Part shown: in pieces, positions 1-46,045 of the stretch
Layout of the letters: every line of letters begins with the position of its first letter
Numbering within the stretch: position 1 is the stretch's first letter
Virus record (IMG/VR): IMGVR_UViG_3300027821_000011
Coordinates: 1-46,045 of that record
Strand: one strand, 5' to 3'
DNA from: a virus
Length of the DNA: 46,045 nt
The notes under the pieces: generated by a model
Database searches by the model: none
Told to the model about the DNA's origin: nothing
Seen by the model: only the letters and a program-made list of their open reading frames with translations
Made by a program: the position numbers and the translations under genes

Positions 1-5
1 ATGCA

Positions 6-35
6 GGAGGGGGGTGCTTTCTACGAGACCCCTCC
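6..35 (-). terminator. Possible transcription terminator at the left edge
   Basis: A 7-bp G+C-rich inverted repeat (GGAGGGG at 6-12, CCCCTCC at 29-35) encloses the stop codon of the last gene. On the transcribed strand it could form a hairpin ending the leftward transcript. The window ends before any U-tract could be seen, so the call is tentative. Confidence 0.3.
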
Positions 36-308
36 CCCCGTCAGCATTTTGGGAGAAGGTACCTCATCTGGCGAAATCTTTTTGAAAATGCCGGAAACAT
101 TTTCTTTTACGATTTCGTCAATCGCTTGCTTGATTGCCAAATCCTGATCTGTCTCTGACAAATCAAATGAAAAGCTAACAACACGAGCAAGAAAGCCAGA
201 CGTGTTGTGTCCATGACGTATGTCGTATGCCTGCCACTCATCCCAGTGAGTGTAGGGGTTCCATGGATTGTCGATGGTGGTCAGCATGTACTCACTGTCG
301 TCTGTCAT
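21..308 (-). CDS. Hypothetical protein, about 95 aa
   Basis: A small acidic protein of unrecognised family. The frame offers ATG at 314 and at 308. The second is preferred because GGGAGG lies 6 bases before it, whereas it touches the first. The start overlaps the stop of the large DFDGD protein gene (TGA at 311-313), so the two are probably translationally coupled. The N-terminal third is rich in W, Y and D; the rest is predicted mixed helix with 'DEIVKENVSGIFKKISPDEV' near the end. No membrane segment or cysteine motif is visible. It is the most promoter-distal gene seen. Confidence 0.65.
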   Translation of the reverse strand: MTDDSEYMLTTIDNPWNPYTHWDEWQAYDIRHGHNTSGFLARVVSFSFDLSETDQDLAIKQAIDEIVKENVSGIFKKISPDEVPSPKMLTGGGVS

Positions 309-310
309 GT

Positions 311-3067
311 TCATCCTCCCTCACTCTTGAGTGCAGCGTTGAGTGTACTGACAGAGATGCCAAGGGACTGGGCAACCTCGGCTTGTGTGTAGCCGGAGGC
401 TAGCCTAGACCTAGCCAGTACCATCTTCGTTGGTGTCATGCCCTGTGTGGTACGTGGTGTGGCTAGCTTCTTAAGCTCATCGATGTTGGCATTATCGATG
501 ATCTCAGACAGGCGGTTGGTACTGATAGCACCTGACTGTATAGCGTGCCACTCCCTAGCTGTGATCTCTATCATCTGCTTCTTAGCACCGACACGATCAC
601 GAGCCTGCTGCAGTGAGGTACCCTTTAGCTTCTTGTATGCATCAGGGTCCTCTTTGATATGGGGGTTATCGTGGAGGCGGGCGGCAACAATCTGGTTGGC
701 CACCAACTGTGCTTGTCTTTCGAGGGGGGCGTTCTTCTTGGCTACCCCCAGCTTGGCAGTTAGTGAAGCCACCTCATTGCGGTACACCTTTGCCGCAGAC
801 GAGGAGTAAGTCAGGCGCCCTGTCTGAAGAGCAGCAAGCCTGGCCCTGTTAGCCAGCCCCTTCATGCCGTTAGAGTGGGCGGCATAGATCTCTTCCATGG
901 GTGAGGGGGTATCACTCAGGAGAGTGCGGGCATCCGCCGTTTCGGCCAGCCTTTGAGAGGGGCGGGTCTTCACGATGGTGCGACCCCTACGATCTACGCT
1001 CGTGGTGCCCGTTTCCTCGAACATCCGTTGGCCTGTGACCGGATCGATAGGACCACCCTTTGATGCGGGGCGGGGCCTTCTTTCAGGAACCCGTATCTCG
1101 GATCCTGCCCTCGAGATGATGGTCGATGCGCCAGCAAGACGGCCCTTGGTAGTACGACCCTGGTACTTCGCCTTGAGCTGGGCTATGCCGTTGTCGACGT
1201 AGGACTGCTTGACATCGAGGTGGTGCTTCTCGGAATCGATGACTACCATCGAATGCTTGACAGCACGGGCTATCTCGGAACGATCTGCGCCCTTGATGGT
1301 CATGTCCGTTATCAGGTTGGACACATCGCCCATCTGCTGCTGCTTCGGCCGGCCCTTCGGATTCCTGCCGCCGTAATCCACCGATCCCGTCTTAGCGTGG
1401 TAGATACCGCCGTCGATGGTACGCATCCCGTCATGCGGGGCGTAGTGAACGATAGGATCGAAGTCGTTGAGGCTAGCCAACGAATCGGTGGTCCTGATGT
1501 CGCCACGCTTGTTCGGTATAACCAGGACCGTGTCACCGTCGAAGTCGGCACCAGATAGCCGCTTAGCTACGGAAGGATGGATTCCTACCGCATCAGGAGC
1601 GGACCCGATCGTCGACTTGGCCAGAGGATGCCGGTTGTTGACCGTGAGTTCCGGGATCTCGAACGTTCCCCCATGAGGGTGCCGGATCAGTACGACCTTC
1701 TCTCCGTTGTGGTAATTCGGAGCGTAGATCTGATCTGCCCTCATTCCCTCGATCGGGAGGATGACGTGAGTCTTCTGGCCCGGCATGGCTGCGGCCTTGA
1801 GGTGGACTGCCGCGGAATCAGCAGAGTCACCAAACGTCATGAGAAGCTTGTGCTTGATCACCGGGTTAGTCAGCCGCATGATCTCGTCTAGCTCATCACG
1901 CTTACTCTGAAGAGCCAGATCGAGCTGTCGCTTGGCAAGATGCGGGTTCTGCTTGGAAAGAACCTGGGAAGAGAGCGACCTGCTCCAATCCCTCCAGTCA
2001 CCTTGCTCGTTCACGATGTTCATCGGAGACTGGTGCTTCTTGCCCGAGCTATCGGTCCATGTCTTCTGCCGGATGGCCGAACCGAAAGGATTAACCGGAT
2101 CGTCTCCGACAGTCTTCATCGCATCGAGCTTGTTCGGTGACCGCCGCTTGTTGGTGTTGAACTGCAGATCGGTTCCGGCAGGAAGGCCATCCTTGTACAT
2201 GGCCATGCCCTTGAGGTAGTGACCGGGCCCTACCTTGATACGGACCTGAGCATAGGCCGAGTCACCGAGAGATACATCGGGAACTCCGGGCCGCACGAAG
2301 ATTATGCCATCGGCATTGCCTCCACCATCCTCGGCCCACCTGACACCGACTCGCTTAGGGTCAACAGCCACCGGGGGCTTTATGCTCTCGATGGTACGGC
2401 CGTGATCTGGGCTAGTCGCGGCGACAGTCTTGATGAGCTCGGGATGAGTCTTGACGTCTACGTACGTGGTTCCCGGAGGAGCCAGGACCTTGACGGTGGT
2501 CTTCTTCCCACCTGTTGTCCCTAGCTGAGGAACCTGAACGTTGTGAACTACGTAGCCCTGCTGCTTCAGCATCGCCACGGCGGTGGCCAGCTTGGTACTG
2601 CTGACTCCTCGCCAGTTCTCGGTTCCCTTGCCGATGTCCAGGTATCCGCCGGAATCAACCTGGTCCTTGAGGAAGGAAGAAGTAGCGTCGAGAACGCTCC
2701 TCTTCGCCGAGTTAGCCGGGTCGAGAAGAGCTCGGACGGATGACTCGTTGAGCCCCATCTGACGACCGATGGCAACGTTGGACATGCCCTTCTCGCTAAG
2801 ACGAAGAGCAAGCGTTGCCTGACCCCTGCGATGCTCGTCCTTGGCGATCGCGATCTTCGCCCTGAGATCGGTCGTGGAACCGAGACCGAGTCCTCTTGCT
2901 ATTTCAGGGTCAGACATGCCCTGCCGCTTGAGTGCAGCATGCTGATCCAGGAAACTTTTCCGGCCACGTTCCATCGGGGTTTTTCCGGATCCCCAAGGGT
3001 AACGACCGGAGTGGCGGGGCGTTCCGTAATGAAGAAGCTCGTCAGCTTCAACGATGACGTCAGTCAA
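311..3067 (-). CDS. Large DFDGD protein, putative phage two-barrel RNA polymerase
   Basis: The 918-residue protein has ADFDGD at about residues 507-512, matching the metal-binding DxDGD loop of multisubunit RNA polymerase beta-prime and of single-chain phage or RdRP-like relatives (YonO, QDE-1 type). It is preceded by an ordered segment with RHPHGG (about 463-468). The likely role is transcription of phage DNA. Two helix-turn-helix-like repeats lie at about residues 43-115 and a third at the C-terminus (about 890-915), suggesting DNA contact. The N-terminus carries HYGTPRHSGRYPWGSG (about 13-28), recalling a motif in phage head-associated proteins. The start is TTG at 3067 behind GGGAGG; no ATG is available before the conserved N-terminal motif. 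It directly follows two nuclease genes. The polymerase assignment rests mainly on one motif, so activity is inference. Confidence 0.6.
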   Translation of the reverse strand: MTDVIVEADELLHYGTPRHSGRYPWGSGKTPMERGRKSFLDQHAALKRQGMSDPEIARGLGLGSTTDLRAKIAIAKDEHRRGQATLALRLSEKGMSNVAIGRQMGLNESSVRALLDPANSAKRSVLDATSSFLKDQVDSGGYLDIGKGTENWRGVSSTKLATAVAMLKQQGYVVHNVQVPQLGTTGGKKTTVKVLAPPGTTYVDVKTHPELIKTVAATSPDHGRTIESIKPPVAVDPKRVGVRWAEDGGGNADGIIFVRPGVPDVSLGDSAYAQVRIKVGPGHYLKGMAMYKDGLPAGTDLQFNTNKRRSPNKLDAMKTVGDDPVNPFGSAIRQKTWTDSSGKKHQSPMNIVNEQGDWRDWSRSLSSQVLSKQNPHLAKRQLDLALQSKRDELDEIMRLTNPVIKHKLLMTFGDSADSAAVHLKAAAMPGQKTHVILPIEGMRADQIYAPNYHNGEKVVLIRHPHGGTFEIPELTVNNRHPLAKSTIGSAPDAVGIHPSVAKRLSGADFDGDTVLVIPNKRGDIRTTDSLASLNDFDPIVHYAPHDGMRTIDGGIYHAKTGSVDYGGRNPKGRPKQQQMGDVSNLITDMTIKGADRSEIARAVKHSMVVIDSEKHHLDVKQSYVDNGIAQLKAKYQGRTTKGRLAGASTIISRAGSEIRVPERRPRPASKGGPIDPVTGQRMFEETGTTSVDRRGRTIVKTRPSQRLAETADARTLLSDTPSPMEEIYAAHSNGMKGLANRARLAALQTGRLTYSSSAAKVYRNEVASLTAKLGVAKKNAPLERQAQLVANQIVAARLHDNPHIKEDPDAYKKLKGTSLQQARDRVGAKKQMIEITAREWHAIQSGAISTNRLSEIIDNANIDELKKLATPRTTQGMTPTKMVLARSRLASGYTQAEVAQSLGISVSTLNAALKSEGG

Positions 3068-3069
3068 GT

Positions 3070-3630
3070 CTAACCCGCCTCCCTGAGTAGTTCGATGCGC
3101 CTGTCGAACACGACGATCTTGCTCATGATGTGAGCGATAATGTCGACTGATTCTTCGGGATTCGAGACCAGGATCTCGTCGTCCTGATAGATCCGCAGTT
3201 CTATTTCTATCTCTCCGGGCTTGTACCCGTACTCCAGGCAGAACAAAGCCGCATAGATTTCTACCTGATGCATGGAGCCCGCGATGACGCCGGTTTTGAG
3301 GTCGTGGATCCGGAGCAAGTTCCTTCTGAACGAGATGGTGTCAGCAGTCCCGAAGCAGTTCTCTGAGTAGTACAAGACTTGCTCGGGGATCATCCGGAAA
3401 CCGATGGCGTCGTTCACGTAGTTGTTCAGGGTCTTATCAGAACGAGGAAGCTTTATGCCAAGCCGGACGGCGTGGTGAGCGAAGGCATGGAGCTCCACTC
3501 CTCTCGCAGCGGCCTGTGAGCTGAGGAAGACCTCATCCAGCTTGTCTGGATCGTAGTTGATCCAGTGGTACTTGCTTGGGCCGAGGAAGGCGTGCTGCCC
3601 TGCGAGATTTGAATGCGTGTTGAAGATCAC
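3070..3630 (-). CDS. PD-(D/E)XK nuclease, Cas4/RecB-like
   Basis: This 186-residue protein resembles phage Cas4/RecB-type exonucleases. It has an N-terminal QHAFLGPSKYHWINY segment (about 12-26), then GTADTISF and HDLKTG (about 94-113), giving the D...D-x-K metal site expected of the PD-(D/E)XK fold, followed by QVEIYAA. Such enzymes degrade or resect DNA during phage replication and recombination. No cysteine cluster for an iron-sulphur centre is evident. The start is GTG at 3630 behind AAGGAGG. The first 98 bases overlap the end of the preceding nuclease gene, unusually long for this window, but the conserved N-terminal segment supports the start. The stop lies just before the TTG of the DFDGD protein gene. 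Confidence 0.75.
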   Translation of the reverse strand: MIFNTHSNLAGQHAFLGPSKYHWINYDPDKLDEVFLSSQAAARGVELHAFAHHAVRLGIKLPRSDKTLNNYVNDAIGFRMIPEQVLYYSENCFGTADTISFRRNLLRIHDLKTGVIAGSMHQVEIYAALFCLEYGYKPGEIEIELRIYQDDEILVSNPEESVDIIAHIMSKIVVFDRRIELLREAG

Positions 3631-3898
3631 CTAGGACAACCTCCTTGTTTCCTGGGTGGATGAACGCCGCGAACGACATCCGGTCCATCATAGCTACCCA
3701 GTAATCCTGATTCGGCTGACGCTTGGCACCCCGGGCTTTCTTGCACTCGAGGGCTGCCCACATAGCTTTCCACAGGATGAGGAGATCGGGGATCCCTTGA
3801 ATGTAGTTGGGATCGTTGATCAGGACCACGCATCCGGGGAACATGCGACGAAGCTCAGCAATCAGTTCAGTCTTGAACGGACTCTCTGTGTTACCCAT
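3533..3898 (-). CDS. VRR-NUC-type nuclease
   Basis: A small nuclease of about 121 residues. GIPDLLILW followed by WAALECKKA gives the PD...E-x-K catalytic pattern, and a basic downstream helix (KRQPNQDYW) fits VRR-NUC or Holliday-junction-resolvase-like phage enzymes. The likely role is cleavage of branched or damaged DNA during replication. The open frame extends upstream to 3946, but ATG at 3898 has AAGGA in front and begins just before the conserved core, so it is preferred. The C-terminal 30 or so residues are basic and overlap the next gene in another frame. It is the first gene after the AT-rich control region at 3.95-4.17 kb. Confidence 0.75.
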   Translation of the reverse strand: MGNTESPFKTELIAELRRMFPGCVVLINDPNYIQGIPDLLILWKAMWAALECKKARGAKRQPNQDYWVAMMDRMSFAAFIHPGNKEVVLGDLQHAFKSRRAARLPRPKQVPLDQLRSRQAG

Positions 3899-3956
3899 GT
3901 CCCATCCTTCGCGAAAAACAGAACCCGTGATTTTAAAACTAATCACATTCTATTTC

Positions 3957-3986
3957 CTTCTATCATAGTCCACGTTTTTTCCGCGA
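3957..3986 (-). promoter_or_regulatory. Candidate promoter, divergent member of the repeat family
   Basis: Read on the minus strand this contains TCGCGGAAAAAACG, then TATGAT, then AGAAGG. It resembles the four elements near 15.5, 17.9, 19.6 and 20.0 kb (TCGCAGAAATAACACG, then TATAGT or TATAAT, then GAAG). It sits about 60 bases upstream of the VRR-NUC gene start. Function is inferred from the -10-like hexamer and the position. Confidence 0.45.
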
Positions 3987-3988
3987 TA

Positions 3989-4004
3989 CTCGACCATGGT
4001 CGAG
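3989..4004. promoter_or_regulatory. 16-bp perfect palindrome, candidate operator
   Basis: CTCGACCATGGTCGAG is a perfect 16-bp palindrome immediately upstream of the candidate promoter at 3957-3986. Perfect symmetry next to a promoter suggests a binding site for a dimeric regulator. No regulator gene for it was identified in the window. Confidence 0.5.
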
Positions 4005-4174
4005 CGGTAGAGACAAAATGGCGTTTTTCTTTGCCTACCTCCCGTGGGAGTTTCTGACCCTCCCTATATATATATATTACTACTACTACTATACTAAAGA
4101 AGAAATACGCTTTTGTCTCAAGTATGTCCGTTGACCTGCGTAAACGGCTGAGACGTCCTCTGGCGGTCGCGACA
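4005..4174. other. AT-rich intergenic control region
   Basis: With the two preceding sites this forms the largest gene-free gap in the window (3899-4174). It contains a TA run at about 4065-4077 followed by four tandem ACT/TAC trinucleotides (about 4078-4093), in sharp contrast to the G+C-rich surroundings. Such an easily melted tract could be a replication origin or a promoter region; neither is shown. A short CTCCC/GGGAG inverted repeat lies near 4039-4050. No open reading frame with a usable SD was found. Confidence 0.5.
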
Positions 4175-5464
4175 TTAAACCGTCGTCATGCTCCTAAGCC
4201 ACTTCAGCTCGTTGAAATTCTCCTTCCGCGAAAGCGTCGCAGCTATGGCTCGGTCTATCGGAGCAGCTGAAGAAATGACGTAGTACCAGAGATCGGTGAA
4301 GGGCGTATCCAGACGGTCGATCCTTCCCTTGGCTTGCTCGGTCTGACGGTAGGAGTAGCTGAGCGAGTAGAAAACGACCGTATCAGTCTCGGTGCAGTTC
4401 CACCCTTCAGCGCCGGCAGCGTACTGGACGAGGTAGACCCAGCTGTCAGTGTCCGGGATTGGCTCGTGCTTGTGGCCGTTCCATTCGGCAAGTGCAAACG
4501 ACGCCGGCGAGGAGCTCGATGTACTTCCACTCTCCTCCGCAGTTGCTGTGATCGAGCCAGAATTTCCGCCAGTCGGTCCGGTCTCCCACGGCGGCCACGT
4601 CGGCTCCTTCGTCGATGGTTCCGGACCGGCCGATGAATTCACATCCGCAGACAACGCTCTCAGGATCTCGAGCTCGTAGTCGAAGTTGTAGAAGATAATC
4701 ATGCGCGGATGCTTCGTCAACAGCTCGCGGATTCGCTCCACTCTCGACGATGAAGTGTTGACTGCTCTCCGTGTCAAAGAGAACAACTGCGAGACGTGCT
4801 GGATTGGCTTGTTCTCCAGGTAGTTCCATCTCTTCCGCCATACCTGATCGTACCTCTCCTTGTCGTAGTCGGCATAGACGTCTATCTCGTGCCGGACGGT
4901 GTGCTTCTCATACGGCATTTCTACAAGGATGTCCCGGAGATGGCGTGCCAGCACACCCGTGGAGATAAACCGCTCCACCTTCGGGTACTTCACAAAGGGC
5001 GCGAAGACGACATGCTCCCGCAGGAATTCCGTTCTCGACCTGTAGAAGCCGTTCGCCAGGAAGACGGGGATATAGTCCATCCAGGTATCCCCGGGCGTCG
5101 CGCTCAGCAAGATCCAGTTGTTGTTCTTCGTGATCTTCAGGAAGGACTTCACCCATGCGCCAGACCCCACGATCCTCTGCTCGTCGAAGATGAAGAACGC
5201 GTCCTCGATGTCCTCGTACGACTTGATGTTATGCCAGGAGTCGACCTCGGGGAACAGGCCGAGGAGCCGCGCCTCAGCCTGCCAGTCCCCGGAGTCTCTT
5301 TTCTTCGCCGTCGTGATGACTATCAGCCGCTCGACGGTCTCGATGTCGTTGTAGTAGGTCAGGGCCGTGATGGTCTTACCGCTGCCGACAGGTCCCTTAA
5401 GGATGTTGCCGTTGCGTAGCTTCAGGAGGGCTTTCTCCTGATGCGGCATCAGCGTCAGCGGCAT
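4175..5464 (-). CDS. SNF2/DEAD-like helicase
   Basis: A 429-residue superfamily 2 ATPase probably acting in phage DNA replication or recombination. Visible motifs are Walker A GPVGSGKT (about 21-28), motif II FDEQR (about 93-97), motif III LLSATPG (about 118-124), and in the second lobe GAEGWNCTETD and motif VI QAKGRIDRLD (about 376-385). The C-terminal lobe matches phage SNF2-type proteins. Between the lobe-2 strand IIFYNFDYELE and AEWNGHKHEP lies a low-complexity insert of roughly 45 residues rich in S, T, G and P. The ATG at 5464 has GGGAG in front. The start region overlaps a small membrane protein gene. Confidence 0.85.
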   Translation of the reverse strand: MPLTLMPHQEKALLKLRNGNILKGPVGSGKTITALTYYNDIETVERLIVITTAKKRDSGDWQAEARLLGLFPEVDSWHNIKSYEDIEDAFFIFDEQRIVGSGAWVKSFLKITKNNNWILLSATPGDTWMDYIPVFLANGFYRSRTEFLREHVVFAPFVKYPKVERFISTGVLARHLRDILVEMPYEKHTVRHEIDVYADYDKERYDQVWRKRWNYLENKPIQHVSQLFSLTRRAVNTSSSRVERIRELLTKHPRMIIFYNFDYELEILRALSADVNSSAGPEPSTKEPTWPPWETGPTGGNSGSITATAEESGSTSSSSPASFALAEWNGHKHEPIPDTDSWVYLVQYAAGAEGWNCTETDTVVFYSLSYSYRQTEQAKGRIDRLDTPFTDLWYYVISSAAPIDRAIAATLSRKENFNELKWLRSMTTV

Positions 5465-5591
5465 GCCACTCCCTGTCCTCTCTAGCCTGGAGTCTCCTCA
5501 TCAGGCGGAGTATCCCCACCGTCAGGACGATCTTGAGCAGGATCCACAGGCTCATCCGGATCATGACCTTCTTTTTGAGTTCCCTGTCCAT
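5397..5591 (-). CDS. Small membrane protein, 64 aa, overlapping both neighbours
   Basis: A single-span protein with a basic N-terminus (MDRELKKKVMIRM), one hydrophobic segment (about 14-27), a basic flank (RLMRRLQARED) and an acidic tail. A longer open frame runs to 5696, but ATG at 5591 has AGGAG directly upstream and starts just before the membrane segment. It overlaps the end of the preceding gene (5482-5591) and the start of the helicase gene (5397-5464), each in another frame. Function unknown; the charge pattern recalls small inner-membrane phage proteins. Confidence 0.6.
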   Translation of the reverse strand: MDRELKKKVMIRMSLWILLKIVLTVGILRLMRRLQAREDREWHAADADAASGESPPEATQRQHP

Positions 5592-5961
5592 TGTCTCCTG
5601 CCTTCTCGTAGTGCTCTCCAAGAGCAGTCTCGATGGTCTCGTTGGTCTCATCGGGCTCGCGTTCGCTACGCATAGCCCTGATGAAGCCGGCGGCATGCTC
5701 TGGCGGAATGTCCAGGTCCCGGGTCAACATGGTCATCACGATGCAGTCCTGGTCCGCGGCCTCGGCTGCTTCCAGCCAGCGCAGGGCCATCGTGCGAACC
5801 TCGTCAGGGTCAGCCTGGCCGGTGAAGATGTTACCGGCGGTGTCCTGGCACGAGATGGTGACGAAGCCCTCGTAGTTCCCGTCTTCGTCCGTGGCGAGAC
5901 CTGAGGTCATGTAGATATCGGCGATGCGACCGATGACGACTGAGGCTTCAGCGGACGGCAT
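5482..5961 (-). CDS. Hypothetical protein with acidic disordered tail
   Basis: A 159-residue protein. Residues 1-105 look globular (an N-terminal beta-rich stretch, then a helix with RTMALRWLEAAEAADQD). Residues from about 105 on are low-complexity and rich in D, E, P and G, probably disordered. ATG 5961 has AGGTG nearby. It overlaps the preceding membrane gene by 14 bases and contains the start of the 64-residue membrane gene in another frame. No family recognised. Confidence 0.7.
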   Translation of the reverse strand: MPSAEASVVIGRIADIYMTSGLATDEDGNYEGFVTISCQDTAGNIFTGQADPDEVRTMALRWLEAAEAADQDCIVMTMLTRDLDIPPEHAAGFIRAMRSEREPDETNETIETALGEHYEKAGDNGQGTQKEGHDPDEPVDPAQDRPDGGDTPPDEETPG

Positions 5962-6181
5962 GCTTCACCTGCCCGTCCATGACCCGCTTGACGTAGGCGC
6001 CGGCAATAGTAGCCAGGACGGTGACGAGGAAATTCCGCTGCCGGCGGTAAACGATCACCTTCCTCTTCAGGTCCGCGACCTGGGGGGATGTCTTGAAGAA
6101 CTGTTCCCGCCACTGCTCGGCGAGCTCTTCCATCCCCGCCGGGAGGTCAGTTGTGTCGTGGGTTGAAGGCCGGAGGGCCAT
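5948..6181 (-). CDS. Small hypothetical protein with a hydrophobic segment
   Basis: A 77-residue protein. The middle is charged (EELAEQWREQFF, DLKRKVIVYRRQR), followed by one moderately hydrophobic stretch (FLVTVLATIAGAYV, about 50-63) and a short basic end. One membrane span is likely. ATG 6181 has AAGGAG upstream. It lies between two conserved-looking small genes with short overlaps on both sides. Confidence 0.7.
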   Translation of the reverse strand: MALRPSTHDTTDLPAGMEELAEQWREQFFKTSPQVADLKRKVIVYRRQRNFLVTVLATIAGAYVKRVMDGQVKHAVR

Positions 6182-6503
6182 AGTCTTCTCCTTCTAGTTC
6201 TAGATTGACGCCGATTACCGCGAGGAACCTGGTGATCCGGTCGAGATCCGCGTCCGGGGGGAATTTGAAAAGATGGCCGATGACCCGCACGCCCCGGCGC
6301 CGGCTCAGGTGAAGCAGGTACATGCCGGGTCCGTTGAACAACCCTTGCTCGATGTACCGGTTGAGAGCGAAGAGGACCAGCAGTCTCTCAAGGCTCAGTT
6401 TCACGTCAGGACCGAACCACTGATCGAGATGGGTTATCGTTCCCCGCGGGATAGCTTCGTCGACCTCGAACAGGGCGTTATAAGGCGGTCGGAATAGCAT
6501 CAT
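6147..6503 (-). CDS. Hypothetical protein, 118 aa
   Basis: A soluble-looking protein with a helical centre (SLERLLVLFALNRYIEQG) and aromatic residues near the N-terminus. Two adjacent ATG codons begin the frame (6503 and 6500). An AGGGG sequence lies directly before the first, so the second has the more usual spacing. The 3' end overlaps the next gene by 35 bases. No recognised family. Confidence 0.7.
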   Translation of the reverse strand: MMLFRPPYNALFEVDEAIPRGTITHLDQWFGPDVKLSLERLLVLFALNRYIEQGLFNGPGMYLLHLSRRRGVRVIGHLFKFPPDADLDRITRFLAVIGVNLELEGEDYGPPAFNPRHN

Positions 6504-6508
6504 TACCC

Positions 6509-6610
6509 CTATCCTAGAGAGAGGCGGGCACGGGTGATCCCGTAGAGAATGACCCGCCCCTCTCCTCCAACTGCGACGATGAGGTATATGTCCCTGCGTC
6601 TAGGCACCAC
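6509..6610 (-). CDS. Possible 33-codon gene
   Basis: Between two clear genes, a GTG-GTG start (6605-6610) following AAGGAG opens a short frame ending at TAG 6509, just before the next ATG. The peptide is basic with a hydrophobic centre (IYLIVAVGGEGRVILYG). The SD is closer to the start than usual, so this may instead be a leader or chance frame. Confidence 0.3.
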   Translation of the reverse strand: MVPRRRDIYLIVAVGGEGRVILYGITRARLSLG

Positions 6611-6614
6611 CTCC

Positions 6615-6893
6615 TTAAGCTGACCGCTTCTGCGAAGTCGTGGTCACGGACAGGCCCGCGCTGTCAAGGTACATGATGGTGACCCTGGCCCCGGGTGGAC
6701 CGACTTTGAGTACCGTGCCGGTCTCGTAAGCTACTGCACCGCTGGATGGCAGCGGGTACGTTCCGAACGCGAACTCGATCGTGGCGATCGCTCCGGGGTT
6801 CGCTTTCGCGTAGTCAACCGCTTTGCTCCAGACGGATCGCAGCTCTCGTGGTGGCATGTCGGGTGTCACGACAAACTGCCTGGAGCTGGCCAT
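6615..6893 (-). CDS. Hypothetical protein, 92 aa
   Basis: A small protein with predicted helices in the first half (ELRSVWSKAVDYAKANPG) and a beta-rich, glycine-containing second half. ATG 6893 has GGAGGT about 9 bases upstream. It follows immediately after the stop of the ssDNA-binding-like gene, suggesting co-translation. No family recognised. Confidence 0.7.
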   Translation of the reverse strand: MASSRQFVVTPDMPPRELRSVWSKAVDYAKANPGAIATIEFAFGTYPLPSSGAVAYETGTVLKVGPPGARVTIMYLDSAGLSVTTTSQKRSA

Positions 6894-7469
6894 CTAAGCT
6901 ATTACCTCCTCCACTTCTCTTTCCCTTCCCATCGTGTTTATGGCGCTGTCTGGGACGCCGCTGTCCGGAGTGTCGATGTACTTCAGCTCAAGCTCGTCCT
7001 CGGCGATCGTGACGTAAATCGATTTGAGGTAAGCCGAGATGCCTTCCCTGCCTCCGACGTTGTACCGCCGGGGGTTGATGATCAGGTCGACGTACGTGAT
7101 CTGCGCGTAGTCGATGACTGAGACCATGTCCTCGTCGAGGTTGGTCTTGCCGCGGCTGGTGATCAGCACGACCCGCGGGGGCATCGTCCGGGTTCCGTCC
7201 CGCTTCTTGTACTTGACCTTTACCTCGAGGATCGGCTGCGGTGCTTCTCCCTCGACCCTGGGCTTCAGTTCCCGGATGTTGAAACCGTCAGCCTTCATGG
7301 CCTCGGCGAGTTCGTCATCCAGCAGGAAGCAGAAGTTCCGGTCACCCTCAGCGTTGAAACGCCCGGGCTTGCCGCTGAAGTTGCGGAAGATGATCCGGAC
7401 GTCCTCGAAGGTGATGGGCTTCAGGTACTCCTCGGTCGGAGCCGGCCTGTCCCTGGTTCTTGCAGGCAT
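6894..7469 (-). CDS. Likely ssDNA-binding protein
   Basis: A protein of about 191 residues resembling phage proteins called single-stranded DNA-binding or helix-destabilising. Conserved-looking features are IIFRNFSGKPGRFN (about 26-39), NFCFLLDDELAEAMKADGFN, VVLITSRGKTNLDED, a VDLIINPRRYNVGG strand, and YLKSIYVTIAEDELE near the end. The pattern fits a beta-barrel core with an acidic tail. The frame opens with GTG at 7472 followed by ATG at 7469; the ATG overlaps the upstream stop (TGATG) and is preferred. It lies in the replication arm near the polymerase, helicase and nucleases. The family recall is from memory, not searched. Confidence 0.6.
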   Translation of the reverse strand: MPARTRDRPAPTEEYLKPITFEDVRIIFRNFSGKPGRFNAEGDRNFCFLLDDELAEAMKADGFNIRELKPRVEGEAPQPILEVKVKYKKRDGTRTMPPRVVLITSRGKTNLDEDMVSVIDYAQITYVDLIINPRRYNVGGREGISAYLKSIYVTIAEDELELKYIDTPDSGVPDSAINTMGREREVEEVIA

Positions 7470-7819
7470 CACATCGCCCCGAACATCTTCAGGAAGTCCT
7501 GCTGCGCCCGGATGAGCTCGGCCTGGGCGGAGGCGAAGCCGGTGAGGTGCTGGATGTAATCCTTGTCGTCCGTCTGATTCCGGCCCACCTCGAGGAAATA
7601 GCTCTGTGCCCGGATGAACGCGCCCTGGGCCCTGATGAAGGTCATGACCCGGTCGTACGAGGTCAGTTCCGTTACCGCGGAACGGTTCTCCTCCAGGATG
7701 TCGGTCATTGCCGGCATGGCCCGTTCGTGCCTGGTGCTCGCGATCGGGTCGTCGGGGATAGGCCCGACCTCGGGGAGGATCAGGGTGTCCTTCTTGTCAT
7801 CGTCCGGTGTGGACGCCAT
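7469..7819 (-). CDS. Hypothetical helical protein, 116 aa
   Basis: The first 30 residues are acidic and proline-containing. The rest is helical, with a repeated RAQ pattern (FIRAQGAFIRAQSYF, then SAQAELIRAQQDF), suggesting an oligomerising coiled coil. ATG 7819 has AGGAG. Its stop shares bases with the start of the ssDNA-binding-like gene. It could be a partner of that protein, but no function is recognised. Confidence 0.7.
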   Translation of the reverse strand: MASTPDDDKKDTLILPEVGPIPDDPIASTRHERAMPAMTDILEENRSAVTELTSYDRVMTFIRAQGAFIRAQSYFLEVGRNQTDDKDYIQHLTGFASAQAELIRAQQDFLKMFGAM

Positions 7820-7828
7820 AGTTCTCTC

Positions 7829-8131
7829 CTAATAGTTCTTGCGCCAGATGACGCGGCCCCCGTCTTCGATGACGGGAGTCGCCGGAGGTGCGTTGAAAGC
7901 GACAGAGACAGTCTGGATAACCCCATCTGTCACAAGGTCGACAAGGATCTGACCGATGTCCGCCTTCGGGTCTATGTACGCATTGATCTGGTCGCCCTCG
8001 ACCTCTGCGTATCCGACGATCCTCTTGATCCCCCCGATATACACTGTCAGGGGAACTCGTCTCCGATCGGCTGCCGTTGGCTGCTTCGGTATGTCCGGTG
8101 CGTCTCCCGTGACATGTAGGTGTTCGTCCAT
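7829..8131 (-). CDS. Hypothetical protein, 100 aa
   Basis: A beta-rich small protein. The central part (VPLTVYIGGIKRIVGYAEVE) is followed by DPKADIGQILVDLV and a strand-rich C-terminus ending in WRKNY. No membrane span or cysteine. ATG 8131 has AGGAG at good spacing. It sits in a run of five small genes between the ssDNA-binding-like gene and the polymerase fusion. Confidence 0.7.
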   Translation of the reverse strand: MDEHLHVTGDAPDIPKQPTAADRRRVPLTVYIGGIKRIVGYAEVEGDQINAYIDPKADIGQILVDLVTDGVIQTVSVAFNAPPATPVIEDGGRVIWRKNY

Positions 8132-8142
8132 AACTGCTCCTG

Positions 8143-8469
8143 TTACTCGGCTTTAGCCCAGTCCTTCCGGAGGGCCTCCAGGTTGGTGAGCGGATCGCCT
8201 TCGGTGTTGACGATCTCTACGTTGTCGAACTTCTTGTAGACGTCGAGATAGATCGATCCGGTTGCTCCGTCGAACGTGACCTCGTAGTAGGTTCCGTCGA
8301 GGAGATCGGTGCTGACGAGCGCCTTCCAGTTCTGAAGAGTCCGGCAGAACCAGACCACGTAGACGCTCTCGATGGTGAAGTTCTCGAGCTCGTCCGTCTT
8401 GTCGAGGTGTCTCATGGCGTACTCGAAGACGTGGCGCTTGGCGGTCTCGATGAGCTTGAGATCGGGCAT
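8143..8469 (-). CDS. DUF6275-like small phage protein, copy 1
   Basis: A 108-residue protein paralogous to the one at 16244-16561. Both share a helical start, then VYVVWFCRTLQNWKALVS (here) versus VFIVWFAKALGNWRAIVS, a YEVTFDG or YDISYNG strand and an IYLDVYKKFDN or VTIDVFRRINN strand. This fits a small conserved phage family of unknown function (DUF6275 from memory). ATG 8469 has GAGGA. Unlike copy 2 it has an extra C-terminal 25 residues. Confidence 0.65.
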   Translation of the reverse strand: MPDLKLIETAKRHVFEYAMRHLDKTDELENFTIESVYVVWFCRTLQNWKALVSTDLLDGTYYEVTFDGATGSIYLDVYKKFDNVEIVNTEGDPLTNLEALRKDWAKAE

Positions 8470-8478
8470 GTTTCCTCG

Positions 8479-8751
8479 CTATTCCGGTCGTTGTGCGCGG
8501 ACGATGGTGACATCCTTCGGATCGTAGATGCTGCCGAAGGCCTTGTAAGCGACGATCGACCCCCAATCATGCATCTTGCCAGTCTCGATTGCTCCCGCAA
8601 ACCAAGCGAGCATCAAGCCGAGCGTGTCGACGGACTCGCCGTTCTTGCGCTGGACTGTGAAATGGCTGTCAAACCTCTCCGCCCAATGCATGGCATCCTG
8701 GTCACCGACGAGATCGTTGTCGTTTTCCGACGCGTGTTCGAGATCCGCCAT
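8479..8751 (-). CDS. Hypothetical protein, 90 aa
   Basis: A small acidic protein with W and H residues (MHWAERFDSHFTV, LMLAWFAGAIETGKMHDWGS). ATG 8751 has AGGAAAG upstream. It starts just after the stop of the polymerase fusion, so it is probably co-translated. No family recognised. Confidence 0.65.
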   Translation of the reverse strand: MADLEHASENDNDLVGDQDAMHWAERFDSHFTVQRKNGESVDTLGLMLAWFAGAIETGKMHDWGSIVAYKAFGSIYDPKDVTIVRAQRPE

Positions 8752-8758
8752 TGCTTTC

Positions 8759-11700
8759 CTAACTAGTGAACCATTCGAAGTCGCCGAACTTGGAGATGCT
8801 CTTGACGGCGTCGTCCACGAGCTTCCTGAAGTAGCTCATGTCGATGTCGTCTTCCAGCGAGAGATCGAAGACTGTGGCTGCTTCCTTCCACAAGTATCCC
8901 TTGCTTCCGGAAGCCGCATGGAATACTCCGTCCTTTCCCCGGAGCAGTTTGCCGCCGCCCGTTCCTTCCTTGACCGGCACGAAACTGCCGGCACTGCCCA
9001 CGAACTGAGGACCGTCGCCGAAGTCCAGGTAGAGCGCCGCGCCAACGACACTGCGGGTCTCGCAGTAATCGAGGAACACGAGCGGCTCGTGGTTGAACAG
9101 AGTCTTGAAGACATACGGATGCGAGAACTGCGCACCGGTTGCCGTCCAGATCCCGGTGTTCGTCTTCGCGATGTAGACGGCATCGTTCACGAGGCAGAAT
9201 TTCTCGTACGTAACCTCGTGCTCGAAGGTGTATCCGTAGTCCTTGCCGAACTGCTTCACGAACTCGATGATGGGGAGATCCGCACCAGGGATCTTGATCG
9301 AGTCGGTCTTGATGTGAACGACCTGGAAACCCTGCGCCTGGACCGCGTTCTTCAGGTCGATCATGAACAGGGCACCGCGTTTGGCGACGATGTTGTCCTT
9401 GTTCCGCAGGTCCCTGAACGGGTTGTCGAAGTTCGCCGACGTCAGGCCGTAGACGATGTTGATAATGATCTTGAGCGCGTATGCAAGCGCTGCAGCATCC
9501 TCACTTGATCCGAGGTAAGGCTTGAGTTTGCCGTCCAGAAGCCGCCCCGCAGTGTTATAGTCACCGCGTTTGATGGCGAGTCGCGCTTCAGTGAGAGCCG
9601 TGAAACGTGGAGTGTAAGGGCCGAATAGATCCAGCACTGTGATCGAGGTCGGGTGCATTGAGGCCACGTCGAGCACCGCGACATCAGAGTACATACCTGG
9701 TTCTGCATAGACGTAACCGCCCTCCCCGACGATCTCTGCCTTGTAGATGCTCTTGCCGAAGTCGTAGACGTAGCCCGGGAACTCCCCGGACAAGTCTGTG
9801 TAGATGAAATCGGCCTGGGGGTTCTTGACGTCCCCGAAGATGATCTTCGCGGTGTGCCGCTGGGTGGTGTCGTTCACCGTAAGACCGCTCAGTGCCGCGA
9901 GCATCTGCCGCGCTCGGAAATCCTGAATGCGATCCTCGAAGACCTGCTCTTCCGTGATGACGTCGTTGGCGCAGTAATTGGCTACGTGATCCCAGAGGGA
10001 GGGGTCAACTGGCTCATCCCAGGGGAGTCCCAGTTCCCGGTGATTCAGCCCGAGGTCGATCTGGAACCGCTTGAGGCTCTTCTTCTCGCTGGAGAAGTCG
10101 AAGATGTCGGCAAAGGAGAGGTTGTAAGCGTCCCCGAAGAATGCTCCACCCTCTCCCTTGACGATCCTCTGACTGAGCTTGTAGAGGTCGAGCTCGCTGT
10201 ACCCCATGATCCGGGCATAGATGATGTGGTTGTCGTATCGCCGGTTGTTGTAACCGATGAGGTTCATCCGTGCGAGCTCTTCCATCTCCACGGAACTCGG
10301 GTTGATCATCTTCACGACGTTGTCACTGCCGCGGAACTTCCAGCAGCAGACGAAGAGGTTAGGGAACACCTCAAGATCGTAAAAGACGTACCTGTCATCC
10401 TGTGGCTCGGGAGCCGGCGGCAGCTCAGCTTCCGAGGAGAACTTCATGTCGATGACCTTGCGAATGCAGTACTCCGGCTGGTTAGTCGAGTTGTTCGCGA
10501 AGGCAAGAATCCTTGGCCGCATGTCCGTGACGTCATAAGGAAGCCCAGAGTTATAGGCGTCCTCGAGGATCTTGTAGATGAAGTCGATACTCGGTTTGGT
10601 CCCCGGGTGTATCTCCTTGTGGAGGTTCCTCAGGATCAGGTTTCTGAGGCCTCTTTCGCTCTGCACTGTGTCAGAGTCAATCATGCGCTTCTCCTTCAAG
10701 GGAAGACCGCTAGATATCGTAGCTACCGGGATGTTGTTGCACTTCGACAGGCTACGGCGCAGGGAAGCGTCGCCGGAGAATATCTTAACTTCTATCCCGA
10801 CATCGAATACGCGGCTGAGCTTGGTAACATCTCCTGTGTAAATGTAATGCAGGTGGATGCCTGATCCGCTCTGGCTGTACTCGGCGTACGTTGGCGGCCA
10901 TCCGCTTGCGGCTTCAAGGTTCCTTTCTAGGCTCTTCTGGCCATCATCTCCCGTCAGGTCAAAGTCGATGACGATGTGCTGTCCAGGAGGCTTGACGTAA
11001 TGCAGCTTCGTTGTATCGAGGCCTGCAAGAGTCGTCCTGACATTCGCCCACTTCTTGAGCGGGGTCCCGTCCTTATTCGCGTACTGAGCCGGGCAATCCG
11101 CCAGCATCTCGTCAAGTAGAGAGGTCGTCTCGTCCATGACAAGCGATGGCACCTCCGGCTCAGGGAGCCTAAGATAGGTGAGCTTCTGAGTCTGGAACCC
11201 CCGGAAGAGACTTCTTACCTCGATCCCGTCGACTCGGGTCTTCGGATGAAACTCGTCAAAGTAGTTCCTGAGTTCGTCCCGGAACCTGTGCATGTTCATC
11301 ATGCGCTCGAATCCGGATTCGGCACAGTAGATCTTGTAAAGCCCCCAGGCTTCCTTGAGGGTTATGCCGTTCCGCTCCTTGAGCATGTCAAAACTCGACA
11401 GGAGGAAGTTGTAGAAGATGTCCGTCCTGATGATCATGTCGGTCGGCCGGTAACCGGTGTAGAAGTTCTTCCCGGTCTTCCGGTAGACATCCAGGCAGTG
11501 ACTTGCGATCGCCCCGAGCTCGAACTGAATCTGGCTGATCAGTGCGTTGTATTCCGCCGGGGGGAATAGTTCGCCGGTCGGGTTGACGTCGATCAGCCGG
11601 CGGATAAGCCCGGACTTGGCGTCAGTGATCCTTACCGACTGGTTCGTCCCGATAAAGAGAAATGCCTGGATCTGTGCCATGTAGAGACTTTTGTACTTCT

Positions 11701-12469
11701 CGTTCATGACCATCGGCTCGTGGGAGATGATCGTGCTAAGAATGGTGTTATCCGTGATCCTCGACAAATCCCCGTCGTGCTGAATAGCCACGAGTGGGTT
11801 GGTCCTGAAAGCTTCCGAGGCGAATATGTTCCCGCTGTTGTTCGTCCCCGTAAGAGCTCGGGCATCGAACACCGCCCAGTACCCGTCGAAGAGCTGCTCG
11901 AGGATGTGCAGGAACGTCGACTTGCCTGTCCCTGCTTCTCCGTAGAGAACGATGAACTTCTGGATATACTTAGCGTCACCCGCGATTATCGCTCCCGTAG
12001 CCCACTCCAGCTTCAGCCGCTCCTCTGGATCGAAGAGACGGGTCATCAGCTTGTCATAAGCCGCGATAGGACCAGGCTCGAGATCGTATGAAAGCCTTTT
12101 CGAGCTGTGGTCCTCTTTCCTGGGAGGCGTGTTAGCGAAGGCCAGGTTACTGTCAAGCGTGACATGCGTGTCCGGCATGTTGGCACAGTATCTTCTGAAC
12201 TCAAGCCAGGTATTGCTCTTGTACCGCCCGAGTGTCATGACCCGTGTACTGGTGATGTCTCCGAGTTCCGCCGCTCTGGCGTTGATCTCACGATCTATAA
12301 TTCGCCTGGCAGCAAACTCATCCGTGGTCCAGAGGCCGGCGGACTCGTCCCAGATAGCGTAAAAAGCTCCGCCTCGGATCATCAGGTCTGTTGAACGATC
12401 GACTATCCAGCTGGGATATACCGCAAACCCGTCCTTCGTCTCTCGCCGTTCGACCTGAAAAAAGTCCAT
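8759..12469 (-). CDS. SF3 helicase / primase-like / family B DNA polymerase fusion
   Basis: One uninterrupted 1236-residue frame. Residues about 110-430 form a D5-like SF3 helicase, with Walker A GEAGTGKST (about 177-185) and sensor IGTNQS (about 273-278). Residues about 480-600 look like a primase or PrimPol domain: IDFDLTGDD (501-509), SGSGIHLHY (534-542), then IEVKIFSG. The rest is a family B DNA polymerase: exonuclease YDLEVFPN (697-704), GYNNRRYDNH (739-748) and YCANDVITEE (832-841); motif A DVASMHPTS (934-942); motif B ALKIIINIVYG (998-1008); motif C IKTDS (1053-1057). All metal-site aspartates appear present. The protein would unwind, prime and copy phage DNA. ATG 12469 follows GGAGGAGG. 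Usual homologues are separate proteins, and the helicase normally follows the primase, so the order is unusual. Confidence 0.85.
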   Translation of the reverse strand: MDFFQVERRETKDGFAVYPSWIVDRSTDLMIRGGAFYAIWDESAGLWTTDEFAARRIIDREINARAAELGDITSTRVMTLGRYKSNTWLEFRRYCANMPDTHVTLDSNLAFANTPPRKEDHSSKRLSYDLEPGPIAAYDKLMTRLFDPEERLKLEWATGAIIAGDAKYIQKFIVLYGEAGTGKSTFLHILEQLFDGYWAVFDARALTGTNNSGNIFASEAFRTNPLVAIQHDGDLSRITDNTILSTIISHEPMVMNEKYKSLYMAQIQAFLFIGTNQSVRITDAKSGLIRRLIDVNPTGELFPPAEYNALISQIQFELGAIASHCLDVYRKTGKNFYTGYRPTDMIIRTDIFYNFLLSSFDMLKERNGITLKEAWGLYKIYCAESGFERMMNMHRFRDELRNYFDEFHPKTRVDGIEVRSLFRGFQTQKLTYLRLPEPEVPSLVMDETTSLLDEMLADCPAQYANKDGTPLKKWANVRTTLAGLDTTKLHYVKPPGQHIVIDFDLTGDDGQKSLERNLEAASGWPPTYAEYSQSGSGIHLHYIYTGDVTKLSRVFDVGIEVKIFSGDASLRRSLSKCNNIPVATISSGLPLKEKRMIDSDTVQSERGLRNLILRNLHKEIHPGTKPSIDFIYKILEDAYNSGLPYDVTDMRPRILAFANNSTNQPEYCIRKVIDMKFSSEAELPPAPEPQDDRYVFYDLEVFPNLFVCCWKFRGSDNVVKMINPSSVEMEELARMNLIGYNNRRYDNHIIYARIMGYSELDLYKLSQRIVKGEGGAFFGDAYNLSFADIFDFSSEKKSLKRFQIDLGLNHRELGLPWDEPVDPSLWDHVANYCANDVITEEQVFEDRIQDFRARQMLAALSGLTVNDTTQRHTAKIIFGDVKNPQADFIYTDLSGEFPGYVYDFGKSIYKAEIVGEGGYVYAEPGMYSDVAVLDVASMHPTSITVLDLFGPYTPRFTALTEARLAIKRGDYNTAGRLLDGKLKPYLGSSEDAAALAYALKIIINIVYGLTSANFDNPFRDLRNKDNIVAKRGALFMIDLKNAVQAQGFQVVHIKTDSIKIPGADLPIIEFVKQFGKDYGYTFEHEVTYEKFCLVNDAVYIAKTNTGIWTATGAQFSHPYVFKTLFNHEPLVFLDYCETRSVVGAALYLDFGDGPQFVGSAGSFVPVKEGTGGGKLLRGKDGVFHAASGSKGYLWKEAATVFDLSLEDDIDMSYFRKLVDDAVKSISKFGDFEWFTS

Positions 12470-12481
12470 GGATCCTCCTCC

Positions 12482-13030
12482 CTAATACATCTGACGTTCC
12501 GTCATGTAAGCATGCATCTGGTACCACAACTCGAGGGTACGCTGATCCTTCTTAGCTCTCTGTAGAGGGAAGATCCCGCCCTTTCCGTTTCTGGAATAAC
12601 GGCGGTTGTTGAAGTTGTTGAGGATCCTGTTGATTCTAATCCCGGATCGCGGGACGTAGTCTCTATCGTTGTACTTGGCAAGGTCAAGGTTGTCGATGAA
12701 CTCCCTGAACCACCACTCGATACCGTTCTCGACCAGGTAATCCGCCCGGTAAGCGAGAGCGATGAGCATCTCGAATATCGAGCACTGCCCAAGGCTTTGC
12801 AGCTCAGTGTAATCCTCCACAACGATGCTCTTCAGCGTCGATATGAATTCATCCCTGAGCTGTATTCCATCGCGAGCTCGGTTGTCGTCGTTCGGAAGCG
12901 AGTCGTCGAACCTCGTCTCGTGCATCAGCGTGCACACGTTCACGTAGGAGAGGGGGGACTTCTCGTCATAGATCTTGAAGACCCGGAAATACAGGTAACC
13001 GAAGTAACCATGCTGAATGTCATCGGTCAT
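12482..13030 (-). CDS. Conserved phage protein, 182 aa
   Basis: A soluble protein of a family I recall from many siphophages of Gram-positive hosts, function unknown. Marker segments are LPNDDNRARDG (about 50-60), QCSIFEMLIALAYR (about 82-95), EWWFREFIDNL (about 104-114) and a C-terminal YSRNGKGGIFPLQRAKKDQR then LELWYQM (about 144-172). The start ATG 13030 overlaps the stop of the previous gene (ATGA). It is directly followed by the polymerase fusion, so a replication-linked role is possible but not shown. Confidence 0.75.
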   Translation of the reverse strand: MTDDIQHGYFGYLYFRVFKIYDEKSPLSYVNVCTLMHETRFDDSLPNDDNRARDGIQLRDEFISTLKSIVVEDYTELQSLGQCSIFEMLIALAYRADYLVENGIEWWFREFIDNLDLAKYNDRDYVPRSGIRINRILNNFNNRRYSRNGKGGIFPLQRAKKDQRTLELWYQMHAYMTERQMY

Positions 13031-13731
13031 GTCGGCTTTCCGTAACCAAGAACGGTCTGTGTGTATGACTCGTTCCTCCTGGCGATCTCGAAATCCACCT
13101 GGAGTTTGTCGTTACGGACATACAGGACGTCCGGGTCGTCGGAGTCCTGGCCGAAGAGATTCTCGAAACCTACCCCGATGATCGTCGTATCCCTTATGGG
13201 GGCGTCTCTCTCATCACAGAGCGTGTCGTCTGTCGTGAAGTAGGTGAGCGTGATCTTCGAGTAGGTCTCGTTCTCCTCGCTGAACTCCGCGAGGGTGATC
13301 ACATACGGCTTAGTAGTATCCCGTACCAGAGGTGGCGGAGGCGAGTCATCAGCGTCCTCACCCTCATCCTCGGTCTTGTCTCCATCTCCCGCTTCCTCAA
13401 GTCCTTCGAGGTCGGGATGGCGAGGGTGAAGCACGAGTTCAATACGGGGATCTGCGATCCTGGTGATGACCCGTCCGGTGGTTCGTACTCCGCCAGGATC
13501 AGCCACGGTGGCTTCTGCCCGTTCGCCGGCGTCACTATCTTCTCCGGCGGCAGTCGCGGTGCGAAGTTTATCCGCATAGTACTTCTTGATCCCTCTGAGC
13601 TCGTTGACGAGTTCCTTCTCCATCTGCCGCTTGGCGATATACCATCCAAGTACGGCCCCGACGCCAGCACCAAGAGAAGTACCGAGTAGAACAGAAGCGC
13701 CATCGATCCTCACTCCCTTGATGTTGGTCAT
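13027..13731 (-). CDS. Membrane-anchored conserved phage protein, 234 aa
   Basis: An N-terminal glycine-rich hydrophobic segment (about 12-32) is followed by a basic stretch, a long acidic low-complexity linker (about 100-130, DGDKTEDEGEDADD) and a C-terminal domain from about 138. That domain resembles a common phage family (PYVITLAEFSEE, LTYFTTDDTLCDERDAPI, DPDVLYVRNDKLQVDFEI, YTQTVLG). Function unknown; the topology suggests a cytoplasmic domain tethered to the membrane. ATG 13731 overlaps the stop of the DUF6353-like gene, with only a weak SD. Confidence 0.7.
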   Translation of the reverse strand: MTNIKGVRIDGASVLLGTSLGAGVGAVLGWYIAKRQMEKELVNELRGIKKYYADKLRTATAAGEDSDAGERAEATVADPGGVRTTGRVITRIADPRIELVLHPRHPDLEGLEEAGDGDKTEDEGEDADDSPPPPLVRDTTKPYVITLAEFSEENETYSKITLTYFTTDDTLCDERDAPIRDTTIIGVGFENLFGQDSDDPDVLYVRNDKLQVDFEIARRNESYTQTVLGYGKPT

Positions 13732-14600
13732 ATCGATATGGGCCCGTCGACATTGAAGTCGAGGAAGCAGGTCGCCTCCAGTCCGTTGACGAACGCCCGG
13801 GAGTTCTCGTCGCCGATGTCGTAGATGCCGAAGTCAACGTAGCCGTCGCCGTTGCCCTTCTTCCTCCAGCCGACCGTCTGACCGGCCTGGGTCCGCGGCA
13901 GCCCCAGCCATTCGTAGACCTCGTTCAGGAAGACGTACCCGACGCCCTGGAGCCGGTCGTTCGCGTAGTTCTGCTGACCGCGGACGAACTGCAGGTTCCA
14001 CTCAGGGGTCTTGGTCCAGTTCGGGTTGGACTCGTCGAAGAACTTCCCGTAGATCGACGGGATGAAGTCGTCAGGATCGATCTCGCAGGCGACGATGTCC
14101 TCACCGTCGTTCTCGATCCTCCTGACCCTCACCCCCCGGTAGAGCTCCAGCTCCTTCTCGGTGCCGTACGCCTCCTCAACCCTTGCCCGGTAGGCCCGGA
14201 AACCCTTGTCCAGAGCCATGTAGGCCGCGACCAGCGACGCCTGCTGCCGGCGCATGAGGCCGTGAGCGGAGATGATGCAGAGCACGGAGACGCCACCGGT
14301 GATGATCGGCGGGCCGAATACGCGGACGATCTTGGCGCTCTCGATGATCCAGACCCTGCCGATGGCCCGGACCCGGTCCTTCTCCGTGTACGAGTCGGTG
14401 ACCTCAACGTTCGAGACTTCCCGGATCCGCTTCCTGCGAGCCTCAAGCGGTTCCTGCGCCCTGAGGACCGCCTTGCCGACCAGGTACGTGGTCGCGGCGA
14501 ATCCCGCGATGCCGGCACCCGTGAGGATAACCGGGCCGTGCTTCCTGAGGAACATGCCGGTCGCGCCGGCCGCCCTCTGACTGAGTGCGTCGAAATTCAT
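13728..14600 (-). CDS. DUF6353-like membrane protein, copy 1
   Basis: A 290-residue protein with hydrophobic segments at about 24-44 (VILTGAGIAGFAATTYLVG) and about 95-112 (IITGGVSVLCIISAHGL), then RRQQASLVAAYMALDKGFRAYRARVEEAYG. The same architecture occurs in the gene at 16763-17566, so the two are paralogues. The C-terminal half is soluble with FLNEVYEWLGLPRTQAGQTVGW. Similar proteins are widespread in siphophages of Gram-positive hosts with unknown function. It is part of a five-gene overlapping chain. Confidence 0.75.
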   Translation of the reverse strand: MNFDALSQRAAGATGMFLRKHGPVILTGAGIAGFAATTYLVGKAVLRAQEPLEARRKRIREVSNVEVTDSYTEKDRVRAIGRVWIIESAKIVRVFGPPIITGGVSVLCIISAHGLMRRQQASLVAAYMALDKGFRAYRARVEEAYGTEKELELYRGVRVRRIENDGEDIVACEIDPDDFIPSIYGKFFDESNPNWTKTPEWNLQFVRGQQNYANDRLQGVGYVFLNEVYEWLGLPRTQAGQTVGWRKKGNGDGYVDFGIYDIGDENSRAFVNGLEATCFLDFNVDGPISI

Positions 14601-14785
14601 GGTGTGTTCTCGCTCCTTTGAATGATTGGTCCTGGCACGACGTTAGTCATACCCACGGTCATTTCCGCCAGGTATTCCTCTGCCAGATGCCTGAGGTTCT
14701 CTTCTATCCGTTCCTTGAGCCGGACTATGTCGTTGGCGTTGAGCTCGTATCCGGTCTGAAGCTCAACTTGATATGTGGTCCTCAT
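14597..14785 (-). CDS. Hypothetical protein, 62 aa
   Basis: A small mostly helical protein (NDIVRLKERIEENLRHLAEEYLAEM) that could form a coiled coil. ATG 14785 overlaps the stop of the upstream gene (TGATG), and its stop overlaps the start of the DUF6353-like gene (ATGA), supporting real translation by coupling despite a weak SD. Confidence 0.65.
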   Translation of the reverse strand: MRTTYQVELQTGYELNANDIVRLKERIEENLRHLAEEYLAEMTVGMTNVVPGPIIQRSENTP

Positions 14786-15471
14786 CAGTCGATCGGCTGC
14801 GTTCTAGGCATGCTGATGAGATAACCCCCTCGGACATGGGTCACCTTCGCCGACCTGAGATCGGTCCAGCCCCACCGGTCATCCGTGAAGTTGCCGGTTA
14901 TCCCGACAAGATCGTAGAAGTCTGCCACTGTCGCCGCGTCGAACTGGGAGATGAGCTCCCGCATCCGGTCAAGGACGTCTTCGGCTTCTCCCCTGCTCTG
15001 CAGGATGACGTCGTCGAAGTCGTGAAGCGTCCTGGCCCTGTCGCCGATTTGGTTGTACGCCGGCCTCACACCGGTCACCCGGTTGTAACTGGTGTACGGA
15101 CCCCTCGCCGTCGTGATCGTCCGCCTCGTCGTCCCGTACAGGAACTTGTCGGACCCGTCCCTGAGGGCGTTCGAGAACTGGCCGACCGTATCGGAAACCA
15201 TGGACTTGAACGCCGAGACGAGAATTTCGGCGAGGAAGCCCTGAACAGCATCCTCCACTCCTTCATCGCCAAAGAAAGCCTCGACGAAACGCCTGCTGAG
15301 CCGCTTCTTGCGCTGGACGACTTCTCCAGCGATGATCTTCTCTTGTCTTTTCTCTTTCGGAGTCTCTTGAGCCGCCCTGGCGGCCCTGAGTTTCCGTGAG
15401 TTGCCCGGAAGGTCCACCGGAACGCTTCTCTGGCGTCCCGCCCCCAGGTCAACATCTATGTTTTCGGTCAT
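14785..15471 (-). CDS. Conserved phage protein, 228 aa
   Basis: A family I recall from siphophages of Gram-positive hosts. The N-terminus is basic (KEKRQEKIIAGEVVQRKKRL), the centre includes YTSYNRVTG (about 125-133), and the C-terminus has FDDVILQSRGEAEDVLDRM, VADFYDLVGITGNFTDD and WGWTDLRSAKVTHVRGGYLI. Function unknown. ATG 15471 has AGGAG. It is the first gene after promoter-like element 15533-15565 and leads a chain of overlapping genes running to the polymerase fusion. Confidence 0.75.
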   Translation of the reverse strand: MTENIDVDLGAGRQRSVPVDLPGNSRKLRAARAAQETPKEKRQEKIIAGEVVQRKKRLSRRFVEAFFGDEGVEDAVQGFLAEILVSAFKSMVSDTVGQFSNALRDGSDKFLYGTTRRTITTARGPYTSYNRVTGVRPAYNQIGDRARTLHDFDDVILQSRGEAEDVLDRMRELISQFDAATVADFYDLVGITGNFTDDRWGWTDLRSAKVTHVRGGYLISMPRTQPID

Positions 15472-15532
15472 CAGGATCTCCTGCCCTGGAAAAAGTCAGA
15501 AGCTCTGATATCGATCCGTGAAGGTTCGAATT

Positions 15533-15565
15533 GGCTTCTATTAGAGCGTGTGTTATTTCTGCGAG
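15533..15565 (-). promoter_or_regulatory. Candidate promoter, repeat element 1
   Basis: On the minus strand it reads CTCGCAGAAATAACACACG, then TCTAAT as a -10 hexamer, then AGAAGCC. It closely matches the elements at 17850, 19574 and 20007. It lies 62 bases upstream of the gene starting at 15471. The leader between contains AGAAGC and GCTTCT arms followed by a T run (about 15493-15497). Confidence 0.6.
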
Positions 15566-16234
15566 CTAAGCCGCAGGAGGAGACGGAGGCTCCGGATTCT
15601 TCCGGGTCTTGTCCATCTGCTGGTCGTAGGCCCGCAGGAGCTCCTCGCGGGTGATGTTCTGGAGCTCTGCCGGGAGCACGATCGTGCCTGGCGGAACCCT
15701 CTCCGCCGGCGGACGCCGGAATGCTGCGGGTAGCTGCATCCTCTTGCCGAGTTCCTCATCGGTCATCGGCCGCATGTCCTTGTCACCGGTCACCGTGAAC
15801 GGAGTCTCCGGGAGCGCGATGTTGCTGACGGCTGCTCCTGAGAGAAGCTTGTCAGCTCCGCCGGCCTCCGTGATCAGGTCCTTGGGAACGACCCCCAGGA
15901 TGAACTCGGTAACCGCGGCCTCATCCGTAACCAGCCTCATGAACAAGGCATCGTACGCAGGAGAAGCCAGGAACTCCTTGGTTTTCTCCTCGTTCTTGAC
16001 GAACCGCTTGCCGTCCAGGGACCTCTCTCCGTAAGCGGCCGAGATGATGTTCTTGAACGCGGCCAGGAGTTCGCTGGTCTTCCTGGACTTGACCAGCGTC
16101 TGCAGATAAGTCCCGAGACCGCCGTCCATCCCCAGCTCAAGCTCGACGAGCTCGCTCTTGGAGAGATGGAAGTACAGATCCTCCGTCTGCATCTCCTCGT
16201 TGAAGTCCTTGTAAGTGACTGTTTCCTTGATCAT
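15566..16234 (-). CDS. Conserved phage protein, possibly tail-chaperone-like
   Basis: A 222-residue protein. The N-terminal 130 residues resemble a phage family usually found in tail gene clusters: YFHLSKSELVELELGMDGGLGTYLQ (about 21-45, quoted in part), KNIISAAYGERSLDGKRFVK and ALFMRLVTDEAAVTEFILGVVP. The C-terminus is proline-rich. From memory such proteins are called tail assembly chaperone-like, but here the gene lies outside the tail module, so its role is uncertain. ATG 16234 has AAGGAGGAACC. The stop lies at the edge of promoter-like element 1. Confidence 0.6.
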   Translation of the reverse strand: MIKETVTYKDFNEEMQTEDLYFHLSKSELVELELGMDGGLGTYLQTLVKSRKTSELLAAFKNIISAAYGERSLDGKRFVKNEEKTKEFLASPAYDALFMRLVTDEAAVTEFILGVVPKDLITEAGGADKLLSGAAVSNIALPETPFTVTGDKDMRPMTDEELGKRMQLPAAFRRPPAERVPPGTIVLPAELQNITREELLRAYDQQMDKTRKNPEPPSPPAA

Positions 16235-16243
16235 GGTTCCTCC

Positions 16244-16561
16244 TTATAGCCGCTCGATGGCGACTTTCGTGTTGTTGATCCGCCTGAAGACGTCGATGGT
16301 GACTTCGGCACGATGGCCGTTGTAAGAAATATCGTAGAGGAGGCCCCTGGCGACGTTTGAGGAGACGATCGCCCTCCAGTTGCCGAGAGCCTTCGCGAAC
16401 CAGACGATGAAGACGTCGTCCATCGTCAGCGCTGCATCGGTGTCAGGGTTGTAGTGCCGGTTGTAGTTGTCGACAGCCAGCCTCTTTGCCGCACGTAGGA
16501 AACGATCAGGGTCCAGGTTTTCCCTAGACCCCGGTTCGGTCTGATATACGACATCAGTCAT
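16244..16561 (-). CDS. DUF6275-like small phage protein, copy 2
   Basis: A 105-residue paralogue of the protein at 8143-8469, with shared VFIVWFAKALGNWRAIVS and VTIDVFRRINN segments. It has a longer N-terminus (about 20 residues) and lacks the C-terminal extension of copy 1. Function unknown. ATG 16561 follows AAGGAG, and the upstream membrane gene stops within this start codon (ATGA). Confidence 0.65.
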   Translation of the reverse strand: MTDVVYQTEPGSRENLDPDRFLRAAKRLAVDNYNRHYNPDTDAALTMDDVFIVWFAKALGNWRAIVSSNVARGLLYDISYNGHRAEVTIDVFRRINNTKVAIERL

Positions 16562-16737
16562 GATAGGACTCCTTGTAATGCGGGCTTTATCGCGTCCCGC
16601 AGATTATCCGTGATGGCCTGGCCGATCTTCAGAGCTTCCTTGTCAGGATCGTCTGCTTCGTTCAGCTTCTTCTGGACTGAACGTACGGCCGTTGCGATGA
16701 GATACGGGAGGATCAGCCAGAATATGAACATCCCCAC
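16558..16737 (-). CDS. Small membrane protein, about 59 aa
   Basis: A short gene with one hydrophobic segment near its start (MFIFWLILPYLIATAV) and a charged helical tail (QKKLNEADDPDKEALKIGQA). A longer frame runs upstream inside the DUF6353-like gene but looks non-coding there. GTG 16737 or ATG 16731 are the plausible starts; the SD is weak. The stop overlaps the next ATG by one base pattern (ATGA), supporting translation. Function unknown. Confidence 0.55.
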   Translation of the reverse strand: MGMFIFWLILPYLIATAVRSVQKKLNEADDPDKEALKIGQAITDNLRDAIKPALQGVLS

Positions 16738-16762
16738 GTTGGAGAAGATCTTCCTGATCCAG

Positions 16763-17566
16763 CTAGAAGCATTTCCCGTAATCCGGCCTCGGATTGTTGA
16801 GGTAGCTGAAGGCGAGACAGGGGATTCCGTCGGGATGGAGATGGGAAGTGAAGGCGATCTTGACCCGGTTCTCGATGTTCCATCCGACTTCGTCGCCGAC
16901 GTCCGTGTGCTCCAGGCCGATCTCGTCGCCGAACTCGTTGAGAGAAGCGTACATATCGTTGCCGATGCGAAAGTTGATCTCGTTCTCGGCCCGCCGAATC
17001 TTCTCGATGTCGGAGCGAAAGTAACGCCCCGTGTACGATTCGAAGCAGAGCTGGTCACTCCCCGAGGCGAGGATGATCTCCTTACTGGGAAGAGGGGTGC
17101 CCTCAATCTGCTTCTGGGCCACGACCTCGCGGATCTTCTCTTCCTTGCCGGCGCCGATCGCTTCGACCACGTGATCCTTGTATTCGCGCATCTGCCGGTC
17201 GACGAGCGTGTAGGCGGCCACGAGCGCGGCGTTCCGCTGCATCCCGATCTTGTTGGCTCCCGCGATGCAGGCGATGGTGGCAGCGCCCGCGACTCCCGCC
17301 GGAAGATAGTGCACCCAGGTCGCCTTGATGACCTCGAGGATCGACAGGTTAGCCTGATCGTGAGTCGTTACCGCGACTTGCTCTTGGTCAGCCCGATCGT
17401 AGATCTTCTTGTCCTTGGCATCCGCGATGCTCTCCACGGCCCTTGGCGTGGCCCGGACAGCGAGAGCTGCCGTGATGATGACGCCGGCGATCGCAGCTCC
17501 CGACAGGATCGCTGGTGAATTCCGCTTCGTAATATGGCCGAGTTGATTTAGCCATTCGATGTTCAT
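16763..17566 (-). CDS. DUF6353-like membrane protein, copy 2
   Basis: A protein of about 267 residues paralogous to 13728-14600. It has two hydrophobic segments (AAIAGVIITAALAVRAT, AGVAGAATIACIAGANKI), then MQRNAALVAAYTLVDRQMREY, matching the order in copy 1. The C-terminal part is soluble, with SLNEFGDEIGLEHTDVGDEVGW. The frame begins at 17584, but ATG 17566 has AAAGGAGG at ideal spacing and is preferred. Function unknown. It starts just downstream of a terminator. Confidence 0.75.
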   Translation of the reverse strand: MNIEWLNQLGHITKRNSPAILSGAAIAGVIITAALAVRATPRAVESIADAKDKKIYDRADQEQVAVTTHDQANLSILEVIKATWVHYLPAGVAGAATIACIAGANKIGMQRNAALVAAYTLVDRQMREYKDHVVEAIGAGKEEKIREVVAQKQIEGTPLPSKEIILASGSDQLCFESYTGRYFRSDIEKIRRAENEINFRIGNDMYASLNEFGDEIGLEHTDVGDEVGWNIENRVKIAFTSHLHPDGIPCLAFSYLNNPRPDYGKCF

Positions 17567-17585
17567 TGTTGCCTCCTTTGGCAAG

Positions 17586-17618
17586 AAAAAGAGAGATCGC
17601 TTGTTGGGCGAATCTCTC
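17586..17618 (-). terminator. Rho-independent terminator
   Basis: On the minus strand GAGAGATTCGC, a 7-base loop and GCGATCTCTC form a 10-bp stem with one bulge, followed by TTTTT. It lies between the 64-residue membrane gene and the DUF6353-like gene. Confidence 0.75.
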
Positions 17619-17628
17619 GTGTTGGCTG

Positions 17629-17823
17629 TTAGGCCTTCTTGGTGTCGTTCATGATGAGGTCGGTGACCTTCTGCGACGCGAGGCCGATGGCGACGTTGGT
17701 GAGCACGGTCAGCACGACGGTCGTACCAATGCTTGCACTGGCGGCGACGATCTTGCGGCGACGTGACACCTCGGGCGTCTCGGCGACGGGGGTCTCAGAA
17801 ACGGTCTGCGGCTTCTCGGTCAT
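17629..17823 (-). CDS. Small membrane protein, 64 aa
   Basis: The N-terminal 20 residues are rich in T, P and E, followed by a basic SRRRK cluster and a hydrophobic segment (about 26-48, VAASASIGTTVVLTVLTNVA), ending with a short charged tail. One membrane span with a cytoplasmic basic flank is likely. ATG 17823 has AAGGAG. It is the only gene between promoter-like element 2 and the terminator at 17586-17618, so it may be a single-gene transcript. Function unknown. Confidence 0.75.
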   Translation of the reverse strand: MTEKPQTVSETPVAETPEVSRRRKIVAASASIGTTVVLTVLTNVAIGLASQKVTDLIMNDTKKA

Positions 17824-17849
17824 TGTATTTCTCCTTGAATTTGGCTTAT

Positions 17850-17882
17850 GGCTTCCATTATAGGGCGTGTAATTTCTGCGAG
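17850..17882 (-). promoter_or_regulatory. Candidate promoter, repeat element 2
   Basis: On the minus strand it reads CTCGCAGAAATTACACGCCC, then a perfect TATAAT, then GGAAGCC. It ends about 26 bases before the ATG at 17823, leaving room for a short leader with the SD. This is the clearest member of the repeat family. Confidence 0.7.
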
Positions 17883-17892
17883 GCCCTGAAGC

Positions 17893-18132
17893 TCAAAGCT
17901 CGATTTCGGGTGTTTCCAGCACCACTCCGTGCGCCGTGACGATCGGACCGGCGATGTGCTCGTTGAACGAGTCGATCGCCAGGAGCCACCACTCCCTGCA
18001 CAGGCGGTCCTTCTCTGCAGGATCGTCCGTGGTTTGAAGCTTCTCGCTTATCTCGGTCAGGAGCCTGAAGTACTCCTGTATCGACGCTTCCTTGGCGTCC
18101 CTAAAAGACCGCAGGGGGTCTTCTTGAGTCAT
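17893..18132 (-). CDS. Hypothetical protein, 79 aa
   Basis: A small helical, acidic protein (FRDAKEASIQEYFRLLTEISEKL, then AEKDRLCREWWLLAIDSFNEH). ATG 18132 overlaps the stop of the upstream gene (ATGA). Its end is just before promoter-like element 2. No recognised family. Confidence 0.7.
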   Translation of the reverse strand: MTQEDPLRSFRDAKEASIQEYFRLLTEISEKLQTTDDPAEKDRLCREWWLLAIDSFNEHIAGPIVTAHGVVLETPEIEL

Positions 18133-18344
18133 CGCGTCAGCCTGTCCCGCCTGGCGACCTCACGCCTCCATGCACGTGAGTTGCGGACTCCCGCGTAAGC
18201 CGTCATCAACTTGGCGGCTCCGGCGGACGCCATCGCGAGGACCCCGATGACGGCGAGCGGGTTCTCGTCCCACGCCCGTTCGAACCTGGTCACCATGTTG
18301 GCGAATCGGGCCCGGATCTTGCTAGTGTTGATGTTGAGCTTCAT
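18129..18344 (-). CDS. Small membrane protein, 71 aa
   Basis: A basic N-terminus (MKLNINTSKIRARFANMVTR), one hydrophobic segment (about 29-46, LAVIGVLAMASAGAAKLM) and a strongly basic tail (SRAWRREVARRDRLTR). The frame extends to 18416, but ATG 18344 with GAGAGGAA upstream is preferred and its ATG overlaps the stop of the small zinc-ribbon gene (ATGA). Function unknown. Confidence 0.7.
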   Translation of the reverse strand: MKLNINTSKIRARFANMVTRFERAWDENPLAVIGVLAMASAGAAKLMTAYAGVRNSRAWRREVARRDRLTR

Positions 18345-18499
18345 GATACGTTCCTCTCTTGCATGTGCTTTGTGATTTGCATGACGGGGTTGTCTCCGGT
18401 GAATACTTCCCCGCATTTGCAGACGACTTTGGTCGGCGGCAGGTTCTCCGCCTCGACCACGTAATGCTCAGGCAGGGCCTGGTTGAGATCCTCTTCCAT
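18341..18499 (-). CDS. Small zinc-ribbon-like protein, 52 aa
   Basis: A short gene with ATG at 18499 and stop TGA at 18341-18343. The start overlaps the stop of the gene before (TGATG) and the stop overlaps the next ATG (ATGA), placing it in a tight coupled chain. The peptide contains VVCKCGEVFTGDNP (about 25-38) and ITKHMQ near the end, giving Cys-x-Cys plus His as a possible metal site. It neighbours two other small proteins with Cys/His motifs. Function unknown. Confidence 0.65.
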   Translation of the reverse strand: MEEDLNQALPEHYVVEAENLPPTKVVCKCGEVFTGDNPVMQITKHMQERNVS

Positions 18500-18729
18500 C
18501 AAAGCGGCATCTCCTTCGGCATTTCCCTATTCGAGGTTTCGATGTGCACGTAATCGCCTGGTGCGTGCTGATCTACGTGCTCCCTGAGTCCATCGGCCGG
18601 GATGATCTTCGTGCGTCCGCCGTTCAGTTTGCAGCCAAGACACCAGCCTTCGCCCGGATCGGGCCTGACGCCTATGATGTTAGCCAGCCACCGGCGGAAC
18701 CTGACGATGAGTGAGTTCGGGTCATGCAT
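18499..18729 (-). CDS. Small zinc-finger-like protein, 76 aa
   Basis: The protein has WCLGC (about 29-33) and then REHVDQHAPGD (about 49-59), a C-x2-C ... H-x3-H arrangement that could bind one zinc. The N-terminus is basic and hydrophobic (LIVRFRRWLANIIGV) and might be amphipathic. ATG 18729 has AAGGAG. Possible roles are DNA, RNA or protein binding; none is shown. Confidence 0.7.
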   Translation of the reverse strand: MHDPNSLIVRFRRWLANIIGVRPDPGEGWCLGCKLNGGRTKIIPADGLREHVDQHAPGDYVHIETSNREMPKEMPL

Positions 18730-18974
18730 CAGAACTCCTTCTGCGCCACCATCTCGGCGTAGCAGTTCCCGTCGATGCCGGTCAGGAACAACTCCCGTTC
18801 GGCAACGGTCAGCTCAGGGAACGCTTGCCCGAGCTCCTGAACCCCGTCCATGTAGCGTTCGAACGCGTAGTAGTCGACGGTGAGCTGATGGGTCTTCCCG
18901 CAAGACGGGCATCCCCTGAACGTCACGAGCAGCTTGTTACCCGGCAAGTACTCCGTGCTGAGTACCATTTCCAT
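18729..18974 (-). CDS. Small protein with CxxC-x3-H motif, 81 aa
   Basis: A beta-rich start (VLSTEYLPGNKLLVTFRG) leads to CPSCGKTH (about 22-29), a possible zinc-binding knuckle, then a helical acidic C-terminus. ATG 18974 has GGAGGAA upstream, and a second Met follows two codons later. It is the first gene after the terminator at 18989-19032, and leads the chain of Cys/His-containing small genes. Confidence 0.7.
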   Translation of the reverse strand: MEMVLSTEYLPGNKLLVTFRGCPSCGKTHQLTVDYYAFERYMDGVQELGQAFPELTVAERELFLTGIDGNCYAEMVAQKEF

Positions 18975-18988
18975 GATTCCTCCTTCAT

Positions 18989-19032
18989 AAAAAAGAGAAG
19001 CGCAGTACCGCCTTTTGAGCGGTACCGGCTTC
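18989..19032 (-). terminator. Rho-independent terminator
   Basis: On the minus strand a two-part stem (GAAGC with GCTTC outside, GTACCGC with GCGGTAC inside, loop TCAAAAG) is followed by TCTTTTTT. It ends transcription after the DUF4190-like gene. Confidence 0.8.
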
Positions 19033-19042
19033 GTCTTCCGAT

Positions 19043-19483
19043 CTACTTCGTGTTGTAGGTCGCGTCGATGTTGTTCAGGTCGGTCTGCAGCTGGTCGACC
19101 GCGTGCTGAACGATGATCATGCCGACGACGCCGAGCACGACGGCGAGGACGGAGACGATCACGCCGAGGATGGTCATGACCTTGTTGTCGGCGCGCTTGT
19201 TGCGGAGGCGCTTGACGCCACCCATCCCGAAGCCGAAACCGATCAGCCCGGCAGCAAGGGCCGGAACGGACAGGATCGGGATGAGACCGCAGATCGCCCC
19301 GGCGATGCCGCAGATGAAAGATGTGATGCCGAAGCCGTTCTTCGGCTCCCGAACGTAGACGGTCATCGGCGGCGCGAGGACCTGGGTCTCCGGGTTGGTG
19401 GTAGGGTCCGTGATGTACGCGGGGACGGGCGGCAGAGCGGTGTGGGTCGGGGCGTAGGCGGGGTCGTCGTAGTGGGTGCTCAT
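19043..19483 (-). CDS. DUF4190-like membrane protein, 146 aa
   Basis: A proline- and threonine-rich cytoplasmic-type N-terminus of about 48 residues is followed by two hydrophobic segments (about 52-86, including FICGIAGAICGLIPIL, and about 102-124, MTILGVIVSVLAVVLGVVG). A basic GGVKRLRNKRADNK loop separates them. This is the pattern of DUF4190 proteins common in actinobacterial chromosomes, suggesting host origin. ATG 19483 has AAAGGA. It is flanked by its own promoter-like element and terminator, so it is likely an independent transcription unit. Function unknown; altered host envelope or superinfection exclusion are possibilities only. Confidence 0.75.
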   Translation of the reverse strand: MSTHYDDPAYAPTHTALPPVPAYITDPTTNPETQVLAPPMTVYVREPKNGFGITSFICGIAGAICGLIPILSVPALAAGLIGFGFGMGGVKRLRNKRADNKVMTILGVIVSVLAVVLGVVGMIIVQHAVDQLQTDLNNIDATYNTK

Positions 19484-19515
19484 TGTGGGGTCCTTTCCCT
19501 GAGCTGAGCTCGGGT

Positions 19516-19546
19516 AAAAAATGAGAAGCGTTGGAATCTGCTTCTC
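19516..19546 (-). terminator. Terminator-like hairpin in a leader, possible attenuator
   Basis: On the minus strand GAGAAGC, a 10-base loop and GCTTCTC are followed by ATTTTTT. It lies between promoter-like element 3 (19574-19605) and the start of the DUF4190-like gene (19483), so any transcript from that element meets it first. Confidence 0.6.
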
Positions 19547-19573
19547 GGGTGGGGGGCTGTCGTATTCAGCTCC

Positions 19574-19605
19574 CGCTTCACTATAGGACGTGTTATTTCT
19601 GCGAG
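19574..19605 (-). promoter_or_regulatory. Candidate promoter, repeat element 3
   Basis: On the minus strand CTCGCAGAAATAACACGTCC is followed by TATAGT and GAAGCG. It lies just downstream of the terminator at 19637-19659, in a 210-bp gene-free gap, which fits a promoter that restarts transcription. Confidence 0.65.
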
Positions 19606-19636
19606 GGAAAAATTAGAGGCAAGGAAAACAGAAACC

Positions 19637-19659
19637 CCGTGCAAGGCGGTCTTGCACGG
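19637..19659 (-). terminator. Rho-independent terminator
   Basis: A perfect 9-bp stem (CCGTGCAAG and CTTGCACGG, 5-base loop) lies 35 bases after the stop of the 98-residue gene. On the minus strand it is followed by GGTTTCTGTTTTCC, a loose U-rich tract. Confidence 0.75.
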
Positions 19660-19693
19660 AGCTCCGTTTTCGAGCTTGGTCTGGTCTTCGTGA

Positions 19694-19990
19694 TCAGGTT
19701 CTCGGCCGGTTGAGAAGGCTCATGCTCTTACTGGTGATGATGCCGTTCTTTTCGAAGGCGAGGATCATGGCGATCCCGACGAGGTTGGCTGCTACCACGA
19801 CAATCGTGTCGAGACTCACTCGATCGGGCTTCGGCTCTACGGCCTTGGCCTCGATGAGGGTCTTCAGGTTCAGCGATGCTGTGGTGTAAGCTTCGTCGGC
19901 TGCGTCATATCCTGCCATCTCGGAGATCAGCGCTTCGATCACCGGATCGATAACACTTATCTTCTTTTCTGGCCTGATGAACTTAAACAT
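19694..19990 (-). CDS. Hypothetical protein with membrane segment, 98 aa
   Basis: A first half of charged and helical sequence (FIRPEKKISVIDPVIEALIS, then YDAADEAYTTASLNLKTLIEAK) is followed by one hydrophobic segment (about 63-80, TIVVVAANLVGIAMILAF) and a basic end. A single C-terminal membrane anchor is likely. The frame begins at 20014, but ATG 19990 with AAAGGA upstream is preferred. It lies between promoter-like element 4 and the strong terminator at 19637-19659, so it forms a single-gene unit. Function unknown; it follows the holin. Confidence 0.7.
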   Translation of the reverse strand: MFKFIRPEKKISVIDPVIEALISEMAGYDAADEAYTTASLNLKTLIEAKAVEPKPDRVSLDTIVVVAANLVGIAMILAFEKNGIITSKSMSLLNRPRT

Positions 19991-20006
19991 TTCAGTTCCT
20001 TTCTCT

Positions 20007-20038
20007 GGCTTCACTATAGGGCATGTTATCCCTGCGAT
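20007..20038 (-). promoter_or_regulatory. Candidate promoter, repeat element 4
   Basis: On the minus strand ATCGCAGGGATAACATGCCC is followed by TATAGT and GAAGCC. It overlaps the last codons and stop of the holin gene and ends 17 bases before the ATG at 19990. Confidence 0.6.
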
Positions 20039-20367
20039 CTGCCGAGATCGGTAACTGGATGAACTGTGAGACGAACTTGGTCTTTGTCGGGGATCTGATC
20101 CAGAGGAGTATCGATGTTGAAGACGAGCTTGCCCATCTCCGGATCAGAGTGGTCGATGAGAAGCTGACCGTCCGAAGGCGGTACGTACTTGCCTGTCGAG
20201 ATCCTGAGGATCACGCCCAGGAACGTGTCGATCGCCGTTAGAGTCCCGACGACCTCGGCTCCGTACGGAAGATGCCAGATCTCCGCTATGGTGAAATATA
20301 GCGTCGCGAAGCCCGGGATCCAGATCTGAGCCAAGGTCTTGAGAAAGTCGTAGTGTCTTGAAACCAT
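20026..20367 (-). CDS. Holin, phage r1t type
   Basis: A 113-residue protein with YDFLKTLAQIWIPGFATLYF and EVVGTLTAIDTFLGVILRIS, the two hydrophobic segments and linker of r1t-type holins. Holins oligomerise in the host membrane at lysis and open the way for endolysin. The frame extends to 20451, but ATG 20367 follows AGGAG at good spacing and begins right at the holin core. The C-terminal 40 residues are polar. It closes the tail operon, far from the endolysin gene at 43.5-44.4 kb. Confidence 0.85.
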   Translation of the reverse strand: MVSRHYDFLKTLAQIWIPGFATLYFTIAEIWHLPYGAEVVGTLTAIDTFLGVILRISTGKYVPPSDGQLLIDHSDPEMGKLVFNIDTPLDQIPDKDQVRLTVHPVTDLGRSQG

Positions 20368-20374
20368 ATCGCTC

Positions 20375-20791
20375 CTAGCCGAGCTGTTTCCATGTCCCCG
20401 CGGAGCGAATATACGGAATGGCCTGGTGCCACTTCCCCCCTGAGCGGACATACGGGATAGCTACCTTCCACACGCCCTTCACCCGGATATAAACGCCGCC
20501 GGGCATCGTGATCACTGACGAGGGAGACGGGTTGGAATATCCGTCGTCATTGAGAGCGTAGATAGCGAAGGTGAAAGCTCTCCCGGGAATAAGCCCGGTA
20601 ACGTTCCTGCTACGGTTATTGGCCGAGCTGTCGTAGTAAGCCCCGGTCATGGAGGCGGCGTTCCACCGTCTCATCAGGTATGCCTTGATCGGCTTCCCGC
20701 CGGTGCTGGTCGAAGCTGCCCAGCTGACCGTGACCGTAGTCAGCTGAGTATTCGTGAACGTCGGCTTACCTGGTGGAGACGGCTTTGCCAT
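20375..20791 (-). CDS. Minor tail protein with fibronectin III domain
   Basis: A 138-residue protein. Residues about 5-95 form a fibronectin type III domain (PPGKPTFTNTQLTTVTVSW, then YLMRRWNA and VTGLIPGRAFTFAIYALND). The end has three short repeats of the form W-K-x-A-I-P-Y-x-R-S (from about 99), a pattern seen at the ends of actinophage minor tail proteins. A role in host surface binding at the tail tip is likely. ATG 20791 has GGGGCGA in front. It sits between a small tail gene and the holin. Confidence 0.75.
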   Translation of the reverse strand: MAKPSPPGKPTFTNTQLTTVTVSWAASTSTGGKPIKAYLMRRWNAASMTGAYYDSSANNRSRNVTGLIPGRAFTFAIYALNDDGYSNPSPSSVITMPGGVYIRVKGVWKVAIPYVRSGGKWHQAIPYIRSAGTWKQLG

Positions 20792-20799
20792 GCTCGCCC

Positions 20800-21084
20800 C
20801 TAGATGATCTTGAAGTAGAGGTTGCCGTCAGTTGCTCCTCCGACAGCGTCAGATGCGGCCGCTGTTCCTGACCGGATGTTCAGGTTGGTCCTGGCCGCTG
20901 CCGCGGTCGTCGCCCCGGTTCCGCCGCCGGAAATAGGCCTGACCGCCGGGTTCAGGGTTCTGGTCTGAGCCACGTAGTCCCTTGTGCGGTTGATCTCCTG
21001 AGCGCCTAGCTTGACCTCCGCACCAGGTCCCGCTGACGGTACGAGAGCGAATCCAGCCGCAAGCGCATCATCGCCGATGGCCAT
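20800..21084 (-). CDS. Small tail fibre-like protein, 94 aa
   Basis: The protein contains ISGGGTGATTAAAARTNLNI (about 51-70), a glycine- and alanine-rich segment common in phage tail fibre proteins, ending in a short beta-rich tail. The N-terminal part has INRTRDYVAQTRTLN. It is probably part of the distal tail. ATG 21084 has AAAGGAG. It lies between the Gp37-like and fibronectin-domain genes. Confidence 0.65.
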   Translation of the reverse strand: MAIGDDALAAGFALVPSAGPGAEVKLGAQEINRTRDYVAQTRTLNPAVRPISGGGTGATTAAAARTNLNIRSGTAAASDAVGGATDGNLYFKII

Positions 21085-21096
21085 GTCGGCTCCTTT

Positions 21097-22275
21097 CTAT
21101 GGTTGGTTACCCCAGTACTGATCGTCCGGAACATCGGCCCAGTGTTCGGCAATCGGACGAGCCACCCAAGTGCCTGGCAGCAGGAGTTCCTTGAGAGTCA
21201 GCGTAGGATATGACAGCTCTCCGCTTGAATCGGATACGAAGATCTGCTCAGTGACTATCAGCTGACTGATGAACCCGTCAGGACTCCGCTCCTCGACGAG
21301 GTCTCCCAGGTTGTAGTCGACTCCGTACACATATGGCTGATGCTGCGGGATCTCTCCGTCGAAAGCGTACAACGACCGGTGCTTCGCCAGCTCCTCAAGG
21401 CCTCGCTGTTGCATGGCCGCGGTCAGGGGAGCTCCGACTGCAAGATCGATATCATCAGCCTTGACAAGCAGCACCCGTCGTGCTGAATCCTTAACAGAAG
21501 AATCGACACCGTCCGCGTAGACAGCTATGGCGTCGTTCACCGCGAGAACGTACGCAACCGTCTTCAGGTCCGCAAGGGACCTGAGCGTTGACGTCTTGCT
21601 GATGCTATCCATTCCCTGCGAGAATATGACAGGAGGAAGGATCGTCTGGAAGGACGTCCGGTTGCTCCCGGTGTACACCTCGAAATAAATCTGGCCCAGG
21701 TCGCCATTCTTCACGAGCCGGAAGCCTATCGACCAGATATCGCAGATCTTGACGAGATCGTTGTACACGGTATCCGGATCGAAATCGATGGTGTACGACG
21801 TGTTCGGCTCAGGAATATTCCCCGGAGGAAGAAGGGACCCCGAGTGATAGAAGGGGATCGTGTCGTTCGGGCTCATGACTCCCGTGACGCAGATCTGCGA
21901 GAATATGTACCTCGCGATGTAGCCTGGTGTACCGGTAATGGTCCACTTGGGCTTGGCCGTCAGGTCGTCAAGCGCGGGCATCGCGACCCGGTGGTCAAGA
22001 AGGTCCTCTATCGACTTCCCAGTGACATTGAGCTTCTTCACGCCGTCAGCCGCAAGCTCATCAGACACCGTATCGATCGTCATGACCCGGTACGAGCCTT
22101 TCATCCCGATCCTGGTGCCGGTCTGCAAGAGACTCTTGCTATCGTGATTGGAATTGATCACGATCTCGAAGTCTCCTCTAGCGGCGTACCGCTCGGTCCA
22201 GATAAAGGACTCGTATCCCTCAATAACCCGGAATCGCTGGAGATTGTCGTCAAGGGTGTACCACTCCATCGGCAT
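21097..22275 (-). CDS. ReqiPepy6 Gp37-like tail protein
   Basis: A 392-residue protein fitting the family named after Rhodococcus phage ReqiPepy6 Gp37, baseplate or tail-tip proteins. Features include MEWYTLDDNLQRFRVIEGYESFIWTERY (N-terminus, quoted in part), GDFEIVI (about 34-40), VTGKSIEDLLDHRV (about 84-97) and GVDYNLGDLVEE near residue 320. It would form part of the tail tip with the distal tail protein. ATG 22275 has GGAGGG and overlaps the upstream stop (TGATG), consistent with the usual order tape measure, distal tail, Gp37-like. Confidence 0.8.
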   Translation of the reverse strand: MPMEWYTLDDNLQRFRVIEGYESFIWTERYAARGDFEIVINSNHDSKSLLQTGTRIGMKGSYRVMTIDTVSDELAADGVKKLNVTGKSIEDLLDHRVAMPALDDLTAKPKWTITGTPGYIARYIFSQICVTGVMSPNDTIPFYHSGSLLPPGNIPEPNTSYTIDFDPDTVYNDLVKICDIWSIGFRLVKNGDLGQIYFEVYTGSNRTSFQTILPPVIFSQGMDSISKTSTLRSLADLKTVAYVLAVNDAIAVYADGVDSSVKDSARRVLLVKADDIDLAVGAPLTAAMQQRGLEELAKHRSLYAFDGEIPQHQPYVYGVDYNLGDLVEERSPDGFISQLIVTEQIFVSDSSGELSYPTLTLKELLLPGTWVARPIAEHWADVPDDQYWGNQP

Positions 22276-23093
22276 CAGTACCCTCCGTACTTCACGGTGT
22301 ACGTGAGGGTGTACGGAGACGGAGCCCCGCCATAGAACGCACGGAAGAGGTTGGGACCCCGCATCAGGCTGACCCAGTCCGACGTCTGGTCCAGGAAATA
22401 CAAGATGGAGAACTCCAGCCCGTTCCTGGTCAGGGTAATCTTCTTGGATCCGGGATTGGTGTCGATCGTGAGAAGGTCGTTCGCCAGCATGTTCCCAGTG
22501 ACGCGGACCAGGTTGACGACCTGATCGGGCCGGGTGTTGTACAGCCGTACCTCACTCGTGTCAGCAGGGAGAACCATCTCGAAATGGACGCCTGTTTCCG
22601 ACGTTCCAGGATAGTCGATCGTCACCGTATCGCTGACGCTTGTCGTCGTTCCGTCCAGGACGGTTTCGGACGGCGCGTAGAGATCGGGGTCGAAACAGAT
22701 CAGCGAAATATCGACCTCGGGATCGGTAGTGAACATGTTGTTCTCTACGCTCTCGACTATCGCGATTGTCTTGGCAAATATCGCCAGGTCAACCCAGAGA
22801 GAGAACGTCACGAATCCCTTTGTCATGAGGTAATCGTAGAGGTTCTTCCTGAGTCCGGCTACGGTGTTCGTCACGTAGTCGCACTCAAGACCGATCTTCA
22901 TCGTGATGTTCCTGGGCTCCCGGCGGGCATTCTGGAACAAAGCCCCGTCCATCTGAGCCATGACCGAGGACGACATAGATGCCTTGACCGGGTCAAGACC
23001 CTGAACCTCTTTCACAACATAGCCCTGAGAGGCGTCCGTCAGCGGGAGAAAGAGAGTGCCACTCGGGTTCTGAACCGTCACCATGGTGAGCAT
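22275..23093 (-). CDS. Distal tail protein (Dit-like)
   Basis: A 272-residue protein directly downstream of the tape measure, the usual place of Dit. The N-terminal half has EVQGLDPVKASMSSSVMAQMDG and REPRNITMKIGLE, then DYLMTKGFVTFSLWV and EVDISLICFDPDLYAP, typical of the tube-like N-terminal Dit domain. The C-terminal half is beta-rich. It would link the tail tube to the receptor-binding machinery. Start ATG 23093 overlaps the tape measure end by 16 bases; an alternative ATG at 23084 exists and the SD is distant for both. Confidence 0.8.
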   Translation of the reverse strand: MLTMVTVQNPSGTLFLPLTDASQGYVVKEVQGLDPVKASMSSSVMAQMDGALFQNARREPRNITMKIGLECDYVTNTVAGLRKNLYDYLMTKGFVTFSLWVDLAIFAKTIAIVESVENNMFTTDPEVDISLICFDPDLYAPSETVLDGTTTSVSDTVTIDYPGTSETGVHFEMVLPADTSEVRLYNTRPDQVVNLVRVTGNMLANDLLTIDTNPGSKKITLTRNGLEFSILYFLDQTSDWVSLMRGPNLFRAFYGGAPSPYTLTYTVKYGGY

Positions 23094-26000
23094 AACGGCA
23101 GCGCTCCCTTCGCCTGTGATAGCTGATTCTTAGTCTGCCGGTATATCTCCGCACTTGACAGGGCCACTGGCGAAGTATTGTTCTGCGTGAAGTTCAGGAC
23201 CGTTCCGCCAGGCATTGCCACGGCAACTCCCTCTATCGGAGGAGATGGCGTAGTTGCGGAAACGGCTCCTGCGGCGGCGGTCGTGGTAACAGGAATTACG
23301 CCGGCAGCAGCCATCGCGGCCAGGTCGTCGAACCCCTTCTTGGCTCCGCTCAGGTCGATCACCGGAGTGATAGTCGGCTGAATATCCACCATCTCCGACG
23401 CCAGCGCCAGGCTCGTGTCCAGAGCGTCGATAAGGATCTGCCCGGTGTCTTCCGCGGTCTTTATGAGATCCGAGTGAAGACTGATCATGCCGAACATGAG
23501 TCCTTCCATGATGCCGATACCCATCGCGTAGGTGTAGTGCGAAGGCGAGAAGAACTTGATTGCCTTGCCCAGGGCACTGATGACCGAGGCGCCGATACTT
23601 GCCGCCTTGCCGATCACAGCTCCTGCCTTGCTGGCCAGTCCGCCGGTCATGCCGTCGATGATCGCACCTGCAAGGTTGAAGCCCGCAGACCGCATGGCTC
23701 CGGAGGATCCGCGTATCTGACTCGCCAGGGTGTTGACGAAGTTGATGATCATACGGATAGCAGCGCCAGAAACTCTGCTTGCCTGAGCGCCCACAGCGGT
23801 GATGAAGGCCACCACGATGTTTACGCCGGCCTGAACAATTCTCGGAACGTTCCGTGCAATTCCGTTGAGGAAGGCAACGATGATATCGGTGCCCTTTTGC
23901 ACGAACCTCGGCATGTTCGAGGCGATCGCGTTGAGAAGCGCCATGACAAGGCGGATCATGACGTTCACGATTCTTGGCGTGTTCGTCACAATCAGGTTGA
24001 GGAACGTCGTCAGGATCGTCTGGACAGCCTTGCCGATGAGCGGGATTACCTTGATAACCGCCTTGAGCAAGGACGTCAGGATGGTCGTGAAGGCGTCCGT
24101 TATCGCAGCCCCGGACTTGCCTATGGCCACCGCGAATTGAACTATCCCTTCGCCGATCTTCTTCATCGCGAACGGGATGAGGTTCAGGATCGACGTTACG
24201 AACGCTACGATCGCCGCTCCGGAAACCGTCACCGCCACGCCGATGGCAGTAAGACCTGTCCCGATGAAGAGGATCCCGGCGCCGAGTGCCATCAGCCCGA
24301 CACCGAACAGCGCTATGGCTGCCGATAGCCCGAGCAAGATGGGCACCACCGGGCCGAGGAGAAGCCCAGCCGCGGCAAATATGAGGAAGACACCGGCAAG
24401 AGCCGCAAATCCCTTGAGGATGGTCCCCCAGCTCAGCGAGCCAAGCGTTATGAGAACCGGAGTCAGGACCGCCAGAGCGGCAGATATGACAAGCAAGGCC
24501 GCGGCCCCGGGTAGAGCTCCTGCCATTGCGATCATGGCGGCCGCCAGAATAAGCAGCGAGCCGGCCAGGACGACCATGGACTTGCCTATCTCGCCCCAGG
24601 ACATCTTCCCCATGGACTGCAAGGCCTTGCCCAGGATCGTGAGGGCAACGGATACGATCAGGAGCCCGGCAGCCGAGGCAAGCATGGTCTGCGGCATCAG
24701 GTTCATCGCCAGGGCAATGATGATCAGGCCGCCCGCCACCGCGAGAAGTGCCTTGCCTATCTGCGCTAGCGACATGCTTCCAAGGATCTTCAGAGCGCCA
24801 GATATCACGTTGAGCGCTACACCCAGGGCGATCATCGCTACCGCGGTGCCGATAAGCTGCACCCCGCCGAACTTGTTGAATCCGGCCATGAGTGCCAGGA
24901 GAATCGCTATGGTGACGACTCCCTTGGCCAGGGCGCTTACGTCCATGTGCCCGAGAATCGCTACAGCGCCGGCCATGAGGTTCAGTGCCAGGGCCATGAT
25001 GACCATCGCTGCCGCCGCGGCGACGAGTCCCTTGGCATCCTTGGCCATGAGGCGTGTGGCCCCGACAAGAATGCCCAGCATCACAGCTATCGCGCCGATA
25101 CCCTTGGCTAGCTGGATCAGGTTGAACTGCGCCAGGATAGCTACAGCGCCTGCGAGGATCAGGATCGCGGTGGACATGAGAATAAGACTTGCGGCGACCG
25201 CGCCTACCTTGAAGACCCCGATTCCCGTCGAGATCTTGCTCAGGATGTTCATCGCGAGCAGCAACTGGCCGAACATGATGCCTATGGCGGTGAGCGACTT
25301 GGTCAGGCGGCCGGCGTCGACGAACGACAAGGCCACGACCGATGCTGCCAGGATGCCTACGGCAATAGCGATCTTCTCCAGGGTGCCAGCCTTGATGCGA
25401 TCCTGCATGTTCTGCAAGGTATCCGTCAAGGCGCTGAAGACGCCCTTGATCTTGTCGATCAGCCCCAGGCCCGCGCCGCCCTTGCCGAGATTCTTGATGA
25501 AGTTCCGGACCGCCAGCAGAATCCCGCCGAGAAGGCCCTGGTTGATGACGTTCGCTACATTCTGGATATCTCCCGAACGTAGAGCGTTGACGATCGCGCC
25601 GGCGAGTCCCTTGAATACGCCGATGACCTTGTCGACGAACGGGCCGAGAGAACCAATCGCACGGCCGACAGCAGAGACAAAGGAATCGAATCCGTGGACT
25701 ACAGAACCCAATATCTTTACTGGTGCTGCTAGAACAGTCCCGAGGCCCCTGAAGAACTTTCCGATGGCGTCGCCGTTTTCAAGGACGTGGCGGAAACCAG
25801 TGACTAGACTCGCGACTTTGGCCACGAGCCCTAGAACGCCACCGCCGGCCCCGGTTGCAGCACTGGCTACTCTACCGAAGACACTGAATACGCCCTTGAT
25901 AATGTCGATACCGATCTTGAGCGCATCGAAGAGGCCTCGGAAGATCGTTTTGATGTTGTTGATCGTTGTCGCGCTGATCTTGATGCTCTTGACGAAGTTC

Positions 26001-27274
26001 TCGAACGCCTTCGACATATCGACGAGGCGTTGAGCGGTCATCGGCGGGAACACTTCCCGGAAAGCCTGGCCGATGGGCTTGAGAACCTGTCCTAGAAGCT
26101 TTATGCCGGCGGTAAGCCCGTTTATGACTGCTTGCCTGCCGCCGAGCTCGTTCCACTTCTGGAGAAGAGTACCAAGATGTGTAATCGGAGCTATGAAGAC
26201 TTTGGAGAGACCGGCCGCCACGCTCGTAAGAAGCTGAGTCGCCTGGGGCAGGTTGCCTATCACTGCTTCCCAGACATGGGACCACGCCGTGGCGGTGCCA
26301 TCCGCCATGGTCTCCATCAGCTGAGTAACGGTCCTGACCTGGGTAGCGGCGCCGACAGCGGCCTTAGCCTGCGCCTGGATCGCCTTGATCTGCTTCTGTG
26401 AATAACCCAGGGATCTGAGTTGCTGATCGCTCAGATCGCCGGTGAACTTGGCAAGGGTCTCCGTCATGATGTCGGACGTCAGCCAACCCTCTTGCAGAGA
26501 GTCCCTGAAGCTGCCGTTCTTCTTGATCATGTCGTCTACGGCGACACCGTGCACCCTGGCGGTCTGTATCAGGGAGTTCTGGAAGACCTTGCCGCCCATG
26601 CCGGCGTTGACAACGGAGTTCCAGTCAATCAGCCTGACGGTTCCGGTCGCAATCGCCTGCGACATCTGGTACATCGCGCCAGCGGCCTGCTGGGCACTGG
26701 AACCAGACAAAGCGGCGATGTTGGACAGACCCTTGATCGAGGAGACCGAATCCTTGATGTTGACACCGGCCGCGGTAAACAGGCCGATGTTCTTGGTCAT
26801 GTCCGCAAAGCGGAAGATCGTCTTGTCGGCGTACGTGTTAAGCTCAGCCAGTGCCGCCGAAACGTTCTTGAGGTTCGATCCCTGCTGGCCCTGGGTGTTG
26901 GCCAGGATCGTCTGGATGGCATTGAGCTTGGTGCTGTACGTATCCAAGCCCGCAAGAATGGGTGCGATCGTGAGGGACTTGAGAAGCCGTCCGCCAGCCG
27001 CTACAGCGGCTCCGCCGATCCGCAACAGGGCGCCGGTAGCGATAGCTCCCATGGCGGTGAACTTGGACGAGATCTTGTCGACGCCATCGGCGACATGCGA
27101 CAAGTCGATCTTCTTGCCGGCGGCGCTGACGTCGTCAAGAGCCTTGCTCGTACCCTTAAGACCGGCAAGCGATTGCTTGAGCTTATCGAGAGCGGATATG
27201 ACCGAGGCAACGCCAGTGAGGAATGTCGCGCCCTTGAAGGTCATCTGGACAACGCGCTCGTCGATGCTAGCCAC
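23078..27274 (-). CDS. Tape measure protein
   Basis: The largest protein of the window, 1398 residues. The N-terminal part has a phage tape-measure pattern (about 130-260, with NTYADKTIFRFADM, SGSSAQQAAGAMYQMSQA, GTVRLIDWNSV). The central part, about 660-1080, is strongly hydrophobic and repetitive (for example LALNLMAGAVAILG). Further amphipathic repeats follow (PRIVNVMIRLVMALLNAIA, PRFVQKGTDIIVAFLNGIA). Tape measures fix tail length and may be ejected into the host envelope; by the usual 1.5 angstrom per residue the tail would be near 200 nm. Start is GTG 27274 with GGAGG upstream; no ATG is close. Confidence 0.9.
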   Translation of the reverse strand: MASIDERVVQMTFKGATFLTGVASVISALDKLKQSLAGLKGTSKALDDVSAAGKKIDLSHVADGVDKISSKFTAMGAIATGALLRIGGAAVAAGGRLLKSLTIAPILAGLDTYSTKLNAIQTILANTQGQQGSNLKNVSAALAELNTYADKTIFRFADMTKNIGLFTAAGVNIKDSVSSIKGLSNIAALSGSSAQQAAGAMYQMSQAIATGTVRLIDWNSVVNAGMGGKVFQNSLIQTARVHGVAVDDMIKKNGSFRDSLQEGWLTSDIMTETLAKFTGDLSDQQLRSLGYSQKQIKAIQAQAKAAVGAATQVRTVTQLMETMADGTATAWSHVWEAVIGNLPQATQLLTSVAAGLSKVFIAPITHLGTLLQKWNELGGRQAVINGLTAGIKLLGQVLKPIGQAFREVFPPMTAQRLVDMSKAFENFVKSIKISATTINNIKTIFRGLFDALKIGIDIIKGVFSVFGRVASAATGAGGGVLGLVAKVASLVTGFRHVLENGDAIGKFFRGLGTVLAAPVKILGSVVHGFDSFVSAVGRAIGSLGPFVDKVIGVFKGLAGAIVNALRSGDIQNVANVINQGLLGGILLAVRNFIKNLGKGGAGLGLIDKIKGVFSALTDTLQNMQDRIKAGTLEKIAIAVGILAASVVALSFVDAGRLTKSLTAIGIMFGQLLLAMNILSKISTGIGVFKVGAVAASLILMSTAILILAGAVAILAQFNLIQLAKGIGAIAVMLGILVGATRLMAKDAKGLVAAAAAMVIMALALNLMAGAVAILGHMDVSALAKGVVTIAILLALMAGFNKFGGVQLIGTAVAMIALGVALNVISGALKILGSMSLAQIGKALLAVAGGLIIIALAMNLMPQTMLASAAGLLIVSVALTILGKALQSMGKMSWGEIGKSMVVLAGSLLILAAAMIAMAGALPGAAALLVISAALAVLTPVLITLGSLSWGTILKGFAALAGVFLIFAAAGLLLGPVVPILLGLSAAIALFGVGLMALGAGILFIGTGLTAIGVAVTVSGAAIVAFVTSILNLIPFAMKKIGEGIVQFAVAIGKSGAAITDAFTTILTSLLKAVIKVIPLIGKAVQTILTTFLNLIVTNTPRIVNVMIRLVMALLNAIASNMPRFVQKGTDIIVAFLNGIARNVPRIVQAGVNIVVAFITAVGAQASRVSGAAIRMIINFVNTLASQIRGSSGAMRSAGFNLAGAIIDGMTGGLASKAGAVIGKAASIGASVISALGKAIKFFSPSHYTYAMGIGIMEGLMFGMISLHSDLIKTAEDTGQILIDALDTSLALASEMVDIQPTITPVIDLSGAKKGFDDLAAMAAAGVIPVTTTAAAGAVSATTPSPPIEGVAVAMPGGTVLNFTQNNTSPVALSSAEIYRQTKNQLSQAKGALPLCSPW

Positions 27275-27644
27275 TGGTCACCACCCTCCAAACATCATCA
27301 GCGATCTTTTGGAATACAGCCCTCATGGCCGGGTTGATGTAGTCTCGTCCTTGAACGTAGCCTCCGGTGCCGGTACCGTGACCGTACTGAAGACCGACAG
27401 CGACGTTGAATCCTCTGTTGATATGAGAGTTAGTCCAGGTAATCTTGGCGCCACTGAGACTCTGGATGACCGTTGAACCCCACGAGGCAGCTGTGAGACC
27501 CGTGTCAACTGGAGTGGCTGCTGAGAGAGCTGAAACTCCCATTTTTGCCCCGGCGGATATCGGCCTGTACATCTCTCCGCGTGCCATCCGCTTGAGCCAT
27601 CGATCCGTCCTGTCAGTGGAGCCACTCGTACTGATCTCGATCAT
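27267..27644 (-). CDS. HK97 gp10-like tail-joining protein
   Basis: A 125-residue protein with MIEISTSGSTDRTDRWLKRM, then AATPVDTGLTAASWG, NRGFNVAVGLQYGHGTGTGG and RDYINPAMRAVFQKI. This is the general layout of HK97 gp10-type tail completion proteins. The frame extends to 27728, but ATG 27644 has AGGGAG and matches the family start. Such genes usually lie between capsid and tail tube genes; here it lies just before the tape measure. Confidence 0.65.
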   Translation of the reverse strand: MIEISTSGSTDRTDRWLKRMARGEMYRPISAGAKMGVSALSAATPVDTGLTAASWGSTVIQSLSGAKITWTNSHINRGFNVAVGLQYGHGTGTGGYVQGRDYINPAMRAVFQKIADDVWRVVTSG

Positions 27645-27652
27645 GAGGCTCC

Positions 27653-28444
27653 CTAAGGCGTGATCTTCCTCGCACGAAGGATGGATGTGCCCAGACTTGC
27701 GGTCTGCCCCGAAGTTGAAGAACCCCACTTGAACGCGAAGTTTCCTCCGGTGGCACCGGTAATCAGGTATCCGCCAATCCTGTAGCCCGAGTTCACGGCG
27801 CCGGCCGAGTTAGTTCCCGCCTGCCAGGTGTAGGTGTTACACACCATTCCGGTGCCCGCCAGGTTGAAGGTATCCGCATGAAAACCAGTGACGCCAGCGG
27901 GAACCGTCCAGGTAAACGATATCGCGACCGCGCCGCCATAAGAGGCGTCGAAGGTAACGTCATACGTGCTGTTCGGATCCAGGTTGAGATGGATATCGGG
28001 ATCGTCTATCAGCGTTGTGGCGGTCCGGACTGTCTGGTTTATCTTGATCGCCGTCAGGTTTATGTGAGGATCAGCGGCGAGATCGGATCCCAGCTGCGCA
28101 ATCGTCCTGTTCGTCCAGGCGCCGGACTTCCGCTGGAGAACGTCGTTGTTTGCCGGCGTGAGGTTCTCGATGGTGTTGATGTCACTGCCAAGATCGGCCA
28201 GGACCTGGGCCATCGTGCGGTTGACCCAGACACCAGACTTGCGCTGGATGAGGTCGTCGTTGGCCGGAACGAGATTCCCGATAGCGACAAGGTCCGGATC
28301 CTGGACCCCGCTGCCGATGTTGATATCGGTGCCGCCCTTGGTCGTGAGGAGGATGGCGCCGCTCGAATCGACATGTCCTCCCGCAACCAAAGTGTCTGTG
28401 AGAGCGTCGACGCCGGCAGCGGTCATTGCTATGACTGTGGACAT
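27653..28444 (-). CDS. Tail fibre-like structural protein with internal repeat
   Basis: A 263-residue protein with two copies of a 32-residue unit (about 58-120: LVPANDDLIQRKSGVWVNRT and LTPANNDVLQRKSGAWTNRT, each followed by a short leucine-rich segment). This repeat is typical of tail fibre shafts. The C-terminal 110 residues are beta-rich and glycine-rich (YDVTFDASYGGAVAISFTW, then NFAFKWGSS), resembling a receptor- or decoration-type domain. ATG 28444 has AGGAG. Its position between tail tube genes and the tape measure is unusual for a fibre. Confidence 0.6.
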   Translation of the reverse strand: MSTVIAMTAAGVDALTDTLVAGGHVDSSGAILLTTKGGTDINIGSGVQDPDLVAIGNLVPANDDLIQRKSGVWVNRTMAQVLADLGSDINTIENLTPANNDVLQRKSGAWTNRTIAQLGSDLAADPHINLTAIKINQTVRTATTLIDDPDIHLNLDPNSTYDVTFDASYGGAVAISFTWTVPAGVTGFHADTFNLAGTGMVCNTYTWQAGTNSAGAVNSGYRIGGYLITGATGGNFAFKWGSSTSGQTASLGTSILRARKITP

Positions 28445-28452
28445 GAAGGCTC

Positions 28453-29196
28453 CTACACCATTGTGGAACTTACCTGGAAAAGATCATCCGGAAGGAGGAA
28501 AACCGTATCCGCGGTAAGCTGGAACGTATCTGCGCCGACCATCGAGACGTTGGCGTCCGGTCCCGTAACCGTGAAAGTTCCGTCCCCGTTGTCCGTGACC
28601 GTGAAGTTCGTGTGCGACTCGAAGATGTCGTAAATATCTTCTATTTCGGGAAGAGACGGGTCGTTCACGTCATCGCCGTAAATCAGGTCCTCAAGGTCAT
28701 CGATGGCAGCAGGTGGAGCATCGTCGACCATTATCACGAGGTGTGACGAAGGTTTCCCCCCGGAGATATTTACCGGTTGGGTAGTGAAAGCCCACTCGAA
28801 AGCCATTGGGTGCGGATTCTCATCCATCGTCTTGTAGTCGTTCTTAGGCGACACGGCCAGGGCGTTATAGACGATATGAAGCTCTCTGTTCGTCCTGAAA
28901 CAGAAATTGAACGGCTGCTTCGGCTGGCCGGTAAGTACGCCCACGATGCCGAGACACGGCTCAAGCTCGTCGGGATAAGTGAACGCGGATATGGTCCCCG
29001 AGAAAGCTGTCGTGACGTTCCGCGTCAAATATCGCATGCCGTCGAAGTACCTTGGGTCTTGAGTCTGCCCGGCTCCCTCGGTTACCGAGATAAGCCCGTT
29101 CCAGGCAACCCCCGGGGCATTTTCGGTGTACAGGACACCCTGGCTGACTCCTGAGTCGTAAAACCGCTGTAGCGGGTCGTCCCAAGTAATCCTCAT
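28453..29196 (-). CDS. Tail-tube-like protein, paralogue C
   Basis: A 247-residue member of the three-copy family in 28.4-31.1 kb. Shared marks are WDDPLQRFYDSGVSQGVLY near the start, WNGLISVTE, then TISAFTYPDE, FNFCFRT, HIVYNA, AFEWAFTT and a SSHLVIMVDD strand. It has a longer C-terminal end than the others, with an extra beta-rich domain of about 50 residues (FTVTDNGDGTFTVTGPDANV). It may form part of the tail tube or a decoration. ATG 29196 overlaps the stop of paralogue B. Confidence 0.7.
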   Translation of the reverse strand: MRITWDDPLQRFYDSGVSQGVLYTENAPGVAWNGLISVTEGAGQTQDPRYFDGMRYLTRNVTTAFSGTISAFTYPDELEPCLGIVGVLTGQPKQPFNFCFRTNRELHIVYNALAVSPKNDYKTMDENPHPMAFEWAFTTQPVNISGGKPSSHLVIMVDDAPPAAIDDLEDLIYGDDVNDPSLPEIEDIYDIFESHTNFTVTDNGDGTFTVTGPDANVSMVGADTFQLTADTVFLLPDDLFQVSSTMV

Positions 29197-29834
29197 GATC
29201 CCACCAACGTCATGAGCTCGTCCACCGTTGGGAAACGAGGATCGGTAGTGCTAGTTCCGTAGAGAATATCCTCAACGGATGCTAGAGCTGCCGGATCAAC
29301 CTTGAGCGAGTTGACGACGAAATGCGAAGCTGGCTTGACCGAGGGAACGTCTTCCGGAGTCGTGAAGATCGTCCAGGAGCGAGTCTTCAGAGGATGCCTG
29401 TCAGTCATTGTCTCGTGGGTGAAGTCCGCAACGGTCGCCGTCACGTTGTAGACCATGTGAAGCTTGTAGCCCACGGAATAACTCTCCCAGTTACGCCCTA
29501 TCGACGTCCGGTAAGAGAGGGAGAAAGCATCGCGGTGCTGATCACAGACATAGAGGCCTGCGGAAATCCTCATACGGCCTGCGCAGGAAGCAAACTCCGG
29601 CGGACTCGAGAAAGCCTCGATCGTTGCCGAATACTCCTCGAACGACGGGAGGTTCATGTACTTTTCCCCGTCGATGTAAAACTCCCTGGTGGTACCGCCG
29701 CCGGTGGGAACTTCAGAGACGCCTACGAGACCGTTCCATACGACTCCTGCCATCGGCGGAACGTAAAGCATTCCCCTGTCTACTCCGGTTTCGAACCACC
29801 GGGTGCTCATTTCGTCCCATTGCACTTTCGGCAC
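29193..29834 (-). CDS. Tail-tube-like protein, paralogue B
   Basis: A 213-residue paralogue with WDEMSTRWFETGVDRGMLYV, VWNGLVGVSE, then ATIEAFSSPPEFASC, FSLSYRT, HMVYNVTATV and SVEDILYGTSTTDP near the end. It starts with GTG 29834 behind GGAGGTGAAGC. It lies between the tail chaperone and paralogue C. Function inferred as tail tube or tube-like. The family is recognised from its similarity to the gene at 30418-31071 and from the overall tail gene order. Confidence 0.7.
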   Translation of the reverse strand: MPKVQWDEMSTRWFETGVDRGMLYVPPMAGVVWNGLVGVSEVPTGGGTTREFYIDGEKYMNLPSFEEYSATIEAFSSPPEFASCAGRMRISAGLYVCDQHRDAFSLSYRTSIGRNWESYSVGYKLHMVYNVTATVADFTHETMTDRHPLKTRSWTIFTTPEDVPSVKPASHFVVNSLKVDPAALASVEDILYGTSTTDPRFPTVDELMTLVGS

Positions 29835-29846
29835 GCTTCACCTCCG

Positions 29847-30389
29847 TCAGCCGGTCGTTCCGAGTTGTTGACGGCGCAAAGCGTTCAGTTCACGCTGTTG
29901 TGCTGCGGCGTCTGCACTAGGCATCTTCTTCGCTGGAGTGTTCTTGAGGTTGCAGACTCTGATCAGGGTCAAGAGCCGGTTCAGATGCCAGTACTGGCAC
30001 TCGAAAGGAATGTTCAACGAGATCATCCAGTAGTAGATCAGCTCTGCTGTGATGATCTCCCTTCGGGGTCTTGGAGTATCCCTCTCATTGAACCAGGTTG
30101 CCGTCATCTTGGCGTTTATGTACTCGTTGATTTCGTTAAGTTCCAGGGTCCCCAGCCGTGCAATGACGTTGTCTGGCGGAGGATCGCCGAGAACCATCAT
30201 GCGGATGTAATCCAGCATGTCCTCGTTAGACATCGGCTTAGGCCCCAGGAACGGGACTTCGTGTGCAGACTCCCATTTTGACAGGGAGACCAGAGAGTGC
30301 TCCAGAGTGAGGGTTACTGCCTCAGCGACTGCGAATTCGCTGGTCCCCTCGTCGTACTCTTCTGATAGCGGGACCGTAATCTGAAGCAC
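29847..30389 (-). CDS. Tail assembly chaperone
   Basis: A 180-residue protein with SLVSLSKWESAHEVPFLGP, NEDMLDYIRMMVL, LNEINEYINAKMTATWFNE, then IITAELIYYWMISLNIPFECQYWH and LNRLLTLIRVCNLKNTPAKKM (quoted in short pieces). This matches tail assembly chaperones placed after the tail tube in siphophages of Gram-positive hosts. Start is GTG 30389 with AAGGGG. Many phages make a longer frameshifted form, but no extension frame is open here: the next gene begins 12 bases after its stop. Confidence 0.75.
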   Translation of the reverse strand: MLQITVPLSEEYDEGTSEFAVAEAVTLTLEHSLVSLSKWESAHEVPFLGPKPMSNEDMLDYIRMMVLGDPPPDNVIARLGTLELNEINEYINAKMTATWFNERDTPRPRREIITAELIYYWMISLNIPFECQYWHLNRLLTLIRVCNLKNTPAKKMPSADAAAQQRELNALRRQQLGTTG

Positions 30390-30417
30390 TCTCTAGCCCC
30401 TTTCTGCCGGGGCCCTC

Positions 30418-31071
30418 CTATGGCCCGAACATGGCTATGACGTCGTCCGGCAACGGGAGCTTGGGCGCAGCGGTAGCGCCGTAGAGGATGTCCTCGAGGG
30501 ACTTCATCTTCGCGGGGAGCTCCTTGGTGGAGTCCGCCACGATCAGGCTCGTCGGCGCCATGTCCGTGACGGCGACCGGCGTGCTGGTGACATCCCAGGA
30601 GAACGAGAGAGCCTCCGGGGAGTCGTTGATCGTCGCGTAGGCCTTCTCCGAGGGGGAAGCGAGAAGGCCGTACACCAGGTGGATCTTGTAGCCGAGACCG
30701 GAGTCGACGTCGCTGCCGACCTTGGTCCGGTAGGAGAGCCCGAAGACAGCTCTGGGCTGCTGGCTGATGTTGACGCCAGCTCCGACCGTCACGGTGCCGT
30801 CGCACGCACCGAACTCGTCGGGATAGGTGAAGGCCTCGATCGTGCCGCCGAAGGTCTCCGCCGACAGCAGGTTGAGGTACTTGATGTTGTCTGCGTAGGC
30901 CGGGTTCGGTTCGGCGCCGGCAGGCGTCTCGGTAACGGTGGTCAGACCGTTCCAGGCGAAGCCGGTGTCGTACTCACCTGTTGCCTTGTTCAGCAGGTAG
31001 AGAACGCCGTGATCTACGCCCTGCTCGTAAAGGCGCTTACCGGTGTCATCCCACACGAGGGGGGTGGTCAT
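30418..31071 (-). CDS. Major tail tube protein, paralogue A
   Basis: A 217-residue protein with WDDTGKRLYEQGVDHGVLYL, FAWNGLTTVTETPAG, NLLSAETFGGTIEAFTYPDE, VFGLSYRT and HLVYGLLASPSEKAY, the usual pattern of phage major tail proteins. Of the three paralogues it has the standard location, just after the head-tail joining genes and before the chaperone, and very G+C-rich third positions suggesting high expression, so it is the best candidate for the main tube subunit. ATG 31071 has AGGAGGAG. Confidence 0.8.
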   Translation of the reverse strand: MTTPLVWDDTGKRLYEQGVDHGVLYLLNKATGEYDTGFAWNGLTTVTETPAGAEPNPAYADNIKYLNLLSAETFGGTIEAFTYPDEFGACDGTVTVGAGVNISQQPRAVFGLSYRTKVGSDVDSGLGYKIHLVYGLLASPSEKAYATINDSPEALSFSWDVTSTPVAVTDMAPTSLIVADSTKELPAKMKSLEDILYGATAAPKLPLPDDVIAMFGP

Positions 31072-31082
31072 GCCTACTCCTC

Positions 31083-31388
31083 CTAGAAGTAAACGTCGAA
31101 GATGTCATGGTTCAGATTGTCCGCCGTGAAGTGACGGACGAAGGTCGACATAGCGAGATCGCCGACCAGATCTGGGATGAGGCTGTCAGGATTAGGATCA
31201 ATCACCGTCACCTGATACCGGCGCGTCTGAGTATAGACCGCGTTGTCAGCATACTGAACCGCTCGGTAATCCCGGTTGTAGACGATCGCTGGATAGCTCA
31301 TCCGGACGTTCGTCGGAGGCTGGAAATATACACTACTATCTCCAAGAACTCCTTCGAGAACGTCTTGAAACTCAAGCCGTGTTCCCAT
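31083..31388 (-). CDS. Tail completion/terminator protein, gp17-like
   Basis: A 101-residue protein with MSYPAIVYNRDYRAVQYADNA (about 30-50, in part), YQVTVIDPNPDSLIPDLV (about 58-75) and FTADNLNHDIFDVYF at the end. This is the form of small tail terminator proteins that cap the tail before head joining. It overlaps the end of the preceding gene by 17 bases and precedes the tail tube gene, in the usual order. Confidence 0.7.
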   Translation of the reverse strand: MGTRLEFQDVLEGVLGDSSVYFQPPTNVRMSYPAIVYNRDYRAVQYADNAVYTQTRRYQVTVIDPNPDSLIPDLVGDLAMSTFVRHFTADNLNHDIFDVYF

Positions 31389-31704
31389 TCCAGAGTGCTC
31401 CGATCGTCATGATGAGCCTTGGACGCTGAACTTCCACTGTGGTGATCGTCCAGTTAGACCCATTCCAGCCGACATACCTCATCTTTGAGAAATTATCGTA
31501 GGCGTACGCATCGGCCACGATGCTGAATCTGTTCTCGACGGTGACATCTTGGTTCAGCGTCGCGGGAACCGCGGACGATGGTTCCAGACGTCTCGCCTGT
31601 CTCAGGACATCCCCGTAATACTCTCTCTCGGTGATGACCTCGGACCAGACGCCTGGAACAGTCTCCGTGTCGGTGGCGTAGCCTACGGTTCCGTGGAACC
31701 GCAT
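31372..31704 (-). CDS. Head-tail joining protein
   Basis: A 110-residue protein. The region TEREYYGDVLRQARRLEPS (about 25-43) followed by VENRFSIVADAYAYDNFSKMRYV (about 56-78) and WTITTVEVQRPRLIMTIG matches small beta-barrel head closure proteins. The position between capsid and tail terminator supports this. ATG 31704 has GAGGT. Confidence 0.65.
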   Translation of the reverse strand: MRFHGTVGYATDTETVPGVWSEVITEREYYGDVLRQARRLEPSSAVPATLNQDVTVENRFSIVADAYAYDNFSKMRYVGWNGSNWTITTVEVQRPRLIMTIGALWNGNTA

Positions 31705-31713
31705 CTACGAACC

Positions 31714-33717
31714 TCAGCTGGCGGGACGCTGGAACGTCCAGTTGTTGGACGCGTTGTCGGCGAAGGAGTAGCCGGAGGCGGCCTTGGCCCGGATGTGGAT
31801 CGACGCGCCGGCAGCAATCGCGGTCTGCGGACCCGCGGTCAGGGCGGCGCTTTCGACGCCGGTCTGGTCGTTGACGGACACGTAGGTCACGTTGGCCATG
31901 GTCGGGATGGTCACGACACCGGTGGCCTTGACGAAGGTCGGAGCCGTCGGCGAGCCGAGCATGGTGGCGGTGGTGAGACCGACCACGATCGCGGACTTGT
32001 ACTGCACGAGGGCGCCGGAAAGACGCGTCTCGTAGAGGTACTTGAACTGGTTGTAGTCGATGTCAAAGTCATCGAAGAAGGTGACCTCGCCGCCGCGGTC
32101 CGTGCCGACGGAGTAGTCCTGCAGGTTGACGATGATTCCGATCAACGTGTCCTTCATCGACTCGAGAACGTCGACCATGACGATCCCGCCGACACCCATG
32201 GCGTCAGCCAGCTCCGCGACGGAGCTGTGCAGCCGGCGGCCGAGCGTGTCCTTGGTCAGGAGCATCTTGGTAACCCAGGACCGGGCCGTGTAGAGGGTCG
32301 GAACACCGGTGCCCTGGAAGTACTGCATCCCGGACATGATGCCGTCGACGATCTCCTCGTTGTTGCTGGAGGCGTCGGACAGGTTGATGTTCACGCGGGT
32401 GACGAACATGTCGGCGTCGGTGAGGATCGGCCGGATGTTGTTCTCGTTGATCTTGTCGGGGTCCGCCACGTCGCGGCCGTCGCCGACGAGGATCGCGCGG
32501 GCGATCTCCTCGTCCAGCATGACCCGCATCTCGGTCTTCATCCAGTCGACGACCGAGAACTCGGTGATGTCGAGGATGTCGTCGCGGTCGAGCTTCTGCT
32601 TCTTGTAGACGGTCTTCGGCGTGGTCGTCCTCGTCGTGATGCCGAAGAACTCCTCGCGCTTCAGGGCGCCCTTGACGTAACCCCGGGCACGAGCCTCGTC
32701 CATCGTGATGTCCGCGAACCGGCTCTTGATCCTGGAGAACGGAGTGTGGTGCGTGTTGCCGAGAACGTTGGCGACCCATGCCTGACGGCGGGTGATCCAC
32801 GCCGGGGTGGCGTCGACAGCCGTCGCGTCGGGGAACAGGAGGTCGATGTTCTGGATCCCGTGCGTCAGGGCGTACGCCTCGACCGCGTCCTTGAGCGAGC
32901 CGCGCTTGCGGGCGTCGTCGAAGATGCCCTGCACGTCGGCGTGTGAGAGAACCGGCCCGGCGGGTGCGTTGCCGCCGCTCTGGTCGAAAACGTTGCGGTG
33001 GGTCACTTGCGGGTCGCCCTTCGGATCGGTGGGGTTTGTGCCGGACGGGTCGGACTGGCTCATGGCCGCACCGATGAGGGCGTAGACGACTTCCCTCTGC
33101 TGCTCGGTGAAGCCGGCGATGACATCGGCGACGGTCGGGTTGGCATCGGAAGCCTGAGCGACCGCCGGTGGCGGCATCAGGGCCGGAAGACCGGCAACCG
33201 CGTGGGCCAGAGCTGGCTTGGGCGGAAGGGAAGGGGCCGGAACCGGCGGCGAAAGCTCGACGAACTGGATCGTCGCCTCGCTGTAGATGATCGCCTCATC
33301 CGCCAGCGGAGTGATGCCGTCGCCGTGCGCGAGGTTGACGTTGTCGATGTACGCGCCGGGGTTGGCTCCCGACAGGACCAGAGACACCTCACGGATGACT
33401 CCGTGAACGACCTCCATCGCCTGCTGGATGAGCTGGTTGGCGTAAATCGACAGCATCTTGATGTCGCCGTGCTTGACGAGCGCCTTGGCCTGCGTGGCGG
33501 GCACGGTGTCGTTGAAGTAGCCCTCGGCACGAACACCGTCGCCGATGCTGTGCAGAACGACGTGACCCAGGACGTTCTCAGGCGAGTCGTGCAGGTGCTG
33601 CCACACGAGCGGAACGGTGGTGTTGTCGTTGCCCTTGAAGGCGTGATGCTTGATGGTCCGGCCGTCAGTGCACCTGATGCCGGTCCTCGTGCAGTACCCG
33701 GTGAAGTCAGGTTCCAT
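31714..33717 (-). CDS. Prohead protease fused to major capsid protein
   Basis: A 667-residue fusion. Residues about 1-135 form an HK97-type prohead protease: VPLVWQHLHDSPENVLGHVV (about 35-54), GVRAEGYF, KHGDIKMLSIYA and VVHGVIREVSLVLSGANPGA. Histidine near 41 and serine near 113 are likely active-site residues. After a P/A-rich linker and helical delta-like part (about 135-290), residues about 290-590 are an HK97-fold capsid protein (RSRFADITMDEARARGYVKG, in part, and GRRLHSSVAELADAMGVGG). The last 80 residues look like an Ig-like decoration domain. The protease would cleave itself from the shell during maturation. ATG 33717 has GAGGAG somewhat distant. Confidence 0.85.
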   Translation of the reverse strand: MEPDFTGYCTRTGIRCTDGRTIKHHAFKGNDNTTVPLVWQHLHDSPENVLGHVVLHSIGDGVRAEGYFNDTVPATQAKALVKHGDIKMLSIYANQLIQQAMEVVHGVIREVSLVLSGANPGAYIDNVNLAHGDGITPLADEAIIYSEATIQFVELSPPVPAPSLPPKPALAHAVAGLPALMPPPAVAQASDANPTVADVIAGFTEQQREVVYALIGAAMSQSDPSGTNPTDPKGDPQVTHRNVFDQSGGNAPAGPVLSHADVQGIFDDARKRGSLKDAVEAYALTHGIQNIDLLFPDATAVDATPAWITRRQAWVANVLGNTHHTPFSRIKSRFADITMDEARARGYVKGALKREEFFGITTRTTTPKTVYKKQKLDRDDILDITEFSVVDWMKTEMRVMLDEEIARAILVGDGRDVADPDKINENNIRPILTDADMFVTRVNINLSDASSNNEEIVDGIMSGMQYFQGTGVPTLYTARSWVTKMLLTKDTLGRRLHSSVAELADAMGVGGIVMVDVLESMKDTLIGIIVNLQDYSVGTDRGGEVTFFDDFDIDYNQFKYLYETRLSGALVQYKSAIVVGLTTATMLGSPTAPTFVKATGVVTIPTMANVTYVSVNDQTGVESAALTAGPQTAIAAGASIHIRAKAASGYSFADNASNNWTFQRPAS

Positions 33718-35002
33718 TTTGACTGTTTGCTCCTCGTGGTATCGACGGGACGTGCGGCATCAATGGCAATGCTTGAGATGGCACTCTTCCGATCGGCTTC
33801 GACACTGGAGCCTGCTGGGGGATGTTCTTGTTCTGGAGTTTGTCAGCGTTAGGGTCGCTGGATGGCTTGAAGCCGATGATGCTGCGGACTTCGTTGGACG
33901 AAAGGATCTCGTTCCTGGTGAGTTTGTCGGCGATCTCCGCAAGTACCGATACTGGGACGAGCTTAAACGGATCACGGAGATAGATGACGGCCTGACCCTG
34001 CGTCCTTGCTGTTCTGGTCAGGAACGTTCTGGTCATGGCTTCGGTCATGGCAGTGAGAATCGGTTCGACGGAGCGGTTGTAGTAGTTGATCATCGCCGCT
34101 TCGTCCGCCGTGCCGTTCATCACTTCTTCGGTAAGGCCGAGTTGACTGTAAAGCATCTTCGTCAAGTACTCAACCTGGCCCATCAGATTGTTCTCAGCAG
34201 GCCGGTTCAGCTGAGTGATCCTCTCGGAACCATCCGTGTAAGCGATTCCGTACTGCGAGCCCTTCAGCTGGAACTCGATCTCCCTCAGCCGTTTCTGCGC
34301 TTCAGCACGCCTCGTTTCAGTCTTAATGACGTAAGGCAGCTGAATGATGATGTCCAGCTTCCCAGAAGCGCTCTGCTCGTCCACGGTGTCGAGAAGTGAA
34401 AGCTTCCTGAGAAGACGCTGAAGCGTTGAGTTCGGTTCGTTCATGACCGAGTAGAGAGGATTCTCGACAATCGCGACCATCTCTTTCGGGACGGTTACGT
34501 CTTCCGGAATCCCCCTGTTCTGGTTGTAGGCCCGGACCGTGACATGCTTCGGATACCACTGAACAACCTTGCCGATCCGCATGGTCGAGATGTCGTATCC
34601 GCCGGTTACCAGCGGGTTGAGCGTCGTGTCGACCGGAAGAATGGCGGCTACGCCTTGATCGAACAGCGTCTGCGCCAGATCCTGACGGAACATCGTCGCC
34701 GCCTGGTCGAGGTTCGCCTCGATGGTCAGGCAGTTGTTCAGGCCGCTATCGATCTCTTCCTGGTACTGGCCGTTCTCGTCCAGCCGCACATGAAGAACCG
34801 GGACAGCAGCGGTGTCGATCGCGAGTCTGGTGTAGACCGAGGAGACGATCGTTCGCTCGTTCGTGTACAAATATCGAGGACGGTCTGAACGCCAGGAATA
34901 TGCCGGCCCAAGATCCACTGACGAAACACGAGAGTCGCGAGTCTGCTCTTCAGAAAAGAACACGTTCCAGGCATGCCTGAGGCGGTCCATGCGTTTGCCC
35001 AA
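33707..35002 (-). CDS. Portal protein
   Basis: A protein of about 431 residues with the HK97-type portal pattern: RYLYTNERTIVSSVYTRLAI (about 44-63), GLNNCLTIEANLDQAATMF (about 88-106), LAQTLFDQGVAAILP, and MLYSQLGLTEEVMNGTADE (about 285-303). Portals form the ring through which DNA enters and leaves the capsid. No ATG lies at the expected start. The frame opens with TTG 35008, which touches the SD; TTG 35002, 7 bases from GGAGG, is preferred. The gene lies between large terminase and capsid fusion, the usual order. Confidence 0.85.
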   Translation of the reverse strand: MGKRMDRLRHAWNVFFSEEQTRDSRVSSVDLGPAYSWRSDRPRYLYTNERTIVSSVYTRLAIDTAAVPVLHVRLDENGQYQEEIDSGLNNCLTIEANLDQAATMFRQDLAQTLFDQGVAAILPVDTTLNPLVTGGYDISTMRIGKVVQWYPKHVTVRAYNQNRGIPEDVTVPKEMVAIVENPLYSVMNEPNSTLQRLLRKLSLLDTVDEQSASGKLDIIIQLPYVIKTETRRAEAQKRLREIEFQLKGSQYGIAYTDGSERITQLNRPAENNLMGQVEYLTKMLYSQLGLTEEVMNGTADEAAMINYYNRSVEPILTAMTEAMTRTFLTRTARTQGQAVIYLRDPFKLVPVSVLAEIADKLTRNEILSSNEVRSIIGFKPSSDPNADKLQNKNIPQQAPVSKPIGRVPSQALPLMPHVPSIPRGANSQNGT

Positions 35003-35018
35003 TGCCAACCCTCCTTCC

Positions 35019-36764
35019 CTAGTCGAAGGAATCCTTGTTGAGCTTAAACGCCACGAAAGCGTCCATCATCGCAGCGACGTTGTCGATCTTCTCCTCGTAA
35101 CGCTTCTTGAGGAGCTTCCTGTTGCCGTTCGTGTCTTCAACCGTGATCGCGTTGCCCATTGCGAAAGACATGAGCAGCTGATCAAAAACCAGCATCCGCT
35201 CTTCGGAAAGCGTCTTAAGCTCCCCGAGGGGCACCGATTCAGTCCGGGCGCCCTGTATGACTTTCTCGATCCCGAACGGACCGTTCTCCTGCTCCCAGCG
35301 GGTCACGAACTCCTTTGCGTTATAGGGGTCGTAACCGAACGAGCGAACTTCATACTCGTTTGCCAGGATAAAACGCTCCAGGTCGTCGTAGACCTCCATC
35401 ATGTCGAGGATCGCGCCCTCGAGAACATGCAGACTGCCTTCTTCGATGAACTCGTCGTACTTGGCACGCATTGCGCCAGGCAGCTTCATCATCGTGAGAC
35501 TGGAAATATAGCTTCTCGTCTTCACTCCGAACGTCCCGTTTGGAAGCGGGAAGAGGAAGGTGAAAGCCGTGAAGTCGTCTCCCTGAGAGAGGTCAGCGCC
35601 CATGGAGCAAGGCATCCGCCAGAACTCATGCCGTCGATGGGGGAGGGTCTCTTCGTAGGTAAAGAAGTAGGTGTACCCTTCCATCGGAATCCCGAACCGC
35701 TTGGCCAGAATATCGTTACGAGTGGAAGGAGCTTTCTCCATTCGCTCGACATCCAGCTGATACGTCTCGTAACTGACAGTCTTTCCGAGGTTGGGATTGG
35801 CCTTCGGCCACATCGCCGGGTTAGCAACCTCTTCCAGCTCGTCAAGCTTGTAATGCCAGATAGAAACGTGCGGGTTCGGGTAATCACCCCTGAGGATGTC
35901 CTGAAGCTCCATTTTGATTGTATCGCCACTGCCGTTCCGGACAGTGCCTTCGGAGCTTGTCGCCACGATGATGTAGTCAGGAAGCTTCGATGCTCCCTGT
36001 TCAAGAGCACCAATAACGTCCTCACGAACGTCCGTGGAAAGCCACTCGTCAATGGTCGAGACCTTAGGCCGCAAGCCTTGCAATTTGGCCACGGACATAG
36101 GTCTGACCTCAAGGAGCGATCCCGTGAGGAAGTTCTCGATGCCTTTCTTGGTAGAGGCGAGTTTAACGCGGAGAGCTCTCGACCCTGTCGTGTTCTGAAG
36201 AGAGCCTTCCGTGAGGAACTGGAACAGCGGTCCCCTCGCCCTGGTGATAGCCGTCCGGAACGGCGACATCACCTCTTCGGCCTGCTTCATCGTTGGAGCA
36301 GTGGTGACTTGATGAGTCGTAGAAACGTCGACGTTCAGGAAGTAGCTCTGAATGCACTCCGCGTACATCGATTTTGCCGCACCGCGAGCCACGATCAGGT
36401 ACTGCTTATTGCGCAGCCGCTTCTTGATGACCTTACGGACGTAACTTCCGCCGTGGCCGTCCGGTTTCGGAACGTAGACGCTTCTCTCGACGAAGTAGAA
36501 CCACGCGAGCAGGGATTCTGCCCAGAGCTTGAACGTGTCGAGCAGATGGAAGTCGCTTCCATCAGTTAGCGTCAGCTCGTTCTCGCAGTACTTGATGAAC
36601 CCCTCGATCGCATCGCTGTCGTAGTAGAAGTTCGGGTCCTCGATGAGCATGTCGATGCGGTTCATCTCCATGGAGATTTCCAGGTTGACCGGAATCTCGC
36701 CACGGAGAACGGCGGCACGAAACTCGCCGTAATATCTCGGCGTAGCCGTGTTCGAAAGACTCAT
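35019..36764 (-). CDS. Terminase large subunit
   Basis: A 581-residue DNA-packaging ATPase and nuclease. ATPase features are VARGAAKSMYA as Walker A variant (about 125-135), VSTIDEWLSTD as Walker B (about 234-244) and VATSSEGTV as motif III (about 262-270). The nuclease part has MGADLSQGDDFTAFTFL (about 388-404), YDPYNAKEFV and a late IDNVAAMMDAFV. The protein docks on the portal and pumps DNA into the capsid. ATG 36764 has AAGAGG. The small subunit candidate lies 8 kb away at 44.7-45.2 kb rather than next to it. Confidence 0.9.
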   Translation of the reverse strand: MSLSNTATPRYYGEFRAAVLRGEIPVNLEISMEMNRIDMLIEDPNFYYDSDAIEGFIKYCENELTLTDGSDFHLLDTFKLWAESLLAWFYFVERSVYVPKPDGHGGSYVRKVIKKRLRNKQYLIVARGAAKSMYAECIQSYFLNVDVSTTHQVTTAPTMKQAEEVMSPFRTAITRARGPLFQFLTEGSLQNTTGSRALRVKLASTKKGIENFLTGSLLEVRPMSVAKLQGLRPKVSTIDEWLSTDVREDVIGALEQGASKLPDYIIVATSSEGTVRNGSGDTIKMELQDILRGDYPNPHVSIWHYKLDELEEVANPAMWPKANPNLGKTVSYETYQLDVERMEKAPSTRNDILAKRFGIPMEGYTYFFTYEETLPHRRHEFWRMPCSMGADLSQGDDFTAFTFLFPLPNGTFGVKTRSYISSLTMMKLPGAMRAKYDEFIEEGSLHVLEGAILDMMEVYDDLERFILANEYEVRSFGYDPYNAKEFVTRWEQENGPFGIEKVIQGARTESVPLGELKTLSEERMLVFDQLLMSFAMGNAITVEDTNGNRKLLKKRYEEKIDNVAAMMDAFVAFKLNKDSFD

Positions 36765-36798
36765 GTTGACCTCTTCTTAACGACAGAAGATATGCTCG

Positions 36799-37035
36799 CT
36801 ACGTCTCTTCGGCGGGAAGCTGCGGTATGAGGTCCGCCCTGGCCTCGTCGAGCAGCCTGCCGATCCGCGTCAGGTAATCCTGAGCGTGCACGTCGATCCC
36901 AAGCGTAGGGACTCCCCCCTGTTCCCGGAGTTCAGCGACCTGCTCCGATGCGCCGTCCATCCACTTGAGGGCAGCGATGCCGAATGCCATCGGATTCGGT
37001 TCGTCGGTCGTCGTGGCCTTCTTCTGAGCCGGCAT
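36799..37035 (-). CDS. Hypothetical protein, 78 aa
   Basis: A small acidic protein. After a short charged lead it has a helical part (IAALKWMDGASEQVAELREQGG), then a second helix (YLTRIGRLLDEARADLIPQL). It lies just upstream of large terminase, where a small subunit might be found, but no DNA-binding motif is visible. ATG 37035 has AAGGAG. No family recognised. Confidence 0.65.
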   Translation of the reverse strand: MPAQKKATTTDEPNPMAFGIAALKWMDGASEQVAELREQGGVPTLGIDVHAQDYLTRIGRLLDEARADLIPQLPAEET

Positions 37036-37075
37036 GAGTTCTCCTTACCTTGTACGTTGGTCGTTCCTTCTTACG

Positions 37076-37606
37076 TCACATCCAGCCTCGCGTGAGGATC
37101 CATTCCGTCCAATCAGACGGCTGACATCCTCTGTCGCCGGGCGGATGCTTTGCTTTCGATCTGCCGTAGGCGTACGCCGCCGCACTGCTGCAGACCACCT
37201 GTCCGGCAACCTCGTCGTGCTTCCACTTGGAATCCCAGCCAGGAAGGCGCATGCCCAGGTTGGTAAAAGCGTCAGCGACGATGGACTCCCAGTCGTAGGC
37301 GGTACCGAGCATCTTTTCCATCGCCACGGCGATCAAGTACCGCTGCTCTTCGGTAAGCGGCTGATCAGCATTGCTGTGGGTCCACTTGCTATCGAGATAG
37401 CCCTTAGCGTCCACCCATCCGACGCCACCGGGCTTTCCCTCAATCGCCCACAAAGTTCCTTCTGCGTCCCGGTGATGAACGACCGCGACGTGATTGCCGA
37501 GATTTGGCTTGTTCCTGATCGCCGAACCGAATCGGATCCACCAGGCAGCGAATCCTTCCGAGCGGGTGACCAGGACGGTGCCTGGTTTCAGATCTTCGGT
37601 TCTCAT
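37076..37606 (-). CDS. Permuted NlpC/P60-like protein
   Basis: A 176-residue protein with the permuted papain-like order: RSEGFAAWWIRFGS, then GNHVAVVHH with a candidate catalytic histidine (about 38-46), and later VVCSSAAAYAYG with a candidate cysteine (about 139-150). Such proteins cleave amide bonds or peptidoglycan cross-links, and in phages may aid entry or act in the virion. No signal peptide. Start ATG 37606 overlaps the upstream stop (ATGA). The position, among head genes rather than next to the endolysin, argues for a virion or host-modifying role. Activity is inference. Confidence 0.65.
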   Translation of the reverse strand: MRTEDLKPGTVLVTRSEGFAAWWIRFGSAIRNKPNLGNHVAVVHHRDAEGTLWAIEGKPGGVGWVDAKGYLDSKWTHSNADQPLTEEQRYLIAVAMEKMLGTAYDWESIVADAFTNLGMRLPGWDSKWKHDEVAGQVVCSSAAAYAYGRSKAKHPPGDRGCQPSDWTEWILTRGWM

Positions 37607-38295
37607 CCTGCCACAGCCTTCTTGATGATCATCCCGGAGACCTTCGCCGCGGCGATCCCGGCAAGCCAGGCCGCACCCTTACGGCCGTACTGGGAAACGA
37701 GGTTCGCCGCCTCCTGCTTGACGATGTTCTTGCCGACATCGCTGATGAAGGCCTGACCGGCGTTAACCTTCTTCGGATCCAGCCTGCCATGCTGGGTTTC
37801 CAGGTTCAGACGGGTGACCAGGGTCTGGAGCTCGGCATTGGTCAGTGACCTGGTACCGTGCTGGCTAACCCGGGTCTGAAGCCTAGCGGCTCTGGCGGCG
37901 TCTTGAGAAACAGGACCGGAAGGGCGACTTGAGGGACTAGACCCAGTCCGGCGACGGCGCACGCCCCACCTCATGCCCTTGACGCCGAAGTGCTCCAGGA
38001 ACGTGTCGATCTCGTCCATGAGACCGTCGATCTCGGAATGCTTGAGTGATCCGTCCGGGTTCCAGGTGTCAGGGATCTTGCTTGCGAGGTTAAGGGCTCG
38101 GGCCCTCTTCATGATGTGCCGGCGAACCGAATTGCGGCGAGCGACGTCGCTTTCTCCGGCATTGGGCGTAGCCCGGCCGACCGCAGCAATCGCATCGTCG
38201 AGTTCACCAGCATTCCTGATGTAATACGATCCATCAGGCATCGCGACGCCGGATTTAGCCATCGTCCGGCGCTCTTCCATCGTAGGAGTAGCCAC
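37603..38295 (-). CDS. DUF6582-like protein with head-associated HFGVKGMRWG motif
   Basis: A 230-residue protein. MPDGSYYIRNAGELDDAIAA (from about 19) followed by RRNSVRRHIMKRARALN and IPDTWNPDGS is the DUF6582-like part. Then comes EHFGVKGMRWGVRRRR (about 105-120), a motif frequent in capsid-morphogenesis proteins of phages. The C-terminal part is basic. It is probably part of the head or packaged with it. The frame extends to 38361, but GTG 38295 has GGAGGG at good spacing and is preferred. It follows a structured leader at 38318-38394. Confidence 0.65.
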   Translation of the reverse strand: MATPTMEERRTMAKSGVAMPDGSYYIRNAGELDDAIAAVGRATPNAGESDVARRNSVRRHIMKRARALNLASKIPDTWNPDGSLKHSEIDGLMDEIDTFLEHFGVKGMRWGVRRRRTGSSPSSRPSGPVSQDAARAARLQTRVSQHGTRSLTNAELQTLVTRLNLETQHGRLDPKKVNAGQAFISDVGKNIVKQEAANLVSQYGRKGAAWLAGIAAAKVSGMIIKKAVAG

Positions 38296-38317
38296 CAACC
38301 CTCCTCTCAAGAACGGG

Positions 38318-38394
38318 TCCGGGGGCGCCGCCGCGTCACATCGATCAGTACTTGACGGCACAGACCGACATGCAGGGTAGACGACGCCCCCGGA
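38318..38394 (-). promoter_or_regulatory. Structured intergenic element with 10-bp inverted repeat
   Basis: TCCGGGGGCG at 38318-38327 and CGCCCCCGGA at 38385-38394 are a perfect 10-bp inverted repeat enclosing 57 bases. Inside it a CGTCA/TGACG pair (38334-38338, 38353-38357) could form a second stem. It lies between the secreted protein gene and the GTG at 38295. It may be a terminator, a leader structure or a protein-binding site; no U-tract follows. Confidence 0.4.
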
Positions 38395-38425
38395 GCTTTT
38401 ACTCAGGTGATGCTAGGGCTGCTGG

Positions 38426-39232
38426 TTAGGCAGCGGACTCGATGGGAACCGCGGTCTCGTAGCAGGTGCTACGCGGAGCCGGGGTCGGGTCGCCGTGGTA
38501 CGCGCCGAGGGTCGGGCCGTCGGTCTGGTACTGGCACGGGTCGCGAACGAGACGCGGCTGGGAAGCCACGCCACGTCCCTGGACGTTGAGCGACACCTGG
38601 TCGAACTGCACCACGGTCGGGAGACCGCGGAGGTGCCGGATGATCTGGGCCAGGACCTGCGCCCGGGTCAGGCCGTCGAGCGGGCAGACCCGCAGGTTAC
38701 GGCTGTAGTTCGAGTTGAGGTTCTGGCTGTAGTTCCAGCCGTCGTTCCAGCTCCAGGACTTGAAGTTCCGCACGTGCCCGGAGGCGAGCAGGCTCACGAT
38801 CGCCGTACCCCTGCCGGTCTCGTTGCGGTAGATGCCCTGGCCGCCGTTGAACGTCCAGCCGACCGTCTGCAGAAGCGCCGCCGAGCAGGTTCCCGGGTAG
38901 AGCTGCGGGAGACCCAGCGGGCTGTGACGGAGGTTGACCGAGTTGACGCCCCGGTCGTCCAGGATGTGCCGGAACAGGTTGCCGCCGAGAACCGTGTCGT
39001 TGCCGTCCGTCAGGCGGACCGGGCCGCGAGCGAGAACGGTGTTGAGGTCACGGGCACCGACATCGGTCCGGGCGATCTCGAACTGCTGCGGAAGCAGCTG
39101 CACCCTCGGCGGGTGCTGGAACTGCTGCTGCGTCGGAGTCGGCGACGGCGTCACCGTAGCCGAAGCCGCCGGGACACCGATCGACAGTGCCATGAAGCCA
39201 GCCGCTGCGGTAGCGAGTAGGATCTTCTTCAC
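38426..39232 (-). CDS. Secreted protein of unknown function
   Basis: About 268 residues. The frame extends further upstream, but GTG 39232 directly begins a classical Sec signal peptide: VKKILLATAAAGF, a hydrophobic core, and an AASA cleavage site before TVTPSPTP. The mature part starts with a P/T/Q-rich stretch and is otherwise globular, with four cysteines (near PGTCSAA, LRVCPLD, RDPCQYQ, RSTCYET), which suits two disulphides outside the cell. No domain recognised. Third positions are strongly G or C, as in the major virion genes, suggesting strong expression. It has its own upstream gap (39233-39368) and structured downstream gap, so it looks like an inserted, independently expressed gene. 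Confidence 0.75.
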   Translation of the reverse strand: MKKILLATAAAGFMALSIGVPAASATVTPSPTPTQQQFQHPPRVQLLPQQFEIARTDVGARDLNTVLARGPVRLTDGNDTVLGGNLFRHILDDRGVNSVNLRHSPLGLPQLYPGTCSAALLQTVGWTFNGGQGIYRNETGRGTAIVSLLASGHVRNFKSWSWNDGWNYSQNLNSNYSRNLRVCPLDGLTRAQVLAQIIRHLRGLPTVVQFDQVSLNVQGRGVASQPRLVRDPCQYQTDGPTLGAYHGDPTPAPRSTCYETAVPIESAA

Positions 39233-39368
39233 TTGCGTGTACTCCACTTCTTTGTTTGGGGTACTTCCCCCTAGATGAAGAACGGTCTTGCTCGTGTTGT
39301 TGTCTGAATCGCCTCCTAAGGTAAAGGGATAGGACTCGGCTCCGCAGCGGGAACGGTGCCGAAGCTTG

Positions 39369-42341
39369 TTATAGTGGAGAGAAGATGAACAACTGAGAAG
39401 AACGGCCGGTGACAAGAAGTCCACCACGACCAGTAACCTTCATCTTCTTCATGGCGACGTTGCCGGAGAAGTCAGAGACTTCCGCCTCCGTTACAGAACC
39501 CTCTCCGTAAACTCCCATTTTGACGAGAGACACAGAGCCCGTCGCCACAGACGTTACCAGGACGGAACCGGATACTCGCATCTTCTTCAGACGCACATTA
39601 CCGGTGACTACAACTAGTCCCTGGCCAGTTCCGAGGGTGATCATCTTCTTCAAGACGATTACGCCTGTGAGAGTGGATACGCCGGCGCCATTGCCAGCTA
39701 TGCCCATCTTCTTCATGCGTATATCGACTATGACGAAGTTGAGTTTCTCCCCGGATCCGAAGATAGACATCTTCTTGAGGCTGATGGCTCCTGTAGTAGC
39801 GGATCTACAGGTGACAGAGCCAGCAATCGACATCTTCTTCAGATTCACAGTGCCAGAAAGCGCGGAACTACCGGTACCGGTGCCAGCTACGCCCATCTTC
39901 TTCATGCGCACGTAGCCATCCACGAAGATGAGCTTCTCCCCGCTACCGAGGATCTTCATCTTCTTCATGGACACGGCACCGGCAGTTGCCGAGCTTCCTT
40001 GGCCAGCACCGGCAACGCTCATCCTCTTCAGGACGATAGCTCCTGAGACGACAGAAGTCACGGGCCCAGTCCCCGAGACTCCCATCTTCTTGAGGGAGAC
40101 GTTGCCGATGCCGACGGTTATAACAACTACTGCTCCGGAGACGCCCATCTTCTTCAGAGAGGGACCACCGCTGACCGTGGCTATCCCAGTCCCTGAACCA
40201 GAGATTCTGCACTTCTTCAGGCCGACAACGCCAGAAGCGACAGTCGTGCACGTTACGGCGCCCGACACGACCATCTTCTTCATGACGACAGCTGCTGCGG
40301 CTGAGACAGCTACCGATGCCGACCCGGAAATGCCCATCTTCTTCAGCTTGACGGCACCCGCGGCGGACGAAATGCCGGCAGCCGAACCTGAGATGGATCC
40401 CTTTTTAAGAGTGACGCCTCCGGAGGCAGTGGATATGCCGGTCGCGGTAGCCGACACACCCATCTTCTTCAGGCTGACGGAGCCTGAAACCGTAACCATG
40501 ACCGACCCTGTGCCGGCCACGGACATCTTCTTGAGTTTCACCGCGCCAGTTACGGACGATGTTCCGGCACCGGTACCGGAAACGATCATCTTCTTGAGCG
40601 CGATGCTAACAGTAACGTTGTTGATCGAGGAAACCGAGCCCGTTCCGGCAATGCCCATCTTCTTCATGGACACGGCGCCAGAAAATGCGGAACTGCCGGC
40701 ACCTGAACCGGAGACGCCCATCTTCTTCAGTGCGATGGCACCAGAAAATGAAACAGGCACGATCGCTGCTGAACCCGCGACTCGCATCTTCTTGAGACTG
40801 ATGGCACCAGAAAATGAAACAGGCACGGTCGCTGCTGAACCCGCGACTCGCATCTTCTTCAGCGCGATAGCACCAGAAAATGCAGAGCTCCCAGCACCTG
40901 AACCGGCAACCTTCATCTTCTTCAGCGCTACAGCACCGGAAAACGCAGAGCTCCCGGTACCGGCGCCAGCTACGCCCATCTTCTTCAGGCTTATCGCGAC
41001 CGTACCTGAAGACAGCGCCACGTTCGGCTGCTCGAGATTGCTGTATGCGAGATCGTCTATCCAGAACTTTGGCACGCTCGCCTGCGCGATGGAAATCCCG
41101 GCTATCACGGCAGCGATCGTCGTGCTGAGGTTGAGAGTCGCCGGACTGGTGAACGTCTCCGTCGGGGTGTCGCTGTCGGGAGTGTTGTAATAGCTGATCT
41201 TGAACTGCCCGGCAGTAGCGTTCGCGTAAGCCCAGAATTCGATACGGATCCACTGGTTAAGCGGCAGGTTGTTCGTGCTTGTCCACTGAGTCGCCGAGGC
41301 CGAATCACAGACAACCAGCTTGCCTGTGGTGGCGTACCGAAGGAAAGCGGCGACTGTCGTGATCGGCCCGCTGCTGTAGAACCCGAAGAATCTCGTGTTC
41401 GCTGTCGGAACGCTAGGAAAGCGCACATAGAACCTTGCATAAAGTCTGGCGTGCGCCGTCAACCAACCGAAGTAACAGGTAGTGGACGTTACGCCAACAG
41501 CAACCGCAGCAGACAGGGAACCATGAGCTTTCTGTGCGGTCTCATAGTTCAGGGTGGCACCGCTTCCGATGCTTGCGTAATCGAGCGCGTCACCTGAGGC
41601 GCCGCCGCTGTTCCCGGTGGTGATGGGAGTAGCGTCAGTGCCGCCTTCGGCTGTCCAGTTCTCAGCAGCAACCTCAGTGACGTTGTAGTGCATTGAAGAC
41701 ATGAAATATGTGTTAGCTGGCGTGGAAGCCACTGTCTCCGCACTGGGGTTCAACGTCGAGATGTTCTGGGCGTTGAGGGCGTGCTGGTTCACGATGAACG
41801 GATGCCCGGTGTAGCTGATTCCGGTCGGGCCCCAGAAGGGGTTTCCGTTGGTGTAGTTCGTCGTAGGAGTGTTGGTGAAAGCTGTCTGCGTGACAGTGCC
41901 GCTTCCCCGTCCCATCGTGACGAGGATTGACACGCTTCCGGCGGCCCTTGAGGAGCAGGACGGAGGAGTAATTGATGTTCCGGCGGTGGTGACGTTGGCC
42001 GCCACTCCGTTAGCGTCGAACTGGAACTTCCTGCCCGCCGCCGGAGTATAAGCAGCAGACATGTACCGGTAAGGCCCGGAAACGGAAGATACGACTACTG
42101 GATCCGTATCTCCGGCTTGAAGGATTCTCCAGTAGTAGAAGTACGAAAGTCCTCCGGAAGACAGTGCTCCCTTCTCGGACAGCGTCCATCCAGCAGGATC
42201 GGTGAACGTTGCGGTAGCTGAGTTGATGCCGCCGGCGATGATACAGAAGTCGCCTGGCTGCCATCCGGCAGGAAGGGTGACGGGAAGCGAACTGAGCGAG
42301 TTGTTCGACGCGGCTCCTGCTGCACCTCGGTAAGTGGCCAC
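39369..42341 (-). CDS. Tail fibre with lectin-like region and 25-fold LKKM repeats
   Basis: A 990-residue protein with three parts. The N-terminal about 200 residues are beta-rich (PAGWQPGDFCIIAGG, DPAGWTLSE, SYFYYWRILQAGD, MSAAYTPAAGR). Residues about 240-435 resemble a laminin-G or concanavalin-like lectin (LYARFYVRFPS, WIRIEFWAY, FKISYYNTP, KFWIDDLAYS). Residues about 440 to the end are about 25 tandem units of 20-21 residues, each with LKKM or MKKM then (G/S)V(S/A)G. A receptor-binding tail fibre is likely. Start is GTG 42341 with only a weak SD. Confidence 0.75.
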   Translation of the reverse strand: MATYRGAAGAASNNSLSSLPVTLPAGWQPGDFCIIAGGINSATATFTDPAGWTLSEKGALSSGGLSYFYYWRILQAGDTDPVVVSSVSGPYRYMSAAYTPAAGRKFQFDANGVAANVTTAGTSITPPSCSSRAAGSVSILVTMGRGSGTVTQTAFTNTPTTNYTNGNPFWGPTGISYTGHPFIVNQHALNAQNISTLNPSAETVASTPANTYFMSSMHYNVTEVAAENWTAEGGTDATPITTGNSGGASGDALDYASIGSGATLNYETAQKAHGSLSAAVAVGVTSTTCYFGWLTAHARLYARFYVRFPSVPTANTRFFGFYSSGPITTVAAFLRYATTGKLVVCDSASATQWTSTNNLPLNQWIRIEFWAYANATAGQFKISYYNTPDSDTPTETFTSPATLNLSTTIAAVIAGISIAQASVPKFWIDDLAYSNLEQPNVALSSGTVAISLKKMGVAGAGTGSSAFSGAVALKKMKVAGSGAGSSAFSGAIALKKMRVAGSAATVPVSFSGAISLKKMRVAGSAAIVPVSFSGAIALKKMGVSGSGAGSSAFSGAVSMKKMGIAGTGSVSSINNVTVSIALKKMIVSGTGAGTSSVTGAVKLKKMSVAGTGSVMVTVSGSVSLKKMGVSATATGISTASGGVTLKKGSISGSAAGISSAAGAVKLKKMGISGSASVAVSAAAAVVMKKMVVSGAVTCTTVASGVVGLKKCRISGSGTGIATVSGGPSLKKMGVSGAVVVITVGIGNVSLKKMGVSGTGPVTSVVSGAIVLKRMSVAGAGQGSSATAGAVSMKKMKILGSGEKLIFVDGYVRMKKMGVAGTGTGSSALSGTVNLKKMSIAGSVTCRSATTGAISLKKMSIFGSGEKLNFVIVDIRMKKMGIAGNGAGVSTLTGVIVLKKMITLGTGQGLVVVTGNVRLKKMRVSGSVLVTSVATGSVSLVKMGVYGEGSVTEAEVSDFSGNVAMKKMKVTGRGGLLVTGRSSQLFIFSPL
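39420..41010. repeat. Tandem coding repeats, about 25 units of 60-63 bp
   Basis: Each unit contains the plus-strand core ATCTTCTTCA or close variants, encoding KKM on the minus strand, spaced about 60-63 bases. Units differ in sequence outside the core, apart from two nearly identical neighbours near 40739-40856 and close pairs near 40680 and 40880. The pattern is encoded in the tail fibre gene and is not a CRISPR array. Confidence 0.85.
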
Positions 42342-42352
42342 CGGCCACCGCC

Positions 42353-42778
42353 TTACTCAGGGTTGCTGACGGTGAAGCTCGAGACGGACATGGTTTCGCC
42401 GGCGGTGAGCGTGATGTCGGTCAGGTTCAGGTCGCAGCCCGAGAGACCGACTGTGCCGTCGAAGAGAACGGTTGTGCCATCGGACTTCAGGAGTCGGAAC
42501 CATGCCGCCGTGCCGGTAGCAGCCGCGGTGATGTTCGAGATCGCGTTGGCGGTCGCTGTGGCGGAACGCGTCGGAGCAGTGCCCGCGGCTACGGATGCCG
42601 CGAAAGCCGTGGCGTTCATGGTGAACTCGCCGAGCATCGTCTGAGCACCGATCGCCGTGTTGGCGTCCGTCGGCTGCGCCCCGGAGTAGACCCTGAGCTT
42701 TCCGGCGTTGGCCAGCGCACAGCCAGCGTCGACCGCGGCCTTGGCGAACGTGTCTGAGAAGAACGGGTTGAGCGGCAT
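42353..42778 (-). CDS. Minor tail protein, 141 aa
   Basis: A protein rich in A, T and S, with MPLNPFFSDTFAKAAVDA, ANAGKLRVYSGAQPTDANTA and AAWFRLLKSDGTTVLFDGTV, then a beta-rich end. This is a common small structural protein next to tail fibres in actinophages, probably a tail tip component. ATG 42778 has GGAGGA. It lies between the connector-like protein and the repeat fibre. Confidence 0.7.
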   Translation of the reverse strand: MPLNPFFSDTFAKAAVDAGCALANAGKLRVYSGAQPTDANTAIGAQTMLGEFTMNATAFAASVAAGTAPTRSATATANAISNITAAATGTAAWFRLLKSDGTTVLFDGTVGLSGCDLNLTDITLTAGETMSVSSFTVSNPE

Positions 42779-42811
42779 TACTTTCCTCCTATAGCCATTT
42801 TGACGTGAATC

Positions 42812-43504
42812 TCAGAAGCCAGGAGTCCAGCCGGCATGCCACTCGCCGAAGGTCTCCCTGAAGACCGCGCTGATGATGTCGGTGCCGTCAGGAGTAAGAA
42901 CCGGCTCTCCGTAGGTGCCCCAGTTCCATCCCGCTCCCCAGGTGACTGCGTAGCCAGCTGAGGTAAGCTCCATGGTCATGTGACCGCCGTCCAGGCCGTT
43001 CACCGGAGCGTTGATCGTGCAGTCGCCGTACAGCGTGAGGTAGAACACGTTCCCGTCTGTCATGTCGGGAGTGACGACAGGCATGTAGCCGAGGTTCACG
43101 GGCTTCGGCTTGAAGACCTGGTCTGGAAGCTCCATGTCAGGAGGCGGAACCGGAGGATTGATGTCTTCGCCCTCGACGTTAAGACGCCACGCCAGCTCTT
43201 TGTTGACCTCGGTAAGGGCTGAGATCCCGAACGAAGTCGCCGGAGGGTCGAACAGAACCCGGACTGTCGTATAGACGTAGGATCGCACGCTCTGGAGCCG
43301 GTCCATGTCCGAGCTGAAGTCCGCCCACGTCGGCGTGCTGTCCGAGATTACGAAGGGCTCGACCGGGCCGACACCAAGCTGCCGCAAAACGCCGAAGGCT
43401 GAATTGAGATGCGTGATGACATCGGTATCGAACACCTCGACTGCGGGATCCAGACCCAGGGTGTGCTTGGTCGAATCGAGAATGCTGTCGTCGTTGACCG
43501 TCAT
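42812..43504 (-). CDS. Connector-like domain fused to a tail-type C-terminal domain
   Basis: A 230-residue protein. Residues about 5-112 resemble phage head-tail connectors: SILDSTKHTLGLDPAVEVFD, THLNSAFGVLRQLGVGPVEP, SVRSYVYTTVRVLFDPPATS and ELAWRLNVEGE. After a proline-rich joint (about 113-130) the rest is beta-rich with GNVFYLTLYGDCTINAP and WGAGWNWGTYGEPVL, like C-terminal domains of minor tail proteins. Such connectors usually form the head-tail interface and are encoded just after the capsid; here it lies beside the endolysin and fibres. ATG 43504 has AGGAG. Either a true connector with an extra domain or a fibre reusing the fold. Confidence 0.65.
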   Translation of the reverse strand: MTVNDDSILDSTKHTLGLDPAVEVFDTDVITHLNSAFGVLRQLGVGPVEPFVISDSTPTWADFSSDMDRLQSVRSYVYTTVRVLFDPPATSFGISALTEVNKELAWRLNVEGEDINPPVPPPDMELPDQVFKPKPVNLGYMPVVTPDMTDGNVFYLTLYGDCTINAPVNGLDGGHMTMELTSAGYAVTWGAGWNWGTYGEPVLTPDGTDIISAVFRETFGEWHAGWTPGF

Positions 43505-43512
43505 CAGCGCTC

Positions 43513-44409
43513 CTAGAGACGGCAGGCAGCACGAGCAGAGTTGTATGCGGAATCGGTGTTGTTTCCCCAGACCCCGTCGGCGCCCTTCGGGTCGAAGCCC
43601 ATCCCAAGCAGCGCCTTCTGAACCGCGACCACGGTGTTGTAGAGCGCGGTGTTCGATGCGGGACCCCAGCTACCATCCTGTGTCGTCCCGACGACCTTCT
43701 GCGCGTACTGAACACCATAGGGATATCTCCTTCCGCCGTAGGGAGAGGCCGCTTCAAGCGCCTCGCCGCACTTGTCGGTCTCGGGTCCCCACTGGTTGTC
43801 GGCCGTGGTGTGAACGGCCCGCTGGAACGCCGTGCAGTTCGGCTTCGGCTTTCCGCCGCCGCCGGAAGGAGGCGGCGTGGAACCGAGGTACTTGCCGACC
43901 ATTTTGAGGAAGTCGGTCCACGGGAAGGCAGGGCCGGGGTCGTAGTGATCGCTCGACCGGAAGACCCGGTTCACGTCGACGTGGCCGACGAACCCCTTGG
44001 TGTAAGCCCTGATCTGGGCGTCCGTGTTGCGCCGGAGCGGGATCGAGTACTTGCGGCACCACTCCGCGGCGCACACAGCGGCGTTGTCGAGCATGGACCG
44101 CGAGTACGCGTCGTTCCAGCCGGAACTGCCCTGACTGGCGTAGCCGGCCAGTTCGATGTTGAGCGAGTTCGGGTTCACCGGCGGCATCGTCCAGGCCTCG
44201 TCACCGTCGTTGACGCAGCGAACTCGCGAGTTGTTGTCGACACACCAGTGCGACGACGCCTGAGTAGCCGGCTTCGCGAAGTAGGCCGCGACGTTCTCGG
44301 CGGTCGAGGAACCTTCCGGTGCCTCCATGGTGTGGATGCCGATGAAGACGATGGATCCGCGCCGGCCGGAACGCCTGTTCGGCGAGATCATTGTGCTTGT
44401 TGCTACCAT
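43513..44409 (-). CDS. Endolysin: N-acetylmuramoyl-L-alanine amidase with wall-binding domain
   Basis: The C-terminal 298 residues of the joined frame, likely also made separately from ATG 44409, which has AGGAG five bases upstream. Residues about 20-170 form an amidase_2 domain: FIGIHTMEAPE with a candidate zinc histidine, then DEAWTMPPVNPNSLNIELAGYA, GHVDVN and SDHYDPGPAFPW. After a P/G-rich linker the C-terminal about 120 residues resemble a peptidoglycan-binding domain (TAFQRAVHTTADNQWGPETD, DPKGADGVWGNNTDSAYN). It would cut host peptidoglycan at lysis, with the holin far away at 20.0 kb. Confidence 0.85.
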   Translation of the reverse strand: MVATSTMISPNRRSGRRGSIVFIGIHTMEAPEGSSTAENVAAYFAKPATQASSHWCVDNNSRVRCVNDGDEAWTMPPVNPNSLNIELAGYASQGSSGWNDAYSRSMLDNAAVCAAEWCRKYSIPLRRNTDAQIRAYTKGFVGHVDVNRVFRSSDHYDPGPAFPWTDFLKMVGKYLGSTPPPSGGGGKPKPNCTAFQRAVHTTADNQWGPETDKCGEALEAASPYGGRRYPYGVQYAQKVVGTTQDGSWGPASNTALYNTVVAVQKALLGMGFDPKGADGVWGNNTDSAYNSARAACRL

Positions 44410-44850
44410 GCTGGCTCCTAACCATAGCTTAGTGTCGCCGGGGCGCCTTACCACGAGAGGAGCCCTCAACAACTTTTCGTCACCGAAGTGAATAGCATTG
44501 TGAGTCCTATGGGAAACGGTTATCAGGAACTCTGGGTCGAAGATGCTCTCGTTTCCGTGGGTGATGTCGTCCACCGTCATCGGATTCAGGTGATGAATGG
44601 CTATCCTGTCATAGATCTCATAGCCCTCAACACCCAGATCGCATCCGTAATCCCTCAGGATAACCTCGCTACGGCACCGCCGCCACTCACGCGAGGTGTA
44701 GAACTGCTGATTCAGCCACCTGTCAGACCCGAAACTAGTGACCCCTATAGACGAATGCAGCTGAAGATACCGGAATCTCTCCCTGAAACCCTCGATCCGG
44801 ACCAGCTCGGAATAACATCTCAGTCTCTGGGTAGTCATCGCTTTCAGCAT
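43513..44850 (-). CDS. Joined HNH nuclease and endolysin reading frame
   Basis: One open frame of 445 residues. Residues about 1-143 are an HNH homing-type or packaging-linked nuclease: LQLHSSIGVTSFGSDRWLNQ (about 29-48), YTSREWRRCRSEVILRD, IAIHHLNPMTVDDI and THNAIHFGDE, ending RRPGDTKLW. Related HNH proteins from memory end at this tryptophan. Here the frame continues with LGAS and then the amidase. Removing one T from TGGTTAGG would give a TAG stop, so the join may come from a one-base change. Phage HNH proteins near terminases often help packaging. Starts ATG 44850 and 44838 both have poor SDs and overlap the small-terminase gene. Confidence 0.7.
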   Translation of the reverse strand: MLKAMTTQRLRCYSELVRIEGFRERFRYLQLHSSIGVTSFGSDRWLNQQFYTSREWRRCRSEVILRDYGCDLGVEGYEIYDRIAIHHLNPMTVDDITHGNESIFDPEFLITVSHRTHNAIHFGDEKLLRAPLVVRRPGDTKLWLGASMVATSTMISPNRRSGRRGSIVFIGIHTMEAPEGSSTAENVAAYFAKPATQASSHWCVDNNSRVRCVNDGDEAWTMPPVNPNSLNIELAGYASQGSSGWNDAYSRSMLDNAAVCAAEWCRKYSIPLRRNTDAQIRAYTKGFVGHVDVNRVFRSSDHYDPGPAFPWTDFLKMVGKYLGSTPPPSGGGGKPKPNCTAFQRAVHTTADNQWGPETDKCGEALEAASPYGGRRYPYGVQYAQKVVGTTQDGSWGPASNTALYNTVVAVQKALLGMGFDPKGADGVWGNNTDSAYNSARAACRL

Positions 44851-45187
44851 TCCCTGAGTACACTCTCATGGCCTTGAGAGCGTTTGCGTAGAGTTCTTCG
44901 ACCCTTTGAGCAGAGGCCAGAGCTTCAACCTTAGCAGTCAAGAGAGCGTTCTCTCGTGTAAGCCGCTCTTGCTCAAGCCTTTCTCGTGTTGTGCCGAGTT
45001 TCAGGTAGTGAGTGATAACCTGAGCGGAGGCAGTTCCCTTGAGCAGCTGCTCTTCGGCGACATCCACGGCCAGAGCGATAAGCTGATCTTCCCTGCCTTT
45101 GAGCGTCGTAGCAGGCCGTCCTCTGGTCCTACGCTCATTTTGAGAAGTCTTGCGAGAGGCCGTAATGTTCACCTCCACTTCTGGCAT
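44735..45187 (-). CDS. Putative terminase small subunit
   Basis: A protein of about 150 residues. An N-terminal basic segment (RKTSQNERRTRGRPATTLKG) is followed by REDQLIALAVDVAEEQLLKGTASAQVITHYLKLG (about 34-67, in part), then a long coiled coil (TRERLEQERLTRENALLTAK, VEALASAQRVEELYANAL). This matches phage proteins upstream of HNH and terminase genes that are taken as small terminase subunits, which bind the packaging site. ATG 45187 (or GTG 45196) has no strong SD; AGGAG lies inside the stem at 45203-45228, so start selection may be controlled. The C-terminal part overlaps the HNH start. Confidence 0.6.
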   Translation of the reverse strand: MPEVEVNITASRKTSQNERRTRGRPATTLKGREDQLIALAVDVAEEQLLKGTASAQVITHYLKLGTTRERLEQERLTRENALLTAKVEALASAQRVEELYANALKAMRVYSGNAESDDYPETEMLFRAGPDRGFQGEIPVSSAAFVYRGH

Positions 45188-45202
45188 AGTTATCACTCAG
45201 CC

Positions 45203-45346
45203 GAGATCACTCCTGCCGGGGGCACCGGGAGTTCCCGTCTCTTCGGCGCGGGCTGAAGAGACTTTTCACCTACTTGCAACGCGGGGGGGCTACGCCACTC
45301 ATAAGCGATTAAGGAACGCACCGGCGCCCCCTGCAGGAGTGATCTC
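45203..45346 (-). ncRNA. Large stem-loop element upstream of small terminase
   Basis: Arms 45203-45228 and 45321-45346 pair over 26 positions with only two mismatches. The 92-base interior contains a perfect 8-bp hairpin (45237-45244 with 45255-45262) and a G7 run (45283-45289). The stop codon of the preceding gene lies at its edge, and the next gene starts 7 to 16 bases after the stem. As RNA it could be a control element that hides AGGAG; as DNA it could be a packaging or recombination site. Class unknown. Confidence 0.6.
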
Positions 45347-45593
45347 AGTCGTTTCGTCCTTGTTCCAGCTCTATGATCCTGCGGTTGGCTTGTTCTAGCT
45401 GCTGAGTCTGGGTCGCGATAGCTTTCTGGTAAATCTCCTGAGCACGGACCCAGGCTTCTGCTTCCTGCTTCTCCCGAGCCAGCAGAGACTCTTGCCGTTT
45501 GGCCCGTTTCGCGTTGATCCATGCGCCGATCGCGAACAAACCGGAAACGATCGTCACGATGACAACGTCTATTGCGAACGATTCCGCGGTCAT
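45345..45593 (-). CDS. Small membrane protein with coiled-coil tail, 82 aa
   Basis: One hydrophobic segment near the N-terminus (about 7-25, AIDVVIVTIVSGLFAIGAW) followed by a long charged helix (AKRAKRQESLLAREKQEAEA, then QTQQLEQANRRIIELEQ). The layout resembles spanin-like or membrane-anchored lysis proteins. The frame extends to 45689, but ATG 45593 with GAGGAG is preferred. Its stop TGA lies in the right arm of the stem-loop element. Function unknown. Confidence 0.65.
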   Translation of the reverse strand: MTAESFAIDVVIVTIVSGLFAIGAWINAKRAKRQESLLAREKQEAEAWVRAQEIYQKAIATQTQQLEQANRRIIELEQGRND

Positions 45594-45976
45594 GGCGGCT
45601 TCTCCTCTGGCGGAGGAGGAAGATTGAGCGGCTCTGGAGGATCGCTCCTTCCGGCCAGCAGAACGCACAGCACAGCAAGACACCACCACGCCAGGCTTCC
45701 ATCCCAGCCGTTAGGTCCTAGTGCCAAGATGGTAAGAATCGTCGCCCAGGCAGATGAGATCAGTGCTGCCATGGCATAAAGCGCTTGATCGAAGTCACTG
45801 ACCAGGCTTACGAACATGACCGAGCCGACCAAAAGAAACGTCCATCCGACCTCCGCTGGAGTTACGTAAAGAATTCTGGAGATCGAAGGGATGTATCCGA
45901 AGATCAGGCCCAGTCCGTAGGCCATGAAAGTGATTCCTAGGATGAGAAGCCCATGCAAACGGAACCCGTTCTTCAT
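45590..45976 (-). CDS. Multi-span membrane protein, 128 aa
   Basis: Four hydrophobic segments are visible (about 8-28, 42-58, 66-84 and 93-108), ending in a proline- and glutamate-rich tail (LNLPPPPEEKPP). It could be a holin-like or other envelope protein, but no family is recognised. ATG 45976 has AAGTAGG. Its stop overlaps the next ATG (ATGA). Confidence 0.65.
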   Translation of the reverse strand: MKNGFRLHGLLILGITFMAYGLGLIFGYIPSISRILYVTPAEVGWTFLLVGSVMFVSLVSDFDQALYAMAALISSAWATILTILALGPNGWDGSLAWWCLAVLCVLLAGRSDPPEPLNLPPPPEEKPP

Positions 45977-45982
45977 CCAGAC

Positions 45983-46045
45983 CTACTTCCGGCGGACTTT
46001 TTCCGGCGACTTCCCCCGGATTCTTCCCCCGGGGCATTTTTTAGG
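45983..46045 (-). CDS. C-terminal end of a gene cut off by the window edge
   Basis: An open frame enters from the right edge and ends at TAG 45983-45985, just before the ATG at 45976. The visible 20 residues are very basic (GGRIRGKSPEKVRRK). No start codon fits within the window, so the gene begins outside. Identity cannot be judged. Confidence 0.45.
   Translation of the reverse strand, partial: PKKCPGGRIRGKSPEKVRRK

Follow-up and report, generated by a model that had tools for sequence, protein, structure and literature searches.

The window analysed here (the whole stretch of viral DNA under study, 46,045 nucleotides, positions 1 to 46,045 of IMG/VR record IMGVR_UViG_3300027821_000011) contains a long open reading frame at 8759..12469 whose product is very probably the principal replicase of a tailed phage. 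As the original prediction had stated, the gene is one frame of 1236 residues; it lies on the minus strand, where it starts with ATG and has no internal stops, while the plus strand of the same interval has many. The start codon is preceded by AGGGAGGAGG, a strong Shine-Dalgarno-like match. A PHROG profile search matches residues 1-1235 to phrog_4210 'DNA polymerase' (1858.9 bits), and the protein aligns with GP55 of lactococcal phage 1706, which has been purified and named a "four-in-one replicase" by Zhang, Lu, Zhu and Huang (NAR 2025, gkaf542; PMC12205980). The gene and its parts are as follows.

8759..12469, minus strand: whole replicase gene, 1236 amino acids in a single open frame (ORF reading, phrog_4210, GP55 alignment)
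12474..12483, minus strand: Shine-Dalgarno-like AGGGAGGAGG, 4 bases before the replicase ATG (read directly)
12026..12469, minus strand: residues 1-148, N-terminal part of the helicase region, conserved in length
11237..12025, minus strand: residues 149-411, SF3 (D5-like) helicase (Pfam, PHROG and PDB profiles; invariant residues)
11093..11236, minus strand: residues 412-459, helicase-primase linker region (conservation, length variation)
10670..11092, minus strand: residues 460-600, predicted archaeo-eukaryotic primase (AEP, PriS-like) catalytic domain (Pfam and PHROG across the family; AlphaFold and Foldseek)
10451..10669, minus strand: residues 601-673, four-helix domain equivalent to the GP55 helical domain (aHD), with Y645 and F657 (helices in the model; GP55 mapping)
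10394..10450, minus strand: residues 674-692, primase-polymerase linker, 17-39 amino acids (length variation)
9920..10393, minus strand: residues 693-850, 3'-5' exonuclease (phrog_1252, 4e-37; invariance)
8762..9919, minus strand: residues 851-1236, family B polymerase palm, thumb and C-terminal tail (Pol II structures; invariance)

The helicase region (residues 1-411) spans 405-419 amino acids across all aligned sequences. A Pfam search gave no separate match for residues 1-148; residues 149-411 match DUF5906 above the cut-off (1.6e-9), Pox_D5 weakly, the helicase parts of the phrog_1829, 864, 1156 and 6088 primases, and that of the 7ola primase (4e-5). The SF3 motifs are readily located: Walker A at G177-T185 (with K183), Walker B at D232/D234, the sensor at N276 and the arginine finger at R290/R291, with G177, G182, K183, T185, D234, N276, R290 and R291 all retained in 67 of 67 homologues. 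Beyond a linker whose core (424-459) is poorly conserved and varies from 34 to 77 amino acids, the AEP motifs are D502-F-D504 (motif I), S-x-S-G-x-G-x-H539 (motif II) and E560-x-K562 (motif III), and within the helical domain that follows Y645 is tyrosine in 64 and F657 phenylalanine in 66 of 68 aligned sequences. The exonuclease motifs (D698-x-E700, Y745-D746 and Y832-x3-D836) and the polymerase motifs (D934-x2-S-M-H-P, K1000-x6-YG with Y1007, and K1054-T-D1056-S with T1055) complete the set, and the polymerase region matches the E. coli Pol II structures 3k57 and 1q8i at 0.003-0.004. For all four activities, the pivotal catalytic residues are the same in every one of the 67 full-length homologues, far beyond chance. 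The C-terminal tail ranges from 119 to 222 amino acids over the alignment. The motifs, the profiles and the structural model thus uphold the domain identities and order first read from the DNA, in which an SF3 helicase is followed by a primase-like region and then by an exonuclease and polymerase.

The description of the exonuclease and polymerase motifs as complete was slightly too strong. Exo I-III and Pol A-B are present, as in proofreading family B polymerases, but motif C (residues 1054-1057; 9299-9310, minus strand) reads KTDS rather than the canonical DTDS, and the E. coli Pol II sequence aligned with it begins this motif with aspartate. The same KTDS is found in all 67 homologues (one as KTDC) and in the active GP55; it is a variant shared across the family and not a defect.

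The central question for this assignment was the identity of the middle region. On its own, the window's sequence matches the Pfam Prim-Pol family PF09250 weakly and below the cut-off (E=0.13), and a PDB profile search with the middle-domain alignment returned no primase. The top match in that search, a lactococcin immunity protein (E=0.02), covers helices only and was taken as chance. Both results would sit comfortably with a relic or structural linker that has lost primase activity, priming being left to host DnaG or another factor. Across the family the signal is stronger: PF09250 matches 14 of 21 members (best 8.7e-4), AEP-TOTE matches six, and the primase family phrog_3022 matches 19 of 21. 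An AlphaFold model of the region, built from an alignment of 48 sequences with the phage-collection loci left out, has a pLDDT of 90.5, and its ten best Foldseek matches in the PDB are all NrS-1 PrimPol or pRN1 ORF904 (E 1.4e-4 to 1.1e-3), the first unrelated match following at E 0.54. Computed over the complete two-domain model, the TM-scores of these matches are low at about 0.3, probably reflecting a differently placed trailing helical domain. The model thus predicts a true primase (PrimPol) fold, the structure that the original prediction had proposed to look for and whose absence would have told against it. A relic or linker is also at odds with the invariance of D502, D504, H539 and E560 (67/67), with the position of the AEP and helical domains (mean identity 0.61-0.64) alongside the polymerase palm as the best conserved parts of the protein, and with the finding that GP55 synthesizes primers with its counterpart of this domain, to which key-residue mutants assign the activity (PMC12205980). 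We therefore consider an inactive middle region very unlikely and favor a functional primase.

The arrangement of these domains is unusual, as had been noted from the sequence. The window's AEP residues 473-540 align with positions 50-123 in the N-terminal part of the DNA primase family phrog_1829, while its helicase residues 149-406 align with positions 482-739 in the C-terminal part; the order in the window protein is therefore reversed. More generally, phrog_1829, NrS-1 PrimPol, the 7ola primase and pRN1 ORF904 have component domains homologous to those of the window protein, but place the AEP before the SF3 helicase and lack a PolB domain. The aHD takes the place of the helix bundle domain of such AEP-first primase-helicases (PMC12205980). 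Stand-alone phage family B polymerases (phrog_1252-like, such as that of Enterococcus phage phiSHEF4) share the exonuclease and polymerase domains, yet the phiSHEF4 enzyme, at 764 amino acids, has no helicase or primase attached.

Related genes show that the long frame is a property of the family. In the phage collection 260 records match the replicase at E 1e-5, none of them at 60% identity or above, and 252 of the 260 cover at least 80% of the query. These belong to phages of Arthrobacter, Gordonia, Streptomyces, Rhodococcus, Curtobacterium, Lactococcus and Listeria and to human-associated phages; the host counts among these annotated records (Arthrobacter 95, Gordonia 55, Streptomyces 54) are biased by phage-isolation programmes. 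IMG/VR contributes 66 replicase loci, mostly full length in one frame, with about 50 contigs having the same single frame; one locus (L002) carries a replicase gene identical to the window's. The full-length homologues supply the three-part order that the original prediction had suggested seeking in related phages, with its catalytic residues intact. A frame created by joining separate genes through assembly or sequencing error might draw support from one homologous contig, L051, which has frameshifts; these are scattered over several domains in the manner of sequencing errors, and we rejected a natural gene split in L051 on the same ground. The recurrence of this single frame in over 250 records from phages and some 50 contigs in IMG/VR excludes a sequencing join as its source, and with GP55 having been expressed and purified as one protein (PMC12205980), an artefact retains practically no credence.

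The closest biochemical reference for this intact protein is GP55, whose sequence we took from NC_010576. GP55 combines a helicase, a PriS-like domain, the aHD and PolB in one chain; it unwinds DNA in a UTP/dTTP-dependent manner, synthesizes RNA primers with a preference for 5'-CCAAC-3', extends them, has 3'-5' exonuclease and strand-displacement activity and copies ssM13 de novo (PMC12205980). It is mainly dimeric and needs its aHD for priming (PMC12205980). The window protein is 38.7% identical to GP55 by BLASTP (E=0, 889 bits; residues 1-1230 against 1-1298), or 40.5% over aligned columns, and shares with it the four blocks, their succession (SF3 helicase, PriS-like AEP, aHD, exonuclease plus PolB) and the neighboring genes. 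All GP55 essential residues that could be mapped are identical: K189 corresponds to K183 (Walker), D509 to D504 (AEP), D712/E714 to D698/E700 (exonuclease), D949 to D934 (polymerase) and Y655/F667 to Y645/F657 (aHD). The difference in length (1317 versus 1236 amino acids) lies mostly in the C-terminal tail. Homology and conserved residues thus suggest that the activities of the window protein are most likely those of GP55, and the notion of a one-protein replisome, raised from the sequence, gains support by analogy with an enzyme of the same order that has all of them. The novelty implied at that stage does not survive: GP55 was purified and assayed in 2025 (PMC12205980), and the annotation of Rhodococcus phage ReqiPoco6 already recorded a primase domain combined with PolB.

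By analogy with GP55, we propose that the N-terminal SF3 domain would hydrolyze nucleotide (UTP/dTTP in GP55), unwind the duplex ahead of the polymerase and mediate dimerization, that the AEP and the following four-helix domain would make short RNA primers at loosely specified sites, and that the C-terminal family B domain would extend these with 3'-5' proofreading and helicase-assisted strand displacement. In a dimer the two subunits may divide the work, one priming and its partner extending. We infer these activities, the nucleotide preference, the dimer model and a reliance on the neighboring ssDNA-binding protein from the GP55 system; nucleotide and priming-site preferences may differ from those of GP55 because identity is below 40%. 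The three blocks are parted by two linkers of low conservation and variable length (34-77 and 17-39 amino acids), which, together with the ability of the GP55 primase and polymerase to work in trans (PMC12205980), could be read as signs of a polyprotein cut after translation into helicase, primase and polymerase. Such processing is extremely improbable, as a dedicated protease was not found near the gene, GP55 is active uncut and deletion of its polymerase domain harms its helicase (PMC12205980).

The genes downstream place the window protein in the same setting as GP55: homologues of 1706 gp66, gp67, gp68, gp69, gp75 (RNA-polymerase-like) and gp76 follow in the same order. Four of them are listed here.

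6894..7472, minus strand: single-strand annealing/ssDNA-binding protein, 1706 gp66 homologue (phrog_4787, 4e-61; PF24083, 8e-61; 33% identity)
4175..5464, minus strand: separate DEAD/SF2-type helicase, 1706 gp67 homologue (phrog_62, 7e-53; Helicase_C, 2e-5; 37% identity)
3533..3946, minus strand: VRR-type endonuclease, 1706 gp68 homologue (phrog_93, 2e-11; 1706 and Artorias matches)
3070..3630, minus strand: Cas4-like exonuclease, 1706 gp69 homologue (phrog_3953, 8e-74; 39% identity to gp69)

The annealing/ssDNA-binding protein is a likely replication partner of the replicase, and unwinding need not rest on the replicase alone, because a separate SF2-type helicase (4175-5464) is encoded. A scan of the 30 larger ORFs of the window, whose record may be incomplete, revealed no DNA polymerase, primase or DnaB-type helicase besides the replicase. 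At 311-3067 (minus strand) lies a gene for a 918-residue protein matching phrog_4291 'RNA-dependent RNA polymerase' at 1218 bits; its ADFDGD resembles the catalytic loop of double-psi beta-barrel RNA polymerases, and it has helix-turn-helix matches at both ends. Phage 1706 (as gp75) and phages of Gordonia and Streptomyces carry the gene in synteny, under varying annotations: RNA-dependent RNA polymerase, HTH protein or hypothetical protein. Its product is possibly a phage RNA polymerase.

Several other minus-strand genes of the window merit description. In the frame at 43513-44850, residues 10-143 form an HNH endonuclease domain and residues 150-328 an endolysin domain of the amidase type, an unusual combination that reflects either a fusion or an insertion. 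Three neighboring ORFs (28453-29196, 29193-29834 and 30418-31071) all match the major tail protein family phrog_2645, which suggests duplication of the tail tube gene. Two phrog_2152 paralogues are found at 13728-14600, which also matches DUF6353, and at 16763-17584; related pairs of this type occur in Gordonia phage Artorias and in ReqiPoco6. A 990-residue ORF (39369-42341) had no match in PHROGs or Pfam and is close to further unmatched ORFs at 38426-39427 and 44735-45702.

In a tree of the full-length proteins, the window protein groups with three IMG/VR contigs (support 1.0), and this group of four nests with proteins of Streptomyces, Gordonia and Rhodococcus phages in a clade (support 0.997) that is separate from the Lactococcus branch holding GP55; the host is therefore probably an actinobacterium. 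The 'DNA primase/polymerase' proteins of Gordonia, Arthrobacter, Streptomyces and Rhodococcus phages (PHROG 4210), known by annotation, are full-length relatives of about 49-57% identity and share replication neighbors with the window in those compared. It is conceivable, though we regard it as unlikely, that enzymes of this actinophage branch are of another kind than GP55, perhaps using nucleotides differently or initiating replication at an origin with no help from a host protein. Together with the ssDNA-binding protein and the product of the RNA-polymerase-like gene (311-3067), they would then make up a module for replication and transcription that is nearly independent of the host. The window protein is rather a further GP55-type replicase, an enzyme kind already published. 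More than 1000 GP55 homologues have been reported, with an emphasis on human-associated hosts (PMC12205980), and one remaining difference from that work is ecological, the matching records here being mostly from Arthrobacter, Gordonia and Streptomyces phages.

The four-in-one replicase is thus widespread in actinobacterial and human-associated phages; more than 250 sequenced phages encode it, where it is in most cases annotated incompletely as 'DNA polymerase', 'DNA primase/polymerase' or 'hypothetical protein'. One protein that unwinds, primes, extends and proofreads is useful for amplification tools and for studies of minimal replisomes.
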